In this document: positions 1-64,000 of the stretch, piece by piece
Layout of the letters: the number at the start of each line of letters is the position of its first letter
Position numbering within the stretch: the stretch's first letter is position 1
Origin: a virus
Reading direction: 5' to 3' (one strand)
IMG/VR virus record: IMGVR_UViG_3300031257_000001
Coordinates: 40,327-104,326 of that record
Length of the DNA stretch: 64,000 bases
Notes under the pieces: generated by a model
What the model was told of the DNA's origin: nothing
Databases searched by the model: none
The model's input: only the letters and a program-made list of their open reading frames with translations
Made by a program: the position numbers and the translations under genes

Positions 1-141
1 TACGCACAGAGCGGAGGCCAGCTCAATCCGCGGGCCCCGGGCCTTGCCGGAATCACAGATGACCAGGAGATTCTCGGAATCCTTCGGTTGTTCCGTGCTC
101 CCATTGGCATTGCCACCCCTGCTCATCCGTCGTTCCGCTGA
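1..141 (+). CDS. C-terminal end of an upstream head/structural protein (partial)
   Basis: The frame is open from base 1 and stops with TGA at 139-141, giving 46 residues that end APIGIATPAHPSFR. The start lies outside the window. Position directly before neck and tail-completion genes suggests a head or head-tail connector protein, but the fragment carries no motif that names a family. The next gene starts 4 bases after the stop, so it was probably co-transcribed with the neck genes before the GIY-YIG gene inserted. Confidence 0.6.
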   Translation, partial: YAQSGGQLNPRAPGLAGITDDQEILGILRLFRAPIGIATPAHPSFR

Positions 142-145
142 TGCC

Positions 146-481
146 ATGACGTACATCTATGCGTTGCTTGATCCCAATACGGACGCAATACGTTATGTGG
201 GCAAAACTTCAAGGGAAGTTGAAAAGCGTTTTGCTGAACACATTTCCGAAGCGCGTGCTGGATTGGAACATTCCCCAAAATCTAAGCACAAAATGTCCAT
301 TGCTGCAAAGGCTAGGTTGGCGCGAGGAGATTCACCGCTATGCAGTAGAAAACACCAACAGATGGCTAGTGCCAAAAGCACCAAAGGCAAGGGCAGGAAG
401 ATAGGGCCGACAGAATTGTTGGCAATGTCAGAACGTGCAAAGCTACAATGGGCAGAAAGGGAACGTATTGCCCGCGCCTAA
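146..481 (+). CDS. Short GIY-YIG endonuclease-like protein, probably a truncated homing endonuclease
   Basis: 111 residues. The N-terminus YIYALLDPNTDAIRYVGKT followed by R and H residues (KRFAEH) matches the GIY-YIG core with its Tyr, Arg and His positions. Right after it comes a basic NUMOD3-like segment (SKHKMSIAAKARLARG, then GKGRK) instead of the usual second half of the nuclease domain with the catalytic Glu. The gene is more AT-rich than its flanks and overlaps the next structural gene by 47 bases. I infer an inserted homing endonuclease that has lost its middle. A minimal active form cannot be excluded. Confidence 0.65.
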   Translation: MTYIYALLDPNTDAIRYVGKTSREVEKRFAEHISEARAGLEHSPKSKHKMSIAAKARLARGDSPLCSRKHQQMASAKSTKGKGRKIGPTELLAMSERAKLQWAERERIARA

Positions 482-896
482 CCTCATCCATCCCATCCCA
501 GTTCAGATTGAGCCGCTTCAGCGGGCCCAGTCGCTGGTGGATGATGACTTCAGGGAACCGATTCAGCAAGCCGTCCGCTCACCGAGGGCCACTGTTCCAG
601 GGCAGATCAAGTGGACCAGCGACGAGCAGTTGCGTGTGACGGATGCGGGCACGCAGAAAGGCGCCGATGGCTATGTGTTGTTCAGACGCTGCGACCTCCG
701 AGCCGCCGGGCTGAATGAGATTCACCAGTCCGACCGCTTTGTGGCCATCGGCGCCGGAGCGAACACCACCGAGGTGGATCTGTACGTGGTGCGTGTTCAA
801 CAGATGGGCCACTATCCGGACCAGGGCGGAGGCAGCCTGGTGCGCGCCTGGTTCAAGGATCGCCAGCCATCCAAGCAGACCCGCGGAGGGAAGTGA
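435..896 (+). CDS. Neck/head-completion-type structural protein, function unassigned
   Basis: A 153-residue frame if read from the GTG at 435. A TTG at 468, preceded by AAAGGGA, is an equally plausible start and would reduce the overlap with the GIY-YIG gene. The body (from about residue 20) is a soluble alpha/beta-looking sequence with no motif I recognise. It is followed with an ATGA-type overlap by a tail-completion-like protein, which places it in the neck module between capsid and tail sheath genes. Its original start may have been displaced by the upstream insertion. Confidence 0.6.
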   Translation: MQSYNGQKGNVLPAPNLIHPIPVQIEPLQRAQSLVDDDFREPIQQAVRSPRATVPGQIKWTSDEQLRVTDAGTQKGADGYVLFRRCDLRAAGLNEIHQSDRFVAIGAGANTTEVDLYVVRVQQMGHYPDQGGGSLVRAWFKDRQPSKQTRGGK

Positions 897-1540
897 TGGC
901 AACCGAAGGCATCCAGATCAAGTTCCGTGGCATCAAGAAGTGGCGTGGCGCTCTCAAGGCGCCTGCGTTCAGATCTGCGCTGACTCAGAATCTCAAGAAG
1001 GCGACCATGATCAACGCCAAGCGGGCGAGCGCCAAGCAGCGCTCACTCATCCAGGGCTCGACCGGGCTTCAGCGGAGCGCGGCCCTGACCGTCGCCCTCA
1101 AGGGCGAAGACAAGCCGCTTGTGGGCGACGGATCGCTGTTCCAGGCCATCACCGAGCGCGATGTGTCCAAGGGCCAAAGCATCGAGGTGTTCTCGGGCGT
1201 GCTCAGGACCAGCGATGACTACAACATCGGCAAGGCGGTCCACGACGGGATCACCCTCCGAGTCACGGAGGCGATGCGCGGCCTGTTCTTCATGCTGTGG
1301 GTGGCCTCGGAACGCGCCCGCGAGGGGAAGCCACTGCCCAAGCTTCACGGCCGTGCCGAGGAGCTGTTTGGCATGTACCAACACTGGCTTCCGTTGTCGC
1401 CCGGCACCAAGGCCATCAACATCCCGCCCCGGAGGTGGATTGACATGGCGTTCAAGGATCCCGGACTCAAGCGCGAGTGCGAGCGCAATTGGCAGCAGGC
1501 CATCCAGCAGACGATGCGTGAAAGGGTGCGTCGCTCATGA
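896..1540 (+). CDS. Tail completion / HK97 gp10-like (virion morphogenesis) protein
   Basis: 214 residues from the ATG at 896, chosen because GGAGGG lies 5 bases upstream; a GTG at 893 would add one residue. It begins with a basic segment (FRGIKKWRGAL) and ends with the IPPRRWIDMAF motif before a helical tail, the pattern of tail-completion proteins of the gp10/gpS type (usually 130-220 residues). It overlaps the next gene at ATGA. Likely role: neck assembly and joining of head to tail. Family assignment is by pattern and position only. Confidence 0.55.
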   Translation: MATEGIQIKFRGIKKWRGALKAPAFRSALTQNLKKATMINAKRASAKQRSLIQGSTGLQRSAALTVALKGEDKPLVGDGSLFQAITERDVSKGQSIEVFSGVLRTSDDYNIGKAVHDGITLRVTEAMRGLFFMLWVASERAREGKPLPKLHGRAEELFGMYQHWLPLSPGTKAINIPPRRWIDMAFKDPGLKRECERNWQQAIQQTMRERVRRS

Positions 1541-2769
1541 TCCGCGTCTTGAAGGTGTTCCGCTTCACGAACAACGAGCGGAGCCGTGTGATCATCGGGA
1601 CCGGCGCCCGGCTCCACCCTAAACTGAACAAGCTGATGCTCAAGCTGTCCGGCGGAGGCTACCCCACAGGACCGGACATCCAGGTTGCAACGTGGCTCTC
1701 TGTGCCAAGGAGTGTCAAGAAGTGGCTGGTGTTCTTCGCTGACTCCGTGACGCCAAAGGATGGCTCGAATATCCAAGTGACGCACTTGGGCTACCGGCTT
1801 TCTGACGACGGTGTCACCCCCCTGTATTGGGACGGAGCGACGTGGCGAGCGCCGGTTGGATCAGAGTGGAACACCGATGCCGAAGTCAACGTTGGCATCG
1901 AGTCATTCCCGGTGTCGAACACAGCCATCCAAGTCATCATCAACCTCCGGACCGATGACCCGGCCTTCACGCCCGAGGTCACCGAGGTGCGCCTGGCATA
2001 CGAGTCAGACGTCCACTACCAGGAGGACTACATCAGGAGCCTCCTGCGTCTGATCCGTGAGCAGGTGAGGCCGATCTCAGAGTACCAGCTGGAGGCCGAT
2101 GGCCCGACTGACACAGTGGATCTGAACGCCATCGAGACGCCGTACAACATCGTTGGCGCTGATTCGGCCTTTGACGCCACCGCCGATCCCAACCTTCAGA
2201 CCGATTTGTTGGCTGGGTTCGACCCTGTCACCAAGGAAGTCACGCTGTCCACGCCGGTGCCAGATGGCAACACCATACAGGTGCGCTTCTTGTACGAACC
2301 GGAAGTGGCGCTGACGACCAGCCAAGACTACACAGAGTTGGACAAGGTTCCTGCCATCGTCATCGATGACGTCACGACCGGGCAGAGCCACGAGGTAAGC
2401 ATGCAGCACGTCATCAACAAGGCCACGGGCGGTGGGCTAGCTTGGGACTCCCTGTTCCAGGTTGACATCGAAGTCCCGATGAGGATGGTCACAGACAAGG
2501 CAGTGGATCAACAGCGTCTCGCAGATGCGATGAAGACGCTTTTTGCCAGCAATCCGTTTCTGGTGTCGCTTGCAAGGGATGAGCGCTACCGGCTGTGGAT
2601 GACCGATGAATATGACCAGCTAACCTTTCCAGCGCAATCGGAGCTTCACTCTGGAAGGCTTCGTGCCCGGATTGCCAAAGCGCTATTCTCCCCGACGGAC
2701 GCCCGAACGATCACCGGTGTCAAGCGGGTCATAGTAACCGGCGGCAATCTTGAGCTGGAAGCACCATAG
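1537..2769 (+). CDS. Virion structural protein before the tail sheath, function unassigned
   Basis: 410 residues, start overlapping the previous stop (ATGA). The first 180 residues are rich in beta-strand-like sequence and read like a binding or adaptor domain. The C-terminal 150 residues (from about residue 260) are compact with an ending typical of neck or tail-terminator proteins. It lies immediately upstream of the sheath gene, where T4-like phages keep neck and terminator genes (gp13-gp15 positions). I cannot match it to a named family. Confidence 0.6.
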   Translation: MIRVLKVFRFTNNERSRVIIGTGARLHPKLNKLMLKLSGGGYPTGPDIQVATWLSVPRSVKKWLVFFADSVTPKDGSNIQVTHLGYRLSDDGVTPLYWDGATWRAPVGSEWNTDAEVNVGIESFPVSNTAIQVIINLRTDDPAFTPEVTEVRLAYESDVHYQEDYIRSLLRLIREQVRPISEYQLEADGPTDTVDLNAIETPYNIVGADSAFDATADPNLQTDLLAGFDPVTKEVTLSTPVPDGNTIQVRFLYEPEVALTTSQDYTELDKVPAIVIDDVTTGQSHEVSMQHVINKATGGGLAWDSLFQVDIEVPMRMVTDKAVDQQRLADAMKTLFASNPFLVSLARDERYRLWMTDEYDQLTFPAQSELHSGRLRARIAKALFSPTDARTITGVKRVIVTGGNLELEAP

Positions 2770-2782
2770 GAGATGATGAGAC

Positions 2783-5098
2783 ATGGCAGTTCGTAGGTTC
2801 GGCCCGACTCGCGGCGCAGGTACACGGATTGAAGAGCAAGAGGGCGACAAGACCATCACCCCCGGCGCTCTTGGTTTTACTGGCTATGCCGGCATGTTCG
2901 AGAAGGGGCCTGTTGGGGCGATGAAGATTTGCACCACCAAGGCTGAATTCCTCAAGTGGTACGGCGGTGTCATCGACGAAAGCCTGGCGCCCGATTCGGC
3001 GCTGGACTTCTATGACTTGGCCAACGGCGCTGGTGGGATTGTTCTCATCAGGGTGACGGATGGCAACGAAGTGGAGTCAGAGCTGACTCTGTACGCTCGG
3101 GACGCTGATGACAACATTCCCATGGGCAAGGTGACCGCCAAGAACGGCGGCCGTTGGGGTGGCCGCGCCAAGGTGCTGGTGGGCGACCTCGACAGTTCTG
3201 GCGACCTGACGAATACGACGCTACAGCTGGGCGCCGCCATCGCCGCCAACTTCACCACCGATGAATGGAAGGACGCATACATTGGGTTGGACGCGGTGGC
3301 CAACGAGCGTTACCCGGTGATTGGTAGCACCAACACGGGGCTCCTCACCGTTGCCGCAGACCAGAAGATGCTGGACGATTGGAATGACGCGGCCGTCCCG
3401 ACCAACCTGCGTTTCTACGCGATGTTGGAGGACAACGGGCGCAACATTGCCGTCAGGATCGATGACGGTGAAGAGGACAGCTCCGGCCAGTTCAGCTTGG
3501 AGATATTCCTGGACGGAGTGCCTGTCAAGAAGTACGGCAATCTCCATACGGACCCGACCCATGCGCGCTACTGGGTTGAGGTCATCAACAGCGACCTCGG
3601 GAACGCATGGATTGACGTGGAGGACCTGTTCACGGGCGCACACACAGCCAGCACGCGCGCGGCCAACTTCTATGGCGCTTCGGTTTCCGTCACCGCAACC
3701 AAGCTGGACATCGATCTGCGCAAGCTGCAGCTCAACTGCCCTTCGGGAGCCGTCCCGACGTTGGTCATGGGGACCACCATCGCTGAGCACATGGCGCAGG
3801 TGTTGACGCTGACCATGACCAGTGCCTCTGACTTCACAGTTGTGTCCGATAAATTCGGTGCAATTGGATCTGGAACGTTGGGGGTGGAATTCTTGACGGC
3901 AGTTCCAACCTTCAACAAGTTCGTTCCGCCATTCACGATGGACAACGGTACTGGCTCACTGGCCTCCGGCGACATCATCGCCGTTCACTACGTCCCCTTG
4001 CCTGCCAACGACCTCGTGGGTGGCAGACTGTGGCCTGACAAGCCGAACTTCTCGCTGGATGAGTTCAGAATCGTCGCCAACGATCATGAGAGCGTCACGG
4101 TCGCCCCGGGCGCAGACCTCACCGCTCTCGCGACTCCGGGCGATGAGTACATGATTGCAGCTCCCATCCCGCTGGTGAGCGGTCGCGATGGGAACGCGGA
4201 TGTGTTGGACACTGACTACGAGGACCAGGCGTGGGACACCTCGGACAGTCCGTTCAACGACATCGACGGCAAGAACTTGGGCTTGGTTAAGTTCGGCACC
4301 CCCGGCGTCACCTCCACTTCCGTCCAGAAGGCCGGTGTGGCCTACGCAGAGGCCAAGAATCACCAGTACAGGGTGGAGGTGCCAGCAAACGTCACGACCG
4401 ACAACGGCGCGTTGTCGTACATCAACGACACCATCGGGCGCTCCGACCACAGCGTGGTCAGCTTCCCGTCCTATGGCAACGTGCCCGACCCGAACCCTGA
4501 AGCACAGCGCGAGGGCAGAACCAAGCTCACCACTGCCACTGGGATGATCCACGGCCGCGAAGCCTCCATGGTGCGTGACTACGAGGGTTATCACAAGGCG
4601 GCAGCCGGCGTGGATGCCACGTTGCCCAAGCTCTTGGCCATCCCGACCGGCGACCGCAAGTTGGATGAGGAGCGCCTGAACCCGGCAGGGATCAGCATCA
4701 TCAGGAAGGTGCGCGGTGGCTTTGTCATCTGGGGCGACCGGACCCTGAACCGCGACCCCAATTGGAAGTGGAAGCACCAGCGCGAGCAGATGTCGTACTA
4801 CGAGCATGTGCTCCAGGAAAACTTTGATTTCATCATCTTTGCCATCAACGATCCTGACACTGATCGCTTGGCAGAGACCACGCTGGTTGCATTCTTCCTT
4901 CCCGAGTTCGTGAAGCGAGCGTTGCGCGGCGACACGTTCCAGGCAGCAGCCATCATCAAGGTGGATGAAGAGCTCAATATGAACGCCACACGGGACGCCG
5001 GCGACCTCTATGCTGAGGTGTCGCTCCGACTCGCGGACACGGTGGAGCGGTTCATCATCCGCATCGGCAAGCAGGGCATTTTCGAGCAGGTGGCATAA
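2783..5098 (+). CDS. Contractile tail sheath protein
   Basis: 771 residues, preceded by TAGGAGATGA. The N-terminus has the sheath pattern of a basic lead, a G-F-x-G-x-A-G-M-F-E-K-G-P-V-G motif and an alternating alpha/beta region giving GIVLIRVTD near residue 90. The C-terminal part (about 590-771) holds the conserved sheath domain with WGDRTL, WKWKHQREQMSYYEHVL and a final MNATRDAGDLYAEVSLRLAD-like stretch. It polymerises around the tail tube and contracts at infection. Its presence sets the myovirus morphotype. The long insert at 150-500 is probably a surface-exposed variable domain. Confidence 0.92.
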   Translation: MAVRRFGPTRGAGTRIEEQEGDKTITPGALGFTGYAGMFEKGPVGAMKICTTKAEFLKWYGGVIDESLAPDSALDFYDLANGAGGIVLIRVTDGNEVESELTLYARDADDNIPMGKVTAKNGGRWGGRAKVLVGDLDSSGDLTNTTLQLGAAIAANFTTDEWKDAYIGLDAVANERYPVIGSTNTGLLTVAADQKMLDDWNDAAVPTNLRFYAMLEDNGRNIAVRIDDGEEDSSGQFSLEIFLDGVPVKKYGNLHTDPTHARYWVEVINSDLGNAWIDVEDLFTGAHTASTRAANFYGASVSVTATKLDIDLRKLQLNCPSGAVPTLVMGTTIAEHMAQVLTLTMTSASDFTVVSDKFGAIGSGTLGVEFLTAVPTFNKFVPPFTMDNGTGSLASGDIIAVHYVPLPANDLVGGRLWPDKPNFSLDEFRIVANDHESVTVAPGADLTALATPGDEYMIAAPIPLVSGRDGNADVLDTDYEDQAWDTSDSPFNDIDGKNLGLVKFGTPGVTSTSVQKAGVAYAEAKNHQYRVEVPANVTTDNGALSYINDTIGRSDHSVVSFPSYGNVPDPNPEAQREGRTKLTTATGMIHGREASMVRDYEGYHKAAAGVDATLPKLLAIPTGDRKLDEERLNPAGISIIRKVRGGFVIWGDRTLNRDPNWKWKHQREQMSYYEHVLQENFDFIIFAINDPDTDRLAETTLVAFFLPEFVKRALRGDTFQAAAIIKVDEELNMNATRDAGDLYAEVSLRLADTVERFIIRIGKQGIFEQVA

Positions 5099-5125
5099 TC
5101 AGAGCCGCCAGGGAGTGACACGACC

Positions 5126-5590
5126 ATGAGAGCAATTCTGAAGCGCAGCCTGGGAGAGGGCGGTTCATTCATCGGCGACTCGCACGGTGATGACAACCTG
5201 TACGATGTGCTCAAGGCACTCGCCTTGGCAGCGTGCGAATCGGTGGACGTCCTGCAAGCGACACCCTCGGCCGCGGTGATTGCCAGCAAGCTGATCAAGG
5301 AGCCCACGAGGCTGTCCGGGTTCGGCATCAGCCTCGGCACCACAGGGACCGTGTCGGGGACCACGACCGTCATCGTCAACAAGAATGGCACGCCATTGGT
5401 GGGCGTCACGCTGTCCATCGCCTACACCGAGGACGATGGCACGTCAAAGTTCCTGTCGGCTGACGACTTCGGTGACATCGACTTCGATCAGGGGGACATC
5501 CTCACGATCGAGACCACAGTGGCGACATCCACTGGCCCGGCAAACCTGTTGGCCACTGCCGAACTCAACCCCATCAAGGTGGAGGCGTAA
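5126..5590 (+). CDS. Small virion protein between sheath and tube genes, beta-rich
   Basis: 154 residues with SD AGGGAG upstream. The first half is helical and the second half (from about residue 80) is a run of Gly/Thr-rich beta-strand sequence resembling an Ig-like or beta-sandwich fold. It sits between tail sheath and tail tube genes, so a virion role such as a decoration or tail-associated protein is likely. No family recognised. Confidence 0.6.
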   Translation: MRAILKRSLGEGGSFIGDSHGDDNLYDVLKALALAACESVDVLQATPSAAVIASKLIKEPTRLSGFGISLGTTGTVSGTTTVIVNKNGTPLVGVTLSIAYTEDDGTSKFLSADDFGDIDFDQGDILTIETTVATSTGPANLLATAELNPIKVEA

Positions 5591-5648
5591 GCCGAAATCC
5601 ACCCTGCCGGAGGCTTCCCAAGGCTGACCTGCCGATTGGAGACACGAG

Positions 5649-6086
5649 ATGAAGGGCGAGATCCAACCAGACCACATCCCGCTGAACAAGTATGAGTTCC
5701 TGGTCATAGGACTCATTCCACTGACGGCCGTGGAGGTCAGCGGCATCGAGGATGAGCTGGAGACCACCCAGCTGCCCGATCGCACCGTCGCCTCCGGCGG
5801 GAACCGCGGACCCACCGAGTTCGAGCTTACCATCCCGATGCACCACCAGACGGAGCGCGCCGCCATGGAGGTGTGGTTCAGGGAAAGCCAGGACCCGGTG
5901 CTGCCGACATACAAAAAACCCTGCACGCTTCTCCACAAGAGCATCAGCGGCGCCACCACGTGTTCATACACGCTCGTGGGGGTGTTCCCCAAGAAGCGGG
6001 CGCTGCCTGATTTGGATAAGGCGAACGAGGGCGAGCTGGCGAACGTGGTATGGACCATGTCAGCTGACGACGTGTTCCCGCTGTAG
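5649..6086 (+). CDS. Tail tube protein (gp19-like)
   Basis: 145 residues, the usual length of gp19-type tube proteins. It begins KGEIQPDHIPLNKYEFLVIG and shows the typical ELETTQLPDRTVASGG loop followed by FELTIPMHHQTER and a C-terminal SADDVFPL, as in tube proteins that form stacked hexameric rings inside the sheath. The leader CCGATTGGAGACACGAG carries a GGAG site and resembles the leader of the next gene, also CGCCGATTGGAG. A small inverted repeat follows the stop. Confidence 0.85.
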   Translation: MKGEIQPDHIPLNKYEFLVIGLIPLTAVEVSGIEDELETTQLPDRTVASGGNRGPTEFELTIPMHHQTERAAMEVWFRESQDPVLPTYKKPCTLLHKSISGATTCSYTLVGVFPKKRALPDLDKANEGELANVVWTMSADDVFPL

Positions 6087-6106
6087 CGCGTACCGCAACA
6101 ACAGAA

Positions 6107-6120
6107 CCACCGTTCGGTGG
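6107..6120 (+). other. Short perfect palindrome after the tail tube gene
   Basis: CCACCGTTCGGTGG is a perfect 14-base palindrome 20 bases after the tube stop codon. As RNA it would form a five-base-pair hairpin with a GTTC loop. No T-tract follows, so it is not a convincing intrinsic terminator. It might protect the 3' end of the abundant tube mRNA. Confidence 0.3.
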
Positions 6121-6162
6121 ACCTATCAAGGCGGGCCATGACTCGCCGATTGGAGGTGGCCG

Positions 6163-7041
6163 ATGACAGAACAGAAAGCAGTCTTTGAGGCTCCGACCGA
6201 GGCGCCGGCGGAGTCTGGTGAGGCGTCAAAGCGCCGAATCGTTACGATGGAGGCATGGGGCAAGAAGCTCCCCATCGGCATCCCGACCGCGGAAGGACTG
6301 CTGAACAAGAGCTTCAGCACCCGGCCTTGGAAAACCAAGGACGAACGCAAGTTGGGGAAGCTCAAGAAGCCCGACATGAGCTTGGGTAGCTACGTGGGGG
6401 CCATCGTGGCCACCATGTGCGACTCCATCGGCGACACGAACCTATCCGCCATCGAAAAGCAGGAGGAACGACAAGTCCACATACAGCGCATGTACATGGG
6501 CGACGTGTTCTACATCTACTGCTGGCTGCGTCACGAGGCGATGGGCGACCAACTCAAAGTGAGCTTCACCTGCCCAACTTGTCAAAAGAAGCTGCCATAT
6601 GTGGGCAACCTACTGACGTCCGAGGTGGCCGTGGTGGACAGCATCGAGGCGCTGCGCTGGGCGCATGAACTACATGATCCAATCCGGCTCCGTGGCAAGG
6701 ATGTGACCAAGTTCCAGATGTCCACATCACGGTGGTCAACGATCGATGGCCACCGTGGCTCACGTGACGACGCAAACGCCAAGGTCACCGCGGTCCGCGG
6801 CTCCATCGTCGCCCTCAATGACGATAATGACGCGGTCGCCCTCGGGGAAGCGGAGCTTGATGATCTCACCAAGCGCGACCTGGAGGCGTTGGCAGAGCAA
6901 ATTGACGAGCGCTTCATGGGGCCGAACATGGCTCTGGAAGGGAAGTGCACCCCGGAGATGTGCCCCATGGGTGGGGGCTACGATTTCAGGGTGCCCATTG
7001 ACTGGAGTTACAACAGTTTTTTCAGTGGTTCCTCCAAGTAA
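6163..7041 (+). CDS. Tail assembly chaperone, zero-frame product (T4-baseplate/gp26-like fold with Zn sites)
   Basis: 292 residues from an ATG behind TTGGAGG. After a charged N-terminal arm (1-45) comes a domain with MYMGDVFYIYCWLRHEAMGD near residue 110, a CPTC zinc-type pair, and a second Cys pair CTPEMC near 265. This resembles the T4 gp26-type baseplate/chaperone family found before tape measure genes. The last codons contain a slippery T TTT TTC, so a longer -1 product is predicted (see 7023-7247). The pair corresponds in place and logic to lambda gpG/gpGT: it should bind the tape measure protein and recruit tube subunits. Confidence 0.75.
   Translation: MTEQKAVFEAPTEAPAESGEASKRRIVTMEAWGKKLPIGIPTAEGLLNKSFSTRPWKTKDERKLGKLKKPDMSLGSYVGAIVATMCDSIGDTNLSAIEKQEERQVHIQRMYMGDVFYIYCWLRHEAMGDQLKVSFTCPTCQKKLPYVGNLLTSEVAVVDSIEALRWAHELHDPIRLRGKDVTKFQMSTSRWSTIDGHRGSRDDANAKVTAVRGSIVALNDDNDAVALGEAELDDLTKRDLEALAEQIDERFMGPNMALEGKCTPEMCPMGGGYDFRVPIDWSYNSFFSGSSK
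7017..7023 (+). promoter_or_regulatory. Programmed -1 ribosomal frameshift site (T TTT TTC)
   Basis: The heptamer T TTT TTC is in the exact zero-frame register for tandem -1 slippage, six codons before the zero-frame TAA at 7039-7041. Slipping opens a 74-codon frame that ends at 7247, just before the tape measure gene. An 8-bp inverted repeat (CCCGCCCT at 7047-7054 with AGGGCGGG at 7093-7100) lies downstream and could act as the stimulatory structure. Confidence 0.85.
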
Positions 7042-7247
7042 AAAATCCCGCCCTAATCCGCAAGGAGGTGTTCCTGCTTTCCTATGGTACCAAGGGCGGG
7101 TTCACCTATGGCGACATCATGGAGATGGAGCCATCGGAGCGGGAGGCGTACTTGGAGGTGCTGAACGAGCAACTGGAGCGCGAGAACCGGGAGATCAAGC
7201 GCGCCCAAGGTAAAACTAAGGGCGGTAGGAGCAAGCCCCGCAAATAG
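7023..7247 (+). CDS. -1 frame extension of the tail assembly chaperone (T domain of a G/GT-type fusion)
   Basis: Reading on in the -1 frame from base 7023 gives 74 codons starting QWFLQVKNPALIRKEVFLL, with a GGFTYGDIMEMEPSEREAYLEVL helix and a basic end GGRSKPRK, stopping at TAG 7245-7247. No good start codon or SD exists for separate translation, and the only internal ATGs are halfway through. The fusion product would be about 361 residues. The position directly before the tape measure gene is where gpGT-type chaperones are made by frameshifting. Confidence 0.82.
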   Translation, partial: QWFLQVKNPALIRKEVFLLSYGTKGGFTYGDIMEMEPSEREAYLEVLNEQLERENREIKRAQGKTKGGRSKPRK

Positions 7248-7259
7248 AGGCAAATCAAG

Positions 7260-9911
7260 ATGGCACTGGAGCGAGTTGGACTAGGCGGCATGATGACGTT
7301 CAACGCCGCGCGGGCCGTTCGCGGAATGAACCAGGCCTCGACTGCCGCCGGCCGACTCCAAGCATCCACAACCCGACTGAGCGCCGCTACGGCCCGGAGT
7401 GGCGGCGTGTATCGGGACGCCAGCGGGAAGTTCCGCGACGCATCTGGCCGCTTTGCCAAGATGCCGCAGACGATGAACCGGGCGTCGATGAGCTTCCAGA
7501 AGTTCGGATCGACCGCCGGCGGCGTTGTCAGCAGCGTGGGAAGGGGCGTCCAGCGGCTTGGAGGTGCCATCACCAAGTTGGGGATGGCTGCCACCGCCCT
7601 CGGTGTGGTGTTCGGGCTCGGGGTCAAGAAGGCAGCCGACTTCGAGCAACAGATGTCGGCGGTGAAAGCCATCACCGGAGCCACGGGTGCGGACTTCGCG
7701 CGGCTGGAGGACAAAGCCAAGCAGATGGGCGCGACCACTGTGTTCAGCGCAACACAGTCGGGTGAGGCCATGGAAGCTCTTGCCCGGGCCGGCTTCAGCA
7801 CCTCCGAGACGATTGATGCCCTCGGGGGTGTCATGGCGGCCGCTGCCGCAGACTCCATGCCGTTGGCAACGGCTGCCCAGATCACATCCCAGGTGATCAG
7901 AGCCATGGGGTTGGAGGCAGGGGAGGCAAACCGTGTGGCAGACGTGCTCGCGTTGACCAGCGCGCGCACGAACACCGATATCATCGGCCTCGGGGAGGCG
8001 TTCAAGTTCGCCGCTGCCCAGTCCAAGATCATGGGAATCGATCTGGAGACCACCGCGTCTGCCATCGGTGTGATCTCAGACGCCGGCATCCGTGGAACCC
8101 TCGCTGGCACATCCTTCACGAACATGTTGGTCAAGCTGTCTCGGCCGAGTAGCAAAGCCACCAAGCTCATGAAGAAGTATGGCATGGCAGTCTTTGAAAC
8201 TGCCGAGGGGAATCTGGACTTGCGCAAGACGCTCGCCAGCGTGGGCGCCGGTCTGAAGGATGTCACCTCAAAGACCAAGCGCGCGGCCGCGATCACCGAG
8301 ATATTCGGGATCAGGGGCCAGAAGGCCGTCAGCGCTATCGACCAGGCCATCACCTCCGGGAAGTTTGCCACCCTGTCCGCGGAGCTGGACAAGGCAAATG
8401 GCAAGGCCAAGGAGATGGCCGAAGTCAGACTGGCCAATCTGCATGGTGCCATCACCCTCGCCAAGTCTGCCATGGAGGGATTCTGGATTGAGACGGCCGG
8501 GCTGTTCCTGGGGCCGATTCAGGGGAAGATCAAGGGATTCACCAAATTGCTAGGTGGTGTTGTCACCGCATTGCAGCTCATTAGCACAGGGGTGGATGAA
8601 AATGACGAAAGGTGGCGAAAGCTTTCCCCAACCGTGAGGTCTGTTGCCAAAGGGATTCGCCAAGGAATCGACGACATCAAAGCTGGCGTGAAATGGTTAG
8701 GTTCACAGTGGGATGCGCTGATGACGCAATTCGGTGTGACCTCGCCTGAGACGATACAGTGGATTTCACGCATAGCTACTGTCCTCGCCATTGCTGCCGC
8801 AGTGTTGGGCCCTGTTATTCTTGTTGCAGGAATGGCACTAACGGCGATTGGGGGTGTGATTGCTGCTATCGGCGCCGGGATTGCTGCCATCGCAGCAGCT
8901 GGGTGGCCACTCATCCTCGCTGCAATTGGCGCAGCGGTCAGTGCCATAGCCATGGTGGCTACGGCAATTGGAGTGGTTCTGGGCGTTTTGGCCGTGTTGA
9001 AAGCTGATGGGATCAAAGTCTCAGAAGCATTGCGTTTGGGGATACAGCTAGTTTCAGCAGCATGGAATTGGCTAGTTCAAAACGCCATCAAGCCATTCAC
9101 CGACGCCATCAAGAAGGAAGTCCTTCCAGTATTTGTCAAATTCAAAGCATCCGCACAGACCACACTGATGTACATCTCCATGAAGTGGAGTGAGGTATTC
9201 AGTGGTGCCATTCAGATTGTGCGAAGGCTGACACCAGTTTTCAGGCTGGTATTCCGCACGCTGGGCAAAATCGTTGGAGCATTTGCCGCTGTTACCGGAA
9301 TTGCGATGCGTGCAATCGTCCAATTCACCCGTCCTGTGATCGGTGCATTTGTGGCCATTGGAAAGGTGATAGTGGAATCCGTCATCAGCGTTTTGATCAA
9401 GATGGTGGCCATATTGGTAAAGGCCGGGGATGCTATCAAGGCTGTGACTGGAAAGGATCTGATTCCAAAGGAACTACGTGAAATTGGCACCACCAATTTT
9501 GAATTCTTGCCAACAGGCGCGCCAGACACCTCTGTGGCCGGTTTGATAGGGAAGGGGACCGGAACCAGAGATGTGGCGGGGATGATCGACTGGACACTGG
9601 AGGACATGGCCAACACCATTGGTGAGGGCGTCGCGCAAGGAGCAACAGAAGGTGTGTCTGATGGGTTGGCAAAACAGAAAGGGGCTGCATCAGCGCCCGG
9701 AAGCACCAAAGTGGATCTCAGCGTTGGTGGTGGAGCGCCAATCAAGGTTGACACAAAGGTTGACATCGATGGACATGAAGTTGCAAGGGCAACAGGCCAC
9801 GCAAGGCTGGAAATATCTGAACGGGCTGGATTCCAAGCAACTCCATGGCAACGTCGACTGATCATTGAACAAGGATTCGCACCATCAGGCGGAATGACGG
9901 GAGGGTTTTAG
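7260..9911 (+). CDS. Tail tape measure protein (TP901-1-type)
   Basis: 883 residues. Residues about 120-330 match the TP901-type tape measure domain (ADFEQQMSAVKAITGAT, then MEALARAGFSTSETIDALGG and AAAQITSQVIRAMG). Hydrophobic segments lie at about 105-122 and 505-583, as expected for a protein that enters the host membrane on injection. The C-terminal end is Gly-rich and soluble. From about base 8560 the gene becomes noticeably more AT-rich than its first half, suggesting a mosaic join. Sets tail length with the preceding chaperones. Confidence 0.9.
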   Translation: MALERVGLGGMMTFNAARAVRGMNQASTAAGRLQASTTRLSAATARSGGVYRDASGKFRDASGRFAKMPQTMNRASMSFQKFGSTAGGVVSSVGRGVQRLGGAITKLGMAATALGVVFGLGVKKAADFEQQMSAVKAITGATGADFARLEDKAKQMGATTVFSATQSGEAMEALARAGFSTSETIDALGGVMAAAAADSMPLATAAQITSQVIRAMGLEAGEANRVADVLALTSARTNTDIIGLGEAFKFAAAQSKIMGIDLETTASAIGVISDAGIRGTLAGTSFTNMLVKLSRPSSKATKLMKKYGMAVFETAEGNLDLRKTLASVGAGLKDVTSKTKRAAAITEIFGIRGQKAVSAIDQAITSGKFATLSAELDKANGKAKEMAEVRLANLHGAITLAKSAMEGFWIETAGLFLGPIQGKIKGFTKLLGGVVTALQLISTGVDENDERWRKLSPTVRSVAKGIRQGIDDIKAGVKWLGSQWDALMTQFGVTSPETIQWISRIATVLAIAAAVLGPVILVAGMALTAIGGVIAAIGAGIAAIAAAGWPLILAAIGAAVSAIAMVATAIGVVLGVLAVLKADGIKVSEALRLGIQLVSAAWNWLVQNAIKPFTDAIKKEVLPVFVKFKASAQTTLMYISMKWSEVFSGAIQIVRRLTPVFRLVFRTLGKIVGAFAAVTGIAMRAIVQFTRPVIGAFVAIGKVIVESVISVLIKMVAILVKAGDAIKAVTGKDLIPKELREIGTTNFEFLPTGAPDTSVAGLIGKGTGTRDVAGMIDWTLEDMANTIGEGVAQGATEGVSDGLAKQKGAASAPGSTKVDLSVGGGAPIKVDTKVDIDGHEVARATGHARLEISERAGFQATPWQRRLIIEQGFAPSGGMTGGF

Positions 9912-10730
9912 ATGGGACTTGGACACGCTGCCATAGGCATCGGTGCGACACTCTTAAGCAAATTCCTGTCGCTCAAGACGTGGACGCTCACAAACAACGA
10001 CAGCCGTGAGGTACTCAAAGGTCAGTTCCCGGCTGAAAATGTTACCCGAGGTGCTGGGAGCAATTACCAAGTCACAACCGCACTGAATCGCCAGAATCCC
10101 ATTATCCAGTTTATCAATGGCGAGTTGGACACATTGAGCGTCCAGTCGCGCTTCTGGCGCAAAGATCTGTTCGATGAGGCTCCCACCGACCGCATCGACA
10201 AGCTTCTGGAATGGACTCGTGTTGACAAAAAGCTCAGACGGCCGCCGATATTGACTTTTGCTCTGGGCGATGGCTTGGGACTTACGATGCAAGTTGTCCT
10301 GGAAAAGGTGGACAGCATCGTGTATGGGAACCCGAACGCGCTAGGTGGCATCCGCGAGGTTTCGTTCAGTCTGTCGATGCGTTCGCAGGTTCCGTTCGAC
10401 ATCAACGAGACCGAGGTTACCGACACACGTTATCACCGCGTCAAAGAAGGTGAATTCTATGAGTTGATTGCACAACGTGAGTATGGCAATCCCATGCTAG
10501 GGATCTTCATCCGGCGTTTACATCCGACCAAGCCGATCGCAAACCCTGGTGATGTGGTGAAACTCCCGGCAGTTGAGACTGCCAGAATTGCCGATTTACA
10601 ACCTGACAGTACCCCTCTCAAAACAGCATTTGGCAACAAGGACACAGAACAGCGACGGAACCGCATTCGGCATTTTGAATTACGTTCTGAATCCAGCGTG
10701 TCGTTTCTGTTCCAGTCGGCAAGGAAGTGA
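9912..10730 (+). CDS. Hub/tube initiator protein with LysM-like domain (CIS tube-type)
   Basis: 272 residues, starting directly after the tape measure stop. The N-terminal 160 residues match the contractile-injection-system tube/hub pattern (GQFPAENVTRG near residue 37). A LysM-like domain follows at about 180-225 (RVKEGEFYELIAQREYGNP ... NPGDVVKLP). Equivalent proteins (gp53/Afp7/P2 gpX-like logic) link the tail tube to the baseplate hub. Neighbours are the tape measure and the gpD-like hub. Confidence 0.72.
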   Translation: MGLGHAAIGIGATLLSKFLSLKTWTLTNNDSREVLKGQFPAENVTRGAGSNYQVTTALNRQNPIIQFINGELDTLSVQSRFWRKDLFDEAPTDRIDKLLEWTRVDKKLRRPPILTFALGDGLGLTMQVVLEKVDSIVYGNPNALGGIREVSFSLSMRSQVPFDINETEVTDTRYHRVKEGEFYELIAQREYGNPMLGIFIRRLHPTKPIANPGDVVKLPAVETARIADLQPDSTPLKTAFGNKDTEQRRNRIRHFELRSESSVSFLFQSARK

Positions 10731-10735
10731 TGTAG

Positions 10736-12139
10736 ATGGTTGATGGTTCGGCCGGAGCAGCATCGGGAGCTTCTGCATATGGTGAATCCAAATCAGTCTC
10801 ACCATATGCTCCTGGTGACATCTCATCAAATGCTATTGGTTACACATTGAGCGTCAACAACAAGGCGATCAATGCAGGGATCCGACGGCTCGTCCAGCGC
10901 GTGGAATTCGAGTCCAGCGACGGCATGGCGGACCTTGCCCGGCTCAATATCATCGACCCCATTGACGACCAAGGGAACCTCCCCATCCGCGATTCCCAGA
11001 CGTTCGCAGTCGGCAACACGCTCGGAATCTTTGGCGGATATGGCGGAAACATCAAGCACATCGGCCATGCTGTTATTCGCAGAGTCCGCACGGTGTACCC
11101 GCAGGAGGGACAACCCACAATGCAGATTGTGGGTTACAGTCGTGACTCCGAAATGGCAGATAACAGTCCACCACCTCTGACTGATGTGGAACAGGCGGAG
11201 CAGGAGGCAATCCAGGAGGCGCAAGGCGGAGGGCGGAAGCGCCGGGGGAAGGGCCCGAAGCCGGGCCGGCGCTTCGCTGACGCCAAGTTCAGCGAAGCTG
11301 TGCGGTTACGGGCTGAACAGTATGGGTTCGATATTGATGTGGATGACACTCCGGATCCGCCCCACGACTTCATCCAGAAGGTCGGCCTGTCGGACTATGA
11401 CTTTGTACAGGGGCTGTCGAACATCACGGGCTTCATGTTCTGGGTAGATTCCAACAAGGATGGCAAGTGGATGCTCCACTTCAAGGATCCCGACAAGATC
11501 AAGCCTGGAGACCTCGGGCAAGACAAGGAGCACAACTTCAAGTGGAATGAGGGTGACTTCTCCACGCTGCTGACTTTCGAGCCCGAGATTGCCATTCAGG
11601 GCTCGGTCACACAATTCAAGGCGGTGGCCAAGGACGCCATCACCGGGCAAACAGTGGAAGTGGATCTCAAGGAGGATGCGGACACGCCCGACCCGGTGAG
11701 CCCTCCCGGCGGCTCAACGTTCGACCTGGACAACCCGCCTCAGCTGCGAGAGGTCGGGCAGAACGTCGTGACTGGCGAGCTGGTCTCTGGTTCGTCCATC
11801 AAGCTGTACGTGGGCGACTTCAGCTTTGGGATCAAGGCGAACCGGCGCTTCAAGGATGCTGACGAGCTGTCCCGATGGGCTCGCCAGTGGTGGCGACGGA
11901 ACCGCGACAACTTCATCCAGGCACGCTGCCGCCTCATCGGCGTGGAGACGCTCCGCGCCCGCCAGACGCACGTCCTCAGCGGGGTGGGCGTGGCCCTCAC
12001 AGGTCAGTACTACTTTACGCGGGTGAGACACACATTCGATGGGAACGGCTACAGTCTCGACTGCAATGTGCGGAAGATCATCGTGGCACCACCCCCGGCG
12101 GCGTCTGTGGCGTTTCTGAGTCCACCGGGAGCCTTTTGA
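10736..12139 (+). CDS. Baseplate hub protein (gpD / gp27-like)
   Basis: 467 residues. Contains the late-control-gene-D pattern: an early RLVQRVEFESSDGMADLARL segment, then QIVGYSRDSEMADNSPPP, and the helical KFSEAVRLRAEQYGFD with DYDFVQGLSNITGFMFWV, as in gpD/gp27 hub subunits. A charged loop (about 155-180, GGGRKRRGKGPKPGRR) interrupts it. The C-terminus has the FTRVRHTFDGNGYSLDCNV hub-end motif. It overlaps the spike gene by one base (TGATG). Confidence 0.82.
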   Translation: MVDGSAGAASGASAYGESKSVSPYAPGDISSNAIGYTLSVNNKAINAGIRRLVQRVEFESSDGMADLARLNIIDPIDDQGNLPIRDSQTFAVGNTLGIFGGYGGNIKHIGHAVIRRVRTVYPQEGQPTMQIVGYSRDSEMADNSPPPLTDVEQAEQEAIQEAQGGGRKRRGKGPKPGRRFADAKFSEAVRLRAEQYGFDIDVDDTPDPPHDFIQKVGLSDYDFVQGLSNITGFMFWVDSNKDGKWMLHFKDPDKIKPGDLGQDKEHNFKWNEGDFSTLLTFEPEIAIQGSVTQFKAVAKDAITGQTVEVDLKEDADTPDPVSPPGGSTFDLDNPPQLREVGQNVVTGELVSGSSIKLYVGDFSFGIKANRRFKDADELSRWARQWWRRNRDNFIQARCRLIGVETLRARQTHVLSGVGVALTGQYYFTRVRHTFDGNGYSLDCNVRKIIVAPPPAASVAFLSPPGAF

Positions 12140-13128
12140 TGGGCGTCATCCGCGAAACATACCTGGCCACTGTCTCGACCAACGATGACCCCGAGAAGCG
12201 CGGACGCATCAAGGTGCTGTGCACGCAACTGATGGGAAGTGAGGATGAGGAATGCCCTGTTTGGGTGGATCCCATCTTCGATTGGGGCTGGTTCGTCATC
12301 CCGGACCCGGGAGAGATTGTCGAAGTGGAGGTGTCCACTGGCTCGACCGAGGACGAGCAACTGGGCCAATTCTCCATCGACAATCTCGACATCCGGTGGC
12401 GTCAAACTCGTGAGTATGGCAACGAGGAAGCTGAAGAGGACAGCTTGAAGCGCCCCATTCCGGAGGACTTCACATCCACCAACTATGGCAAGCGTCGTGG
12501 CTTCGCCACGCCGTTGGGCCATCTCATCATGTTCGATGACACACCCGATGATCCCAAGCTGTCGATCTCGTGGATCGATGGCGACAGCGATGACCCAACC
12601 TACGCGTTCTTAACGTTTGACAAGCAGGGCGTGAAGCTCGCTTCCAAGCCGCATGGCGACGATAAGGTTCAGCACTGCCTGTTCTTCAACCACGAAACTG
12701 GTGAGATTTCAATCATCGATTCGACCGGCAACTCTATCAGCACGATGCCGAACGGGATCAAGATTGTAGCTGCCAAGGATGGCGCGAGCGACGCCAACAT
12801 CGAAGTCAAGAATGACGGCGTGATCCAGATCCTGGGCGGGAAGCAGGTGACGGTGTCGTCTGGATCCATTCAATTGGACGCCGGGCTTCCAGGAGCTGTG
12901 CTGCTTGGATCTGGTCCTGCTACTGCTATCGTTGATCAAGCTATCAAAGGGACTTCGTTCCATGCACTGCTGACTCCGTTGTGGACTGCTATGGCAGCAG
13001 GCGCAGCAGGCGGTGGTTTGATTACGCCTGCACAGGTAATGGCATGGTGCAACGCAGTGGCAGTAGCCGCTGTCACCGCAGTGGCAGGGTTGGCTACCAC
13101 CCTAAGCACTGATGTGAAGTTGAAATGA
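12139..13128 (+). CDS. Baseplate spike / central puncturing protein (gp5/gpV-like)
   Basis: 329 residues from the ATG that overlaps the hub stop codon. Residues 1-90 form the gp5-type OB fold (GVIRETYLATVSTNDDPEKRG followed by CPVWVDPIF and PDPGEIVEVEV). Residues about 120-270 look like the repetitive beta-stalk (GHLIMFDDT, ISIIDSTGNSI, IQILGGKQVTVSSG). No lysozyme domain is present. The C-terminus is Ala-rich and hydrophobic. Forms the trimeric spike on the hub. Confidence 0.82.
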   Translation: MGVIRETYLATVSTNDDPEKRGRIKVLCTQLMGSEDEECPVWVDPIFDWGWFVIPDPGEIVEVEVSTGSTEDEQLGQFSIDNLDIRWRQTREYGNEEAEEDSLKRPIPEDFTSTNYGKRRGFATPLGHLIMFDDTPDDPKLSISWIDGDSDDPTYAFLTFDKQGVKLASKPHGDDKVQHCLFFNHETGEISIIDSTGNSISTMPNGIKIVAAKDGASDANIEVKNDGVIQILGGKQVTVSSGSIQLDAGLPGAVLLGSGPATAIVDQAIKGTSFHALLTPLWTAMAAGAAGGGLITPAQVMAWCNAVAVAAVTAVAGLATTLSTDVKLK

Positions 13129-13454
13129 GATCACGTTGTGCATTCCCACCATTCCCACCAACCATCAGCCTCCCCATCCCCATCCCAGGACTCCCGCAGA
13201 TCCCTGCGATCCCTACGCTACCCATCCCGCCATTCGGTGTGGCAGTCAAGTTCCCACCAACCATCAGCCTCCCCATCCCCATCCCAGGACTCCCGCAGAT
13301 CCCTGCGATCCCTACGCTACCCATCCCGCCATTCGGTGTGGCAGTCAAGTTCCCACCAACCATCAGCCTCCCCATCCCCATCCCAGGACTCCCGCAGATC
13401 CCTGCGATCCCTACGCTACCATTCTTCCCCCCATTGTGCCCCATCGATCCTTGA
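13125..13454 (+). CDS. Proline-rich repeat protein between spike and baseplate wedge genes
   Basis: 109 residues, start overlapping the spike stop. Apart from the ends it is three copies of a 33-residue unit of the type PPTISLPIPIPGLPQIPAIP plus TLPIPPFGVAVKF. Pro and Ile/Leu alternate, consistent with an extended polyproline-like rod. The third copy ends in PFFPPLCPID. Its place after the spike gene suggests a spike-tip or hub accessory, comparable in position to PAAR-type tip proteins, though it has no PAAR motif. The function is unknown. Confidence 0.7.
   Translation: MRSRCAFPPFPPTISLPIPIPGLPQIPAIPTLPIPPFGVAVKFPPTISLPIPIPGLPQIPAIPTLPIPPFGVAVKFPPTISLPIPIPGLPQIPAIPTLPFFPPLCPIDP
13152..13425 (+). 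repeat. Three tandem 99-bp direct repeats inside the proline-rich gene
   Basis: Copies begin at 13152, 13251 and 13350, each with TTCCCACCAACCATCAGCC. The first two are full 99-base units; the third keeps about 75 bases before diverging to the gene end. I see no mismatches between copies, so the duplication is recent or kept uniform by recombination. The unit is 33 codons, so copy changes keep frame. Confidence 0.93.
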
Positions 13455-13463
13455 GGTTGTGCC

Positions 13464-13865
13464 ATGCCGACAGGACTAGCTGTACCAGGACGAACCAACA
13501 CCGGCGGCGGAATGCTCGTGAGCCGGACGGAAGACCAGGATCAGAGCATCATCAAGCTCGCCCTCGGTGATGACTTCAGCGACAACCCATTCCAGGTGGG
13601 AATCGGCCTTGGGATTGGGCATGTCTTTGGTGTGAACGATCCAGCGTTACGTGCATTGATCATGTCCAGGCTCATCCCCATGTTCAAGCGATTTGAAGCA
13701 TTGAAGCGTTTCAAGCTCCGGACGGAAACGCTTCAATGGGAGGAAGGTGAGGAAGGTGGGCCCGTCCTCAGCTTCAAGTACGTCAACTTGGAGACGGATG
13801 AAGAGCGCGACTTCAGGCGTAGCCTCCGCCAGGCGAGCGGAGCCATTAACCCAGGGACGGTGTAG
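13464..13865 (+). CDS. Baseplate wedge protein (gp25/gpW-like)
   Basis: 133 residues. The pattern NPFQVGIGLGIGHVFGVND, ALRALIMSRLIPMFKRFEALKRF and a closing VNLETDEERDFRRSLRQ strand-helix matches the gp25/GPW lysozyme-related fold found in all contractile tails (usual length 110-140). It should sit at the inner wedge joining sheath to baseplate. SD GAGG lies upstream. Followed 3 bases later by the gpJ-like gene. Confidence 0.78.
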   Translation: MPTGLAVPGRTNTGGGMLVSRTEDQDQSIIKLALGDDFSDNPFQVGIGLGIGHVFGVNDPALRALIMSRLIPMFKRFEALKRFKLRTETLQWEEGEEGGPVLSFKYVNLETDEERDFRRSLRQASGAINPGTV

Positions 13866-13867
13866 AC

Positions 13868-16045
13868 ATGGCCGGGACCCAGATTGAGATTCCCAGTTTC
13901 AACTTTGCGGCATTCTTCTATCCGCAAATCTTGGAGTCATTGCTAGTCTTCAAGCGGCAGAACGTCCCTGAGCTCACCGACGAAAGTGAGTTTGAGCCGT
14001 CCATCCAGCTGCTCCGTGCGTTCGCGCTGGTCGGGCACTTGAACAACGTGTTGGCGGACATGATCGCCAACGAGAGCACCTTGCCCACGGCGAAGCTCCC
14101 TGAGACCGTGCGCAACATGCTCCGCCTCATCGACTTCGAGTTGCGCCCGGCGACTCCGGCCGCGGTGGAAGTGATCTTGGATCTCTCACGGGTGTTCACC
14201 GTGTCTCGGCAGGTGGTCCCGGAGCGAGCCCAGTATGCCACGCGCCGGACCGAAGGCGACAACGTCATCATCTACTTCGAGTCGCTGTCATCGCTGACCA
14301 TCGATCGCACAGATGAGTTCACGGCCGTTCTGGCCACCCCGGACGGAACCACCTTCACAGACTACACGACCCAGGCGAATACCGGGACCACGTTCACTCC
14401 GTGGACCGCGCCGGCGCCCGGCGGTGCCATCTACTTTGGACACGCACAAGTCCAGCACAACCGGCTCGACCTGGACGTGATCACTGCCCCTGGCGAGATC
14501 ACGAATGCGGTGTGGGAGTTCTTTGACGGCGACTACCGCGATGTGGCACCCGATACCATGATCAACGTCGGTGGGGGCGTGCTTCGCTTCAACATCAACG
14601 ACCTCCTGGGCGATCAGAACCGGGCCGGCGCGGAAGTGCGTGTCCAACTCAACGAAACCACGACAAGCGAGACGGCCACGAGCCAGTGGGACGGATCCAA
14701 CAACTATGTGGAGACCAACCTTCTGGGGCAGGCGTCGCCCTCCACCGATGCGGTCGACTACACGGTGGGCGTCCAGTGGCAAGAGTTGGACAACGTCAAT
14801 GACGAGACGCAACTGCTGGGCCAGACCGGCACGAATCTTGTGGAATTCGATCTGCCGCAGAACGAGCTGCGCGCATGGCGCGCGACCGAGGTGGACGGCG
14901 TGGAGTCATTCTGGCTCCGCCTGCGGATCGTGGAAACGTCCGGAGCAGCACAGGTCCAACTGGGTCGAATCCGCATGGATGAGGGCGACCAGTACGTGAT
15001 GACGGAGGCGATCCAGGGACGTTCCATCATCGCTGAAACATTGGGGTCGAGCAACGGCGACGCCAACCAGCGCTTCCCGACCACGTCCAACGCCTTCATC
15101 CTGAACTCGCAGACGCTTCGCGTGGATTCCGAGGTTTGGGTGCAGGTGGAGAACTTCCTGTCATCGAGGCCACAAGACAAGCACTATGTGGTGGAGCTTG
15201 GCCAACGGGACCGAGCCACCATCGTGTTTGGCGACGGCGTGAACGGACGCATCCCAGACGTTGGCCAGGGCAACATCGAGATGGACTACAGGTTCGGCGC
15301 TGCCGATGACGGCAACGTGGGCGCCCGGACTGTAACCGTGGACAAGACAGGCCTGACCTTCATCAACGGATTGTTCAATCCACGCCCCGGCGCCGGCTGG
15401 GCAGAGGCGCAGTCTGATTCACCGGCGAGCCTGGAAAAGGCAAAGGTGGAGGGGCCGGCGAGTTTGCGCGCCAGAGAGGTGGCGATCAGCCCGACCGACA
15501 TGGAACAGATGGTCACAAGATTCGTCCAGGAGGATGGATCTAGCCCGTTCAGCCGGGCCGTTGCAATTGAAGAGGGTTTCGGCCCCAAGACCGTGGAGTT
15601 GGTTGTGGTGGCCCGAGGCGGAGGACAGGCGACCGGGGGGCAGCTGGAAGCGCTCGACACATTCTTCAACGGCGACCCGACCGCCGTGCCGCCGCTTCCC
15701 AAGCGCATGGTCGCCAACCAAGAAGTCACCAGCGTCAACTTTGATCCGGAACCCATCAACGTTGAAGCAATCGTGACGGCCCCGGCCAACATCACGGCAG
15801 CGCAAGTTCGCAACCAGCTTGCCGCCATCCTTCAGCCGGAAGCGATCAAGGAAGATGGCGTGACTTTTGTGTGGGTGTTCGGCGCTGAGATCCCGCGGAG
15901 CCGCATCATCCACGAGATATTCGAGACTGACCCGACCATCGGGAAGGTGGTCCTCAACGTGCCAGCGACTGACACACAGCTCCAAAGGCGGCAACTTCCC
16001 GCCAACGGGACGTTCACAATCACGATGGTGGAGGCAACAAGCTAA
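13868..16045 (+). CDS. Baseplate J-like wedge protein (gp6/gpJ-like)
   Basis: 725 residues. Contains the baseplate J pattern: an N-terminal helical region with LNNVLADMIANESTLPTA, the mid motif VVELGQRDRATIVFGDGVNG (about residue 440), then RAREVAISPTDMEQMVTRF (about 535) and the EAIKEDGVTFVWVFGAEIPRSR ending. These proteins form the wedge scaffold. A central Gly/Thr-rich insert at about 150-400 is larger than in P2 gpJ and nearer to T4 gp6 in size. Confidence 0.82.
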   Translation: MAGTQIEIPSFNFAAFFYPQILESLLVFKRQNVPELTDESEFEPSIQLLRAFALVGHLNNVLADMIANESTLPTAKLPETVRNMLRLIDFELRPATPAAVEVILDLSRVFTVSRQVVPERAQYATRRTEGDNVIIYFESLSSLTIDRTDEFTAVLATPDGTTFTDYTTQANTGTTFTPWTAPAPGGAIYFGHAQVQHNRLDLDVITAPGEITNAVWEFFDGDYRDVAPDTMINVGGGVLRFNINDLLGDQNRAGAEVRVQLNETTTSETATSQWDGSNNYVETNLLGQASPSTDAVDYTVGVQWQELDNVNDETQLLGQTGTNLVEFDLPQNELRAWRATEVDGVESFWLRLRIVETSGAAQVQLGRIRMDEGDQYVMTEAIQGRSIIAETLGSSNGDANQRFPTTSNAFILNSQTLRVDSEVWVQVENFLSSRPQDKHYVVELGQRDRATIVFGDGVNGRIPDVGQGNIEMDYRFGAADDGNVGARTVTVDKTGLTFINGLFNPRPGAGWAEAQSDSPASLEKAKVEGPASLRAREVAISPTDMEQMVTRFVQEDGSSPFSRAVAIEEGFGPKTVELVVVARGGGQATGGQLEALDTFFNGDPTAVPPLPKRMVANQEVTSVNFDPEPINVEAIVTAPANITAAQVRNQLAAILQPEAIKEDGVTFVWVFGAEIPRSRIIHEIFETDPTIGKVVLNVPATDTQLQRRQLPANGTFTITMVEATS

Positions 16046-16473
16046 TGTCCATTACCAATGCAACCGCGAATGCCGCGCTGGACAAGTTCCTGGGCCAACC
16101 CATCTCGGGCGGAGGGCTTTGGCCGTCAACTGTGTACATCGGTTTGCTCCTCGCAGAGCCCAATCCAGACGGCAGCGGGGTGGTCGAGCCCTCCGGCGGT
16201 CTTGCGTACTCACGCCCGGGCGTCACCAACTCAATAGCCGAGTGGCCTGGCGCCACATCGCGCCAGAAGACACACGCCAGCGACATCGTGTTTCCGCAGG
16301 CCATCGGCGGCAACTGGGGAACCATCACCCACGTGGGGATCTTTGACGCCGCTTCCGGAGGTAGCCTCTTGGCCTACGGGCCGCTTCAGACTGCTCGCCC
16401 TGTCAACGAAACTGACATCTTCAGGTTCATGGCAGGATTCGCTCCGCTGACACTCACATTCCCGGCTAGCTGA
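16045..16473 (+). CDS. Small tail/baseplate accessory protein
   Basis: 142 residues, start overlapping the previous stop. Starts with an amphipathic helix (NAALDKFLGQPI) followed by Gly-rich beta sequence (STVYIGLLLAEP, THVGIFDAASGGSLLAYGPL), the pattern of small phage proteins found beside tail fibre genes that may cap or connect fibres. Lies between wedge and gpI-like genes. Assignment is by context. Confidence 0.6.
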   Translation: MSITNATANAALDKFLGQPISGGGLWPSTVYIGLLLAEPNPDGSGVVEPSGGLAYSRPGVTNSIAEWPGATSRQKTHASDIVFPQAIGGNWGTITHVGIFDAASGGSLLAYGPLQTARPVNETDIFRFMAGFAPLTLTFPAS

Positions 16474-19031
16474 TGGCATTCATCGACGAACCAGCAACGA
16501 TCACCATCCAGCTGATCAGCAACGCGAAGGGCTCGCTGATCTTCGCGCCTGTTGGCGGCGTCGCGATGGAGATCCCGGCGACCCTGCTGACTGGCAATCT
16601 CGTTCAGCCGGTGGTGGTGGTTCGTGCCCGCGCTCTGTCTCCCAACCGTGTCCGCATCGACTTCGATGGGCCGTTGGACACCAACAGCCAATTGCTGGAT
16701 CGTGAGAACTACAAGATCACGCCCACCGCCGGCGGAGCCATCGTCACCATCTTGAGCGTCCACGAGCCTTCCAGCGCATCACCTCTGTTCATCGAGTTGG
16801 AAGTCACCGAGATGACGGACGGCTCGGCATACGAGGCCATTGTCAACGACGGCTCCACAGACCCGGTGACCTCGGATAGCGTCCCAGTCACCTCCACGCC
16901 CGAAGCGTTCACAGGGCTCGGTGAAATCCCATTTGTGCTGTTGGTCATCGCGGCTTCCGAGACCACAGCAGAGGTGCGCTTCAGCGAGACCATGCGAGCG
17001 TTCGGTGACATCACGGACCCGAGCAGCTACAGCTTTGACTTGGGTCTAATCGTGGAGGAAGTGCTACTGGTGTCCGGAAGCACGGTGACGCTTCAGACTT
17101 CAGCACAGAACCCGGGAACGCTGTACACGGCAACCATCACCGGGTCATTCGAGGATGGCTCAAAGAACCCACTGGTGGTACCGGCCACCAGCCCGATGCT
17201 AGGGTTTGTCGAGGGGTTGCCCGATCCGGAGGCGTTGAACCTCCGCATGTACAACTTCCTGATCCAGGGGATGCGCAACGAGGACCAGCGCGTGGGCGAG
17301 CAGTTCTGGGAGCGCTACCTGGAGGGTCCGCAAGTCAGCTGGAAGGTCACCACGGGCGTCATCCTGGCCATCCCGCTTCTGTGGAGTGTGACCGAGATTC
17401 CAGATGAGTTCTTGCGCTACCTCAAGAACATCGTGGGGTGGACGGACGATCTGAACGCCATCACAGACGCGCTGGATTCGGCCACGCTTAGAAGGCTGAT
17501 CGCCAACTCAGTGGCGTTCTGGAAAACCCGTGGAAACGAGACCAGCACAGGGGACCTCCTGCGATTGATCACCGCGGAGCGTGTGCGCATTGTCAATTGG
17601 TTCCAGCTTCGGTTTATCGTGGGCGAGACGGAGCTCAGCCAGGAGTTTGAGGGGCACGATTATTGGATTACAAGATTCCGTGATCTGGCCCGAGCGCCTG
17701 TACAGCTGTTGAACAGCATCGCGATTGTGCCGAGCGGCAGTCCTTATGTTGGAACAGTGGTGTCCAATGCGGACGGGTTGCTATTGTTTGTGTCATCAAC
17801 AGGGGCGATAGGCGACGTGCTAGTCGGTGGCAATCAAGCGTTGTTGTTGTCCAAACAGACCGCATCCGATGGATATGGTGAAGCTGCTGTATACTGGTAT
17901 GGATCCGTAGCTGCCGGGACGCAATACACCATATTCAGCACAGATGACTTTTTTGTTGGCCAATATGAACTTGGCGGCGTTAGATCGTCGCACAGCACCA
18001 TCGTCGATCTGACATCGTTCCCGGAAGGTGGTGACGAATTCACATCCACCATCCACAGTACGCAGGATGGAGAGACTGTAGTTGTTGGATTCATTGCAAG
18101 GCGCGCTGGGGCATATGGTATCTATGTTGAAGAATCCAGCAATGTGGATGTTTTGAGCAGATCTAGCAATTCCAGCACCATAGGTGATGTTGGGGTGTTG
18201 TTGCCGCACGGCTTGGTTGGTGGCGTAACGTATGGATACACAGCTCCAAATGAATCGCTTAGGCCAAGCTATTCCACTGTTCTTATGGCAATGAGTATCC
18301 CTGGTGTTGATGCCGTCCCTAGGGAATACACATCCGGTGACGAATGTGTGTACAATGTGAGGATCGTGGATAGTGGCGATCTGAATCGTCAATTGGTCAT
18401 CGACTTGCTCAAGCTGACGCGGCCGATTGGCGAGCGAATCGAGGTGGACTTTATCGCGTTCTTGGATGAGTTCACGACGCCCGACGACAACAGCCAGTGG
18501 ACGGGCAACACGACGATACAAGACGGGCATCTCACGGTGCTGACCGCGGACCCCGAGACATATGTGTCGCTGGACCGCGCTTTCGATTGGACCAACTACG
18601 TGTTCACAGTTCGGATGCGGTGGCAAGGCGACTCGGCCGCCGTGCGGTTCTATCGCTCCGGTCCGGATGACTATTATGAAGCGCAGCTGGACGTGGTTGC
18701 GAACACGCTCACCCTTGTCACGGTGCTCGCCGGGACCCCCACAACGCTCGCGACCGTGAATCTGGTGGACTTCGATCTGGCGTTGCTCAATGATGTCTGG
18801 TACAGCCTCCGTGTGGAGGCATCGCCCGAAGGCACCAACGCCGTCATCAAAGTCGCCATTGATAACAATCAAATCCTCGTGGAAGCCAACCCGGACCATG
18901 CCAACGGCTCGTTTGGGATAGTGGCCACCGGAACGCTCGCTGAATTGGACATCGCTGAGTTGTTCCTTAACCCGTTGGAATCATCTCGGATTGGACTCGG
19001 CAACGTCGTTGAGTCCAACTTTGACCTGTAA
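16473..19031 (+). CDS. Large tail protein with gpI-like core, Ig-like N-terminus and LamG-like C-terminus
   Basis: 852 residues. Residues about 45-240 look like two Ig-like domains (RVRIDFDGPLDTNSQLLDRENY, then AEVRFSETMRAFGDI). The core at about 255-410 matches gpI-type tail proteins (LRMYNFLIQGMRNEDQRV, then EFLRYLKNIVGWTDD and FWKTRGNETSTGDLLRLITA). Residues about 670-840 look like a LamG/concanavalin-type sandwich (VSLDRAFDWTNYVFTVRMRW). Such proteins attach fibres to the baseplate; the LamG end may bind sugars. Bases about 17640-18360 are AT-richer, hinting at a swapped segment. Confidence 0.72.
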   Translation: MAFIDEPATITIQLISNAKGSLIFAPVGGVAMEIPATLLTGNLVQPVVVVRARALSPNRVRIDFDGPLDTNSQLLDRENYKITPTAGGAIVTILSVHEPSSASPLFIELEVTEMTDGSAYEAIVNDGSTDPVTSDSVPVTSTPEAFTGLGEIPFVLLVIAASETTAEVRFSETMRAFGDITDPSSYSFDLGLIVEEVLLVSGSTVTLQTSAQNPGTLYTATITGSFEDGSKNPLVVPATSPMLGFVEGLPDPEALNLRMYNFLIQGMRNEDQRVGEQFWERYLEGPQVSWKVTTGVILAIPLLWSVTEIPDEFLRYLKNIVGWTDDLNAITDALDSATLRRLIANSVAFWKTRGNETSTGDLLRLITAERVRIVNWFQLRFIVGETELSQEFEGHDYWITRFRDLARAPVQLLNSIAIVPSGSPYVGTVVSNADGLLLFVSSTGAIGDVLVGGNQALLLSKQTASDGYGEAAVYWYGSVAAGTQYTIFSTDDFFVGQYELGGVRSSHSTIVDLTSFPEGGDEFTSTIHSTQDGETVVVGFIARRAGAYGIYVEESSNVDVLSRSSNSSTIGDVGVLLPHGLVGGVTYGYTAPNESLRPSYSTVLMAMSIPGVDAVPREYTSGDECVYNVRIVDSGDLNRQLVIDLLKLTRPIGERIEVDFIAFLDEFTTPDDNSQWTGNTTIQDGHLTVLTADPETYVSLDRAFDWTNYVFTVRMRWQGDSAAVRFYRSGPDDYYEAQLDVVANTLTLVTVLAGTPTTLATVNLVDFDLALLNDVWYSLRVEASPEGTNAVIKVAIDNNQILVEANPDHANGSFGIVATGTLAELDIAELFLNPLESSRIGLGNVVESNFDL

Positions 19032-19042
19032 GGGCCCTCCCC

Positions 19043-22000
19043 ATGACCACCGGTTCTGAATTCGTCAACATCACTGACAAAGCAATTCTCGGTCACCTCG
19101 ACATGAAGGATCGGTTTCTGGAATACCTTAAGACTGCATCCGAACTGTCGGTGAAGAGTCTGTGGAATGTGGACGGTGTTTTCGACATCAAATTGACGTT
19201 GTCTTCGCCCGGCGCAAACCAGATTCAAGTTGACGGAGCATCGTTGATCGTGGATGGCATTGGGCATCTGTTGGATGTGAATTCCATTTATCCAAGCAGA
19301 ATTGCCAGCTTTGAAAATGCGAATGGCATCGATTACGATGTGGGATTTCACTATGCAGAGCGCCCCGTAGGGATCCGCATCAACCCCAGGACGGGCCAAC
19401 CTGAGTACGTGAAATGGCGAGAAGTCATCGGCGAACCAGCAGCGCCAAGTTCTGTAGTCGACCACGGGAACGGCACCATCACATTCAACGTGAACAGCGT
19501 CACCGAATCTGGTGTGGACAACGCTGGACGTTTGGTGTTGGTCTACAAGAATGAGCCTGCTGAAGGTGCAACGTCTGAATCTTTGGCAATGGAAGAGCTG
19601 TTGGTTGCATATTCCGGCGGCAACAACTTGGTCACGACAAGCGGTGCTCTTGGGCAATCGTCGCCTTCCACAACAGCATCAGACTACACAGTGATTCTGC
19701 TTGGCGTCAGCGTCAAACGGAATATCAGCTTGGAGGGGGCATCTGGTTTCATGTTCGTTGGCGTGGTGACGGGGAATGGTGGGACGCCCACTGCATTCGA
19801 CAACACCAATCAACGTCTACTCAAGACGTTCCAAGACAGCACACAAGTCACCTTCACACCATACGGTTGGTTGACGGCTGGGACTGTGCAAGGAGCATTT
19901 GAGCAGGTGGTTAGTTTGCTAGGGGCCGAGGGGACCGGCGTGGATGATGGCTCCAACAAGATTGGTTGTGATGACGACAATTGGCACATGTACTATTCCG
20001 CTGATGGATTGGATGAAGACGGTTGGGGTGGGATAGGTGCATTGGGCGACTCTGGGCAGCCAGACGGTTGGGTCTCCGGACTATCCAACATAGACTTGGA
20101 ATCTGTGATGGATCGCATTGATGCGGTCCTCCGTCAGCGTCGTCAATTCACAGGAACATTGGGTGATGACACGGTCAATTCCAGAGGGGATGTCCAACGC
20201 GATCAACCCGAAACATCAGTCGCATCCAATGGTGGATTGTGGATACTACAGAAGCTACACACGGCATCGCCAAGTCCCAAATCGTCATACCGGCTAGCAG
20301 ATGGAAGTTCTGGACGGAACCCGTGGCTGATTGCTGAAACCAGTTCGGATCACCATGCAGGACACCAACGTGTCTTCCGCGCTGTGACAGACAGCGATTT
20401 GATGTTGCAGGGACGTTTTGATCGCGTCAAGATTTGCAATGAATCAACAACCATGACCCATCTGCTTCACGCAGTGGGTGGTTTGCACTTGAATGATTGT
20501 GGCATTGATTGTGGGGCCATTGATATTAACGGTTACAGAGCGGCAACTGGCAATTCCGTGACGATGCCAACTTTCAAAAGGTGCTTTTGCGGATCAGTCA
20601 ATGATGCTGGAATCGGAGTTGGATACACAGCGGCTGATGCCACATTGCGTTTTTGCAACGATTACAGCAACCCAAATATGCCTCCGGGGGCCGTATTTGA
20701 GGACTGTTTGATTGAATCGCCAAACCAAGTCACGTATGATCACGCCGCCGTGGAATTCGACCAATTGACCGCGGATTGGACGACGCTGTGGGGCGCGGAC
20801 GATGATGTGTACAACGGATCAATCACGTTTCGCAGTTGTGTTTTCGTACAAAAACATCCAAATCACACACTAGTAAAGGGGCACTCATCTTGGGGTGGTT
20901 GTCAGATCGTTTTTGAGAATTGTGTGTTCATCGGTCGAAGTGATCAAGAAGCCACGTTAATTGACATCAGCGGCATGGAGGATGTACATTTCAGGAATTG
21001 CTCCGTATTTGCTCCCAATGGCAACGTCTTGTTGGCCAGTGCAGTGAAACGTTGTTCAATCGATGGCATGTTCATCTATTGCGACGACGGTGATGGCAGC
21101 GGCACGTCGCACCAACTGTTCACATTCCAAGGAACTGGCACTGGGTATTCCAACGATTGTCGTGTATCAAATGTGGTGTGCCAAATTGAGGGCTCCGGCG
21201 TGTTTGATGGAACCGTGAGTGTTGAATCTGCAATCACACTGACATCGTGTTACGTTGACGGTTTCAACGTTCAGGTAAATGCAGGTGAACTACCCCGTGG
21301 CAATTGGTTGAATCTTGGATACATCTCAGGTTGCAACATCAGGTGGTCCGCAGGCCCATCATGTACTGGGAGGCAAGCCGATGATTATGACGACATCTCA
21401 CTCATCGGTGCCAAGGTTTCCAACCTGCAATACAAGGTTGATTGCGCCACAGAAGATGCTGGATATGCTTCATTCGTTTGCAAGATGGGTGACAACTCGA
21501 CACTGCTGGATCCACAGTTCACACTGACAACGCAAGATTCCGTTGGTGACGGGTACAAAGCTACGTTTGGATTCGTGTCATCTGAATTTGCCACAATCAA
21601 TGGCGGGTTCATGCATGATGCCTCAACGTATGGTAAGAAGAATTTCAGCTCTGATGGACGGTACTACTTTGAAGGGAGCGAATGGTGCGCCATCCGGAAC
21701 CACTCCATCTACTCGGAGCCATCATATTTGCATGGTGCGCTAGGTTGCATCATCTCATTCAAGAGCTCATTCAGCTCACGTTGCGTTATTGATGGGAACA
21801 ACATCAGATTCCCTGGGACCAGGATGGCCAATTCCAAGCATGTGCTGTATGCTGAGGCTGCTAGCTTCTGCAGCTTCTCAAACAACATGATGGAGTCCTA
21901 CACCACAGGTGCCACTTCGTTTGGATCTGGCATTCTCAAATTTGACAATGCCATCAGCACAAATGGGTTGTGCCAAGTCATCGCCAATAACGTGAAAATG

Positions 22001-22144
22001 GCGGGGGCTGATGGGTACTTCATTGACATCGACTCCGGTGCGTTTTCCAACGGCATCATCAAAAACAATGTGCTGAATCATGGCGGCACAACCGTCAACG
22101 GGACACCAACGAGTAGCTACGTTTCAGATAACATCAACGTGTGA
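19043..22144 (+). CDS. Tail fibre/spike with parallel beta-helix
   Basis: 1033 residues. Residues 1-280 form an attachment and adaptor part. From about 450 onward there are repeated short strands of the type FRSCVFV, IVFENCVFIG, VHFRNCSVFAP and CSIDGMFIY, the ladder pattern of right-handed parallel beta-helices in tailspikes and depolymerases. Cys and Asn ladders are prominent. No catalytic triad can be fixed by eye. The gene is distinctly more AT-rich and uses different codons than the baseplate genes, typical of exchanged receptor-binding genes. Last gene before the lysis region. Confidence 0.75.
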   Translation: MTTGSEFVNITDKAILGHLDMKDRFLEYLKTASELSVKSLWNVDGVFDIKLTLSSPGANQIQVDGASLIVDGIGHLLDVNSIYPSRIASFENANGIDYDVGFHYAERPVGIRINPRTGQPEYVKWREVIGEPAAPSSVVDHGNGTITFNVNSVTESGVDNAGRLVLVYKNEPAEGATSESLAMEELLVAYSGGNNLVTTSGALGQSSPSTTASDYTVILLGVSVKRNISLEGASGFMFVGVVTGNGGTPTAFDNTNQRLLKTFQDSTQVTFTPYGWLTAGTVQGAFEQVVSLLGAEGTGVDDGSNKIGCDDDNWHMYYSADGLDEDGWGGIGALGDSGQPDGWVSGLSNIDLESVMDRIDAVLRQRRQFTGTLGDDTVNSRGDVQRDQPETSVASNGGLWILQKLHTASPSPKSSYRLADGSSGRNPWLIAETSSDHHAGHQRVFRAVTDSDLMLQGRFDRVKICNESTTMTHLLHAVGGLHLNDCGIDCGAIDINGYRAATGNSVTMPTFKRCFCGSVNDAGIGVGYTAADATLRFCNDYSNPNMPPGAVFEDCLIESPNQVTYDHAAVEFDQLTADWTTLWGADDDVYNGSITFRSCVFVQKHPNHTLVKGHSSWGGCQIVFENCVFIGRSDQEATLIDISGMEDVHFRNCSVFAPNGNVLLASAVKRCSIDGMFIYCDDGDGSGTSHQLFTFQGTGTGYSNDCRVSNVVCQIEGSGVFDGTVSVESAITLTSCYVDGFNVQVNAGELPRGNWLNLGYISGCNIRWSAGPSCTGRQADDYDDISLIGAKVSNLQYKVDCATEDAGYASFVCKMGDNSTLLDPQFTLTTQDSVGDGYKATFGFVSSEFATINGGFMHDASTYGKKNFSSDGRYYFEGSEWCAIRNHSIYSEPSYLHGALGCIISFKSSFSSRCVIDGNNIRFPGTRMANSKHVLYAEAASFCSFSNNMMESYTTGATSFGSGILKFDNAISTNGLCQVIANNVKMAGADGYFIDIDSGAFSNGIIKNNVLNHGGTTVNGTPTSSYVSDNINV

Positions 22145-22175
22145 TGCAACTCGACGCTGGTGACAAGTACAGGAT

Positions 22176-22832
22176 ATGATTCCCAACACTATGACTGACT
22201 ATCTCAACTCCACCGAGTTTCGAGCCGCCCTGCTCGTGGCGGTGCCTACACTGTTGGTCCTCTTGCGCAGGGTGACGCCACTGCTGGACCTCACCACGTG
22301 GCCAAAGTGGTTGCAACCGGTGCCACCGTTGCTGCTCGCTGGGCTACCTGTGCTCGTGGGTGAACTTGAATCCTGCGCAAGTACCGGGGCTGCGTTTCTC
22401 GCTGCGCTGTTCGAAGGGCTCGCCGCGATCGGCGCGTGGCATGGGTTGAAGCGACTGAAACCCGGTGGCGTGGCGAAGGCATCTGCGGTGTCGTTGATTC
22501 TTCTGCTCACTGGGTGTGCTGGATCTCTTGAGACATCTCGCAGCCGGGGCCAGCTGGTGCCGCGCACGGCAAGCGAACCGCGCGACGAGGCACGGTGCAG
22601 ACAACTGGATGATCGCAGGACGCTCTGGGGTGGACTCGGGAAGGGTGCGTTGGGACTAGTCACAGCGGAGGCCGCGGTCACGACCCAGATCGATCAGCTG
22701 GACCGGCGCTATCGGCCCGGAGCGAAGATTGCCGTGATCAGCTCAGCTGCCGCGGTGGCTGCGTTCGGAGTGGCCGTGATTTACGTGTCCGAGGAATCCG
22801 GCAACCGATGGGCTGAGGAGTGCAGCCAGTAA
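22176..22832 (+). CDS. Membrane protein with an internal lipobox; holin/lysis candidate
   Basis: 218 residues. Three hydrophobic segments lie at about 16-33, 45-61 and 71-90, holin-like. At residues 99-114 the same frame contains a complete lipoprotein signal (VAKASAVSLILLLTGC), whose V99 is a GTG codon that could start a nested 120-residue lipoprotein. Another hydrophobic stretch is near 183-204. Either this is one membrane protein, or a holin with an in-frame nested lipoprotein. An ATG at 22191 is an alternative start. The neighbourhood of membrane and lipoprotein genes supports a lysis role. Confidence 0.5.
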   Translation: MIPNTMTDYLNSTEFRAALLVAVPTLLVLLRRVTPLLDLTTWPKWLQPVPPLLLAGLPVLVGELESCASTGAAFLAALFEGLAAIGAWHGLKRLKPGGVAKASAVSLILLLTGCAGSLETSRSRGQLVPRTASEPRDEARCRQLDDRRTLWGGLGKGALGLVTAEAAVTTQIDQLDRRYRPGAKIAVISSAAAVAAFGVAVIYVSEESGNRWAEECSQ

Positions 22833-22846
22833 GGCGCGAGGCCCGC

Positions 22847-22993
22847 ATGTGGCCCGATCGCCGCCCAGTCTACCTCGAATGCCAACCACCATTGTGGGAC
22901 CGCGTTGCGGTGCGTGCCGGGTGCTGGGTTTGGGCAGGAATGTTAGCGTTGGCTGCAGCTGTGGTGCTGATGAGTGTCGCGTTTCTGCGGTAA
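22847..22993 (+). CDS. Small single-span membrane protein
   Basis: 48 residues from ATG 22847 to TAA 22991-22993, 14 bases after the previous gene. Charged N-terminus with Trp and Cys, then a C-terminal transmembrane segment (WVWAGMLALAAAVVLMSVAFL) ending in Arg. Its stop codon overlaps the AAGGAG ribosome site of the protease gene, tying the two together in translation. Holin, antiholin or spanin partner are all possible. Confidence 0.5.
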   Translation: MWPDRRPVYLECQPPLWDRVAVRAGCWVWAGMLALAAAVVLMSVAFLR

Positions 22994-23003
22994 GGAGTGG
23001 CGT

Positions 23004-23777
23004 GTGACAGAAATCAAATGTTGTGGGTGTCTGCCTGATCCAATCGACCACAGACACCACGCTGATTTTGAGAGACTTGGGCTTACGGCGGGCACAGAGC
23101 AGTGGCCGTCGCTTCGTGCATTTTGCGGCGAGGTACTCAACCAGCAGAGCACCAGCTCGTGCGTGCCGCATGCGATTCTGGACGCCGAGCGGACCACGCT
23201 CCGTGCGCGCCACCTGATTGATGCGCCGCTCGGGTCGATTCTGCAGCTGTACTACGGTGCGCGCTTTCGAAGCGGCCTGCATGGCAGCGATGACGGTTGC
23301 TACCCGAGCGTGGCCATTTTTGAGCTGGAAGCCAACGGGATTGCGCCGGCATTCCAATGGCCATTCGCACCAATGCATGTGCAGAAGCGCCCGCCAATTG
23401 CCGCGACTCGTGATGCCTATGAACGTCGGGGCATGCGCGACACCTATGCAATACACGAATCGACGGTGGATGGTCGAATCGCCGCAATGCGTGCGGCACT
23501 CAACGCTAAGCGCGCCGGCACAATGCAGATACCGGTTGACCGCGCGATGATGTTCTCCAACGGTGTCACGTTGATAGAGTATGCCAAGCTTGGAGCAATA
23601 GAAGGCTATCACCTTGTCGAATTCGTTGCGCTTGCCGATGACGGTGGGCCATGTGTCGAAATCAAAAACAGCTGGGGCAGCGGTTGGCGAGATGGTGGCT
23701 ATGCCTACCTGGATCGCGGTTTCATCGACAACACACAATCGCTCTACATCATAGACCCGAAGGACCCACCGCGATGA
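23004..23777 (+). CDS. Papain-family (C1-like) cysteine protease in the lysis region
   Basis: 257 residues from the GTG at 23004, selected because AAGGAG (22992-22997) lies 6 bases upstream. The catalytic Cys motif is LNQQSTSSCVPHA (about residue 48), His is in GYHLVEFVAL (about 203) and Asn in EIKNSWGSGWRDGGYAYL (about 222), giving the Gln-Cys-His-Asn set of papain-fold enzymes. No signal peptide. It sits among membrane and lipobox genes where an endolysin is usually found, and no other endolysin is seen here. It may cleave envelope peptide bonds or act on host proteins; the substrate is unknown. Confidence 0.75.
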   Translation: MTEIKCCGCLPDPIDHRHHADFERLGLTAGTEQWPSLRAFCGEVLNQQSTSSCVPHAILDAERTTLRARHLIDAPLGSILQLYYGARFRSGLHGSDDGCYPSVAIFELEANGIAPAFQWPFAPMHVQKRPPIAATRDAYERRGMRDTYAIHESTVDGRIAAMRAALNAKRAGTMQIPVDRAMMFSNGVTLIEYAKLGAIEGYHLVEFVALADDGGPCVEIKNSWGSGWRDGGYAYLDRGFIDNTQSLYIIDPKDPPR

Positions 23778-24064
23778 AGTGGCTACTGCTGGCAGCATTG
23801 CTCTGTGCCTGTCGTCCAGTCTACAATCCTACAGACCCGCAAGACGTAGACGGTGGCGGAGCGTCTGATTGCGCAGCCATGTGTTCCACGCTCGAACAGC
23901 TTGGCTGTGACAAGGAATGGGGAATTGATCCTGAAGACGGTCCGTGTCTCGAGTGGTGTACTGCACGTGAAAGTGATCCGAAGTCACCAACAATGTGCCC
24001 TGCACAAGTGGCCAAGGCGACAAGTTGTAATGAGGCCAACCAACTCAGCCAATGTGGGGATTGA
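23774..24064 (+). CDS. Small Cys-rich predicted lipoprotein
   Basis: 96 residues, start overlapping the protease stop (ATGA). Signal MKWLLLAALLCACRP gives a lipobox with the modified Cys at about residue 13. The mature part has several Cys (CAAMC, LGC, PCLEWC, MC, SC, QC), suggesting disulphides in the periplasm. Could be an outer-membrane spanin or an envelope-modifying lipoprotein. No family recognised. Confidence 0.6.
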   Translation: MKWLLLAALLCACRPVYNPTDPQDVDGGGASDCAAMCSTLEQLGCDKEWGIDPEDGPCLEWCTARESDPKSPTMCPAQVAKATSCNEANQLSQCGD

Positions 24065-24100
24065 TCAGCTCGTAGCTGGAAGACACACTATCTTAGCTGA

Positions 24101-26632
24101 GTGATCAAGCTACGCTTGGACAACCGCTGGGTCTACATCACCGGCGCTCCGCGCTCCGTCATCCGCGAGTTGGAGTCCATCACGAGCTATCGTGTGGCGG
24201 GCTTCATGTTCGCGCCGTCCTTCAAGAGAGGGCACTGGGACGGCAAGGAGCACCTGCTGCGCTTCAGCAGCAAGCGCGGATACCACGCGCCCCGAGGACT
24301 CGTCACCGACATCGCCCGGGCTCTTCGGGCTGAGGGGCATCGGTACACGGTCGAGCATGTCCACGCTCCGCTGCCGGAGCGGCGCAAGCTGGTGTGGGAG
24401 TCCAGCGTGGTGATGCGAGGATACCAGGATGAGGCGATCAACGCCCTGCTGGCACCTCCTGTGCGCGGCAGTGGGGTGTTGAAGATGCCCATCAGGAGCG
24501 GCAAGACCAAGATGGCCGCCCGGCTCATCCGCAGGATCGGCCAGGCCACACTGTTCGTGGTCCCGTCCAAGTCACTCCTGTACCAGACCCGGGAAGCCCT
24601 CGCTGAGTGCTTCCCGTTGGAGACCATCGGCCTCATCGGCGACTCCGAGCACGATGAGCAGTTCATCACAGTCGCCTCCATCCAGACATTGGCGATGTGG
24701 CGCGAGGGCGGCCGCTGGAAGATGATGCGGCCTGCCAAGAAGCAGGAAAGCCGCGTTGCGTGGCTGGAGGAGCACGGCTGGGAGCCGTCGGGCGAGCTGT
24801 GGCGCAAAGGTCGCATCAAGCCCGTGGCGATCGTCAAGGCCATCGAGCGTGAGGCGAGCGACCGCGAGGCAGAGCGGAAGGCCACTGTCAAGGCCAAGTA
24901 CAAGGGTCTGCTCAAGGCGTTCCCTCTGCTCATCCTCGATGAATGCTTTATTGCAGGAACGTTAGTTGACGGGAGACCTATCGAGAGCATTGCTGTCGGT
25001 GACATGGTTGCTGCATTCGACAACAACGGCACCACATCCCAACGACGAGTAACCCGGACATTCAAAACGGTTCCATCCAGCCTTGTTCGCATCCGATTCA
25101 ACGACGGAAGGACCCTGACTTGCACGCCAGGGCATCCCTTCTTCACCGCTTGCGGTTGGGTGAAGGCTTGCGAGCTGAGGCCTGGATCGGATATGGTGTT
25201 AAGCACCAATGCTAAAGTGCACGACCTGCGGACGGGAATTGGACTCGGAGAACGTTCCTGCTCATCGTTTGGAACGATGGAAGAAAACCGGAAGAATCTA
25301 CTGCAAGACAGCTTGCGGCCGTGCATACACCGGGAAGGTGACCCGAAACTCACCCCACCTACGCTCCCAGGAGGTGCGGGAGGCTTCATCGAGGCGAATG
25401 AAGGAGAGCAACCCGATGCGCTCGGAGCATGTGCGTGCCAAAATGGCAGCTTCGCTGCGTGCTCGTGGCCATTCTCCCAATTGGACCAAGGGCGGGAACG
25501 GACGGCCACTACCAATTGCACAAGTGGTCCTTGCAGCTGCTTTGGGATGGGAGACAGAATGCGTTGTGAAGACGGGGAATCCGTCACGTGGAGTGGATCG
25601 AATGGTCGGGATTTCGTCTTGTTACAAGCTGGATGTTGCCAACTCGACGCTGAAGCTCGGAATCGAGCTAGACGGCCCCTCGCACCACACTCCGAAAGCA
25701 CGTGTGTTGGACAAAAAGAAAACCGACTTTCTGAGTGGGATGGGGTGGACGGTGTTGAGGTTCTCCAACCGGGAAGTGACAAACGATTTGGAGGGTTGTG
25801 TCCGGACGGTTTTGTGTACAATCTCGAAGTTGAAGGACTCCACACGTACATAGCCAACGGCTTGGCCGTCCACAACTGTCACCACTACCGGGGGACCGGC
25901 GAGTGGTACAAGGTCCCGCATGAGTTCGACAGCAGGTTCAAGGTCGGCCTGTCGGCCACCGCCTATCTGGACAACAGCGTCGAGCAGGAACGCGGGATCA
26001 TCTGGCTGAAGGCGACGTGCGGACCGATCCGCTGCGACATCCCGATGAGCCGTCTCATCGCGGACGGATTCTTGATGAAGCAGCACGTCAGGATGTTCCG
26101 CGTGACCACCCCCAACCTCAATGGCCGGAAGTGGAGCGCGACGATGCGCCGGCAAGCCATCGTGACCAACCGCCGGCGCAACGCGATAATCGTCATGTGC
26201 GCTGCCAAGTACGCCGCAGAAGGACGCCGCATCGCCATCATCGCCCGGCTCCACGAACACATCGGGATCCTGTGCGAGGCGATGGATGAGGCCGGGCTGG
26301 AGTATCGCACCATCACCGGGCATGACGACCAAGAAGCGCGCGAGGACATCGTTGACGGGTTGGTCAGAGGGGACTACCATGTAATCATTGGAACCGTCAT
26401 CGGCGAGGGCGTGGACATCCCACAAATGGAGGTGGTCATCAATGCGGAAGGCGGCAGGGATACCAAGTCCACTGTGCAAAGGCAACGCAATCTAACCATC
26501 AACAAGGGCAAAAGGCAGGCGGTATTGGTTGACTTTTTGGACGAGACAAACGACCATCTGCGAAAGCACTCCGAGGCCCGGTTGGAGGTGTACCGCAGCG
26601 AGCCAATGTTCCAGATTGACCTGGTGGGCTAG
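24101..26632 (+). CDS. SF2 DNA helicase (UvsW-type) interrupted by an intein
   Basis: 843-residue precursor. Exteins of 281 and 251 residues join to a 532-residue helicase: N-terminal UvsW-like domain, motif I KMPIRSGKTKM (about 128), LFVVPSKSLLYQT (Ia), motif II LLILDE|CHHY, motif III GLSATAY, and a C-terminal RecA-like domain with VINAEGGRDTKSTVQRQRN. The intein sits between E and C of the DECH box, so the unspliced protein cannot hydrolyse ATP. Start is GTG 24101 with no SD. A -10-like TATCTT (24089-24094) just upstream would give an almost leaderless mRNA. Role: branch migration and replication/recombination repair. Confidence 0.85.
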   Translation: MIKLRLDNRWVYITGAPRSVIRELESITSYRVAGFMFAPSFKRGHWDGKEHLLRFSSKRGYHAPRGLVTDIARALRAEGHRYTVEHVHAPLPERRKLVWESSVVMRGYQDEAINALLAPPVRGSGVLKMPIRSGKTKMAARLIRRIGQATLFVVPSKSLLYQTREALAECFPLETIGLIGDSEHDEQFITVASIQTLAMWREGGRWKMMRPAKKQESRVAWLEEHGWEPSGELWRKGRIKPVAIVKAIEREASDREAERKATVKAKYKGLLKAFPLLILDECFIAGTLVDGRPIESIAVGDMVAAFDNNGTTSQRRVTRTFKTVPSSLVRIRFNDGRTLTCTPGHPFFTACGWVKACELRPGSDMVLSTNAKVHDLRTGIGLGERSCSSFGTMEENRKNLLQDSLRPCIHREGDPKLTPPTLPGGAGGFIEANEGEQPDALGACACQNGSFAACSWPFSQLDQGRERTATTNCTSGPCSCFGMGDRMRCEDGESVTWSGSNGRDFVLLQAGCCQLDAEARNRARRPLAPHSESTCVGQKENRLSEWDGVDGVEVLQPGSDKRFGGLCPDGFVYNLEVEGLHTYIANGLAVHNCHHYRGTGEWYKVPHEFDSRFKVGLSATAYLDNSVEQERGIIWLKATCGPIRCDIPMSRLIADGFLMKQHVRMFRVTTPNLNGRKWSATMRRQAIVTNRRRNAIIVMCAAKYAAEGRRIAIIARLHEHIGILCEAMDEAGLEYRTITGHDDQEAREDIVDGLVRGDYHVIIGTVIGEGVDIPQMEVVINAEGGRDTKSTVQRQRNLTINKGKRQAVLVDFLDETNDHLRKHSEARLEVYRSEPMFQIDLVG
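24944..25876 (+). mobile_element. Intein in the helicase DECH box, with an out-of-frame endonuclease
   Basis: 311 residues in the helicase frame. Splicing residues are Cys1 (CFIAGTLV), block B TCTPGHPF, and the C-terminal VYNLEVEGLHTYIANG then AVHN followed by Cys+1. Only about the first 90 and last 30 residues look like an intein in this frame. The 200 or so residues between are Cys/Gly/Ser-rich and read like an out-of-frame translation, while the +1 frame there encodes a recognisable endonuclease (25209-25853). The helicase frame nevertheless has no stop. Confidence 0.88.
25209..25853 (+). CDS. DUF559/VSR-like homing endonuclease in the +1 frame inside the helicase intein
   Basis: 214 residues from ATG 25209 (no clear SD). 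Starts with a zinc-type CTTC...YCKTAC region, followed by a basic NUMOD-like stretch (SSRRMKESNPMRSEHVRAKM) and a C-terminal nuclease domain of DUF559/very-short-patch-repair type: KLGIELDGPSHHTPKARVLD, KKKTDFLSGMGWTVLRFSN, DLEGC. The Glu-x-Asp-Gly and Lys residues fit the PD-(D/E)XK-like core. The ORF runs past the intein block F in a different frame. Translation could be by internal start, or the frame may reflect paired frameshifts. Confidence 0.75.
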   Translation: MLKCTTCGRELDSENVPAHRLERWKKTGRIYCKTACGRAYTGKVTRNSPHLRSQEVREASSRRMKESNPMRSEHVRAKMAASLRARGHSPNWTKGGNGRPLPIAQVVLAAALGWETECVVKTGNPSRGVDRMVGISSCYKLDVANSTLKLGIELDGPSHHTPKARVLDKKKTDFLSGMGWTVLRFSNREVTNDLEGCVRTVLCTISKLKDSTRT

Positions 26633-26691
26633 CGTGTGAAACCATTCCACGCTACCTTACACACTGCCGGCGATTCCCCCTCACGGCCCAC

Positions 26692-26733
26692 AAGGCAGCC
26701 ATGACTACCCCAGGTTGTGGCTGCCTTTCATTT
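26692..26733 (+). terminator. Probable rho-independent terminator after the helicase gene
   Basis: Perfect 10-bp stem AAGGCAGCCA / TGGCTGCCTT with a 16-base loop, followed by TCATTT. It lies 60 bases after the helicase stop and before the initiator gene, and is the clearest terminator-like structure in the window. The T-tract is interrupted, so termination may be partial. Confidence 0.65.
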
Positions 26734-26778
26734 GGGTGCCCGTCAGCGCTTTTCGGCCTGCCTGTGTAGGGCCGTCCC

Positions 26779-28335
26779 ATGAAGTCGAAAGCGCACCCAC
26801 GTGAGTATCAGGGCGACGGCCCGGTTTCAATCCCAACTGCCTACTGCGAGCTGAGCAAGCGCGCGTTCGCGGTCTGGGTCAGGTTGATGGCTGAGTCTCC
26901 CGAGGTTCTGCTGACAGGGAGGCATCGCCTCGCAGAGTTGTTGAGCTACTCACAGCGCCGGTTCAGCGAGGTGCTTCTGGAGCTTGTGCGCAAGGGGTAC
27001 GTGGGCGTGATCCCTCCCGAGCGAGTGGGCCTTGTCACCCAAATTGTGTTGCGGCGCCGTGCAAAGATCAACCAGAGGACGGGGAACTGGTTCAGGCTGG
27101 GAAACTTGCTGCTGCAAGGCGACCACGAGTGCATGTGCAATCAACAAGAAACTGGCCCAAAGTTTACACAGACCCAAAGTTTACACAGACCGAAACCAAA
27201 GTTTAGTTGGGCTGATCCAAACTTTAATTGGACCCATGGCATAAAACCGGGAGAAGTGGTGTGTAAAAAGGTACCAAGGGAAACCAGTTCTTGTGTAGAG
27301 GGTGGATCTTGCAGTCACAAAAGTGGCATTTGTCCAGACAAAAGTGGCAATCTCACAAACTGGGTCCAACTAAACTTTGGATTAGTCTGTGTAAACTTTG
27401 GAAGTCCCAGAGTCGTTGGGAGTGTGGTTCTTGTGGAGTCCATAGATTATTGGAATACGCAAGGCGTCAAAAAGCTTCCCGACGGAAACTCTTGCCACAT
27501 GGCAGCCATGATGCTTTCTGGTGTTAAAAAACGCCGTTTCGTGGCTGGCACGAAAACACAAACAAAACGAACCACCTTAGAGGTAGATAGGCTTAGAGAA
27601 GCTAAGGAGAAGGAGAAAGAGAAACGTAGGCTCTCTACCCGAGCGAAGCGAGGGTTCTCAAAGCAGCGACGTGGCAAGGGTGTTGATTGGGCAAAGATAG
27701 ACCTGATGGGGGACCCTGTCGTGAGCTTCGAGCCCGGCGACCGCGAGCGCCCTCGTGTTCTTGAGGTTCTGTCCCGGAGGGCTCGCGACCCGGAGCGAGT
27801 CAGGCTCGTGGCAAAGCTGGAACGCGAGTTCTGCCGCATCTACACCCGGTACAGGCGACAGGCGGAGCGCGACCTCACCGGCTCGACTGATTACAATGAG
27901 GTGTGGGAACAGGAACGGAAGTTGGCCGCCCGGGCAGCCATCCTCTGCATCCAGAAGGGAACAACGCCAACCAGGCTCATCCGCTACTGGCACAAGGCCA
28001 TCCGCGACTTCACAGACTTGAAGATTCCAACACTGCGCTTCCTGGCCAGCCCGGCGAACGTGGACCGGGCCGCCTGCGCAGAGATCAATATCGATGACGC
28101 CAAGGACAAGCCTCCGGCCGGGAACAGCTTCAGCGCGGTCTGTGGTCTCGATGTACGATTGAGGCCGGAGCTTGAACGCGCCGGGTTCGACACCAGGCCG
28201 TACAACGACCGCTTCATGCTGGGAATCCAACACAATGCGATGGCGATAGCGCAGGGCAAAGACATCTTCATGGCGAAGGGTCGCGTGAGGGATATGGCGG
28301 TGTTCGCAGCGGAGAATCTGTTCAATGAGGAGTGA
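26779..28335 (+). CDS. Replication initiator-like protein with internal origin
   Basis: 518 residues. N-terminal winged-helix-like domain (about 15-95: SKRAFAVWVRLM, RLAELLSYSQRRFSEVLLELVRKGYVGV) as in phage O-type and DnaT-like initiators. Residues about 125-260 are low-similarity linker, encoded by an AT-richer iteron cluster (27156-27401). The C-terminal part (about 320-518) is helical and charged and may bind the loader. It is followed by loader, DnaB-like helicase and primase genes, the same order logic as lambda O-P. The embedded repeats support origin binding by this protein. Confidence 0.65.
   Translation: MKSKAHPREYQGDGPVSIPTAYCELSKRAFAVWVRLMAESPEVLLTGRHRLAELLSYSQRRFSEVLLELVRKGYVGVIPPERVGLVTQIVLRRRAKINQRTGNWFRLGNLLLQGDHECMCNQQETGPKFTQTQSLHRPKPKFSWADPNFNWTHGIKPGEVVCKKVPRETSSCVEGGSCSHKSGICPDKSGNLTNWVQLNFGLVCVNFGSPRVVGSVVLVESIDYWNTQGVKKLPDGNSCHMAAMMLSGVKKRRFVAGTKTQTKRTTLEVDRLREAKEKEKEKRRLSTRAKRGFSKQRRGKGVDWAKIDLMGDPVVSFEPGDRERPRVLEVLSRRARDPERVRLVAKLEREFCRIYTRYRRQAERDLTGSTDYNEVWEQERKLAARAAILCIQKGTTPTRLIRYWHKAIRDFTDLKIPTLRFLASPANVDRAACAEINIDDAKDKPPAGNSFSAVCGLDVRLRPELERAGFDTRPYNDRFMLGIQHNAMAIAQGKDIFMAKGRVRDMAVFAAENLFNEE
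27156..27401 (+). other. Candidate replication origin: iterons and inverted iterons inside the initiator gene
   Basis: CCAAAGTTTACACAGAC occurs twice in direct tandem with a 17-base period (27157-27173, 27174-27190), then CCAAAGTTTAGTTGG (27196-27210) and a variant CCAAACTTTAATTGG (27217-27231). About 140 bases on, CCAACTAAACTTTGG (27366-27380) and GTCTGTGTAAACTTTGG (27385-27401) are exact reverse complements of the third and first iterons. Between them ACAAAAGTGGCA appears twice 21 bases apart (27317, 27338). The layout, inside the initiator gene and AT-rich, resembles lambda ori within O. Confidence 0.72.
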
Positions 28336-28999
28336 GCGTGAGGTCGATGCGTTCCGCGCCGGCCTCATCGAACGCTTCGGGGATGATGGCGACAAGCGCG
28401 TGGCGTACTACACAGCGTGCTACGAGGCTTGTATTCCACGGACGTTCTGGGATGTCGCCGGTGCCGATGTGACCTACAACATCGATGCGTTCAAGGGGGT
28501 CATCCTGCGATACACGTCCAAGTGGAAGCGGGCCCTTCGCCACGGATACTCGATGCTGCTCGTTGGCGACAACGGCACTGGCAAGACCATGTTCGTGTCG
28601 TTCGTCCTCACACAGATGATCAAGCGTGGCGTGACAGTCTACTACATGACGTTGGCCCAGTTGGACATCGACATCAAGCGTGGGTTCAAGGACGGCAACG
28701 CTGAGGCCCGGCTTGAGCTCCTGCTCGGGGCCGACTTCCTGGCCATCGATGAGATGGGAAAGGAGCATTTCAAGGCGGACAGCTTCCTGACCACGCGGTT
28801 GGAGCTGCTACTCAAGCGCAGGTACGATGACGGCGAGCCCACGGTTCTGGCTTCCAACTTGGGGTGCCAACGGCTGGTCGAGATGTACGGCCCGACCATC
28901 GAGAGTATGCTGGACGGGAAGTATGCCACGTGCCAGTTGGAATCTGGAGACTTCCGCAAGAGCGTCCGCACCCGGATGAAGAAGGATCTTGGCTTGTGA
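28325..28999 (+). CDS. DnaC/IstB-like helicase loader ATPase
   Basis: 224 residues, overlapping the initiator by 11 bases. Walker A LLVGDNGTGKTMF (about residue 78), Walker B DFLAIDEMGKE (about 138), sensor-like TVLASNL near 178 and a basic end (FRKSVRTRMKKD), the DnaC/DnaI loader layout. It should load the following DnaB-like helicase onto the origin. The next gene starts within its stop (GTGA). Confidence 0.82.
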   Translation: MRSEREVDAFRAGLIERFGDDGDKRVAYYTACYEACIPRTFWDVAGADVTYNIDAFKGVILRYTSKWKRALRHGYSMLLVGDNGTGKTMFVSFVLTQMIKRGVTVYYMTLAQLDIDIKRGFKDGNAEARLELLLGADFLAIDEMGKEHFKADSFLTTRLELLLKRRYDDGEPTVLASNLGCQRLVEMYGPTIESMLDGKYATCQLESGDFRKSVRTRMKKDLGL

Positions 29000-30399
29000 C
29001 TGCCAAGTTTGACCTGGCCTTTGAGACGCAGATCCTGTCTCAGGCGCTCCGCGATGACGTGTTCCTGAAGAAGGCGGTGCGAATCTGCGACCAGCACCAC
29101 TTCGGCACCAAAGAGCATGCGTGGATCTGGGGCGTCATCGCGGACACGTGGCGCAAGTACCACGAGCGGGCGAGCGGGAAGCTCATCCTGTCAAAGGCGA
29201 AAGTAGACCACCCCGACCCTGACAAACGCAAGCCATTCCTGGCGTTGGCGCGGAAGCTGGTTCGGGTCAAGCCATCCCACCCCAAAGCGGCCCTCGATGA
29301 GTTGAACGGCTTCGTGCGTGAGGTGAATCTGCACCTCGCTCTGGAGAAGTCAGCAGATGCGTTGTCGAAGGGCGAACTGGAAGCTGCGGAGCGGGCCGTG
29401 TCCAAGGTCGCCAGGATGTCCGCCCGGGAGCGCAAGTACACTCTGGTGCGCTGGATTGAGGAATTCGAGGCCCGCCAGGACGCTCGCAGGTATGAGGCCG
29501 AGCACCCCGGCGAATTCAAGGTCATCCCGTCAGGTTGGAAGACACTGGACAAGGCGCTGGGTGGCGGCTCCCGAATCGGAGAACTGAACCTCATCATGGG
29601 GACGACCGGCCGAGGCAAGAGCGTCGGAGCCACCAATGTGGCGATGGCCGCGGTCAAGCGTCTCCACCCCACGTTGTACATTGCCACAGAGATGCCTGCC
29701 AGGCAGATCGCCCAACGGCAGGACACCATCTGGACTGGGATGCGATATGACCAGTTCAAGACGTGGGACTTCAGGCCGTCCGAACGGCGTGCGATGACGA
29801 GGCACCTGAAGCGGGTTGCCAAACTCTGGAGCAACATGTTCCACATCGCTAGCTTTCCTGTTCGTTCGGCCGACATCACAGACGTCCGGCAGCTTCTGGC
29901 TGACCTACTGGAGGATCACGATTTCAGGCCGGAGATCATCGTGGTTGACTCCGGCGACCATCTGCGCTCATCCGACAAGACGTTGGACAGCTACCGTCTG
30001 CAGCAAGCCGATGTGTACTGGGAGCTCAAGAGGCTGGGTGAGGAAGATGGCTATGTGGTCTGGTCCACAGTCCAGGCAGGCAAGGAGTATGCTGTCACGA
30101 CGGCCACGAGCGAGGCGACCTCTGAGAGCTACGACAAGGCGCGCATCTCGGACATGATCATCAGCCTCAACGACCCTGACGCCGGGCGCCGTCGCAAGAG
30201 GATTGAGTTGGATGTTGACGCCGATGAAGAGGATGATGTTGCCGAGGTGACGGGGCCGGAGGTGGGCGACGATGAGGCGAAGCGCCTGGAGCTGTTCCTG
30301 GCCAAGTACAGGGACGGCCTGTCCAAACTCAAGATCCCGCTGAATGCTGACTTCGCTCGGATGAAGCTCAGCGAGGTAGGTGACGATGATGAGGATTAG
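28996..30399 (+). CDS. DnaB-like replicative helicase
   Basis: 467 residues from the GTG that overlaps the loader stop. N-terminal helical domain (1-150), then an SF4 RecA-like motor: PSGWKTLDKALGGGSRIGEL, Walker A IMGTTGRGKSVGATN (about 200), TLYIATEMP, Walker B EIIVVDSGDHL (about 320). Slightly different from host DnaB in its short N-domain and in an acidic, non-conserved insert near 410-435 (DVDADEEDDVAE). Acts 5'-3' on the lagging strand with the primase encoded next. Confidence 0.8.
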   Translation: MTAKFDLAFETQILSQALRDDVFLKKAVRICDQHHFGTKEHAWIWGVIADTWRKYHERASGKLILSKAKVDHPDPDKRKPFLALARKLVRVKPSHPKAALDELNGFVREVNLHLALEKSADALSKGELEAAERAVSKVARMSARERKYTLVRWIEEFEARQDARRYEAEHPGEFKVIPSGWKTLDKALGGGSRIGELNLIMGTTGRGKSVGATNVAMAAVKRLHPTLYIATEMPARQIAQRQDTIWTGMRYDQFKTWDFRPSERRAMTRHLKRVAKLWSNMFHIASFPVRSADITDVRQLLADLLEDHDFRPEIIVVDSGDHLRSSDKTLDSYRLQQADVYWELKRLGEEDGYVVWSTVQAGKEYAVTTATSEATSESYDKARISDMIISLNDPDAGRRRKRIELDVDADEEDDVAEVTGPEVGDDEAKRLELFLAKYRDGLSKLKIPLNADFARMKLSEVGDDDED

Positions 30400-30414
30400 T
30401 GAAGGAGTGCCGCA

Positions 30415-31431
30415 TTGGGCTTTGACATTGAGGGGTATGCAGAATCCAGATTGAACCGGTTCCGACGTTGTGGCGGACGATCCGGGAACGAGGCGACAGC
30501 GCTGTGCCCGCGTTGTGACAAGGTGTCCAAGTTCTATTTGAATCTGGAGACAGGCAGCTTCGTGTGCTTCTCGTGCGACTTCCGCGGCCGCTCCATCGTG
30601 TGGCTCGTCGCTGAAGTTGAAGGGTTCACTACGGCGGAGGCCCGTGCCTTCATCTTCCGCCAGACAGTCGCCATCCGCCGGCGCGACTCGCGTGCCGTGC
30701 TCCGCGACCGCATCGCGGCCCTCCGGCCTCACACCATCAAGGATGACTCGCCGGAGCCGGAGGACTTCGACTTGCCCAAGTCGTTCAGGCCGGTGTGGAA
30801 GGATGGTCGTTGGGACTTCCCCATCTGGCTCAAAGAGAAGCGCGGGATCAAGAGCAAGACCGCTCGCGCATGGGGGCTCGGATACTGCCGTTTTGGCAAG
30901 TACGCTGGGCGCCTGATCATCCCCATAGAGTGCCCCAACGGACGGAGCTTCACAGCCCGGGACATGACGGATGAGCAAGAGCCCAAGTATTTGAACCCGT
31001 GGGGTGCTGATCACCGCCGGCTCCTCATTGGATGGGGCCTCGTTCCGCTGGTGTCAGACTTGGTGATCTGCGAAGGGCCACTGGACGCAGTGAAGCTCTG
31101 GCAGCACAGGATCCCGGCGCTAGCCCTCGGTGGCAAGGAGCTACATGACGAGCAGATCCAGTTGCTCAGGACGTTGTCACAGTCACAGGCGATCACGATC
31201 ATGTTGGATCCTGAAGAGCGCGAAGCGCCGTACAGGCTTGCCGAGAGCCTTCACACAGAGTTTGACAGCATATTCATCGCGACGCTGCCAGATGGGACGG
31301 ACCCGGGCGACTCAACGTTTGACCAAGCCCACACAGCGCTCGATGACGCCGTCCAGTGGAAGGGGGACCGCACACCAAGGTTGCTGGCCAAAGTTCGGAG
31401 TGCTGGAGATGCTGTTTCTTCCAGGCGTTGA
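30415..31431 (+). CDS. DnaG-type primase with zinc ribbon and TOPRIM domain
   Basis: 338 residues from TTG 30415, chosen for GAAGGAG 7 bases upstream. N-terminal zinc ribbon (CPRC ... CFSC, about 31-55), central region with IWLKEKRGIKSKTARAWGLGY and GRLIIPIECPNG, then TOPRIM motifs VICEGPLDAVKLW (about 220) and ITIMLDPEE (about 262). Shorter than host DnaG because no helicase-binding C-domain is present. Makes primers for lagging strand synthesis. Confidence 0.82.
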   Translation: MGFDIEGYAESRLNRFRRCGGRSGNEATALCPRCDKVSKFYLNLETGSFVCFSCDFRGRSIVWLVAEVEGFTTAEARAFIFRQTVAIRRRDSRAVLRDRIAALRPHTIKDDSPEPEDFDLPKSFRPVWKDGRWDFPIWLKEKRGIKSKTARAWGLGYCRFGKYAGRLIIPIECPNGRSFTARDMTDEQEPKYLNPWGADHRRLLIGWGLVPLVSDLVICEGPLDAVKLWQHRIPALALGGKELHDEQIQLLRTLSQSQAITIMLDPEEREAPYRLAESLHTEFDSIFIATLPDGTDPGDSTFDQAHTALDDAVQWKGDRTPRLLAKVRSAGDAVSSRR

Positions 31432-31450
31432 ACTTTTCTTCAACGAGACG

Positions 31451-31491
31451 GCAAAAAAGTTCTTGCCGTGTAAGCAGTAGCACGCTATGGT
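31451..31491 (+). promoter_or_regulatory. Promoter of the AAAGTTC-TTGCC type before the MoxR-like gene
   Basis: GCAAAAAAGTTCTTGCCG with -35 TTGCCG (31463-31468), a 17-base spacer and -10 TATGGT (31486-31491). It nearly repeats the element at 61951-61991, with the same spacing. A GAACTTTTC lies upstream in inverted orientation (31430-31438). The predicted transcript has a 5' leader ending in AACCTGGAGATCAG before the gene. Confidence 0.6.
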
Positions 31492-31539
31492 CATCTTGTT
31501 GCTGAATGACGGCTGTGAGCCGCAACCTGGAGATCAGAG

Positions 31540-32724
31540 ATGAGCGTACGCAACGAAGCGCTAGATGACAAGGGCCGCGAGCGAGTTCAGTGCCTGCGCT
31601 GCAAGGCCAACGGCGTGGTGTCGTACTATCACCGTCTTCAGAAGCACCTACAGACATCGCACGGCATGTCGCTGGACGAGTATGAAGTCCACCACCCCGG
31701 AGCGCCGGTGAAGTCATCGACTGCGGAGCGCGCAGACCAGCGCGCCAAGAAGGCAAAGGCCGACATCCATCCGAAGCCCACCGCGGACGACACGCACGCT
31801 GACGACGGCGAGGACCCAGTGTACACGTTCGGTTGCGCGCACATCGTGGGACGGGTTGACCTCGATGGTGATGACAAGTCACACGTCCCACATCATGACG
31901 AAGGGTGGAATGTCGGAGCGTCTGAGCAAGCCAGCCTTGAGGCGCTTGCCCTCGGAATCGAGACCAACCAGAATGTTCTCATCGTGGGGCCTCCTGGCGT
32001 CGGCAAGAGTACGCTTGCCCGGGAGCTGGCCGCCATCGCCAACGCTCCGCTGCGTTACTTGCCCATCAACGGCGAGATGCGCACAGATGATCTCATGGGC
32101 GGCGACCAGCTGCTGGTAGACAAGGAGACAGGCCAGACTGTCACCCAGAACGTGGATGGGCCGTTGCCGGAGGCCGGTGAGCGTGGCCATTGGGTCCTGT
32201 TCGATGAGTTCGACAGCCTCCCGAGCCACGTGGGATTCATCCTGCACGGAGTGCTGGAGGCGGAACGGAAGCTCACGCGCGCCAACGGGAATCGGGTGGA
32301 GTTCAGCGAGCACTTCCGCGTCATCGCCACTGCCAACACCCTCGGGTTGGGCGATGACACAGGACAGTTCGCTGGGACGGCGCCGATGAACCGCGCGTTG
32401 CTCGACCGGTTCGGCATCGTCATCAGGGTGGGCTTCCCGGAGCAGGAGGATGAGATTGAGATGCTTGTCAGGAAGGCCGGCTTGCGTCGCAACGTGGCGG
32501 AGAACATGGTCAAGATCGCGCGCCAAGTTCGTGAGGCCGTTGCCAACGATACCACCAATGCCGACCTCAGTCCGCGCCGGCTTTTGATGTGGGCTACCAC
32601 CACCAAGAAGATGGGCGGGAACGTGGTCAAAGCGGCCCGCTACACTATCATCAACCGCCTGTCCAAAGAGGATGGCGACTTTGTCTCAGGTCTCATTCAG
32701 CGCACGTTCGGGGGGACGCCATGA
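31540..32724 (+). CDS. MoxR/CobS-like AAA+ ATPase with N-terminal zinc-finger
   Basis: 394 residues. N-terminal Cys-Cys-His-His unit (CLRCKANG ... YYHRLQKHLQTSH, about 17-45) like MucR/Ros or C2H2 fingers, then a charged linker. AAA+ core: Walker A GPPGVGKSTLARELA (about 149), Walker B WVLFDEFDSLP (about 217), sensor IATANTLGLGD. CobS/MoxR ATPases work with a VWA partner, encoded next. In phages such pairs are known, but the client is unknown. Leader CAACCTGGAGATCAG is shared with the next gene. Confidence 0.82.
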   Translation: MSVRNEALDDKGRERVQCLRCKANGVVSYYHRLQKHLQTSHGMSLDEYEVHHPGAPVKSSTAERADQRAKKAKADIHPKPTADDTHADDGEDPVYTFGCAHIVGRVDLDGDDKSHVPHHDEGWNVGASEQASLEALALGIETNQNVLIVGPPGVGKSTLARELAAIANAPLRYLPINGEMRTDDLMGGDQLLVDKETGQTVTQNVDGPLPEAGERGHWVLFDEFDSLPSHVGFILHGVLEAERKLTRANGNRVEFSEHFRVIATANTLGLGDDTGQFAGTAPMNRALLDRFGIVIRVGFPEQEDEIEMLVRKAGLRRNVAENMVKIARQVREAVANDTTNADLSPRRLLMWATTTKKMGGNVVKAARYTIINRLSKEDGDFVSGLIQRTFGGTP

Positions 32725-32752
32725 GGCTCCTGTTCAACTTCCACAGTCTGAA

Positions 32753-32810
32753 GAAAGTTCCAACTGTGCCATCGAAAGTTCTAGCCCTCTCATCAAAAAC
32801 GCGGTAGATG
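32753..32810 (+). promoter_or_regulatory. Promoter-like element with two AAAGTTC boxes before the VWA gene
   Basis: GAAAGTTC at 32753-32760 and again at 32774-32781, 21 bases apart, then TAGCCC as a -35-like hexamer (32782-32787) and TAGATG about 17 bases on (32805-32810). It aligns with the better elements at 31451 and 61931 but the -10 is weak. Likely a regulated member of the same promoter class. Confidence 0.42.
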
Positions 32811-32855
32811 TAGAGGGTGGCGTTGGCGAGACGCCACAACCTGGAGATCAGCAGA

Positions 32856-34943
32856 ATGAAAACAGCGAAGCGCTACCAGATTCCAGCAGAACTGCGCGGT
32901 CTGGTCGGCCCCTTCACCAAGATTGCGCGCGCGTTGAGTCGCAACCACCGCATCGAGGTCATCCCGTCCGGGACCCGGTGCGCGACCGATTGCCGCGGCC
33001 GCATCTGGATTCCGTTCAACGCCGACAAGCTCACCCCGGGCCTGCGCCAGAAGATGAATGGGATGCTCGACCACGAGACGGCGCACGTGGCTGAAGAGCG
33101 CGAGGCTCGCGAAGCCGGCCAACTCACCGCCCATGAGATCATGCACTCGGAGCGGAACAAGACCGTCAAGATGCTGATCAACGTGTTCGAGGACATCAGG
33201 ATTGAGCGCAAATGGGCTGAGCGCTACCCTGGAATGGCACAGAACCTCAGCGCCCTCAACGAGCAAACGGTGGAGCTGTTCGAGCGTCGCCATGGCTCTG
33301 GCGGGAACGCTTGGCACCAGGTTGGTTGCGCTATCATCTGCGCCGCGCGCGGACTGGGATGTGGTTGGCTCAAGCCTGAGCTTCAGCCGTACTTTGAGCG
33401 TTGCGAACAGTTCGTGGAGCGTTGCCCCGAGATGGTCTGGCCGGCGGATGCGCAACGACTCGCACAGGAAGCCCATGCAGAGTTGCTAACGCTGGCCGAA
33501 GAACAGAAGCGCCAGGCTGAAGAGGAACGCAAGCGACGAGAACACGAGGATGATGACGAGGGTGACGAGGAGCCCGAGGGCGATGATGAGTCCGAGGGTG
33601 ACGATGAGTCCGAGGGTGACGATGAGTCCGAGGGCGATGATGAGTCCGAGGGTGACGAGGACGATGACGATGGCGGCTCGTCCAGCGAGGATGACGACGC
33701 TGGTGGGGATGGTAACGAGCCTGGACCCTCGGATGATGACGATGAGGACGATGCAGACGATGGCAGCGAGGATGAGCCTGATGGTAGCGGTGATGGCGCT
33801 GGCGAGGGCCTGGGCGAGCTAGATGACGAGGACGGCGAGCCCGAAGATGATGGCGAGGCGGAGGCTGATGGCGAGGCGGAGGCTGATGGTGAAGGCGATG
33901 AGGGCGACATCGATCCTGACGACATGGCCGCCGGCGCCGATGAGATTCTGGAGTCCGATGCTGACGATGAAGATCTGATTGGCGCCATGCGCGACGACAT
34001 AGCAGAGCAGACGGACGTGGAGGCCAGCGACGGCGCCCACTACATCCCGCACCCCGCCCTGACCGACATGGACGGGTACGCCACCGAGGGCGAGATTGTT
34101 CGCAGGGGCGATGAGAAGACAGCCAGGGAGGCCCGTGATGAGGTGAGAGAGCAGGTCAGCACGCTCCGAGCCAAGCAGCTTGCCTACCTTCAGACGGTCA
34201 CCCGGACGAAGCGCCGTTGCGCACTTCGAGCCGGACGGCTGGATCGCAAGGCGCTGACCAAGGCGCGCATGGGTTCTGACCAGGTGTTTACCGACACCCG
34301 CAAAAACAGAGACTTGGACACAGCCATCGAGGTTTTGGTGGACATGTCTGGCTCGATGGGTCTGAATACACACCACACTTGTGCTGCGTACTACGCAATG
34401 CGCTGTGCGGTCGCCCTCGCAGAAGCGTGGGAAGGGCTGAGCATCCCTTGTGAGTTCACCGGCTTCTGGAACATCTCGCGCTACCCACCGCCTGATGAGC
34501 GGTTCGTGTGTCGAGGCGCCCTGCGCTACTTCATGATCAAAGGTTGGGATGAGAAGGTGTCCAAGACGCTCCCGAGATTCGGCGCCATCAAAGGGAAGGG
34601 CGACAACACAGATGGCGAGGCTGTGCTCCATGCGGCTCGTCGCCTTGCCTCACGCCGCGAGAAGCGCAAGATCCTGGTGGTCATCTCCGACGGCTTCCCG
34701 GCCGCTGCCAGGACCGACTCTGAACAGCTCAACGATCACCTCCGCGAAGTGGTCAAGATGATCACCTCATCAGGCATCGAGGTTCTGGGGATTGGCGCTG
34801 GCACCGACGCGCCCCGCCACTTCTACAACCAGGACACCGGAGCCAGGAATGTTGTAATCAGGGACATGAACTTGCTGGCGATCAGCGTGTTCAGGGCCAT
34901 GAAGGAGATGCTGGCAGCGCACGAGGGGAGGGCCGCGGCATGA
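32856..34943 (+). CDS. CobT-like VWA-domain protein with long acidic linker
   Basis: 695 residues from ATG 32856, picked because CCTGGAGATCAGCAG precedes it. The N-terminal domain (1-215) includes a HEXXH-like DHETAHVAEE near residue 70. A roughly 150-residue Asp/Glu/Ser/Gly linker follows. The C-terminal VWA domain holds a MIDAS motif VDMSGSMGLN (about 495) and later ISDGFP and GIGAGTDAPR. CobT-type subunits partner the CobS/MoxR ATPase just upstream to insert metal or remodel a client. There is no cobalamin gene here. Confidence 0.75.
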   Translation: MKTAKRYQIPAELRGLVGPFTKIARALSRNHRIEVIPSGTRCATDCRGRIWIPFNADKLTPGLRQKMNGMLDHETAHVAEEREAREAGQLTAHEIMHSERNKTVKMLINVFEDIRIERKWAERYPGMAQNLSALNEQTVELFERRHGSGGNAWHQVGCAIICAARGLGCGWLKPELQPYFERCEQFVERCPEMVWPADAQRLAQEAHAELLTLAEEQKRQAEEERKRREHEDDDEGDEEPEGDDESEGDDESEGDDESEGDDESEGDEDDDDGGSSSEDDDAGGDGNEPGPSDDDDEDDADDGSEDEPDGSGDGAGEGLGELDDEDGEPEDDGEAEADGEAEADGEGDEGDIDPDDMAAGADEILESDADDEDLIGAMRDDIAEQTDVEASDGAHYIPHPALTDMDGYATEGEIVRRGDEKTAREARDEVREQVSTLRAKQLAYLQTVTRTKRRCALRAGRLDRKALTKARMGSDQVFTDTRKNRDLDTAIEVLVDMSGSMGLNTHHTCAAYYAMRCAVALAEAWEGLSIPCEFTGFWNISRYPPPDERFVCRGALRYFMIKGWDEKVSKTLPRFGAIKGKGDNTDGEAVLHAARRLASRREKRKILVVISDGFPAAARTDSEQLNDHLREVVKMITSSGIEVLGIGAGTDAPRHFYNQDTGARNVVIRDMNLLAISVFRAMKEMLAAHEGRAAA
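33585..33656 (+). repeat. Four 18-bp repeats encoding DESEGD in the acidic linker
   Basis: Units of GATGAGTCCGAGGGTGAC at 33585, 33603, 33621 and 33639, the third with two synonymous changes. The repeat keeps the frame and lengthens the acidic linker between the two CobT-like domains. Slippage could vary copy number. Confidence 0.88.
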
Positions 34944-35965
34944 GTGTTGACAACATCACCATGCGCGACTTGTACCCGGAGCTGGAGGCAAGCCTGCGTC
35001 CTACCATGCTTCAAATGGCGCAGCAGTTCGCCCCGTCGCTGGGGATGGACGTGGACGATGCGATGCAGGAGGCCCGCATCGCCATCCACCTCGCGTTCCA
35101 ATCGTATGACTATAACCGGAGTCACGGTGGGATCAGGGCTTTCGCGCGCCAGGTGATCAAGCACACATTCTGTGGGTTGGCCTATGCGGCAGCGACTCGG
35201 GCCCGCTGCCCACACACAGTGTACACGGACGACTCCGGACAATCACAAGTTGTGAAACACCGCAAGCTCGCATCGCTGGAGGACTTGCTTGAGTCAGGTG
35301 GCTTGCAATGGCCGTTGAGCATGGAGTGTGAAGCGGAAGCCGAATTGGACACCCACCGTATCGCCGACAGGCTCATGGTCCTTCGGATGCGGTTGTACAA
35401 TCAATTGGGCCCACAGGAACAGCAGGTGTTCCGCCTTAAGGCTCGGCCCCCGGAAGCGTTCTTGGTGTTCCTACGCAACATCGGTGTGGACGCGGCCGAT
35501 GTGAATCACAAGCACATTGCGCGCTATCTTGGCACCACCAAGAATTCAGTGGACTACTCGTTGCTCAAGATTCGAGGCGACTTCAGGCGCCTTGCTGAGC
35601 ATGAATTCAGCGACCTTGTGGCAGACCTGATAAGAGACGGGGATTGGCCGATGGTTCACGTCAGCAACAACCCGAACGATGCCGCATTTGTGCGACAAGT
35701 CATACAGTCCAGAAAGCTGGACCCGCGTCCACTTCCACAACGTCGGGACATCAGGATCGGGTTAAGTGTCGGCCGGATCATCGAACGTTATCACTGGGGC
35801 GCCGTGCTCCACCTCAAGCTCCGCGACCACCGGGCGACCGTGGTTGTGGAAGGACGGTTCAACGAGAATACCGGGGATGTGTTTGGCCAACACGGCATCT
35901 GGAAGCCGATCACAGAGGATGTTCCCTGGTACAAGACCCTGGTCCAGGAGATTGATCGACCATGA
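34940..35965 (+). CDS. Phage RNA polymerase sigma factor (sigma-70-like)
   Basis: 341 residues, start overlapping the VWA stop. Region 2-like segment MDVDDAMQEARIAIHLAFQS plus GGIRAFARQVIKHTFCGLAYAAATR (about 35-90), and region 4-like LGPQEQQVFRLKA and NHKHIARYLGTTKNSVDYSLLKIRGDFRRL (about 155-220) with a helix-turn-helix. The C-terminal 120 residues have no clear match. A phage sigma would direct host polymerase to phage promoters, for which the AAAGTTC/TTGCC elements in this window are candidates. Confidence 0.7.
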   Translation: MSVDNITMRDLYPELEASLRPTMLQMAQQFAPSLGMDVDDAMQEARIAIHLAFQSYDYNRSHGGIRAFARQVIKHTFCGLAYAAATRARCPHTVYTDDSGQSQVVKHRKLASLEDLLESGGLQWPLSMECEAEAELDTHRIADRLMVLRMRLYNQLGPQEQQVFRLKARPPEAFLVFLRNIGVDAADVNHKHIARYLGTTKNSVDYSLLKIRGDFRRLAEHEFSDLVADLIRDGDWPMVHVSNNPNDAAFVRQVIQSRKLDPRPLPQRRDIRIGLSVGRIIERYHWGAVLHLKLRDHRATVVVEGRFNENTGDVFGQHGIWKPITEDVPWYKTLVQEIDRP

Positions 35966-36807
35966 CTGAGAAACGCAAGATGCCACCGTGCCTAGGTGGC
36001 TATGAGAACAAGGACAAGATCTGCGACGGCAACCCCAAGGCAAAGGACGAGGGTGAGCATGCTCCATGCCTGTTCCGCGACCGCTGTGTTGGGTTCCAAT
36101 GCCTGCTCAAGGATCTGGCAGCCGCCGGCAAGCCTGGCGACGCTGAGGACTACTTGTCGGTCAAGAAGGTGGACGGTGAGGAATTTGCATTTGCCAAGAA
36201 GAGTGGCGATGCATTGGAGCTAGCCATCGACAAGCGCATCGCCAAGTATGGCGTCAAGGATGGCAAGATCACCGTCCCGAGGGGCCGCAAAGAGAAGCCT
36301 TCCAAGAAGGCCCCTGCTGCCAGCAAGAAGGCATCTGCAAAAGGCGCTGTGCAAGAGTCCAAGGAGCCCGACGAATCAGCAGACGATGCCAGGGAGCTGT
36401 GCGCTTGGTTCACATCTAAGCTGCAAGAAGCAACCGGGCGGGCCGTCCACGACCTCCCCGGCGACTGCGAGGCCGGCGAGCTGTTCATCATCGATCGGCA
36501 TGAGAAGTCCAACTATGCCGCGGTTTATGCCAGGGGCGACGTGAGTCACAAGGTGGCTGTGGCCTCGATGTACCCGAACCGCCGGACAGGGACGCTGCAG
36601 ATCAGGGTGGCGGCGCCATTCGAGGCGTTCATGAAGGGGTTGTCCAAGGCGTCACGCTCCGCATTGGAGCCGGAGGATTACACCGGCAAGGACGGCCGGT
36701 TCAGGGTGCGCATCAGCGGCCTGGACAAGGAGGGCGCTTCCATTGTCGCTGAATCCGTGTCCGCTGCCATCAGCAGCGGTATCATCAACTTGCCTGGGAT
36801 TAGCTGA
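35962..36807 (+). CDS. Cys-rich N-terminus protein of unknown function
   Basis: 281 residues, ATGA overlap with the sigma gene. The N-terminal 50 residues have a Cys cluster (PPCLGG, KICDG, PCLFRDRCVGFQC) suggesting zinc or Fe-S binding. Lys/Ala-rich linker at about 105-140 (KKAPAASKKASAKG). The C-terminal domain (about 145-281) is globular and unassigned. Coupled to the sigma gene, so a regulatory or transcription-related function is possible. Confidence 0.5.
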   Translation: MTEKRKMPPCLGGYENKDKICDGNPKAKDEGEHAPCLFRDRCVGFQCLLKDLAAAGKPGDAEDYLSVKKVDGEEFAFAKKSGDALELAIDKRIAKYGVKDGKITVPRGRKEKPSKKAPAASKKASAKGAVQESKEPDESADDARELCAWFTSKLQEATGRAVHDLPGDCEAGELFIIDRHEKSNYAAVYARGDVSHKVAVASMYPNRRTGTLQIRVAAPFEAFMKGLSKASRSALEPEDYTGKDGRFRVRISGLDKEGASIVAESVSAAISSGIINLPGIS

Positions 36808-36824
36808 TCTCCGGGTGAGGGCAG

Positions 36825-36889
36825 GGCGCCCTCCGTCGCTGTGTTCCGTTTCCACAGCACACTCTCGCCAGTGTCTGACGGAGGGCGCC
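36825..36889 (+). ncRNA. Perfect three-way-junction RNA-like element
   Basis: Closing stem GGCGCCCTCCGTC (36825-36837) pairs over 13 bases with GACGGAGGGCGCC (36877-36889). Inside are two hairpins with no gap: GCTGTG/CACAGC (36838-36858, 9-base loop) and ACACT/AGTGT (36859-36874, 6-base loop), then two unpaired bases. All 24 pairs are Watson-Crick. It lies between the Cys-rich gene and the FAD enzyme, 24 bases before its ATG. No T-tract, so not a terminator. A riboswitch-like leader, processed RNA or DNA structure is possible. Confidence 0.6.
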
Positions 36890-36912
36890 AGGCCCGCTTT
36901 CACGAGGGTCCC

Positions 36913-37899
36913 ATGAAGGTCGCCATCGTCGGTGGGGGCATGAGCGGTTTGGTTGCCGCGTATGTCTTCCAGCAGTACCGTGACATCAGCGTCACCATCT
37001 ACGAGCCGGGCCGCCCGGGCGTAGCGTTCCTCGCCGGCGGGCTGAAGTACATCCACCGGACGGATGAGACGGTTCAGATGCTCCACGACCACAGCGTGGT
37101 CTTCACCAACTACACCGTCCGTGGAGGGATCTTGCTCCATGGGACTGTCGAGCAGTATCCCGGTTGCTTCTCTGGAATGCAGCCAGAACGTTCCAAGCGG
37201 ATCCAGGAGGATCATTGGCGCAAGACTCGGCACACAGAGCCGGGTGACTTCAGCCTCCGCTCGATGAACGATCCGGAAGCCAGCGGGCCGCGCCGGGCCC
37301 TCCGGTGCGCGCTCAACGAACTGGTGGACGCGATGCTTGCCGATGTTCATGTCAGACCGGAGGCCATCAAGCGCATCGAGCCCAACAGGCTGATTGGCAG
37401 GACTGGGCAGCCGTATGGATTCCACTACGCCATCGTCACCATTCCCCTCTGGATTGTGCGGTGCATGGTGGATTGGCACATCCCCGAGGCGTATGCGATG
37501 AAGCTCAACGTGGTCACGGCAGAGCCGCTTCGCGACCCGTTCGCCAGGTGGGACTACGTGTACACGCCATACACGCCGGCGAGCCTCATCCACCGCATCT
37601 CACCGACTGAGAATGGCTACAGTTGTGAGTTCAACGGGGCTTGGGAGGAAGGCGCAACCAATGACCGTGTCGCCTCTGATCTGAACTTCCTGTTCCCATC
37701 AGGTTGGGTGATCAACGACGTGAAGCGGAATCTGAGCGGGCATCTTCTTCCGCTCCCGGAGCGACCCAAGTGGCCAGACAACATCAAGCCTCTGGGCCGC
37801 TTCACACGATGGGAACCGAGGGCCACGACGGACGCCACACTGCGCGACGCACATAAGCTGGCGCAGGAGTGGGGATGGGAGCTCAAGAGGATTGACTGA
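36913..37899 (+). CDS. FAD-dependent oxidoreductase, UDP-galactopyranose mutase/amine-oxidase-like
   Basis: 328 residues from ATG 36913 (GAGGG five bases upstream). The N-terminus KVAIVGGGMSGLVAAYVFQQY is a Rossmann FAD-binding GxGxxG. The next motif FLAGGLKYIHRTD and the C-terminal SGHLLPLPERPKWPDN plus GRFTRWEP fit flavoproteins of the UGM/amine oxidase group, but size is small (UGM is about 370). The substrate is unknown. It starts a run of enzymes (MazG-HAD, aminotransferase, ThyX, kinase), so a role in making a modified nucleotide is inferred, not shown. Confidence 0.65.
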   Translation: MKVAIVGGGMSGLVAAYVFQQYRDISVTIYEPGRPGVAFLAGGLKYIHRTDETVQMLHDHSVVFTNYTVRGGILLHGTVEQYPGCFSGMQPERSKRIQEDHWRKTRHTEPGDFSLRSMNDPEASGPRRALRCALNELVDAMLADVHVRPEAIKRIEPNRLIGRTGQPYGFHYAIVTIPLWIVRCMVDWHIPEAYAMKLNVVTAEPLRDPFARWDYVYTPYTPASLIHRISPTENGYSCEFNGAWEEGATNDRVASDLNFLFPSGWVINDVKRNLSGHLLPLPERPKWPDNIKPLGRFTRWEPRATTDATLRDAHKLAQEWGWELKRID

Positions 37900-38902
37900 T
37901 TGGACCAGAGGCAAACACCCGTGCGGGTGTGAGATGGACATGCGGCTGAAGTGCGTGAAGCACTGCGGTGGCCACGGAATTCCGCCGGATCAACCCGCAA
38001 GTGATGCGTTCGGCGTGATGTGGGATGAGCAATCCGGTCAGCAACGCGAGTTGGGCTTGGATCCGGAGCATTTGGATGATGTAGAGCGCGGCCGAGTCAT
38101 CACCGACATCGTGGCCCAGGCACATGAAGAGGTGTCTGAGTTAGGTCGGCTCAGTTCCGCTTACAAGCGCCATCTCCTGTCTCGACCTCGAACGGACCCG
38201 GCCATGGTCGCTGAGGAAGTGGCAGACGTGCTCAAGTGCGCCATCGCGGCCGCCCAAACGTTCGGCCTCACCTCGTTGGACGTGGTGGAGGCTTTCTCGC
38301 GCAAGACAATGACAGTCTCGGAGCGGGCCCGGCAAGAGCGTGTCCGGCTTGAACAAGAGACGCCAATCCTGTGTTTCGACTTGGACGATGTCATCTGTGA
38401 CTTGTCGCCATGGCGGCAGGAGCTTGACGGCGGGATTGACGTGGATGCCCCGCCGGCGGACAAGCTCGCCTCCGCCGAACGTCTCAAGGAACAGTTCTAT
38501 GAGGGCGGACGATTCCGTGAGATGGAACCAGTTCCTGGCGCCAGAGAGGCGTTGGGGCGGTTCACCTCGGAAGGCTTCCACATCATCATCATGACGGCCC
38601 GTCCTCAGTGGCAGTACAAGCGGCTGTACGGCGACACGGTTGAGTGGCTGCTGGAACACGGGATCCCGTTCCACCGGATCATGTTCAACAAGGACAAGGT
38701 GGAAGCGGTGTACCAACACCTGGTTCCGGGCTGGCCAATGTTCTTCGTGGAGGACCACGAACGAAACATCAAGGCGTTGGCTTCAGTGGGGATCCATGTA
38801 CTTGTGTATAATCAGAAGCACAACGAAGGAATCCAGGACACCGAGAACACCACGCGCGTGTACGATTGGCGTGAGATTGAAAGGATTGTGTTGGGGACAT
38901 GA
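37892..38902 (+). CDS. MazG-like pyrophosphohydrolase fused to a HAD 5'(3')-nucleotidase
   Basis: 336 residues from TTG 37892, kept so that the zinc-like HPCGCEMDMRLKCVKHC is included. Residues about 65-150 match MazG-like NTP pyrophosphatases (AHEEVSELGR, VAEEVADVLKCAIAAAQTFG with the ExxE...ExxD set). Residues about 155-336 are a HAD domain: DLDDVICD (DxD nucleophile), IIIMTARPQWQ, FNKDKVEAVY, FFVEDHERN, as in NT5C-type deoxynucleotidases. The fusion could degrade a particular dNTP to dNMP to nucleoside, to bias the pool. Confidence 0.78.
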   Translation: MTDWTRGKHPCGCEMDMRLKCVKHCGGHGIPPDQPASDAFGVMWDEQSGQQRELGLDPEHLDDVERGRVITDIVAQAHEEVSELGRLSSAYKRHLLSRPRTDPAMVAEEVADVLKCAIAAAQTFGLTSLDVVEAFSRKTMTVSERARQERVRLEQETPILCFDLDDVICDLSPWRQELDGGIDVDAPPADKLASAERLKEQFYEGGRFREMEPVPGAREALGRFTSEGFHIIIMTARPQWQYKRLYGDTVEWLLEHGIPFHRIMFNKDKVEAVYQHLVPGWPMFFVEDHERNIKALASVGIHVLVYNQKHNEGIQDTENTTRVYDWREIERIVLGT

Positions 38903-40029
38903 CAAGCTACTTGATGAGGACGCTCGACCGATATCCAATCCAGTTCGCCTCCGGCGACGGCTCGTGGTTGGTCACTCCGGATGACGAGAGCTATCTGGAC
39001 TGGTTCACAGACGTGGGGACCGCTTCATTGGGCTACGGATCGCAGGAGGCACGGACGGCGATGGGGCGGATGGTCAGCAGCAGAATCCCATTCCACACGC
39101 CCAACTTGTTCGGGTGCCCAGAGCGCGAGCGGGCCGCGGAGCGCCTGTGCAAGGCGACTGGGATGGAAAGGGCATTCTTCTGTAACAGCGGAGCTGAATC
39201 CGTTGAGGCAGCCATCAAGCTCGCCCGTCTCAACACCCACAACAAGCTGGTCGCAGCGGTTGTGGGCTCGTTCCACGGCAGAACCTATGGGGCGCTGGCA
39301 TCCGGCGACGGCGGGAAGCACCACTATGAAGGGTTCGGACCGCTGCCAGGGATGTTCGTACATTGGGAGCCGCCCGAGATGCCTCCGCCTGAAGTTGGGA
39401 TCGTCATCATTGCTCCCATCTTCGGAAACAACGACGTCCAAGTGTACGGCGCATGGTTGAAGAGGCTTCAACGTTGGTGCCAACAGGTCAACATCCTGCT
39501 CATCTTCGATGAGGTCCAGACAGGCTCTTGCCGGGCCTCCGGAACCATGAGTTATTCGCACCACATCGGAGTGCTCCCTGACATCCTCTGCTTGGCTAAG
39601 GGTGTGGCCATGGGAGCGCCTGTCGGGGTCACCCTATCACGCAACGGGTTGGACTTCAGCCCCGGAAGCCACTTCAGCACGTTTGGCGGTGGACCGCTGT
39701 CAGCGGTGATGGTGAACGCGATGATCGACTGGTCCGAGAAGCACCAGCAGACCGTCGGGACCGTTGGGCGCTTCATCCGCAGGCGGTTGAAGGAGCGTAA
39801 ATGGGCCAAGAATGTACGTGGCGAGGGGATGCTCATCGCGTTTGATTGGGATGGCGATTGCTTGGGATTGGCAGCCGCCGCCTTTGAGGAGCGCCTGCTC
39901 ATCGGGGCGTTTCGCCGGGGCCCGGGCCCGATCAAGATCACACCGCCGTTGAACATCGTTCCGGCAGATATCAAGTTCGGGTTTGAAGCGCTTGATCGTG
40001 CTGTGGCGAGGTCAGAGGGTGCTTCCTGA
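38899..40029 (+). CDS. Class III PLP-dependent aminotransferase
   Basis: 376 residues, ATGA overlap with the previous gene. Class III (ornithine/GABA/acetylornithine type) features: FCNSGAESVEAAIKLAR, GSFHGRTYGALAS, PLP-binding Asp in LIFDEVQTGSCR, and the Schiff-base Lys in LCLAKGVAMGAPVGV, followed by HFSTFGGGPLS. Rare in phages. Donor and acceptor cannot be told. In this cluster it might amminate an aldehyde or keto group used to decorate a pyrimidine. Somewhat shorter than typical (400-450). Confidence 0.85.
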   Translation: MTSYLMRTLDRYPIQFASGDGSWLVTPDDESYLDWFTDVGTASLGYGSQEARTAMGRMVSSRIPFHTPNLFGCPERERAAERLCKATGMERAFFCNSGAESVEAAIKLARLNTHNKLVAAVVGSFHGRTYGALASGDGGKHHYEGFGPLPGMFVHWEPPEMPPPEVGIVIIAPIFGNNDVQVYGAWLKRLQRWCQQVNILLIFDEVQTGSCRASGTMSYSHHIGVLPDILCLAKGVAMGAPVGVTLSRNGLDFSPGSHFSTFGGGPLSAVMVNAMIDWSEKHQQTVGTVGRFIRRRLKERKWAKNVRGEGMLIAFDWDGDCLGLAAAAFEERLLIGAFRRGPGPIKITPPLNIVPADIKFGFEALDRAVARSEGAS

Positions 40030-40084
40030 TTATACGCAAATGTTCCCAGAGGGAATCTTTGAAAGCGACAGCATGGAGATCAAC

Positions 40085-41098
40085 ATGACAAAGGAGCCGA
40101 AAGTCACACTGGTGACGCACACTCGGGACCCTCTGGAGACGGTGTATGCCGTCTGGAAGGCCAGCAAGGATGAGGAGCCGCTGATGACAACGCAGGCGGT
40201 GAAGCTGACCGTTCCAGATGGCAAGGTCAGAGACCTGTTCCGCCGGGTCATCGCACAACGCATTCCGGTTGGCGAGCACGTGGACTTCGTGTTCATGGTC
40301 GAAAACATCAGCGTCAGCTGGCGTGAGCAGGCTGTGCGCCATCGCATCGGCGTCAAGCCCTCCCCGGAGCGCGTGGGCGCCGACATCGTGATGATGGACA
40401 GGATCCCGGACCTCGCCGAAAGCAGTTGGTGGTCGCAAAGTATGAGATTGATGGACATGGGGAAGTTCGCTCAAAACGGAGCATTCAGGCTTCCGGCGAC
40501 AGTGGAGCGCGATTCCAAGCTCACCCAGATGTTCATCGAGACCATGTTCACCATCCAGCGGACCTACAACGTTCTGGTGGAAGCAGGCATCCCAATGGAG
40601 GATGCGCGTGAGCTCATGCCGCTCGGAGCCCAGCATCGCATCTCGTGGAAGCTCAACATCGGGGCGCTGCAACATATCGTCTCCAAGCGTGGCTGCTTCA
40701 TCCTGCAACTTGGGATCTGGGGGCCTGTGATCCAGGGGGTGATCACCGAGCTGGTCCAGAAGGTTGACCCTGTGTTCTCAGAGTTGGTCACGCCGCCGTG
40801 CCTCGATGGCAACACGTTCAAGGGGTGCGCGTTCCACGAGGAGTGCCGGCGCCGGATCAGCGGCGAGGACGCTCTGCCGCCTTGCCCGCTCCACTTCCGG
40901 CATCATCACATCCCCGAGAAGATGGGGAATGGCGACGACATCGCCCACGCCCACACGCCCGAGGTTCAGGACAAGTACCACTTGCCCATGGCTGAAGAGA
41001 TGCGGGCTCGTGCCGAGGATTACATGCGGTTCTGGTACCGTGACCCGTACACCGGCGAGCGCTTGGGTACATCGAACGTAGCGATGAGGCTGATGTGA
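40085..41098 (+). CDS. thyX: Divergent flavin-dependent thymidylate synthase (ThyX-like)
   Basis: 337 residues from ATG 40085, with GGAG six bases upstream; ATGs at 40040 and 40073 would extend it. The ThyX pattern is seen as VPVGEHVDFVFMVENISVSWREQAVRHR, then AGIPMEDARELMPLGAQHRISWKLNIGAL. The key RHR is present, but the usual xxSxNExSxR does not follow directly: about 25 residues intervene before SSWWSQSMRL. The C-terminal 100 residues carry a Cys/His cluster (CLDGNTFKGCAFHEEC, HFRHHH) not usual in ThyX. Might methylate dUMP or make another 5-substituted dUMP. Confidence 0.75.
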   Translation: MTKEPKVTLVTHTRDPLETVYAVWKASKDEEPLMTTQAVKLTVPDGKVRDLFRRVIAQRIPVGEHVDFVFMVENISVSWREQAVRHRIGVKPSPERVGADIVMMDRIPDLAESSWWSQSMRLMDMGKFAQNGAFRLPATVERDSKLTQMFIETMFTIQRTYNVLVEAGIPMEDARELMPLGAQHRISWKLNIGALQHIVSKRGCFILQLGIWGPVIQGVITELVQKVDPVFSELVTPPCLDGNTFKGCAFHEECRRRISGEDALPPCPLHFRHHHIPEKMGNGDDIAHAHTPEVQDKYHLPMAEEMRARAEDYMRFWYRDPYTGERLGTSNVAMRLM

Positions 41099-41637
41099 TC
41101 ATCGTCCTGGAGGGGCTCAACGCTACCGGCAAAAGTTCAGTGGCGGAACAGCTTCACGGTGATTGGGGGTATCCAATCATCAGGCTGTTCCGCTGCTGCA
41201 GCGACGACCACCTGGACGGCAGCCGGGTGGAGCACCTCCGATCGTTGGGCATCCCTGTCAACACGTATGTGGAGGATGCCTTCGTTGCGGACTTCTTGGT
41301 GAGGACGGGCGCCCACGCCACACTGGACCGCTCGATGCCCAGCGGGTTGGCCTACGCTTTGGTGGAGGACAGAATCGACAGCGAGCAGGTCGGGCCGCTG
41401 ATGAGGCTCTGGTGCGACACGCTGCGCAAAACCAAAGTCCACGTCATCCAACTCCACGCATCGAGGGCGGAGCGTGAGCGCCGGATTGAGGGCCGCGAGA
41501 TTCACCCGCAAGACGGCATTCTTGAAGAGTGGCTGGATGAGATCATGGAGTTGTGCGACCTCCCGATGACGAGGGTTGACACCACGACGTTGTCCAAGGA
41601 GGCCACGCTGAAACGCTGTCTGGAATGCCTACGCTGA
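41095..41637 (+). CDS. P-loop nucleoside monophosphate kinase (thymidylate kinase-like)
   Basis: 180 residues, GTG overlapping the ThyX stop. Walker A IVLEGLNATGKSSVAEQL (5-22), DR motif ATLDRSMPSGLAYAL (about 80), and a lid-like REIHPQDG region, as in thymidylate and deoxynucleoside kinases. Would raise (d)NMP to dNDP. Right after ThyX, so the dUMP-derived product is its likely substrate. Confidence 0.7.
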   Translation: MIIVLEGLNATGKSSVAEQLHGDWGYPIIRLFRCCSDDHLDGSRVEHLRSLGIPVNTYVEDAFVADFLVRTGAHATLDRSMPSGLAYALVEDRIDSEQVGPLMRLWCDTLRKTKVHVIQLHASRAERERRIEGREIHPQDGILEEWLDEIMELCDLPMTRVDTTTLSKEATLKRCLECLR

Positions 41638-42035
41638 AGGAGCTCAGGAATTGGGCGCGGGGCGAGGACATCGCCGGGCTGCCGGAGCAGTCTGTGCGGA
41701 CTTCGCCATCCCAACGAGAACACCCCGGGCGAGTCAAGATGCTGGAGCGTTTGGAACAGCTGAAGCTCCAAGCGCGGACCGCCGGCGGACAGCAGACGGG
41801 GATGTACAAGATCAGCACGGGCGGCGACGATGCTTTGATCAAGTTCGGGAAGCACGCCGGGAAGGCGTTGTCAGTGATCATGGATGAGGATCCGACCTAT
41901 CTGGCGTGGATGCTTCGTGATGACGATGACGGCCAGCCTCGGTTCGATTCCGTCTTGCTTGATGTGGTGAAGTATGTACAGGAATCCCACTGGAAGAAAG
42001 CGCGTGAAGAGCGCGCAAAGGGGCGCCGGAGATGA
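41625..42035 (+). CDS. Small protein with ExoX C-terminal-like FGK motif
   Basis: 136 residues. The C-terminal half contains IKFGKHAGKALSVIMDEDP and YLAWMLRDD, the F-G-K-x-x-G...P-x-Y-L-x-W motif seen in small domains beside exonucleases (ExoX C-terminal/DUF3820 group) and phage replisome proteins. The N-terminal half is basic linker. Overlaps the DnaE start (ATGA), so probably a polymerase accessory. Confidence 0.55.
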   Translation: MPTLKELRNWARGEDIAGLPEQSVRTSPSQREHPGRVKMLERLEQLKLQARTAGGQQTGMYKISTGGDDALIKFGKHAGKALSVIMDEDPTYLAWMLRDDDDGQPRFDSVLLDVVKYVQESHWKKAREERAKGRRR

Positions 42036-45000
42036 GCAAGCCTGACGACATCGTTCACCTCCACGTCCACAGCGACATGTCCAATCTGGACGGCTGCGGC
42101 AAGATTCCGGACTATGTGGCCGCGGCCAAAGCCAGAGGTCACCGGGGCGTCGCCTTCACCGACCACGGGACGATGCGCGGGTACATGACCCAGCACGAGC
42201 AGTGCAAGGAGCACGACGTCAAGCCCGTCTATGGCCTTGAGTTCTATGTGTCTCCTGACATGCGGAGGCGTGGGCTCACCGAGGATGAACGGGCGGACAT
42301 CACCCGGGACCTCCCCAAGTCAGAACACAAAGCTGCCATCAAGAAACATGAGGAGCACGCAGGGATCCGCGACCGTTGGCACCTGACCGTTTGGGCCCTC
42401 GATCAGGTTGGTCTGCAGAATTTGTACAGGCTCTCATCCGCGGCGTGGATTGAGGGGTTCTACTACAAGCCACGCATCGACCTCGATGAGCTGATCAAGT
42501 ACGGCGTAGGGTTGGCGGTCGGCTCCGGCTGCTTGGCGTCGCCCATCAACGACTGCTGGGTGTTGGGTAGGCAGAAGCAAGCGCTGGGGTACGCCGATCG
42601 GTTGGCGGATGCGTTCGGCGACAGGCTGTACCTGGAAGTCATGCCACACGCCATTCGGGATCAGCGCCTTGCCAATGGGCTGATGCTCAAGCTCCGCAAG
42701 CGGTACGGCAGCCGGGGTGTTCGCTTGCTCGCAACTCAAGACGCCCACTATGTGGAGCAGGCAGACGCTTGTCACCACGAGGTTCTTCTGTGTATCGGGA
42801 CCAACTCCATCCTGAGTGACCCAGAACGCTTCAAGTTTGATGGCAACGAATTCCATTTCAAGACGCGCAAGGAGATGATTAGGAGCTTCCGGCGGAACCA
42901 TGAGTTCATGCCAGACAGCGCCATCCGAGAAGCGTTGAACACCACGCTGGAGCTTGCGGAGCGCGTGAGTGCCAAGGTGGAGGTGGACTACCACAAGGCG
43001 TTGCTTCCTGATTCAGGCATCCCGGCAAAGTGTGATGGCAACGCATTTGCCTATCTGCGCGATTTGTGTCTGGACGGATGGAAGTGGCGTGAGATTCCCA
43101 AGCGCGCGGCCGCCTATGCCGCCGTCCACGGAGTCAGCAAGCCAGAGGCGCTGGCCATCTACCGCGACAGAATGAAGTACGAGATGGGCGCGCTGGTCCG
43201 CCAGAGGTTTGTGCCCTACTTTTTGATGGTTCACGACATCTACCGCTTCGCACGCGAGGCACACATCATGACCGGGCCCGGGCGCGGCTCGGTTGCCGGA
43301 TCGCTTGTTGCCTACTGCTTGGGGCTTACAGCTGTGGATCCCATTGAGTTCGGCTTGATCTTCGAGCGCTTCATCAACCCGGACCGCATCGACATGCCGG
43401 ATGTGGACATGGACTTCGAGGACAGGCGCCGGTCTGAAATCATGGACTATTTGCGCGCCAAGTACGGCGAGGACAAGGTGTGCCAGATCGCCACCATTGG
43501 GAAGCTGTCGGGGAAGCAGTGCATCCGCGACGTGAGCCGGGTCCTTCAGGTCCCACTCAACGAGGTGAACCAGGTCACAGCGTCGATCATCGAGCGTAGT
43601 TCAGGTGATGAGCGTGCCAGTCAGACCATTGAGGACAGCTTCCAGGAGTTTGCAGTGTGCCGTGCCTTCAACAAGCGGCATCCAGAAGTCCTAGAACACG
43701 CCCGCAAGCTGGAGGGGATGGCCAAGAACCTCGGGATACACGCGGCAGGCGTCGTGGCATCCCCGGTCCCGTTGACGGACCTTCTGCCGTTGGAGATCCG
43801 GAAGCACGACGGCCGCGACCTTGTGGTGAGCGCCGTGGATATGTACGGCGTGGCCTCGACTGGACTGGTAAAGCTGGATGTTCTCGGGCTCCGAACGCTC
43901 ACAGTGATCAAGGAGACGCTGGAGGCCATCGACCGGCGTCACGGTCGGCACATCGACATGGAATCCAGGGACATCGACCTGAACGATCCCAAGGTGCTAC
44001 AGGGATTCACCGACCACAACTTTGGAGGTGTGTTCCAGTACGACACGACCAGCGCGGCCGCGGTCTGTCGTGGCGTGAAGTTCGCCCACTTTGAGGATGT
44101 GGCCGCACTCACCGCACTGAATCGCCCGGGCACCTCCCGGTCGGGCCTCGCCACTGAGTACGTGAGGCGAAAGAAGAAACCAAAAGAGGCTGAAAAGGAT
44201 CATTTCCATCCGTTGGTCAGCAAGATCACCAAGGACACCCTTGGGATCATCGTGTACCAAGAGCACGTCATCCGCATCTTCATCGAGGTGGCAGGCTTCG
44301 CTCCCGGCACGGCTGACAGCCTGCGCAAAACCATTGCCAAGAAGATCGGCGATGAGGCCATGGGCAAGGAGCGCGAAAACTTCATCAGGGGCGCTTGGGA
44401 GCACTCCCGGGTGGACCGAGCCACGGCGGCCAAGATAATGGACGCGATCACTTTCTTCGGCTGTGTGCCATTCTGGACGCAAATCGCGATTCCGCTTGAC
44501 GGAGAACGCTCAATTGGTGTAACGGCTAGAACCTTGCCGATCGATCTGGTTCGACCGGGCGACGAAGTCTGGAGTGTGGACGAGCATTGGCGTTTGGTTC
44601 GGAACCGCGTCAAAAACGTGGTGGCGACAGGGCGAAAGCCGTTGTTCCGAATCGTCGCAAAGATACATGACGGCAACAGGAGGGTCACAGTCGAGGCTAC
44701 CGCTGGCCACTATTGGTTGCTCGTTTCGGGGAAATATGCAAAGACGGAACAGCTCAAGTCAGGCGACGTCATCGCGTATCGGAACCGAACGGCGTTGCGT
44801 GTCGATGTAGCGATCGTCCAATTGATCGAGCCGGTGGAGTTTGTCGGTGACGCAACCACTTATGATCTTGAAGTGGAGAACGAGCCACACAACTATGTCG
44901 CCGACGGATTCGTTTGTCACAACAGCTACGGATTCAACAAAACGGTCGGCCGGTCTGCGATGGTGTGGAAGGCCGGAGCGAATGCTAGCGATCCCAGGGG

Positions 45001-48000
45001 TCAAGTTTCAATAGGTGAAATTGCCGATAGGTGGAACGAGCGCAAGGATGGCACATGGTCTCCAATGGCTCGAAAATTGCGCTATGGCAGATTCAAAATC
45101 ATCCAGATGGATGAAGATGGGCGCTGTCGCCCAGCGCGCCTCATTGGAATCCATGATCACGGTGTCCAGCGCGTGTATCGGCTCAAGACAAAAAGTGGCA
45201 TTGAGACGCCGCCAATCAGCCGTAACCACCGTTTGATGACGTCAGAAGGGTACAAGTCCATAGCCACTGGACTCGGCCCGGGTGATGCGCTCTTGTTCAT
45301 GGGCGAGAACAAGGGCCATGATTATTGCTCCTGGTTTGCTGGCGGTGATAGGCAGTTTGCGCAGTCCGGTAGGGTGAATGACGCATACCGCGCGACGGTT
45401 GCTGCTGTTTGGAAGCGTGACGGTGGCAAGTGCTCCGAGTGTGGCGCGAAGTGCGAGCATGGGCGTGGCGGATCCGAGGTGGCCCACATCTGGTCGCCGG
45501 CCGAATGCGATTACAACAAGGCTCTTTTCCACTCTGAGGCAAATCTGCGTCTGTTGTGTAATTCTTGCCACAAGCGTCTTGACTATGAGAAAGGTGAGCG
45601 CCAAAGGCGATGGAGCAAGGGCAGACCGACATTTGCTGATGAGGTGGTTGAGGTCATCGATTCCGGCGAGGAGCATTGCTATGATCTTGAGGTGGACGCT
45701 CCGGGCCACAACTTCGTCACCGGGCCGGACGGAGAAACGCCGCCGGTCGTTTCCCACAACTCACACGCTACCGCATATGGCATGATTGCGTTCTGGTGCG
45801 TTCACGGGCAAACGCGATTGCTGGATTGGAGCAAGAAAGAGTACACCACGGTGGCACGTGCTTATCGGGAAGGCACAAGCATGATCGCTTGTTACGACGA
45901 ACGGACTGGGGGGACGATCGGCGGCAAAGTTAAGTGTGTGATTCGGACTGGCAAGAAGAAGGTATGGGAGGTGCGTCTGCGCTCCTACAAGACGCTTCGG
46001 TGTTCCTCTGATCACTTGATCTTGACGGACGAAGGATACAAGAAAGCGTCTTGCCTTCGCGTCGGCGATCTGGTCGCTTCGGAAAAGAGGCTTTCGCCTT
46101 CAAAGAGAGAATCTGTCAAGAAGAAGCTGCGACGCGCCGCGAAGGAACAATGGGCGGGGCTGTCTCCGGAGCAAAGAGCGTCGATGGTCTCCAAAGCGCA
46201 CGAGGCGTTGACGCCGGAATTTCGACGAGAGCACGTTTGGCGCGGCACAGCGGAAGACGGCCATAAGGTCTATTCATGGGGAGAGAAGTTGGTCGGTGAT
46301 TGGCTGTCGAGCCGTGGGCTGGAACACGAGACGCAACCTAGCGTCGGACGCGGCAAGCGAGCTGACTTCATTTGCCAAGGCGTGTACGTCGAATACGACG
46401 GGATGCGACGCGAAGAATCGTATTGGGAGGACAAATTCGGGGATCTGCCGTATGTCGTCGTTAAGCCGGGGGACGACTTGGACGATGTACTTTCGTTCTT
46501 GGTCGAGACGGGCAAGATCGTCGTCGGCGAAGAAGTCGCGTTCGAGCCGGTCGTCTTCGCAAGAAAAACGGAGCGCGTCGCGTTGATGTACGACGTCGTC
46601 ATGGAAGGCGAGCCGCACAACTTCCTGGCCAACAACATCGTCGTCCACAACTGCATGTGGCTCAAAACTTACTATCCTTTGGAGTTTTATTGGGCGTTGC
46701 TCAAGAACGAGCCTGACAGGCTTCGCATCCAGCAGTTCGCCAAGGACGCGAAGCAGCACGGCATCGCCCTCTTGCCGCCACACGTCAACGTGTCCGATGA
46801 CGTGTTTGCCATTGACGACGCCAGGACGGCCATCCGCGGTAGCCTCGTGGACATCAAGGGCGTGGGGAAGGCAGCTGCCAAGGCAGTCATCGCCAACAAG
46901 CCATACCGGAGTCTGCTGGACTTGGTGGACAGGGTTGAGCGCCGGGCCGTTCACCGAGGCGTCGTGGTCGCCCTCGCCTCCGCCGGCGCGCTGGAAGGGA
47001 TGCTACCCAACACCAGGCACTTCGTGGAGAACATCGACGCATGGTGGAAGGTGCTCACAGCCAAGGCCAAGCGTGCCAAGAAGTTGCGTGAACTTCTGGC
47101 TGCAGCGAGGGCGGAGCCGGACTGGCCGCCAGAGGACCGCGACCTGCTGGCGTCCCGGGTGAACCCGCTGGCGTTCGGCGCACACCCTGTAGAAGCCCAC
47201 CTCAAGGCGATTGGGCACCGTATCATGGTGCCTGCTGTCACGATGGCTGACGAGGACTTCTTCAAGCGCCACAACAGCAAGGGTGTGTACGTGATGGGGA
47301 TGGTCGTTGAGGTCAAGTACAACCAGATCGGCGACTTCAACACCGGAGAACTGCCCAGCGAGACCGAGAAGCGCCGGATGTTCTGGGGCAGCCGATACGC
47401 CAACATCAACATTGAGGAAAGGACCGGGACGCAGAACCGATTCAAGGTTGACTTCCACATCTTTGATGACCACCGGGCCATCGTGGACAAGGGTGTCGGG
47501 ACTCCGCTTGTGGCGTTCGCAACCCCAATGGCCTTCACAGGGACGTTCCGTGCCCACTTCTTGGTGGACATGGAGGTGCTCCGAGCCAAGCTCACATCCG
47601 GCGATGAGATGGATGTCTGGGAGAACATCGTTACCGGACGCCACCCGGCCCTCGTGTACCGCTGGGCATCGGAATCCGTCCGTGAGGAGCGCTCGACCAA
47701 CGCCAAGTTTGAAAAGTACGGTGGCCACTTCTGTGGTGTGGTCACACACATCCAGCCGAAGTATGACCGCAAGGGCGGGCTGATGGCCTACCTGGGATTG
47801 CTAGCCGGCGATGGCCGGTATGAGCGCGTGCTGGTGTTCGCATCGGTGTGGCAGCACATCAAGCGGAAGCTCAAACGCGGGATGCTAGTCAGGATGGAGT
47901 TGGAGCGTAAGCCGGATCGTGGTGGATGGACGTGCTTCTACAACGGCGGGCATGTCAAGTTCTACAACAGAAAGATTCCAGCCGCCACGCCGGCGGATGA

Positions 48001-48004
48001 GTAG
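42032..48004 (+). CDS. dnaE: DNA polymerase III alpha subunit (DnaE-type) with three inteins
   Basis: 1990-residue precursor; removing inteins of 154, 273 and 285 residues leaves 1278. N-terminal PHP domain (HLHVHSDMSNLDGCG, FTDHGTMRG). Palm: TGPGRGSVAGSLVAYCLGLT, catalytic DVDMDFEDRRRSEIMDYL (about 460), VKLDVLGL. The conserved fingers motif FGSYGFNKSHATAYGMIAFW is broken three times by inteins. C-terminal helix-hairpin-helix (VDIKGVGKAAAKAVIANKPY) and OB domain (RFKVDFHIFDDHR). A full DnaE in a phage is less common than family A/B polymerases. Main replicative polymerase. Confidence 0.92.
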   Translation: MSKPDDIVHLHVHSDMSNLDGCGKIPDYVAAAKARGHRGVAFTDHGTMRGYMTQHEQCKEHDVKPVYGLEFYVSPDMRRRGLTEDERADITRDLPKSEHKAAIKKHEEHAGIRDRWHLTVWALDQVGLQNLYRLSSAAWIEGFYYKPRIDLDELIKYGVGLAVGSGCLASPINDCWVLGRQKQALGYADRLADAFGDRLYLEVMPHAIRDQRLANGLMLKLRKRYGSRGVRLLATQDAHYVEQADACHHEVLLCIGTNSILSDPERFKFDGNEFHFKTRKEMIRSFRRNHEFMPDSAIREALNTTLELAERVSAKVEVDYHKALLPDSGIPAKCDGNAFAYLRDLCLDGWKWREIPKRAAAYAAVHGVSKPEALAIYRDRMKYEMGALVRQRFVPYFLMVHDIYRFAREAHIMTGPGRGSVAGSLVAYCLGLTAVDPIEFGLIFERFINPDRIDMPDVDMDFEDRRRSEIMDYLRAKYGEDKVCQIATIGKLSGKQCIRDVSRVLQVPLNEVNQVTASIIERSSGDERASQTIEDSFQEFAVCRAFNKRHPEVLEHARKLEGMAKNLGIHAAGVVASPVPLTDLLPLEIRKHDGRDLVVSAVDMYGVASTGLVKLDVLGLRTLTVIKETLEAIDRRHGRHIDMESRDIDLNDPKVLQGFTDHNFGGVFQYDTTSAAAVCRGVKFAHFEDVAALTALNRPGTSRSGLATEYVRRKKKPKEAEKDHFHPLVSKITKDTLGIIVYQEHVIRIFIEVAGFAPGTADSLRKTIAKKIGDEAMGKERENFIRGAWEHSRVDRATAAKIMDAITFFGCVPFWTQIAIPLDGERSIGVTARTLPIDLVRPGDEVWSVDEHWRLVRNRVKNVVATGRKPLFRIVAKIHDGNRRVTVEATAGHYWLLVSGKYAKTEQLKSGDVIAYRNRTALRVDVAIVQLIEPVEFVGDATTYDLEVENEPHNYVADGFVCHNSYGFNKTVGRSAMVWKAGANASDPRGQVSIGEIADRWNERKDGTWSPMARKLRYGRFKIIQMDEDGRCRPARLIGIHDHGVQRVYRLKTKSGIETPPISRNHRLMTSEGYKSIATGLGPGDALLFMGENKGHDYCSWFAGGDRQFAQSGRVNDAYRATVAAVWKRDGGKCSECGAKCEHGRGGSEVAHIWSPAECDYNKALFHSEANLRLLCNSCHKRLDYEKGERQRRWSKGRPTFADEVVEVIDSGEEHCYDLEVDAPGHNFVTGPDGETPPVVSHNSHATAYGMIAFWCVHGQTRLLDWSKKEYTTVARAYREGTSMIACYDERTGGTIGGKVKCVIRTGKKKVWEVRLRSYKTLRCSSDHLILTDEGYKKASCLRVGDLVASEKRLSPSKRESVKKKLRRAAKEQWAGLSPEQRASMVSKAHEALTPEFRREHVWRGTAEDGHKVYSWGEKLVGDWLSSRGLEHETQPSVGRGKRADFICQGVYVEYDGMRREESYWEDKFGDLPYVVVKPGDDLDDVLSFLVETGKIVVGEEVAFEPVVFARKTERVALMYDVVMEGEPHNFLANNIVVHNCMWLKTYYPLEFYWALLKNEPDRLRIQQFAKDAKQHGIALLPPHVNVSDDVFAIDDARTAIRGSLVDIKGVGKAAAKAVIANKPYRSLLDLVDRVERRAVHRGVVVALASAGALEGMLPNTRHFVENIDAWWKVLTAKAKRAKKLRELLAAARAEPDWPPEDRDLLASRVNPLAFGAHPVEAHLKAIGHRIMVPAVTMADEDFFKRHNSKGVYVMGMVVEVKYNQIGDFNTGELPSETEKRRMFWGSRYANINIEERTGTQNRFKVDFHIFDDHRAIVDKGVGTPLVAFATPMAFTGTFRAHFLVDMEVLRAKLTSGDEMDVWENIVTGRHPALVYRWASESVREERSTNAKFEKYGGHFCGVVTHIQPKYDRKGGLMAYLGLLAGDGRYERVLVFASVWQHIKRKLKRGMLVRMELERKPDRGGWTCFYNGGHVKFYNRKIPAATPADE
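44462..44923 (+). mobile_element. DnaE intein 1 (mini-intein, no endonuclease)
   Basis: 154 residues: Cys1 (CVPFWTQIAIP), block B VEATAGHYW, block F YDLEVENEPHNYVADG, terminal VCHN, then Ser+1. Inserted FFG | SYGFNK in the fingers motif. Length matches an intein without a homing domain. Confidence 0.9.
44942..45760 (+). mobile_element. DnaE intein 2 with HNH endonuclease and Thr at position 1
   Basis: 273 residues between FNK and SHATAYG. The first residue after the extein Lys is Thr (TVGRSAMVWKAG), not Cys or Ser. Block B is PPISRNHRLMT, followed by an HNH domain (KRDGGKCSECGAKCEHG, VAHIWSP, LRLLCNSCHKRLD), block F YDLEVDAPGHNFVTG and terminal VSHN|S. Boundaries follow from restoring the polymerase motif. 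Confidence 0.82.
45797..46651 (+). mobile_element. DnaE intein 3 with DUF559/VSR-like endonuclease
   Basis: 285 residues between MIAFW and CMWLKTYYP. Cys1 (CVHGQTRLL), block B LRCSSDHLILT, a nuclease domain in frame (YSWGEKLVGDWLSSRGL, GKRADFICQGVYVEYDGM, DLPYVVVKPGDDL), block F YDVVMEGEPHNFLANN, terminal VVHN, Cys+1. The codons (many TCG and GTCGTC) differ from the flanking exteins. Confidence 0.88.
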
Positions 48005-48034
48005 CTACCAAGGACCAATCGGAAGGACAATCAG

Positions 48035-48385
48035 ATGGCTAATGTGACCGACCTGGCGAATGCCGCCGGGGTGCAGCGTGGAATCGTGAATGACGTGCTG
48101 AACCAGATCATCAGGTTCCTCCAGAAGGGAGAGCCCGTGAAGTTGACCGGGTTCGGGACGTTCGAGCGAAAGTTGCACAGGGGAAGGACGCTCAAGACGC
48201 CGGCGGTCCAGGACGGCGACCCGATCACCTACCCAGACAGCTATGCCATGCGCTTCCGTCAGTCACCCATCGCCAAGCAGCGATTGAACACAGCGCCCAA
48301 GAAGGCCAAGAAGGCTGGCAAGAAAACTGCCAAGAAGGTCGTCAAGAAGACAACCAAAAAGACAGCGAAGAAACGGAGGGCATGA
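48035..48385 (+). CDS. HU/IHF-like DNA-bending protein with Lys-rich tail
   Basis: 116 residues. The N-terminal helices (VTDLANAAGVQRGIVNDVLNQIIRFLQKGEPVKLTGFGTFERK) match the HU fold, including the GFGTF signature. The C-terminal 30 residues are mostly Lys/Ala/Thr (KKAKKAGKKTAKK), a histone-like tail. Likely packages or bends phage DNA at replication. It follows the polymerase gene with AAGGA upstream. Confidence 0.83.
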   Translation: MANVTDLANAAGVQRGIVNDVLNQIIRFLQKGEPVKLTGFGTFERKLHRGRTLKTPAVQDGDPITYPDSYAMRFRQSPIAKQRLNTAPKKAKKAGKKTAKKVVKKTTKKTAKKRRA

Positions 48386-48951
48386 TGGACTTTGGCAAGC
48401 GATCAATCACCGTCAACGGCATCGAGGTTGAGCTTGATGTCAACGTTGACCTCCCCATAGCGGACGTGTCCAATGACATGGACCGCGTTGCTTCGCAGAT
48501 GGCGTGGTGGGGAAGCGTCTGGGCGAGCGCCGAACGCGAGGCGGCAGAGGTGGACGCCCACTATCGCCGATGGCGGGCGATGAAGCTGAAGCAGGTCCTG
48601 TCGAAGGATCCCAAGCTGGCCGAATGGAAGGTGAAGGCCGAGGTGGAGTCTGACGCCAAGTTCCTGGAGTTCAAGACGGCCGCCGCCACGGCTGACGAGA
48701 ACATCACGCTTGCCCGGGCCATGTTCGCATCAGCCGGCAAGAAAGCAAATCAGCTCCAATCCAAGGGCGCCATGCAGCGATCGGAGCTGGCGGCGACCGG
48801 GATGACAACACCAGAGGAGCCCAGATCAGCTCCCACCCACAGACGCAGTACCAAGGACGAACCAGACAATGACACCCCGGATGATGATGCGCGACGTGAC
48901 AAAGTCCGTGGAATCTTCCGCACAAAAGGCAAAAGCCCACTAGGAGAATGA
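48382..48951 (+). CDS. Predicted coiled-coil protein between HU-like and SSB-like genes
   Basis: 189 residues. Starts with a short beta unit (SITVNGIEVELDVNVD), then a long helical, charged stretch (about 30-120) with heptad-like spacing, and a disordered polar end. Size, position before SSB and RecA-like genes and the helical make-up are consistent with a recombination mediator such as UvsY, but there is no sequence match I can claim. Overlaps the previous stop. Confidence 0.45.
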   Translation: MMDFGKRSITVNGIEVELDVNVDLPIADVSNDMDRVASQMAWWGSVWASAEREAAEVDAHYRRWRAMKLKQVLSKDPKLAEWKVKAEVESDAKFLEFKTAAATADENITLARAMFASAGKKANQLQSKGAMQRSELAATGMTTPEEPRSAPTHRRSTKDEPDNDTPDDDARRDKVRGIFRTKGKSPLGE

Positions 48952-48954
48952 CAG

Positions 48955-50211
48955 ATGACCGTTGACATGAGCAAGATGCGACAGTCCTACGAGGATCAGC
49001 AGAAGGGTGGCGACATCCTCAACTTCGATCAGGGTGAAACCTTGCTGTACATCCACCCGCCGTGCCGCGGCGCCGATGACAAATGGGAGCCCACGACCGG
49101 GCTGCCTTATGTCCCTGTGACGGTCCACTACAAGGTGGGCAAGGATGGGGCAATGGTCGTGTCCCTGGACCCGGACCGCAACTCTATCATTGAGCACCCG
49201 TTCGTGAAGCGGTTCCTCAAGAAGCGCAAGATGAAGCTCACTGGTTCGTGCCCGGTCGCTGCTGAGCTGGAATCGGGCTCGATGTCGGATGACGAGGCGG
49301 ACGAAAGCCGGGCACAGACCAAGTACCTGTGGGGAATGACTCCGCTTAAGTTCCGCGCCTCCAGTCGTGAGGAGTGGCACAAGATCACCCCCAAGCCTTC
49401 CGTCGCAATGGTCGGCAAACAGATCTATGACGGCATTATGGAGGCGTTCTTCGACAACGGAGACATCACCGACATGGACGGCGCCATTCTGGTCCGCGTC
49501 ATCCGCAAGGGCAAGGACCGCACCACCAAGTATGAGGTGAAGGTGGACCCGTCCAGCCTCAAGAAGCCATTCAAGCTTCCCGCCAAGCTCCGGGCGGCCA
49601 TCGTCAAGGCCATTGAAGAGGAAGGCGACTGCGACCTGTTCCAGCTCACGTCCAACCTCATGAAGTCGCCGGCCGATGTGGAGGCACTGCTCAGCGGCGT
49701 CAAGTCATCTTCCGACCCGGACGATGACGATGACGAGGCCGATGACGATGAGCCGGAACCCCGCCGGAAGGCGAGCAAGAAGCGGAAGCCCGAGCCCAAG
49801 CCCGAGGATGACGAGGGTGATGACGCCCTCGATGACGAGGATGACGAGCCGCCACCCAAGAAGGCTGCCAAGAAGCCCGAGCCCGAGGAAGAGGATGATG
49901 ACGACCTCGATGACCTCGATGACGATGACGAGGATGACGAGCCGCCACCCAAGAAGTCCTCCAAGAAGACATCCAAGAAGGCCGCCAAGAAGGTGGAGCC
50001 AGAGCCCGAGGATGATGACGAGGATGACGAGGAAGATGAGCCCCCGCCACCCAAGAAGTCCTCCAAGAAGGCGGAGCCCGAGGAGGATGACGAGGACGAT
50101 CTGGGCCTCGATGACCTGGAAGCCGCTCTGGATGAGTTGGATGAGGAAGAACAGAAGGCTCCACCCAAGAAGAAAGCCTCCAAGAAGGCTGGCAAGAAGC
50201 GAGCGACGTGA
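48955..50211 (+). CDS. Probable single-stranded DNA-binding protein (gp32-like) with alternating charged tail
   Basis: 418 residues. The N-terminal 235 residues resemble gp32-type SSBs (YIHPPCRGADDKWEPTTGLPYVPVTVHY, CPVAAELESGSM, KYLWGMTPLKF) with a Cys pair. The C-terminal 180 residues alternate Asp/Glu clusters with Pro/Lys clusters (EPPPKKxxKK), a low-complexity tail that would bind replication partners, like the acidic tail of SSBs but much longer. Between HU-like and Dam-like genes. Confidence 0.6.
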   Translation: MTVDMSKMRQSYEDQQKGGDILNFDQGETLLYIHPPCRGADDKWEPTTGLPYVPVTVHYKVGKDGAMVVSLDPDRNSIIEHPFVKRFLKKRKMKLTGSCPVAAELESGSMSDDEADESRAQTKYLWGMTPLKFRASSREEWHKITPKPSVAMVGKQIYDGIMEAFFDNGDITDMDGAILVRVIRKGKDRTTKYEVKVDPSSLKKPFKLPAKLRAAIVKAIEEEGDCDLFQLTSNLMKSPADVEALLSGVKSSSDPDDDDDEADDDEPEPRRKASKKRKPEPKPEDDEGDDALDDEDDEPPPKKAAKKPEPEEEDDDDLDDLDDDDEDDEPPPKKSSKKTSKKAAKKVEPEPEDDDEDDEEDEPPPPKKSSKKAEPEEDDEDDLGLDDLEAALDELDEEEQKAPPKKKASKKAGKKRAT

Positions 50212-50771
50212 GCCGTGCCGCGCGACATAGCTCCACGACAGCGGAGCATCTGACCCCGTTGTACGTCGTGGACGCTGCTAGGGAGGCGTTGGGTGGTGTC
50301 ATCGATGTGGACCCAGCGACCACCTTGAGGGCGAACCGGGACATTGGAGCCCGGTTCACCTTCACGCGCGACGAAAGCGGCATGAAGAACCGTTGGCCCG
50401 GCCACGTGTTCTTGAACCCGCCTGGAGGGACAGTCCAGACACGGCTGACCAAATCCAGTTCGGTCCTGTGGTGGGCGAAGCTGATGTTGGAGTGGACCAG
50501 AGGGCGGACGACCGCCGGCGTGTTCATCTGCTTCAGCGTGGAGATACTCCAAGCGGCACAGAAGGTTCGGCAGGTTCCGCAGCCGTTGGACTTCCCGTTG
50601 TGTGTCCCGGATCACCGCATCCCGTTCGACACGCTCGACAGTCGCGGCCGGCGCGTGTCACAGAAGGATCCGACGCACGCCAACGTCATCATCTACCTGC
50701 CATCAAGAGATGATCCAGGGGCCCTCCGGTTCCGCCGCGCATTCAAGGACATTGGGAGAGTGAGAACGTGA
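50208..50771 (+). CDS. Dam-like phage DNA N6-adenine methyltransferase
   Basis: 187 residues, GTG overlapping the previous stop. Matches the phage Dam family (usual 170-190 residues): EHLTPLYVVDAAREALGG, DVDPAT, the catalytic VFLNPPGG (NPPx motif), and WWAKLMLEW. Probably protects phage DNA from restriction or marks it. No partner endonuclease is seen. Confidence 0.75.
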   Translation: MSRAARHSSTTAEHLTPLYVVDAAREALGGVIDVDPATTLRANRDIGARFTFTRDESGMKNRWPGHVFLNPPGGTVQTRLTKSSSVLWWAKLMLEWTRGRTTAGVFICFSVEILQAAQKVRQVPQPLDFPLCVPDHRIPFDTLDSRGRRVSQKDPTHANVIIYLPSRDDPGALRFRRAFKDIGRVRT

Positions 50772-52678
50772 CGACCAGGCCCAAAAAGGCGATGAGGAAA
50801 ACAACCAAGAAGCCGAAGCCGAAGCCAAAGCCCGAGCCGCCCGGGCGCAGCCTGGAAGTTGAGGTGCTCGAAGGGATCCGCTCTGAGATTGGAGATGACG
50901 GGGCGCAATTGCTCGGGAGCGATGAGTTGAAGACCAAGATCAGGGGCGTCATCTCGACCCGCTGTATGACGCTGGACGCTGCCATCGGCCGCGGAGGGAT
51001 CCCGTTGTCACGCCTGACCATCCTCCACGGCGGCGAGGGGTGCATTGCATCAGGTGCGTTCATTCCAACAAATAGGGCCGGTAAAGGTGAATCATTCAAG
51101 ATTGAACATTTGGTTAAAATGTTCAACGGCGGAGTGTCGGGCGGCAAACGTTGGGATCGATCCATACCAACGATGGTTAGGGTCATGCAACCTGACGGGA
51201 CGATCAGGTTGGCGCGCTTGAAGCGCGCTTGGAGTTCCGGGAAGCGGGTTGTGTTTGAAGTGGCTACTTCTGCTGGCAGAAAACTAACAGCCACAGCCAA
51301 TCATCCGTTTTGGTCATACGTTGCCAATGATTGGGTGCGTTTGGATGCGTTGTCAATTGGCGAATGTGTGGCAGTCGAGGATGGACGACCAGCGAAAAGG
51401 AAAACACTATCAGTGAGACTGCGGGACAAATATGTCAAATTGAAGAACCACCCGTATGCATGTGCAAGGAACAGCGATTCCATTGTTGCTTACCACCGTT
51501 TGGTGTACGAGGCACATGTCAATGGGGTGGACGTCAACAAATTCATAGCGCAAATTCGTAGTGGCAATCTGTCTGGGTGTGTGTTTTTTGATCCATCTGT
51601 GTTTGTTGTTCACCACAAGAATGGCGACCATTCTGACAACACAGTTGGCAATCTGGAATTGCTAACTCATTTTGCACACAGGATAAGGCACATTCCAGAT
51701 TGGGCAAAAAACATCGAAGTCCATGCCAAGCCGGAAAGAATTGTGGCTGTTCGTGAGTGTGGTGCGATGGAAACATATGATCTTGAAATCGATCTGGACG
51801 AACCGAATGGGCAACCGAATTTTGTTGCTAATGGGTTCGTGGTACACAACTCGGGCAAGACCACAGTGGCGCTCCACCTCGTTGCTGAAGTACAGGCACA
51901 GGGCGGCGTGGCCGTGTACATCGACAAGGAGTACAAGCTGGATCCGGACTATGCCACTGCCATCGGCGTGGACATCAATCGGCTGATCATCAGCCAGCCG
52001 CGTTCCCTGGAGCAGGTCCTTGGGGCCATCAAGAAGGCCATTGCCATCGCGGCAGCAGCCCGCCGGCGAACGGGGAAGCGTGTCCCCATCCTCGTCATCC
52101 TGGACTCCATCAACGCGGCCACGGCAAAGGCACGCTTGGAAGGTGACGAGGGCGCCAGCCACATCGCGCCGGAAGCGCGACTTTGGTCAGGGCACCTCCC
52201 GGCCATCATTGAAGAGTGCTCCAAAGAGGATGTGGCATTGGTCCTTGTCAGCCAGGTTCGCTCCAAGATCGGCGTGATGTTCGGGAGCAACGAGGACATG
52301 GCCGGCGGGAATGCTCCGCGATTCTACGCCAGCCTGATCGTCTACATCAAGCGGGTTGGAACCCACAAGCGCGACGGCGAGAAGAAAGCCAACATCATCG
52401 AGGCCGAGTGCAAGAAGAATCAGATCGGGCCGCCCTTCCGCAAGGGAAAGTTCCTGTTGGAATATGGCAAGGGAATCGACTGGGAGCACTCGCTGATCCT
52501 CCAGGCGGAGGCGACTGGCGACGTCCAAACCAAGGGCTCGTGGTTGAACTTTGATGGCGAGCGGATTGGCCAAGGACGCGACGCTGCCGCAGACAATCTG
52601 CGCAAGAACAAGAGCTGGGCAGAAGACATCGAACGGGCCGTCAGGGTCTCATTGGGATGGGATGAAGAAGCAGCATGA
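50768..52678 (+). CDS. recA: RecA/UvsX recombinase interrupted by an intein in the P-loop
   Basis: 636-residue precursor, 366 after splicing, typical RecA size. Extein parts join as HGGEG|SGKTTVALHLVAE (Walker A), then VYIDKEYKLDP, Walker B VPILVILDSINAA (about 440 in precursor) and VSQVRSKIGVMFGSNEDMAGGNAPRFYAS (L2). The N-terminus is Lys/Pro-rich. The intein disrupts ATP binding until removed. Followed by SbcD and SbcC genes. Strand exchange and recombination-dependent replication. Confidence 0.9.
   Translation: MTTRPKKAMRKTTKKPKPKPKPEPPGRSLEVEVLEGIRSEIGDDGAQLLGSDELKTKIRGVISTRCMTLDAAIGRGGIPLSRLTILHGGEGCIASGAFIPTNRAGKGESFKIEHLVKMFNGGVSGGKRWDRSIPTMVRVMQPDGTIRLARLKRAWSSGKRVVFEVATSAGRKLTATANHPFWSYVANDWVRLDALSIGECVAVEDGRPAKRKTLSVRLRDKYVKLKNHPYACARNSDSIVAYHRLVYEAHVNGVDVNKFIAQIRSGNLSGCVFFDPSVFVVHHKNGDHSDNTVGNLELLTHFAHRIRHIPDWAKNIEVHAKPERIVAVRECGAMETYDLEIDLDEPNGQPNFVANGFVVHNSGKTTVALHLVAEVQAQGGVAVYIDKEYKLDPDYATAIGVDINRLIISQPRSLEQVLGAIKKAIAIAAAARRRTGKRVPILVILDSINAATAKARLEGDEGASHIAPEARLWSGHLPAIIEECSKEDVALVLVSQVRSKIGVMFGSNEDMAGGNAPRFYASLIVYIKRVGTHKRDGEKKANIIEAECKKNQIGPPFRKGKFLLEYGKGIDWEHSLILQAEATGDVQTKGSWLNFDGERIGQGRDAAADNLRKNKSWAEDIERAVRVSLGWDEEAA
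51041..51850 (+). mobile_element. RecA intein with HNH-type endonuclease
   Basis: 270 residues inside the Walker A loop. Cys1 (CIASGAFIPTNR), block B LTATANHPFWS, an HNH domain (YHRLVYEAHVNGVD, VFVVHHKNGDHSDNTVGNL), block F YDLEIDLDEPNGQPNFVANG, terminal VVHN and Ser+1. More AT-rich than the flanking exteins, indicating separate origin. Confidence 0.9.
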
Positions 52679-53801
52679 CAGATTCCGGGCGTTGTTGACA
52701 GCTGATTTGCACATGTCCAACACGCTCCCGCATTCGCGGCCGGCGACGGACGATGGCATTACCGACCGACTACTGGATCAGCAAAAGCTCTGGACGGAGA
52801 TCCACGCCAGTGCTGAAGAGCACGAGGTGGACGCCACATTTGTCTTGGGCGACCTGTTTGACAGTAGCCTCGTGGACCCCGCCACGCTCATCGTCACATC
52901 GGAAGCGTTGAAGGCCACCCCGGTCCCCATGTACATCTTGCCTGGGAACCACGAGGCGAACGGCGAGCTGTTCATCAGCGGAGCATTCGCGCATCTGGGC
53001 GCTGACAAGATCATCTACTTGGGTGGGGCCGACCCGAAGGGATACCAGATCAGCGATTGGCTCCGGTTCTGGCCGATGGACTACAGCACGCCGGAGCGCT
53101 TGATGAAGCGTATCACTGATGCGATGGACTACATGGCATTCGGTCGGAAGCCGGCGGAGGTGGCGTTGCTACACCACAGCATCGTCGGTTGCTCGCACTT
53201 CGGTTGGACGTGTGACGATGGCGTCCTGGCTGATGACGTGTGCGAACCGTTCGACTGGGTGTTCACGGGGCACTTCCACGAGCACCAAGCGTTCGGGCCC
53301 GAGGAGAAGGGCATGTACCTCGGAGCGCCGATGCACCACCGGTTCGATGACGTCGGGCGCTCCGCCGGCTGGTGGATCATGGATTGGAAGCACCGATCGG
53401 GGAAGGTGTCGTTGGACGCCAAGTTCATCCCGTCCAGCGCTCCGCGCTTCCACGCTGTGAAGTGGAGCGGGAAGTCAAGCCTGAAGGGGGTCAAGGCGAA
53501 GCCTGGCGACTATGTGCGGCTGATTGTGGAGGCGACGCACGCGGAGTGGACCAAGCTCAAGCCGGGCGTGAGCGCGGCCGTCGGGCGACTCCGCGAGGCC
53601 GGTGTGCGTGCTTCGTGGAAGCACAAGCCTGAGTACCATCACGGCCGCCGGCTGAAGGGGAAGGCAACCAGGGTTGGATCTGTTGACTTCATCGATGCCA
53701 TCGATGCCTACCTGGGGGCGCCCGACGTGGACACCTCCGGGTTGAGTCTCAAGAAGCTCAGGAGGCTGGGACGCGAGTTGTTGGAGGAAGCTGGTGATTG
53801 A
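52662..53801 (+). CDS. sbcD: SbcD/Mre11-like DNA nuclease
   Basis: 379 residues from ATG 52662, 17 bases into the RecA end. Calcineurin-like phosphoesterase motifs: LTADLHMSN, FVLGDLFDSSL, PGNHEANGE, LLHHSIVG and FTGHFHEHQAFG. Works as a complex with the SbcC-like ATPase whose gene overlaps its stop, trimming DNA ends and hairpins. Equivalent to T4 gp47. Confidence 0.88.
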   Translation: MKKQHDRFRALLTADLHMSNTLPHSRPATDDGITDRLLDQQKLWTEIHASAEEHEVDATFVLGDLFDSSLVDPATLIVTSEALKATPVPMYILPGNHEANGELFISGAFAHLGADKIIYLGGADPKGYQISDWLRFWPMDYSTPERLMKRITDAMDYMAFGRKPAEVALLHHSIVGCSHFGWTCDDGVLADDVCEPFDWVFTGHFHEHQAFGPEEKGMYLGAPMHHRFDDVGRSAGWWIMDWKHRSGKVSLDAKFIPSSAPRFHAVKWSGKSSLKGVKAKPGDYVRLIVEATHAEWTKLKPGVSAAVGRLREAGVRASWKHKPEYHHGRRLKGKATRVGSVDFIDAIDAYLGAPDVDTSGLSLKKLRRLGRELLEEAGD

Positions 53802-55683
53802 GTCCGTTGAGGCAGAGGACTTCTGTTGCTTCGAGCACATGAAGCTTGGCCTGTCCGATCGTGGCTTGGTGTGGCTTGGCGGAGTCAACCACGACTCCGA
53901 GGCAGCCGACTCCAACGGCTCCGGGAAGTCCACGGTGTTCAAGGCTCTGGGCTGGGGTTTGTTCGGCGAGACCATCGACAAGGACAATGGCGATGGCGTC
54001 ATCCGCGACGGCGCCAAGTGTGCTACGGTCTGCGTGGGGCTCGCCGGCGGTTGGACCGTCGTGCGCACCCGTCGCAAGGCACAGCCTCGCATCAAGCTCC
54101 TGCGTCCGGGTGGCAAGGAATTCAGCGGCGGGAAGGGCGAGATCCAGGAGCACATCACCGAGCTGGTCGGTATGGATTGGGACACATTCAGAAACACAAT
54201 CCTGTATGGGCAGGGCGACCACAAGCGCTTCTTGGCTTCCAAGGACGGCGACCGCAAGGACATCCTCCACAAGATTCTCCGAACGCGACGGTTCGCCAGC
54301 GCTCACGCAATCACCGCGGAGCGGAACCGCGTTGCCAAGCGCAAGTCTGCCGCGCACTTGGAGAAAGTCAGAACGCTAACCGCCCGGATTGAAGAGCACG
54401 ATCTGGACGATCTGAAGTCGCGAATCGACTCATGGGAGGAAGCTCGCCAGGAGCGCGTGAGGCGTGCCAAGCAGAAGGCACGCGAGCAGACCGCAGAGGC
54501 CAAGCGGATTGCCAGCGAGGCGCCTGACACATCCTCGCTGGAGACCCGCCTGTCCACGGCCACAACCCAGCACGACGCTGCCAAGAGGCTGGCAGACCAG
54601 GTTGAGGCGTTGGGTCGTGACCTCGATGCTGCTCGCGAGGCATTGGGCGATGATCGGGCGGCCCATCATGTTGAACGGTCCAAGTTGGAAGCGGCGAGGG
54701 CCGCGCTGGCGAAGCTGGAAGGCGCCGAACGGTGCCCAGTGTGTAACAGCAAATTGGCGGAGGGCGACGCTGCGAGACACGTGGGCGAGATTGAATCCAC
54801 CCGAGATGTGCTGGTGGCGAGCGCCAACGCACTCGCCGGGAGCGTTCGTGAGAGCGAGCTCAAGGCAGCAGGCATTGAAGAGCGGTATGACGAAGCCAAG
54901 CGCGCCGAACGGGAGATGTCACGCCTGGGCATCCTCAAGGTGCGGCTGAAGGCGGAGCTTGAGACCGCCAAGGCGACAGCGAAGTTGTCAAAGGCAGCCC
55001 GCGATGAGGCCAGGGCCGCGTTGGAGTCAGCTCGGGAGATAGCGGGCGAAGACAATCCATACAGCGAGCACCACGCGCGTGCCAAGGCCAAGGTTGACAA
55101 GTTCACGGCCCAGAAGGCTGATGAGCAGGGGAAGGCCGACGACATCGAGTGCGACCGCGCCCATTTGGAGTTCTGGGTCCGTGGATTCGGGCCCGCCGGG
55201 CTCCCCAGCTTCGTTCTGGATGTGGTGATGCCGATGCTCACAGAGCGCGCCAACCACTACCTCGATGCGCTCGCTGACGGCGACATCGCCATGATGTTCT
55301 CCACGCAGCGTGAGCTCAAGAGCGCGGCCGGCGAGTACAGGGATGAGATCAGCGTCACCTGGGAGATTGAAGGCGCCTCCGGGCATCCGCCCTCCGGAGG
55401 ACAGTCCAAGAAAATGGAGATTGCCACCGACCTGGCGTTGATGGATCTGGCCGCCGGCGAGTCACGCCCGGACCTCCTGCTGCTGGATGAAGTTTTCGAC
55501 GGCTTGGACGCAGAAGGCCGGACGCGAGTTGCCAAGCTGCTTCACAACTTGCGGAGTGTCCGTCGCACAATATTTGTCGTTAGCCATGACATTGGCGTTA
55601 GGGAACTTTTTGAGCGTTCCGTGGTCGCGGTGAAGCATGGTGGCGTTTCCATGTTGGTTGACGAGACCAGCAGTAAAAGTTAG
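53794..55683 (+). CDS. sbcC: SbcC/Rad50-like ATPase
   Basis: 629 residues from GTG. Walker A SNGSGKSTVFKALGWG (about 40), then coiled coil (about 190-290), zinc hook CPVCNSKL (about 313), a second coil, ABC signature PSGGQSKKMEIATDLALMDL (about 530), and Walker B LLLLDEVFDGLDAEG. Compact like T4 gp46 rather than E. coli SbcC (1048 residues). Pairs with the upstream nuclease. Confidence 0.9.
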   Translation: MIESVEAEDFCCFEHMKLGLSDRGLVWLGGVNHDSEAADSNGSGKSTVFKALGWGLFGETIDKDNGDGVIRDGAKCATVCVGLAGGWTVVRTRRKAQPRIKLLRPGGKEFSGGKGEIQEHITELVGMDWDTFRNTILYGQGDHKRFLASKDGDRKDILHKILRTRRFASAHAITAERNRVAKRKSAAHLEKVRTLTARIEEHDLDDLKSRIDSWEEARQERVRRAKQKAREQTAEAKRIASEAPDTSSLETRLSTATTQHDAAKRLADQVEALGRDLDAAREALGDDRAAHHVERSKLEAARAALAKLEGAERCPVCNSKLAEGDAARHVGEIESTRDVLVASANALAGSVRESELKAAGIEERYDEAKRAEREMSRLGILKVRLKAELETAKATAKLSKAARDEARAALESAREIAGEDNPYSEHHARAKAKVDKFTAQKADEQGKADDIECDRAHLEFWVRGFGPAGLPSFVLDVVMPMLTERANHYLDALADGDIAMMFSTQRELKSAAGEYRDEISVTWEIEGASGHPPSGGQSKKMEIATDLALMDLAAGESRPDLLLLDEVFDGLDAEGRTRVAKLLHNLRSVRRTIFVVSHDIGVRELFERSVVAVKHGGVSMLVDETSSKS

Positions 55684-55685
55684 TC

Positions 55686-56321
55686 ATGGCATGGACGAAG
55701 GAGCAACGAGTAGCACAGGCTGCAAGGATGAGAGCGCGCATGGCGGACCCGGAGCAACGTAAGCGTCTGTCTGATTCCACTAGGAGGCGCATGGCGGACC
55801 CGGCGGCCAAGGAGCGTCTTTCAAAGTTCCAAAAATCGCGCCAGGCAATTCATGGCAATCCCATGAAAGACCGCAGCCGTCCTGATTTGGCAAAGTACAA
55901 TCGGGAGCGAGTTGGGACTGAAGCGTACCAGTCCACCAAGGAATTGGTCGCCAAGCACAACCGGGAGCGCGCGAAAGATCCTGATTTCATCGCAAGGTTG
56001 TCTGGTCCGAACAGCTATCTGTGGAGCGGAGGTGCAGATCCTGGTCGCGGATACTATGGAGCTGATTGGCGCAGAATCTCCAAGCGAATCATCGAGAGGG
56101 ACGGAGTCTGTTGTCGTCGTTGCAACTCCAGGGACCAATTGGCCGTTCATCACATCATTCCGTTTTCCGTGGTTATGTGCCACGATGACGCGAATTTGGT
56201 GACGCTCTGTCGTTCCTGCCATTCCACAGTTCATTGTGCCATCGCTGCTGCATTCAGCGCCGGAACAGCAGGCGACATATATAAGCTAATTCTTCAAAAG
56301 GTCTTGGAGGAAGTAGCATGA
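55686..56321 (+). CDS. Free-standing HNH homing endonuclease
   Basis: 211 residues. N-terminal repeated basic helices (QAARMRARMADPEQRKRLSD, RRRMADPAAKERLSKFQ), DNA-binding NUMOD-type repeats, then a C-terminal HNH: RRISKRIIERDGVCCRRCNSR, LAVHHIIPF, NLVTLCRSCHSTVH. AT-richer than its neighbours. Sits between SbcC and a small gene without breaking either, as intergenic homing genes do. Confidence 0.82.
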   Translation: MAWTKEQRVAQAARMRARMADPEQRKRLSDSTRRRMADPAAKERLSKFQKSRQAIHGNPMKDRSRPDLAKYNRERVGTEAYQSTKELVAKHNRERAKDPDFIARLSGPNSYLWSGGADPGRGYYGADWRRISKRIIERDGVCCRRCNSRDQLAVHHIIPFSVVMCHDDANLVTLCRSCHSTVHCAIAAAFSAGTAGDIYKLILQKVLEEVA

Positions 56322-56521
56322 CGACGGAAGTGACACGGCAAATGCGGAGGGCAGGTGTGCTGTTCGTCCGCATCACGAAGTCTGTTGAGGGCGAGGACGG
56401 CGCGGCCGCCATGTCGGCAATTTGCTATGCGCTCATCGCGTGCGCCAAAGCCATCAGCGTCACCAAGGAGCAGGTCCACGACGCCATCGAAAAGTCGTGG
56501 GACATGAAGCTGGGAGGATGA
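56318..56521 (+). CDS. Small protein of unknown function
   Basis: 67 residues, overlapping both neighbours by 4 bases. Mostly helical with a hydrophobic middle (AAAMSAICYALIACAKAI) and charged ends. Not clearly membrane-spanning. No family recognised. Confidence 0.45.
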   Translation: MTTEVTRQMRRAGVLFVRITKSVEGEDGAAAMSAICYALIACAKAISVTKEQVHDAIEKSWDMKLGG

Positions 56522-56738
56522 CTGCCGGAACTGTTTGCCCGAGGTGCGGTGGCGACCTCCAACGGGTGCTCAAGGTCGAGCACGGGATCAATTTGTTGAC
56601 CGTGGACGGCGAGGACCAGCGCAACGACCTCGGGACATCGAGCCGGATGATCCGGCCGATGACGATGCCTATTGGGATGGCCTGGAGGCAGGAATGGAGG
56701 ATGGCGATGGGACGTGTGGTGAAGATGATCACGGTTGA
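56518..56738 (+). CDS. Small zinc-ribbon protein with an apparent single-base frameshift
   Basis: From ATG 56518 the frame reads TAGTVCPRCGGDLQRVLKVE and on to EDQRNDLG. In the next frame, after GGG at 56632-56634, the sequence becomes a plausible acidic end (DIEPDDPADDDAYWDGLEAG, then EDGDGTCGEDDHG) stopping at TGA 56736-56738. One extra G in the G-run would join them to a 73-residue protein. Without it, the 56518 frame runs on into the next gene and its middle looks random. Sequencing error, real frameshift mutation or programmed slip are possible. Confidence 0.45.
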
Positions 56739-56976
56739 GATCACTCCTGATTGTGTCAAACAAGACAAGCCGGCGAAACTGGACGACTGGTACAGGAATG
56801 TGGCGAAGCCCATCGAGTCCGGGCTGGATACGCTTGATATCGGTCACGAACGCACCAAGCTAGAGTGGAGATTCAAGAAGCCCATCAAGCTGTACACAGC
56901 CAGGTCGCTTCATTGCGGAATGGGCGCGTTCATTGCCTCGCGCGTCAATTTGCTTCCGCTCGATGAGAGCTTGTGA
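56719..56976 (+). CDS. Small protein of unknown function
   Basis: 85 residues from GTG 56719 (ATG 56725 also possible). It shares its frame with 56518, so without a G insertion the two would be one 152-residue fusion. Segments KMITVEITPDCVKQDKPAKL and KLEWRFKKPIKLYTARSLHCG look like a normal small globular protein. No motif. Confidence 0.4.
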   Translation: MKMITVEITPDCVKQDKPAKLDDWYRNVAKPIESGLDTLDIGHERTKLEWRFKKPIKLYTARSLHCGMGAFIASRVNLLPLDESL

Positions 56977-56977
56977 G

Positions 56978-57226
56978 GTGAAATCCAAGCCCAAAACCGT
57001 TGGAGAGGTGCTTGGCGATCTCACGAAGCCCAAGGACGTGGAACCGCCCGATGGTCCGTGCTTGGTCCAAGCGCTGCTCTATGAGCTGATGCGTGACCAC
57101 GTTCCACCGGGGGTCATCGAAGGAATCATGTCACGCCAGGAGGAATACAGGGGCCAAGCGTTCGTGTACAGCAACAAGCACCTGGCGCGATATGCCATGG
57201 AGCTGGCGGAGCGTCTGAAGGGATAG
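56978..57226 (+). CDS. Small soluble protein of unknown function
   Basis: 82 residues from GTG 56978; ATG 56963 would add 5 and overlap the previous gene by 14 bases. Charged and helical, with AFVYSNKHLARYAMELAERLKG at the end. Lies six bases before the RuvC-like gene. Confidence 0.45.
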   Translation: MKSKPKTVGEVLGDLTKPKDVEPPDGPCLVQALLYELMRDHVPPGVIEGIMSRQEEYRGQAFVYSNKHLARYAMELAERLKG

Positions 57227-57231
57227 GGCGG

Positions 57232-58038
57232 ATGAGAGTCCAAGGATGGGACATCAGTTTGAACCACGGGGCCGTGACGGAGCTCACCGACGGCGAGCTG
57301 ACCGGCTTCTGGTACTACACCGATGTGGCCGGGAGCGCCCTCCGCTCCGCGAAGCACGGGTTCAGGCTGGTGCTCCCGCCCAAGGGTGACCGACAGAGCA
57401 AGGCGATGATCCGGCTGGCGTGGGTGGAGAAGTGGTTGGACAAGATCACCCTCGTTCCCCGCCGGCCCGACTGCGTTGGAATTGAGGATTATGCCATCAG
57501 GGCGGAACAGGGCGCCCACTACCTCGGTGAGGTGGGAGGGGTGGCCCGGCTCCTGTGCTGGTTCCGCGGTGTGCGCTTCCGTCTCCACGATCCGATCAGC
57601 GCCAAGATGTTCGTGACGCATGACGGGACCGCGCAGAAGGACCTGGTGGAAGAGTGCGTGTTGGGGCGCTGGGGCAAGGACTTCTCCAAGTACAACCCGC
57701 CGTCGCCCAAGAACCCGAAGCACAAGCAGAGCCGGCGGACCTCCGAGGACCTGGCAGATGCCTATGGGCTGGCCAAGCTCGTGGAGACGGAAGCGCACAT
57801 CAGGACCGGGGAACTCACGCTGAAGGGCCTGGCACATGACCAGGAGCGCAAGGTGTTCAACCGGGTGACCAAGACGTACCCCACGAGCTTGCTCGACCGA
57901 GACTGGATTCACAATCCGTCAGGCGGGTTCGGTTCCCCGGACGCAGTGAAGATTCGTGTGGCCCGTTCGCTTTCGCGGGCCGTGGATGTTGGAAACGTGA
58001 AGATGGAGCGCTTCTTGCGCAGATTGTTGGGAGAGTGA
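57232..58038 (+). CDS. RuvC-like Holliday junction resolvase
   Basis: 268 residues. RNase H-fold acidic residues: first Asp in QGWDISLNHGAV, Glu in DCVGIEDYAIRAEQGAHYLGE, last Asp in TSEDLADAYGLAKL (about 178). Longer than E. coli RuvC (173) with about 70 extra C-terminal residues. Would resolve branched DNA before packaging, together with UvsW, RecA and SbcCD homologues. Confidence 0.7.
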   Translation: MRVQGWDISLNHGAVTELTDGELTGFWYYTDVAGSALRSAKHGFRLVLPPKGDRQSKAMIRLAWVEKWLDKITLVPRRPDCVGIEDYAIRAEQGAHYLGEVGGVARLLCWFRGVRFRLHDPISAKMFVTHDGTAQKDLVEECVLGRWGKDFSKYNPPSPKNPKHKQSRRTSEDLADAYGLAKLVETEAHIRTGELTLKGLAHDQERKVFNRVTKTYPTSLLDRDWIHNPSGGFGSPDAVKIRVARSLSRAVDVGNVKMERFLRRLLGE

Positions 58039-58039
58039 C

Positions 58040-58291
58040 ATGGAACAGGATGCTGACAGGATGGCAGAGGAGCTCAGCGATGCCATCGCCATCGGCGACT
58101 TCGAGCCGAGCGATTGGGAGGCTGAATTTGTAGACTCCATCACGGAGCAGCTTGCCGATGGCAAGACGCTGACCGAAACCCAGGTGGAGAAGCTCACCGA
58201 GGTGTACGAAAAAGCGCTGGGAAGCGACTGGTGCGCTGCTACGTCCAAACCCGCTTCTCATCCAGCACGCCGCATGGCATCCAGGCGTTGA
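58040..58291 (+). CDS. Small acidic protein of unknown function
   Basis: 83 residues starting 2 bases after the RuvC-like stop. Acidic and helical for the first 55 residues (EELSDAIAIGDFEPSDWEAEF, TETQVEKLTEVYEKAL), then a basic Ser/Ala end. No family recognised. Acidic-helical small proteins next to nucleases can be inhibitors or DNA mimics, but this is speculation. Confidence 0.45.
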   Translation: MEQDADRMAEELSDAIAIGDFEPSDWEAEFVDSITEQLADGKTLTETQVEKLTEVYEKALGSDWCAATSKPASHPARRMASRR

Positions 58292-58293
58292 AG

Positions 58294-58674
58294 ATGTACC
58301 ATCGCGCGGTGACGCTGGTGGAGCGGGTTCCGGTGGAACTGGGCGAACATGTGCGCTGTCATGAGCTTGCTCGTGCGGTCGGAAAGATCTTGGGGCTTCC
58401 ATATCAGGATGGAAGGTTTGAAGCCGTGGAGCACACATGGCTGTGGGCGCTCCCGGGTTGGGAGTTCAGAGCGGAAGGCAGGAATGATCCGGGCGCTCCG
58501 CCGCCTGTTCTCGATGTGTACGTGCCGGGCGCCCTTCCACAGGTCCAGCTCGTGGATTGGGAGCATTGGGGGCTGCCATACAAGCGCATCTACGTGCCAG
58601 GCCCGGAGCGCGACGACATCGACATGGCATTGGTCAGGACACTGGTTGGAGAGATGGTGCCACATGAGGGCTGA
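58294..58674 (+). CDS. Small protein of unknown function
   Basis: 126 residues from ATG 58294. A GTG at 58231 would extend it by 21 residues into the previous gene. Contains VRCHELARAVGKILGLPYQDG, then a Trp/Pro-rich second half (EHTWLWALPGWEF, VLDVYVPGALPQVQLVDWEHW). Looks like a folded cytosolic protein, perhaps ligand binding. Its end overlaps the NUMOD ORF by 11 bases. Confidence 0.5.
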   Translation: MYHRAVTLVERVPVELGEHVRCHELARAVGKILGLPYQDGRFEAVEHTWLWALPGWEFRAEGRNDPGAPPPVLDVYVPGALPQVQLVDWEHWGLPYKRIYVPGPERDDIDMALVRTLVGEMVPHEG

Positions 58675-58855
58675 AACAAGGCGTTTGCTGTCAGAAGCAG
58701 CCAAAGCGTCGTTTGCCTCCGGACGTATCAATCCCATGAAGGGGGTGAAACGTACCGATTTGAGCGACAGGATCAAGTCGAGTCTGGCCAAGGAGACACG
58801 TTGGCGTCTCATCCGAATCAAAACTTGCACAATGGGAGCATTCCATGCGCGCTGA
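58664..58855 (+). CDS. NUMOD3-like DNA-binding fragment of a homing endonuclease
   Basis: 63 residues. The pattern TRRLLSEAAKASFASG, NPMKGVKRTDLSDRIKSSLA matches the repeated NUMOD3 helix motifs that follow GIY-YIG domains, yet no nuclease domain precedes it. Overlaps the previous gene by 11 bases and the FEN gene by 11. I infer a leftover of a homing gene, possibly now only a coupling peptide between two genes. Confidence 0.5.
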   Translation: MRAETRRLLSEAAKASFASGRINPMKGVKRTDLSDRIKSSLAKETRWRLIRIKTCTMGAFHAR

Positions 58856-59786
58856 TGTCTTGGTTCTTGATGGTAGGCATTTGCTGTACAGGACCTCCGA
58901 TGCGTTCCGTGATCTTCAAGCGGAGGTGGACGGCAAAGTCATTGCCACCGGCGGCATCTATGGATTCTTGTCGGTGGCGCTTCGCGTTCACAACCGCTAT
59001 GGCGGCAGGACGTTCGTGGCGTGGGAGGGTCGGACCAACTTCAGGCTGAAGCTGTATCCATCGTACAAGAGGCGCGATGAAAGGCGCTCAGACGATGACC
59101 TGGATCTCATCAAGGAGATGGCCGTCCAAGAGCAACTGCTCATCGAGCTGCTCAGCGTCATGGGCGTGAGGCAGTTCCGCGGCGTGGACTACGAGGCTGA
59201 CGATGTCATTGGGACCATCGCCAAGTCGTACACGACCAAGCGCGGAATCGGCGCCCCTGCCAACGTGGTCATCTACACCGGCGACAGTGACCTGCGTCAG
59301 CTGGTAGGCAACAAAGTGAGCGTGGTGGCGCCCACTACGCAAGGCAAGAACCGCGGACAGGATGTCATCTATGACGTTGCCAAGGTGGAGGAGCGCCATG
59401 GTGTCCCTCCGTGGTTGCTGGCGCAATTGAAGGCGTTGGCTGGCGACTCTTCAGACAACATCCCGGGCGTCCCTGGAGTGGGGCCCAAGACGGCGGCCGC
59501 GTTGCTTCAACACTACAGAACGTTGCGCAGAGTGCTGAAGGGCGCTTTCGAGGATGACGACCGCGAATGGCCTGCCACGCCGCGCATCCGCCGGCTTGTC
59601 AAACAGCATGTCCGCGACGTGGTGCTGTACCACAAGTTGACCAAAATCAGAACCGACGCGGCCACTGACATGATCCCCACTTCCAGGGGGCAGAACGATG
59701 TGGTGCGGCTCCTGACATTGTACAAGTTCCGCACGCTGTGCGGTCCGGCTGAATTGCACGGACTAATGCGCATGGGAGTTCATTGA
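58845..59786 (+). CDS. 5'-3' exonuclease / flap endonuclease (FEN, PIN-type)
   Basis: 313 residues. Motifs: VLVLDGRHLLYR (first Asp), YPSYKRRDERRSDDD (arch), DYEADDVIGTIA, IYTGDSDLRQLVG, and the helix-two-turn-helix GDSSDNIPGVPGVGPKTAAALL. These are the metal-binding acidic residues and DNA-binding H2TH of T4 RNase H/T5 exonuclease type enzymes. Removes RNA primers and flaps, needed because the DnaE polymerase lacks this activity. Confidence 0.87.
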   Translation: MRADVLVLDGRHLLYRTSDAFRDLQAEVDGKVIATGGIYGFLSVALRVHNRYGGRTFVAWEGRTNFRLKLYPSYKRRDERRSDDDLDLIKEMAVQEQLLIELLSVMGVRQFRGVDYEADDVIGTIAKSYTTKRGIGAPANVVIYTGDSDLRQLVGNKVSVVAPTTQGKNRGQDVIYDVAKVEERHGVPPWLLAQLKALAGDSSDNIPGVPGVGPKTAAALLQHYRTLRRVLKGAFEDDDREWPATPRIRRLVKQHVRDVVLYHKLTKIRTDAATDMIPTSRGQNDVVRLLTLYKFRTLCGPAELHGLMRMGVH

Positions 59787-59804
59787 CGTGAATTTGGTGT
59801 ATCG

Positions 59805-60380
59805 ATGACACGACGGCTCCGACTCATCGACAGGCTGACGGCGGGTTGGGGTGACTGTCACCGGTGCCCTCTTCATGAGCGTCGCAACTCCGTTGTACAT
59901 TGGAGGGGGAATCCGGATGCACACCTGCTCTTGATCGGCGAGGCGCCCGGCGCCGATGAAGATCGTGAGGGCCGTCCATTCGTGGGTCGTGCTGGCAAGC
60001 TATTGGATGAGCTGCTGGCGGAGGCAGGGATGGACCCAGGAGAGGACATCGTCATCACAAACACACTCTCGTGCCGGCCTCCTGGCAACCGGACGCCGCA
60101 ACGTGAGGAACTCAAGGCGTGTCGGCCTCGGTTGGAGATGTTCATCCGAATCGTCAATCCAGGGGCGATTGTCCTGCTTGGCGCCACCGCTGCCAAGCTC
60201 GCCGGGGTTCATTCGGTGTACAGCCACCGAGGTTCTGAATGCGAGGTGGAGGTGGGTGATCTCATCATCCCTGCGGTCCCGACGTTCCACCCATCTTTCC
60301 TTCTGCGTACGCATGACCGTGAACACAGAAGCAACGTGATTAATGACTTGAAACTAGCCGGACGGTTGGCGGACCAATAG
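59805..60380 (+). CDS. Family 4 uracil-DNA glycosylase (Fe-S type)
   Basis: 191 residues. Four Cys for the 4Fe-4S cluster (GDCHRCPLHE and LSCRPPGNRTPQREELKAC), motif LLIGEAPGADEDREGRPFVG and the C-terminal HPSFLL. All match family 4 UDG (typically 190-220 residues). Removes uracil from DNA. A UDG means the phage genome does not use uracil in place of thymine. It may also help remove mis-incorporated dUMP given the ThyX cluster. Confidence 0.87.
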   Translation: MTRRLRLIDRLTAGWGDCHRCPLHERRNSVVHWRGNPDAHLLLIGEAPGADEDREGRPFVGRAGKLLDELLAEAGMDPGEDIVITNTLSCRPPGNRTPQREELKACRPRLEMFIRIVNPGAIVLLGATAAKLAGVHSVYSHRGSECEVEVGDLIIPAVPTFHPSFLLRTHDREHRSNVINDLKLAGRLADQ

Positions 60381-60400
60381 ACTTGGAGGATCAATCAGTG

Positions 60401-60652
60401 GCCTTGCTCGACAACTTCATGTTCAAGCCGCGGCCTGGCGTGCCGTTCCTAACCCCTGCGGAAAAGGTGTTGTTCCAGAGACTCCGCCGTGGCGGAGCGC
60501 TGTCTGTGTTTCGCTGTGTGGCGTGCGAGCATTGCAAGACTGAGATCCCAAAACCCAAACGCTTCTGCAGTGAGCGTTGTTTCAAGATCTGGACTGCGGC
60601 CCACACTATCGCGGATGCCATTCACGATGGACTCAATGGAGAAGATGAATGA
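60401..60652 (+). CDS. Small zinc-ribbon protein
   Basis: 83 residues from GTG 60401 with GGAGG eight bases upstream. Two Cys pairs (CVACEHCKTEIPKPKRFCSERC) form a treble-clef or ribbon like those in phage regulatory proteins. The rest is helical. Overlaps the next gene by 4 bases. Confidence 0.6.
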   Translation, partial: ALLDNFMFKPRPGVPFLTPAEKVLFQRLRRGGALSVFRCVACEHCKTEIPKPKRFCSERCFKIWTAAHTIADAIHDGLNGEDE

Positions 60653-60909
60653 AACGTAACCATGGAGCGTGGATTGACGCGCTGTACATTGCGGTGGGCA
60701 AGAACGTTCACCTGGAGACATCGGACGGCGTGATCAGGGAGGGGCGCATGACGGGGCTCCGGACCAAGGACATCAATTTCAACGGGAAGCCGCAGTCCAT
60801 CATCACCGAGGTGGAGCTCAACGGCGACCCGACAGACACCATCCCGCTTTCCATCCTGTCAACTATCGCCATTGACAATCCGAACCGATGGCATGGAGGA
60901 AACTCGTGA
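60649..60909 (+). CDS. Sm-like/LSm-fold small protein (tentative)
   Basis: 86 residues. GKNVHLETSDGVIREGRMTGLRTKDINFNGK followed by TEVELNGDPTDTIPLSILSTIAI fits the five-strand Sm barrel: Sm1 with the DG turn and G-x-M-T-G strand, then a final Sm2-like strand. LSm proteins including Hfq bind RNA. The match is by pattern only. An SH3-like barrel would look the same. Confidence 0.42.
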   Translation: MKRNHGAWIDALYIAVGKNVHLETSDGVIREGRMTGLRTKDINFNGKPQSIITEVELNGDPTDTIPLSILSTIAIDNPNRWHGGNS

Positions 60910-61394
60910 AACACCCGCCTCATCCCAAGTGTCCGACTTGCGGCCGGGCGATGTACAAGAGCCCCACGAAGGGTGCCAAGGTGCGCAAGGCTGATCCTTG
61001 GGCCTTCTGCCGCAACGAAACGTGCCAGAAGTGCGGTGTGGACCAAGCCTTGGAGGGCCCGAAGTTGACGCCAGGCGTTGCCAAGGAGATGGAGCGACGG
61101 GTGGCTGCCCCGGCTCCGGCTTCTGACAAGCCACGCGCCAAGGGCCGTCGGAAGCTCAAGCGCCGTTCGGTCCCTTCCGCCGGAGTGCCGCCCACCAAGG
61201 CCGAGCCAGAGACCATCAGGAAGGCGCGTGCTCGAATCCGGATCATCGTCCAGTCGGTCGTCAAGGACAAGGAGCGGAGCGCGGTCCAGCTCGTGCTCGC
61301 CATGATGAACCAGGAGACGGGGAACACGCAGGCGGCCAACTTGATCATCTCCGAATACAAGTTGGATGAGCTGTTCGGCCTCAAGCGATTCTGA
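60906..61394 (+). CDS. Zinc-ribbon protein with basic linker
   Basis: 162 residues from GTG 60906, GGAGG upstream. N-terminal zinc site (CPTCGRAM ... FCRNETCQKCG, about 9-45), basic linker (PRAKGRRKLKRRS), and a helical C-terminal domain (about 100-162, RKARARIRIIVQSVVKDKERSAVQLVLAMM). Similar small DNA- or RNA-associated proteins are common in phages. Function unknown. Confidence 0.55.
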   Translation: MKHPPHPKCPTCGRAMYKSPTKGAKVRKADPWAFCRNETCQKCGVDQALEGPKLTPGVAKEMERRVAAPAPASDKPRAKGRRKLKRRSVPSAGVPPTKAEPETIRKARARIRIIVQSVVKDKERSAVQLVLAMMNQETGNTQAANLIISEYKLDELFGLKRF

Positions 61395-61423
61395 CTTGCG
61401 AGGCTTGTCCGTGGTGGCTGGAT

Positions 61424-61452
61424 ACGACACCCGGGCAGCCTCCCACTATTAT
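61424..61452 (+). promoter_or_regulatory. Sigma-70-like promoter before a lipoprotein gene
   Basis: ACGACA (61424-61429), 17-base spacer, TATTAT (61447-61452). The lipoprotein gene follows with a strong GGAGG (61471-61475). The -35 matches four of six consensus bases. Confidence 0.4.
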
Positions 61453-61480
61453 GCCATATTTGTTGCGTGCGGAGGTAATC

Positions 61481-61912
61481 ATGGGATGTATTTTTGTGGT
61501 GTGTTTTTTGCTAGTGTCTGCTTGTTCGTCTCCGCAAGAACGCTTCAGGCAGTGGCATGCTGAACAAGCTGAGAAGCGTGCCAAGGAACGTGCTGGGTGG
61601 TTTGCTGAATCTTGTCGACGGGCGGCTGCGCGTGGAGAGTTGCAAGCATGCCATTGTGCCAAATCATGTCTTCATGATCGGAAGTCCCAGGCGTGTCAGC
61701 ATGATGTGACTGTCTGCAAGGAGCACCATTGGGAGATGGCAAGGGAAGGGATGAAGCAGCGTCCAACGACGACTATCTGTTGGTCGTGCGACAAAGTCGT
61801 GCAGACACGGAGTGATTTCGAGTCCACCATCGCCATCGACGATTCCGCAGGTGGCGTGGGCGGTGCTGAGGATTTGGCAGGTGGCGTGGGTGGAGCCGGC
61901 GGCAGCGAGTAG
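61481..61912 (+). CDS. Cys-rich predicted lipoprotein
   Basis: 143 residues from ATG 61481 (GGAGG upstream). Signal MGCIFVVCFLLVSACSS gives a lipobox VSAC at 15. The mature part is helical and charged (QWHAEQAEKRAKERAGWF), then Cys/His-rich (CHCAKSCLHDRKSQACQHDVTVC) and ends in a Gly-rich GGVGGAEDLAGGVGGAGG. Away from the lysis genes, so superinfection exclusion or envelope modification is possible. Base composition is AT-richer than neighbours. Confidence 0.6.
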   Translation: MGCIFVVCFLLVSACSSPQERFRQWHAEQAEKRAKERAGWFAESCRRAAARGELQACHCAKSCLHDRKSQACQHDVTVCKEHHWEMAREGMKQRPTTTICWSCDKVVQTRSDFESTIAIDDSAGGVGGAEDLAGGVGGAGGSE

Positions 61913-61931
61913 CGCAAAACATCCACGATTG

Positions 61932-61991
61932 AAAAAAAGTTCCATCCAAGCCAAAAAAGTTCTTGCCTGGTGGATGTGTACAGGTTATATT
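61932..61991 (+). promoter_or_regulatory. Strong promoter with tandem AAAGTTC boxes, nearly leaderless
   Basis: AAAAAAAGTTC (61932-61942) and AAAAAAGTTC (61953-61962) 20 bases apart, then TTGCCT (61963-61968), a 17-base spacer and TATATT (61986-61991). The next ATG is at 61999, so the expected start site would fall on or next to the start codon. The best example of the AAAGTTC-type promoter in this window. Confidence 0.65.
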
Positions 61992-61998
61992 CCCTTAC

Positions 61999-62226
61999 AT
62001 GACGAACACAACCTTCAAGAACGGCGACACGGTTGGGACAATCTCTAGCAGGTACAGCTTCCTGGGGGTGGTCACCAAGGCGACCAAGAATGAGGTCCAT
62101 GTTCGCATCGAGGACATCGACGGCCTCAACTACCTGACCGAGGGCGCCACCCGCGTTTTCACGCTTCGCGCCTCCGGCCACTACGTCATGAAGGGCCACA
62201 CGGTCCTGACCATCCACGCGCAATAA
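61999..62226 (+). CDS. Small beta-rich protein
   Basis: 75 residues from ATG 61999. No SD; the promoter upstream implies a leaderless mRNA. Beta-strand pattern (KNGDTVGTISSRYSFLGVV, NEVHVRIEDI, TRVFTLRASGHYV) suggests a small barrel. Head of a downstream operon to 63875 at least. Confidence 0.55.
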   Translation: MTNTTFKNGDTVGTISSRYSFLGVVTKATKNEVHVRIEDIDGLNYLTEGATRVFTLRASGHYVMKGHTVLTIHAQ

Positions 62227-62247
62227 GCCGAAACCTGGAGCAAGACC

Positions 62248-63216
62248 ATGGCAAGCATTAAGAACAGCTATCTCATGTGGATTGGAAGCGCGGACTACAG
62301 CACCGTTGACGACTGGGTTGACGAGGCGACCGAGATGGGCGTGTCCAAGCGGCTCCCGAGCATCACGGCCGGGAAGGCCATGCTGGAAAGGGGCACGGTC
62401 ATCTTCGTGGCCCATGACGAGGGCGAGCATGTCACCTGCGAGCACTGCCAGGGCGAGGTGGAGTGCCCCGACTGCCGCAAGCGGTCCGAACAGATTGCCA
62501 ACATCCAGAGCGAGGTGGCCAAGCTCCGCGCTCCGTTCATTGACTTCGACAGCGAGGCCCCGGCCGGCAAGAAGCGCTCCGTCAAGCTCCGCGAGGACAA
62601 GATCACGCAGATCAACGACGCCATCGCCGATTGCGCCGAGTGCGCCGGCGAGGGAACCTACACCACGGGAACGGGCGGGCACGTGGTCCTCAACGACGGA
62701 AGCGTGTGGGACTATCGCCGCTATATGTACTGGCGGAATCAGCCCAAGAAATGGGACTACACCACCGAGGTAGCAGAGACCCACATGTGCGAGGAGTGCG
62801 GCGGGTTCGGGCACCTCCCGGCGGGCTGCGTGTTCGGGTGTTTCATCCCGGACCGCGTGGAGTACATCCTCACAGGCGAGGAAACTGAGGAAGTCAGAGC
62901 AGAGATGGGGAAAGTGCACCTGGTCACCCGAACCCAACTGTCCACAGAGCAGAAGCGCAAGTGCGGCTATCGGCACCCCGGCGGGACCTATGTGGTCACC
63001 ACCAAGCGTGGCGCTCCCAAGACCGCCGAGAAGGTGGTTGCAGACCTCGTGGAAGCCGGCATCATCACCCCGAAGGGCGCTGAGATCCAGGGCTCGTTCA
63101 TCAAGTTCACCAACCCCGTTGAGATCGATGAAAAGCGGTTCCGCGGGATCAAGCGGTGGCATCTCAGCGCCGCTCTGGAAGTTGAAGCAGACATCGCCAT
63201 CGATGACGAGGACTGA
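62248..63216 (+). CDS. Protein with DnaJ-like zinc-finger motifs
   Basis: 322 residues, leader AACCTGGAGCAAGACC resembles the two other AACCTGGAGATCAG leaders. Cys motifs CEHCQGEVECPDC (about 73-85), CAECAGEGTYTTG (about 131) and CEECGGFGHLP (about 178) recall CxxCxGxG repeats of the DnaJ zinc domain; no J-domain is present. C-terminal domain (from about 235) is alpha/beta. Might chaperone phage proteins or bind nucleic acid. Confidence 0.55.
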   Translation: MASIKNSYLMWIGSADYSTVDDWVDEATEMGVSKRLPSITAGKAMLERGTVIFVAHDEGEHVTCEHCQGEVECPDCRKRSEQIANIQSEVAKLRAPFIDFDSEAPAGKKRSVKLREDKITQINDAIADCAECAGEGTYTTGTGGHVVLNDGSVWDYRRYMYWRNQPKKWDYTTEVAETHMCEECGGFGHLPAGCVFGCFIPDRVEYILTGEETEEVRAEMGKVHLVTRTQLSTEQKRKCGYRHPGGTYVVTTKRGAPKTAEKVVADLVEAGIITPKGAEIQGSFIKFTNPVEIDEKRFRGIKRWHLSAALEVEADIAIDDED

Positions 63217-63219
63217 TCG

Positions 63220-63594
63220 GTGGTAAACCGGCGAGGAACGAGTGTGGCGCGGAACGGGAGCAAGTGGCTGCGTCCCGAGAAGCGCCACGCCATCTATCAC
63301 CGAGATGGCCATTGCTGCTCCTATTGCGGGGTGGGTGTTGAAGAGGGCGCCCACCTCACGCTCGACCATGTGATCAGCTCCGGCCCCAACGACCATTCCA
63401 ACCTGATCACGGCCTGCTTCAGTTGCAACAGCGCGAAGCAGGACCTTACCACCCGCTCTTGGTTCGCACGGCTCCGGGCCAGAGGGTTCAACACCAGCAA
63501 GATCGGCCGCCGCATCCGACGGCAGCTGTCCAAGCCGCTCAACATGAAGGAAGGTCGTCGGATCGTCGCCCTCCGACGGGAGATCAGCAAATGA
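63220..63594 (+). CDS. HNH endonuclease
   Basis: 124 residues from GTG 63220. HNH core: RHAIYHRDGHCCSYCGVG, LTLDHVISSGPNDHSNLITACFSCNSAK. Compact HNH like those near terminase genes, where they can assist packaging, or a homing enzyme. A basic helical tail follows. It overlaps the next gene (ATGA). Confidence 0.78.
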   Translation: MVNRRGTSVARNGSKWLRPEKRHAIYHRDGHCCSYCGVGVEEGAHLTLDHVISSGPNDHSNLITACFSCNSAKQDLTTRSWFARLRARGFNTSKIGRRIRRQLSKPLNMKEGRRIVALRREISK

Positions 63595-63875
63595 CCAACA
63601 CCAAGACCACCGCCACCGCAGAATTGTTCGAGCAGACCAGCGCAGCCCTCTGGGCCCAGAAGTGGGGACAGGCCCGGGCGCTCCTGGATGACCTGGGACT
63701 CCGAAGCGACAACACCACCCGGCTCCGTTCCGCGGAAGCCTATGGCCTGGACAGGGAACGCGACTTCTACAACGTCATCCAAGACCGCATCGACCTGGTC
63801 AACGCGAGGGCGATGATCAACGCCAGGTGCGATCTGGTGACGGCTGCTCACCAGGCGGCCCAGCCACGAGCGTAG
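63591..63875 (+). CDS. Small protein of unknown function
   Basis: 94 residues, ATGA overlap with the HNH gene. Helical, polar, with a mild Ala-rich composition and a single Cys. No domain recognised. A hairpin follows 18 bases after its stop. Confidence 0.45.
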   Translation: MTNTKTTATAELFEQTSAALWAQKWGQARALLDDLGLRSDNTTRLRSAEAYGLDRERDFYNVIQDRIDLVNARAMINARCDLVTAAHQAAQPRA

Positions 63876-63893
63876 ACACGCACGCTCCGCCGG

Positions 63894-63919
63894 GCCCGGC
63901 CCTCCGACAGGGGCCGGGC
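63894..63919 (+). terminator. GC-rich hairpin, possible terminator
   Basis: GCCCGGCCC / GGGCCGGGC with an 8-base loop. Nine GC pairs but no T-tract (ATTCGG follows), so a partial terminator or mRNA-protecting structure is more likely. Confidence 0.4.
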
Positions 63920-63931
63920 ATTCGGAAACAG

Positions 63932-63988
63932 ATGGCCAAGTCCAATTCAGCTTCAAAGAGCGGGTTCAGTAAGGATGAGGGCGATTGA
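63932..63988 (+). CDS. 18-codon ORF, possible short leader peptide
   Basis: ATG at 63932 to TGA 63986-63988, reading KSNSASKSGFSKDEGD. Its stop overlaps an ATG at 63988. Too short to judge; it may be a coupling leader. Confidence 0.2.
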   Translation: MAKSNSASKSGFSKDEGD

Positions 63989-64000
63989 TGGCGCTGGCCC
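63988..64000 (+). CDS. Start of a gene that runs off the window (partial)
   Basis: ATG GCG CTG GCC begins at the overlap with the preceding short ORF and continues beyond the end. Four residues only, no assignment. Confidence 0.25.

What the first reader, a model, noticed from the sequence alone, without database searches (positions are those of the whole stretch)
24944..25876. Intein with its homing endonuclease encoded in the +1 frame
The intein has clear N- and C-terminal splicing blocks in the helicase frame, but the endonuclease sequence between them (25209-25853, DUF559/VSR type with ELDGPSHH and KKTDFLSGMGWTVLRFSN) is in the +1 frame and overlaps block F. The helicase frame stays open for 215 codons with out-of-frame-looking sequence. 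One stretch thus carries splicing intein and nuclease in two frames. In DnaE intein 3 a related nuclease is in frame, so this is not the normal layout.
Basis: partly seen in the sequence, partly recalled or inferred. Interest (0 to 1): 0.85.

Follow-up and report, generated by a model that had tools for sequence, protein, structure and literature searches.

The report
Intein with overlapping-frame homing nuclease
A phage helicase gene carries a self-removing protein segment (an intein) whose gene-copying nuclease is written in a second, overlapping reading frame of the same DNA, and this doubly coded layout proves to be kept by selection in about a hundred related phage and bacterial loci, so it is a real class of mobile element that genome annotation has overlooked.

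Summary
Confirmed and extended. Window 24101-26632 is one open frame encoding a UvsW-like helicase with an intein (24944-25876) at the motif II site DE^CHH. Inside it, 25209-25853 in the +1 frame encodes a complete DUF559/EDxHD nuclease. It is neither an assembly error nor a dead remnant. A search with the nuclease family found 104 intein loci (phages of Pseudomonas, Corynebacterium and Vibrio, IMG/VR contigs, bacterial MAGs). In every one the intein frame stays open and the nuclease is in +1; none is in frame. About 728 stops are expected in the intein frame over 74 representatives; 0 occur. Codons that would create a stop: 0/2782, against 37% elsewhere in the same ORFs. Three strong relatives without an intein have 19-31 stops in that frame. 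Nuclease starts are enriched in Shine-Dalgarno sites. The last ~40 nuclease codons are conserved in both frames. Vibrio phages show full, nuclease-free and empty alleles at one site. Best reading: a homing intein whose nuclease is a separately translated overlapping gene. A second intein in the same phage carries its nuclease on the antisense strand; 80/80 related loci keep that frame open. Splicing, cleavage and homing are inferred, not shown.

The parts
24101..26632 (+). Continuous ORF: UvsW-like SF2 helicase precursor with intein (843 aa)
   Evidence: phrog_16 DNA helicase 3.2e-50
24101..24943 (+). N-extein, ends at helicase motif II ...LLILDE
   Evidence: GC3 0.86 against 0.54-0.58 in the intein
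24944..25876 (+). Intein (311 codons): Cys1 ... His-Asn, followed by Cys+1
   Evidence: AF2 model with Hint fold
24944..25219 (+). N-terminal splicing part (residues 1-92; block B TPGH at about 25124-25135)
   Evidence: pLDDT about 93-98 to residue 80; Intein_splicing/PT-HINT matches
25220..25708 (+). Intein-frame translation of the nuclease region: open but predicted disordered, conserved only as a by-product of the nuclease
   Evidence: pLDDT about 45 for residues 93-255; conservation equals null for nuclease columns 1-160
25209..25853 (+). Overlapping +1-frame gene: DUF559/EDxHD-type nuclease, 214 aa, N-terminal CxxC...C...C, ATG start fixed by a stop two codons upstream
   Evidence: no clear Shine-Dalgarno in this member
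25665..25688 (+). Nuclease motif ELDGPSHH (E153, D155, H159, invariant in 55 aligned nucleases)
25707..25853 (+). Truly dual-coded segment: nuclease KKTDFLSGMGWTVLRFSN... and intein ...EWDGVDGVEVLQPGSDKRFGGLCPDGFVYNLEVEG
   Evidence: intein-frame conservation far above the synonymous-shuffle null, mean z 3.9-12
25727..25876 (+). C-terminal splicing part of the intein (residues 262-311, VYNLEVEGLHTYIANGLAVHN)
25877..26632 (+). C-extein starting Cys-His-His of motif II; Helicase_C domain

Best explanation
This is a mobile (homing) intein in a phage helicase whose homing nuclease is a separate, overlapping gene. The ribosome reads the helicase frame straight through the intein; the precursor's Hint domain (residues 1-92 plus about 262-311, with an unstructured loop of some 165 residues between) is inferred to splice itself out and restore motif II DECHH. 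The same mRNA is inferred to be translated a second time from an internal ATG (25209) in the +1 frame, giving a free 24-kDa DUF559/EDxHD nuclease that cuts intein-less helicase genes at the motif II site, so that repair copies the intein in. Selection keeps the intein frame free of stops through the nuclease, and about 40 codons at the end carry conserved protein in both frames. Shown by computation: both frames, their conservation, stop avoidance, the selective regime, Shine-Dalgarno enrichment in the family, and full/mini/empty alleles in relatives. Inferred: splicing, cleavage, homing, and how this particular start is used.
For: 104 intein loci (96 classed by HMM, 74 clusters; 8 more read by eye) all have a continuous intein frame and the nuclease in +1; none in frame. 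Expected 728 stops over 74 representatives, observed 0; stop-making codons 0/2782 against 2817/7564 elsewhere. Relatives with no intein, L064, L101 and L105, have 31, 19 and 25 stops in that frame. Close pairs change mainly at nuclease third positions, e.g. 1.088.O/K391 4:1:30 and 159E43-1b/104E43.1 4:3:20, so the nuclease is under purifying selection while the intein frame is mostly free. Shine-Dalgarno match of 5 nt or more at 29/73 nuclease starts against 3.7% of control ATGs, p 2e-13. AF2: nuclease pLDDT 91; Hint parts confident, overlap disordered. Profile and fold matches to 3hrl and to the homing endonuclease I-Bth0305I, 3r3p. Vibrio phages with 85-89% identical helicase carry full, mini (no nuclease) or empty alleles at the same site. 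Nuclease more alike than the host gene: 98 v 89%, 64 v 26%.
Against: No experiment shows splicing, nuclease activity or homing. In the window member itself there is no clear Shine-Dalgarno before ATG 25209. The fold match to I-Bth0305I is modest (Foldseek E 6.8e-3, probability 0.99). The search started from the +1 family, so in-frame cousins could have been missed, and about 30 weaker DUF559 hits without a detected intein were not classed one by one.
Confidence: 0.88

Rival explanations
1. Assembly or sequencing indels near 25200 and 25850 have pushed an in-frame nuclease out of frame.
For: Would explain the layout in a single metagenome contig.
Against: The same +1 relation occurs in independently sequenced isolate genomes (Pseudomonas MR14, Corynebacterium phi673, Vibrio CP-T1 and others) and in 104/104 intein loci.
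Confidence: 0.005
2. The nuclease is a decayed frameshifted remnant and the intein frame is open by chance or by codon bias.
For: The intein-frame translation of the overlap is mostly low-information and predicted disordered.
Against: The nuclease frame is under purifying selection, its catalytic residues are invariant, starts have ribosome sites, and stop avoidance is complete only where an intein is present.
Confidence: 0.02
3. The nuclease is made by programmed ribosomal frameshifting from the helicase frame, as an intein-N/nuclease fusion, and not from its own start.
For: The window start has no clear Shine-Dalgarno; the frame relation is constant.
Against: 29/73 family starts have a Shine-Dalgarno match of 5 nt or more, and starts cluster about 256-310 nt after the intein start. 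No slippery-site analysis was done.
Confidence: 0.06
4. Split (fractured) intein: the helicase is made as two proteins that trans-splice, with a free-standing nuclease gene between.
For: The known fractured-gene inteins with a Vsr-like nuclease between the halves have the same parts (own knowledge: Dassa and colleagues 2009, not readable here).
Against: The host ORF is continuous in all 104 loci and selected to remain so.
Confidence: 0.01
5. The nuclease acts in something other than homing (for example exclusion of rival phages or defence), and the intein merely houses it.
For: Free-standing relatives exist (L064, L101, L105); DUF559 nucleases may have varied roles (own knowledge).
Against: Almost all hosts share the same DE^C insertion point at a Walker B / motif II site across SF2, SNF2 and DnaX genes, and empty/full/mini alleles at one site fit a homing cycle. 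Cutting rivals' empty alleles would be a by-product of homing.
Confidence: 0.05

Closest known systems
Canonical homing intein with in-frame endonuclease (LAGLIDADG or HNH between blocks B and F)
   Same: Hint splicing domain with C1, TxxH, HN/C+1; nuclease placed between N and C splicing parts; conserved insertion site; disjunct distribution
   Different: Nuclease is in another reading frame with its own start, is not part of the intein protein, and overlaps the C-terminal splicing part
EDxHD (Vsr-like) homing endonucleases such as I-Bth0305I (PDB 3r3p), and DUF559
   Same: Profile and fold similarity, D...EVDG.SH...D..K...GW.V.RF.N residues
   Different: I-Bth0305I is intron-encoded (own knowledge); here the gene overlaps an intein and carries an N-terminal Cys cluster
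Fractured genes: split inteins with a free-standing Vsr-like nuclease (Dassa and colleagues 2009; own knowledge, not held)
   Same: Same nuclease class lying between the two intein parts as a separate gene
   Different: Host frame is continuous and cis-splicing is expected; plausibly a related or intermediate arrangement
[quoted passage not shown]
   Same: Mobile nuclease hidden out of frame while the host frame stays open
   Different: ShiLan has no splicing domain and a different nuclease; here the carrier is a real intein
Actinobacteriophage inteins of 'non-canonical architecture' (bioRxiv 10.1101/2025.01.02.630785) and Gorbalenya 1998 'Non-canonical inteins'
   Same: Cited in PMC11855218 for overlapping reading frames in phages; may describe related layouts
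   Different: Neither text was held, so overlap with this finding could not be checked

Membership tests
Intein (class 1) | Cys1, block B TxxH, C-terminal His-Asn, Cys at +1, Hint fold | tested here: met
   Sequence and A3 alignment; Intein_splicing, intein_Cterm; AF2/Foldseek to RecA and DnaB inteins
Intein (class 1) | Splices itself out of the host protein | not testable with these tools
   Needs expression and mass spectrometry
Canonical intein with in-frame homing endonuclease | Nuclease domain continuous with the intein reading frame | tested here: not met
   +1 frame in 104/104 intein loci
EDxHD / DUF559 homing endonuclease | Family profile and conserved catalytic residues | tested here: met
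   DUF559 2.2e-12; invariant D142, E153, D155, H159, D168; 3hrl 1.5e-13 and 3r3p 0.0065
EDxHD / DUF559 homing endonuclease | Cuts the intein-less allele and causes homing | not testable with these tools
   Only indirect: empty, mini and full alleles
Fractured-gene split intein | Host gene broken into two ORFs | tested here: not met
   Single continuous ORF
ShiLan-type out-of-frame insertion | No intein splicing domain in the host frame | tested here: not met
   Clear splicing domains present
Group I intron with homing endonuclease gene | Intron RNA structure; host frame interrupted | tested here: not met
   No Rfam intron match in 24000-27000; host frame open

The most novel reading that the evidence does not exclude
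Overprinted inteins are a general class: phage inteins repeatedly carry their homing nuclease as an independently translated gene in another frame of the intein, either sense +1 (this family) or exactly antisense (MuF-type capsid inteins, 80/80 loci with that frame open; an HNH in a terminase intein), with selection keeping both frames open. Loss of the host frame's continuity in such elements could have produced fractured-gene split inteins.
Probability: 0.7. Interest if true: 0.85.

Novelty: new variant of a known kind. Interest (0 to 1): 0.8.

Why it matters
Homing endonucleases in inteins are usually treated as fused, in-frame domains. Here nuclease and intein are separate proteins encoded by one stretch of DNA, so the nuclease can be expressed on its own schedule and does not depend on splicing, while the host gene cannot lose it without disturbing an essential frame. 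It explains long low-information middles in many phage inteins, reveals a nuclease that is unannotated in all seven GenBank records checked, suggests a route to split inteins, and gives a large natural data set for how overlapping genes are kept under selection.

Tried and rejected
Assembly error, chance open frame, decayed remnant, group I intron (Rfam) and fractured gene were tested and rejected. A first viral-contig scan with the single nuclease sequence found only 6 weak loci; the alignment-based scan was needed. An alignment with wrong coordinates for L150 failed and L150 was left out. L134 turned out to be a different nuclease (HNH) and was excluded. The summed pair counts include some near-duplicate pairs, so single pairs are cited. 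The DnaE intein 3 nuclease was not related by BLASTP. The two papers most likely to bear on novelty were not held.

Full report
WHAT IS THERE. The window is part of a 104-kb virus record. A GTG-started ORF, 24101-26632, encodes a UvsW-like SF2 helicase with an intein between motif II DE and CHH. The intein, 24944-25876, has Cys1, a TPGH block and a C-terminal His-Asn followed by Cys. In the +1 frame, 25209-25853 encodes a 214-aa DUF559 nuclease (E 2.2e-12). Third-position GC falls from 0.82-0.86 in the exteins to 0.54-0.58 in the intein, in keeping with an element of foreign origin.

NOT AN ARTEFACT. tblastn of each frame against isolate phage genomes hit the same places with the nuclease always one base on from the intein frame: Pseudomonas MR14, Corynebacterium phi673, and Vibrio 1.088.O, K391, 159E43-1b, 104E43.1 and CP-T1. 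In the seven records read, only the helicase is annotated. A nuclease alignment found 80 IMG/VR loci and 44 bacterial-genome loci. With HMMs for the two intein ends and the nuclease, 96 loci have both ends in one continuous ORF with the nuclease in +1; none is in frame and none is broken. Eight more with one end undetected or cut off read the same way, making 104. The 96 form 74 clusters at 80% nuclease identity.

SELECTION KEEPS BOTH FRAMES. If only the nuclease were constrained, about 728 stops would be expected in the intein frame of 74 representatives; there are none (median P(open) 6.6e-6 per locus). A stop arises when a T-ending codon precedes one starting AA, AG or GA: 0/2782 such cases against 2817/7564 T-ending codons elsewhere in the same ORFs. 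The natural control is three strong relatives without any detected intein, L064, L101 and L105, which have 31, 19 and 25 stops in that frame. Between close pairs, changes fall mostly at nuclease third positions (1.088.O/K391 4:1:30; 159E43-1b/104E43.1 4:3:20; L099/L100 23:18:72), so the nuclease is under purifying selection and the intein frame there is largely free apart from stops. Conservation of the intein frame equals a synonymous-shuffle null over most of nuclease columns 1-160 but far exceeds it over columns 161-201 (mean z 3.9-12), where GLGWxVLRFSN...TVxSTISK and WxRVDSVEIxE...DGxVYNxEV share the same bases. That segment is truly dual-coded.

STRUCTURE. AlphaFold2 gives the nuclease a confident fold (pLDDT 91); the best PDB matches are 3hrl (DUF559) and the catalytic domain of homing endonuclease I-Bth0305I, 3r3p, by profile (1.5e-13 and 0.0065) and by fold (both E 6.8e-3). 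The intein frame gives a confident Hint fold from residues 1-92 and 262-311 and a disordered stretch at 93-255, just where the nuclease lies.

EXPRESSION. Nuclease starts lie a median 265 nt after the intein start, just after the N-terminal splicing part; stops lie a median 29 nt before its end. Shine-Dalgarno matches of 5 nt or more precede 29/73 starts against 3.7% of 1258 control ATGs (p 2e-13). The window member lacks a clear one, so its own initiation is the weakest step.

MOBILITY. Nearly all inteins sit at DE^C of a Walker B / motif II: ResIII and UvsW-type helicases, SNF2 proteins, DnaX/clamp-loader genes. Vibrio phages with helicases 85-89% identical show three alleles at one site: full intein with nuclease (1.088.O, K391, 1.027.O), a shorter intein with no nuclease (K459 by sequence; K389 and 268E42.1 by size), and an empty site (141O35-1, 1.285.O, 1.024.O, 1.103.O). 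Nucleases can be far more alike than their hosts (64 v 26% for L046/L075). This fits a homing cycle; cleavage itself is not shown.

A SECOND LAYOUT IN THE SAME PHAGE. Locus L002 (record position about 25.5 kb, outside the window) is a MuF-like capsid protein with an intein whose DUF559 nuclease is on the antisense strand, codons exactly opposed. Six phages read in detail (Salmonella STP-1, Pseudomonas BR313c, Mycobacterium Sejanus, Pantoea AH01, Gordonia Malisha, Cronobacter ES2) have the same layout. Of 80 IMG/VR loci, 80 have that antisense frame open through the nuclease and 0 any other frame; no TTA, CTA or TCA occurs among 1562 Leu and 1257 Ser codons. For these 80 the intein ends were not checked one by one.

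NOVELTY. Each part is known; the conserved overlapping arrangement in a true intein is, as far as I could read, not described. PMC11855218 describes an out-of-frame HNH with no splicing domain and cites a 2025 preprint on non-canonical actinophage inteins and a 1998 paper on non-canonical inteins for overlapping frames; neither was held, so priority is open. I file it as a new variant of a known kind.

Noticed in passing
L002:178-3156 (+) and L002:1309-2166 (-); record G000:C1 about 25472-25648, outside the window: A second intein of the same phage, in a MuF-like head protein, has its DUF559 nuclease on the antisense strand with codons exactly opposed; 80/80 related IMG/VR loci keep that antisense frame open and no other.
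   Followed up: yes
L151:2407-4776 (+), antisense ORF 3127-3813: Escherichia phage BUCT618 terminase carries an intein with what reads as a NUMOD/HNH homing endonuclease on the antisense strand (identified by eye).
   Followed up: partly
L150:2053-5163 (+), antisense ORF 2953-4119: Gordonia phage Sedona MuF-like protein: another intein with an antisense DUF559-like nuclease.
   Followed up: partly
L147:2593-4674 and 4674-5972: Vibrio phage K459 helicase has a short intein without nuclease at the same site, followed directly by a separate annotated endonuclease gene.
   Followed up: partly
L146:2152-4653: Vibrio phage 13VV501A helicase appears to hold two inteins, one at Walker A (GAGK^C) and one at motif II, neither with the overlapping DUF559 nuclease.
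   Followed up: partly
window 42032-48004: DnaE with three inteins; the second seems to hold an in-frame HNH and the third an in-frame nuclease-like stretch with no detectable relation to the helicase intein's nuclease.
   Followed up: partly
L064, L101, L105: Close relatives of the overlapping nuclease with no detected intein; their neighbourhoods and function were not studied.
   Followed up: no
L071:1083-4067: DnaX-type clamp-loader ORF that seems to hold two inteins, the second with the +1-frame nuclease.
   Followed up: no

Follow-up and report, generated by a model that had tools for sequence, protein, structure and literature searches.

The window analysed here, a stretch of 64,000 nucleotides equivalent to positions 40,327 to 104,326 of the 104,326-bp IMG/VR record IMGVR_UViG_3300031257_000001, carries on its + strand an open reading frame of 518 amino acids (positions 26779..28335 of the window) which we assign as a replication initiator gene, its place and layout being common to 18 relatives. 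The encoded protein is divided into a predicted N-terminal winged-helix domain (amino acids 1-124; 26779..27150, confident over approximately amino acids 15-100), a linker that would bear the origin (27151..27663) and is read through in the window, and a C-terminal helical domain (27664..28335) kept in relatives and proposed to contact the loader or primosome. On the same strand, it is followed directly, here and in relatives, by a gene for a DnaC-like helicase loader (28325..28999; phrog_50, E 2e-23), and then by those for a DnaB-like replicative helicase (28996..30399; phrog_19, E 5e-56) and a DnaG-like primase with a Toprim domain (30415..31431; phrog_47, E 3e-42), as the first-pass annotation had stated. 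The helicase reading frame is listed from 28864, while the part conserved in relatives begins near 28996, the likely GTG start. Further products of this phage include a DNA polymerase, UvsX, a UvsW-like helicase and a tail sheath.

Several other genes of the window have peculiarities of their own. The UvsW-like helicase gene (24101-26632) contains an intein-like insert, with an intein splicing domain at about amino acids 293-368, and its product has 843 amino acids versus 472-488 for the counterparts at the related loci L006 and L007. The reading frame at 42032-48004 (1990 amino acids) has its DNA polymerase in the first ~800 residues and HNH-endonuclease matches at about residues 1100-1200, an arrangement suggestive of intein or homing inserts. 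In the UvsX-like recombinase frame (50768-52678), HNH-endonuclease matches at amino acids 227-314 precede the main recombinase match and may likewise mark an insert. Adjoining the replication genes, the region 31540-34943 encodes an ATPase matching the PHROG category 'porphyrin biosynthesis' and then a CobT-like protein.

The AlphaFold2 model of the N-domain has pLDDT above 90 over most of amino acids 20-95. Fold searches with it returned the plasmid initiator 4pt7 (Z 8.5) and a MarR-type winged helix (Z 9.1), and the model also matches viral and phage replication initiators in BFVD; the domain is predicted to be a winged helix, similar in fold to the replication initiators of plasmids and phages. 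At the level of sequence the protein stands apart. The whole 518-residue chain has no match in Pfam, PHROG or PDB, including the PHROG 'replication initiation O-like' families and, at E up to 1, RepA_N (PF06970), and the initiator protein or its DNA used as a direct query retrieved nothing from viral contigs, phage records, Pfam, PHROGs or PDB. The N-domains of 15 relatives gave a weak match to the PHROG 'DnaD-like helicase loader' in 11 cases, no RepA_N match, and a weak match (E 0.02) to the 'replication initiation O-like' families, each matched by one of the 15. The C-domain, formed by the last 223 residues, is modelled as helical (pLDDT 88.5). Its fold searches gave only noise among solved structures (best Z 3.7), which does not make the fold a new one, and a scan of bacterial genomes with it found no relative. 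Since this domain has no recognisable fold relative, its contact with the loader is a guess.

Six iterons lie within the linker. Exact-repeat search and a site matrix both place iteron A1, CCAAAGTTTACACAGAC, at 27157..27173, an identical A2 at 27174..27190 and iteron B, CCAAAGTTTAGTTGG (that is, CCAAAGTTTAGTTGGGC), at 27196..27212, where it forms the hyphenated dyad CCAA-N7-TTGG; a variant iteron C, CCAAACTTTAATTGG (that is, CCAAACTTTAATTGGAC), lies at 27217..27233 and is also scored by the matrix. These four sites are on the + strand. On the - strand, both methods identify an inverted B' (27364..27380) and an inverted A' (27385..27401), the latter an exact reverse complement of A1 and A2. The first-pass annotation had described iteron sets mirrored at this place: the exact and inverted copies are indeed present and far above chance, and the strand tally is corrected to four + and two -. 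Neighbouring sites follow each other at steps of 17, 22 and 21 bp in the left arm and 21 bp in the right arm, and the two arms are separated by 124-211 nt. Between them, at 27317-27349, two direct copies of ACAAAAGTGGCA stand 21 bp apart, possibly a second type of site.

Statistically, the array is singular in the record. The linker holds 23 direct and 32 inverted repeated 9-mers versus 1.0 and 0.8 expected, values that none of 500 shuffles reached in either class, while the parts of the gene on its two sides are at chance level in the shuffle test (throughout, the resolution of the p-values is limited by the 150 to 500 shuffles made). The 10-nt core CCAAAGTTTA has five exact copies in the 104,326 bp, every one of them at this locus, and the 500-bp segment at 27125 ranks first in the whole record for inverted 10-mer pairs. 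With a matrix built from five sites, the six sites score between 19.9 and 29.0 bits, the next best in the record reaching 15.4. The + strand iterons start in frames 0, 2, 0 and 0 of the reading frame and two further copies are antisense; such mixed frames and strands indicate that the constraint acts on the DNA and that the iterons are not peptide repeats, and neither the 17-bp tandem step nor the antisense copies can be explained by the protein sequence.

Other repeat-rich places in the record were considered as mixed iteron arrays and rejected. The segments at 13025, 49725 and 33525 have direct repeats only; the first of them (13025-13525) is the strongest direct-repeat segment of the record, with 231 repeated 10-mer pairs and no inverted ones, and probably encodes a repetitive protein. 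The second strongest inverted-repeat segment consists of a single exact 21-nt inverted pair (57570-57590 and 57779-57799, 188 nt apart) inside the coding frame 57232-58038.

The same sites could be read as operators, through which the winged-helix protein would shut off the replication operon from inside its own gene, the origin lying elsewhere. The predicted fold is equally close to MarR-type repressors, and the dyads of sites B and C are operator-like. However, the sites lie ~380-620 bp inside the gene, the record has no other comparable iteron array (its stronger direct-repeat segments are devoid of inverted copies), and six sites plus the hairpin described below, coupled to loader, helicase and primase genes in relatives, better fit an origin. 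We thus regard the operator explanation as unlikely.

In composition, the linker is AT-richer than its surroundings, as initially noted, with 46% GC versus 60% and 62% on its two sides. It shows no extreme AT-rich unwinding element, its best 50-bp segments being ~62% AT. A change of GC skew at the locus, which had been suggested as a check, is not seen: the skew climbs steadily along the whole record and makes no turn there.

To place the locus in a family context, relatives were collected through profiles and alignments of the loader, helicase and C-domain against viral contigs. This yielded 18 distinct related loci with both domains, several of them on ~105-kb contigs, plus two truncated ones; the near-duplicates L012 (of L011), L020 (of L019) and L071 (of L074) were left out of the count. 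The order is winged helix, linker, C-domain and then, in most, the loader, and linker GC is usually below that of the neighbouring parts. About half of the relatives have significant linker repeats, whose sequences differ between loci. In L009 there are four copies of CGGACTTTCCCAG at an exact spacing of 22 bp, in L010 two iterons at 23 bp, and in L006 CCAATC-type sites on both strands. L069, L072 and L074, fetched only after the hypothesis had been formed, have four iterons each, with a TTACC core and ~21-bp steps, arrays that none of 150 shuffles reached; these three are close kin, and the relatives in general are not independent samples. At the same place in all three (L069:3886-3920), just after the winged-helix domain and upstream of the iterons, there is also a conserved inverted repeat, GTTCTCG...CGAGAAC. 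The repeat tests found no significant iterons in the linkers of L011, L014, L016, L019, L021 and L022 (L018 and L073 lay outside these tests), and the repeats of L007 were not counted as clear iterons because their length, 15 bp, is a multiple of three and a peptide repeat is possible.

The linker had been called poorly constrained; among the relatives it evolves as DNA, with different iterons in different loci. The proposed likeness to the lambda origin with inverted iteron sets stands as regards layout. The inverted sets are a trait of the window, with mixed orientation also in L006 and L010, whereas in the relatives that are best resolved the arrays are simply direct, with four iterons each.

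These direct arrays at the same place also bear on whether the linker might instead be a segment that inverts or moves, with inverted repeats as its borders. In the window, ~124-211 bp are indeed flanked by inverted repeats, exact over 17 nt and imperfect over 41 nt, but they are internal clusters rather than simple ends, and the record has no second copy; this reading seems to us hardly credible.

The linker is also where the gene comes apart. In eight relatives (L006, L010, L016, L018, L019, L021, L044 and L073) stop codons in the linker part the winged helix from the C-domain; in L006 the N-domain frame has 19 stops. This is what would be expected of a linker that serves as DNA. Taken together, the predicted fold and the relatives support the initial proposal of an origin-like array inside a winged-helix initiator gene. 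The split genes, and the triloop hairpin, are elements that the first reading had missed.

This hairpin, ACCCGAGC GAA GCGAGGGT, is found at 27637..27655 (+ strand). It is built of a GCGAAGC mini-hairpin, tandem G-A mismatches and then an ACCC/GGGT stem, so that its pairing in the window requires two tandem G-A mismatches; the word GAGCGAAGCGAG within it occurs once in the 104-kb record. A melting temperature of 78 C is reported for the d(GCGAAGC) mini-hairpin, GNA being the known extra-stable type of DNA loop (PMC4686876). Papers on GCGAAGC at replication origins were looked for with no useful result. C(GNA)G triloop hairpins are present in 12 of 19 linkers, the strict form being absent from L006, L011, L015, L016, L018, L022 and L073. 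They are enriched 79-fold, with 14 in 10.9 kb of linker (one from a duplicate locus) versus 3 in 185 kb of flanks, a figure that is not a blind test, since the hairpins of the first set had been seen before the form was defined, and the later set was already in view when it was sharpened. The loci added later come nearest to a blind test: in each of L069, L072 and L074 a GNA triloop hairpin stands 53-56 bp ahead of the C-domain, while L073 has none and L071 repeats the sequence of L074. Scanning loop lengths from 3 to 12, three-base loops were the most enriched in linkers (8.9-fold). The stems differ in sequence almost everywhere with pairing kept, and between L069 and L072 one A-T pair is exchanged for G-C, a compensatory change.

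A hairpin so placed could act in the mRNA, on translation or decay of the C-terminal part, as an internal start or in attenuation, and be unrelated to replication. Its GNA loop mostly falls on the coding strand, and in many loci it lies 9-65 bp from the start of the C-domain. On the other hand, the loop is on the template strand in L010 and L021, the C(GNA)G triloop that recurs belongs to the extra-stable class of DNA mini-hairpins, and four-base loops are much less enriched in linkers than three-base loops. An intrinsic terminator was rejected because no T-run follows the hairpin in the window or in the relatives read. A role in the mRNA therefore appears rather improbable to us.

We give about the same weight to a second possibility: in place of a primase site, the hairpin could be a promoter at which a virion-type RNA polymerase starts, as happens in N4, either to transcribe or to activate the origin by transcription. 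In the early-promoter hairpins of N4, a sheared G-A pair closes a loop of three bases (PMC4496689), and our scan, applied to the first 8 kb of that phage, picked up two C(GGA)G hairpins. However, the hairpin is here concentrated in the linker instead of being spread across early genes, and no T7/N4-type RNA polymerase domain (PF00940) was found in six records, weak evidence given that the control search also matched nowhere.

In our interpretation, the locus is very probably a phage replication origin carried inside its own initiator gene, and the comparative sequence evidence supports its placement there. Mechanistically, the winged-helix domain would bind the iterons, probably as dimers, and the bound array would bend and melt the adjoining lower-GC DNA. 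The C-domain would then hand over to the DnaC-like loader, which in turn would load the phage DnaB-like helicase, a step proposed on the basis of gene order and of the lambda O-P and pSK41 Rep precedents. Through melting or supercoiling, a single-strand C(GNA)G hairpin of high stability may then come free on the downstream side of the iterons, and this, in the least certain step of the scheme, would most likely mark the start for the phage primase or another single-strand-specific factor. The observations beneath this scheme are the repeats, the DNA-level constraint, the conserved layout, the hairpin, whose stems vary with pairing kept, and the split genes. A more specific form of it is tentative, and we hold it to be possible though short of probable: a two-part origin of fast-evolving iterons and a C(GNA)G hairpin, conserved in shape and variable in sequence, that would act as the phage's own primase or primosome signal. 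Only the linker DNA would matter in such an origin, and the initiator gene would for that reason have repeatedly broken there into two proteins.

If correct, this predicts where the origin lies in a lineage of tailed, uncultivated phages of ~105 kb whose initiator is without a relative in the phage collection, and across the family it offers a data set of joint change in origin DNA and initiator. The hairpin, in turn, is a short candidate signal, open to test, by which a phage primase or polymerase might locate its starting point.

Among known systems, the early promoters of N4 share with the window the short stem and the three-base loop with a sheared G-A pair (PMC4496689), including the C(GGA)G form. 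They differ in starting the virion RNA polymerase, an enzyme not detected here by the search mentioned above, whose control matched nowhere. RSF1010, whose oriV also has iterons, is comparable by analogy, with an origin hairpin as a candidate single-strand primase signal. Its ssiA and ssiB hairpins are recognised as single-stranded DNA by its own primase RepB' (PMC4434180). Unlike the present hairpin, ssiA is a 40-nt element served by an archaeo-eukaryotic-type primase, whereas the primase here is DnaG-like and its link to the hairpin is putative.

The RepA_N plasmids, represented by staphylococcal pSK41 Rep, are closer in that the origin is central in rep. In pSK41, an N-domain of ~120 amino acids binds four mid-gene sites, a separate C-domain contacts primase, and the central part, encoded by the origin, is dispensable as a peptide (PMC5703833). 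The modelled N-domain of the window resembles the initiator structure 4pt7, although the protein has no RepA_N Pfam match and its C-domain no fold match in our searches. In contrast to pSK41, the linker is not translated through in eight relatives, and these natural gene splits at the origin mirror the pSK41 linker deletions, by which the peptide there was found dispensable (PMC5703833).

The closest plan is that of lambda, with ori in gene O. In both cases the initiator gene is just upstream of the loader gene (O and P in lambda), and the iterons are mid-gene, in the coding region between the DNA-binding domain and the C-domain; those of lambda are at 39034, 39054, 39078 and 39101 within O (38686-39585), and L009, L069, L072 and L074 have four as well. 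Sites B and C of the window have hyphenated dyad symmetry, as do the lambda iterons, to which O binds next to a high-AT block (PMC6022878). Unlike lambda, the window has iteron sets on both strands, a linker that is lower in GC than its flanks but shows no sharp high-AT block, a protein with no sequence match to O families and a phage that brings its own helicase and primase; the initiator gene is often split in relatives, and the C(GNA)G hairpin is an addition, our scan around lambda O having found none. The lambda-like plan of an origin within the initiator gene is thus known, and what is new here is probably the shape-conserved DNA hairpin that it gains, together with a gene that is often naturally cut at the origin.
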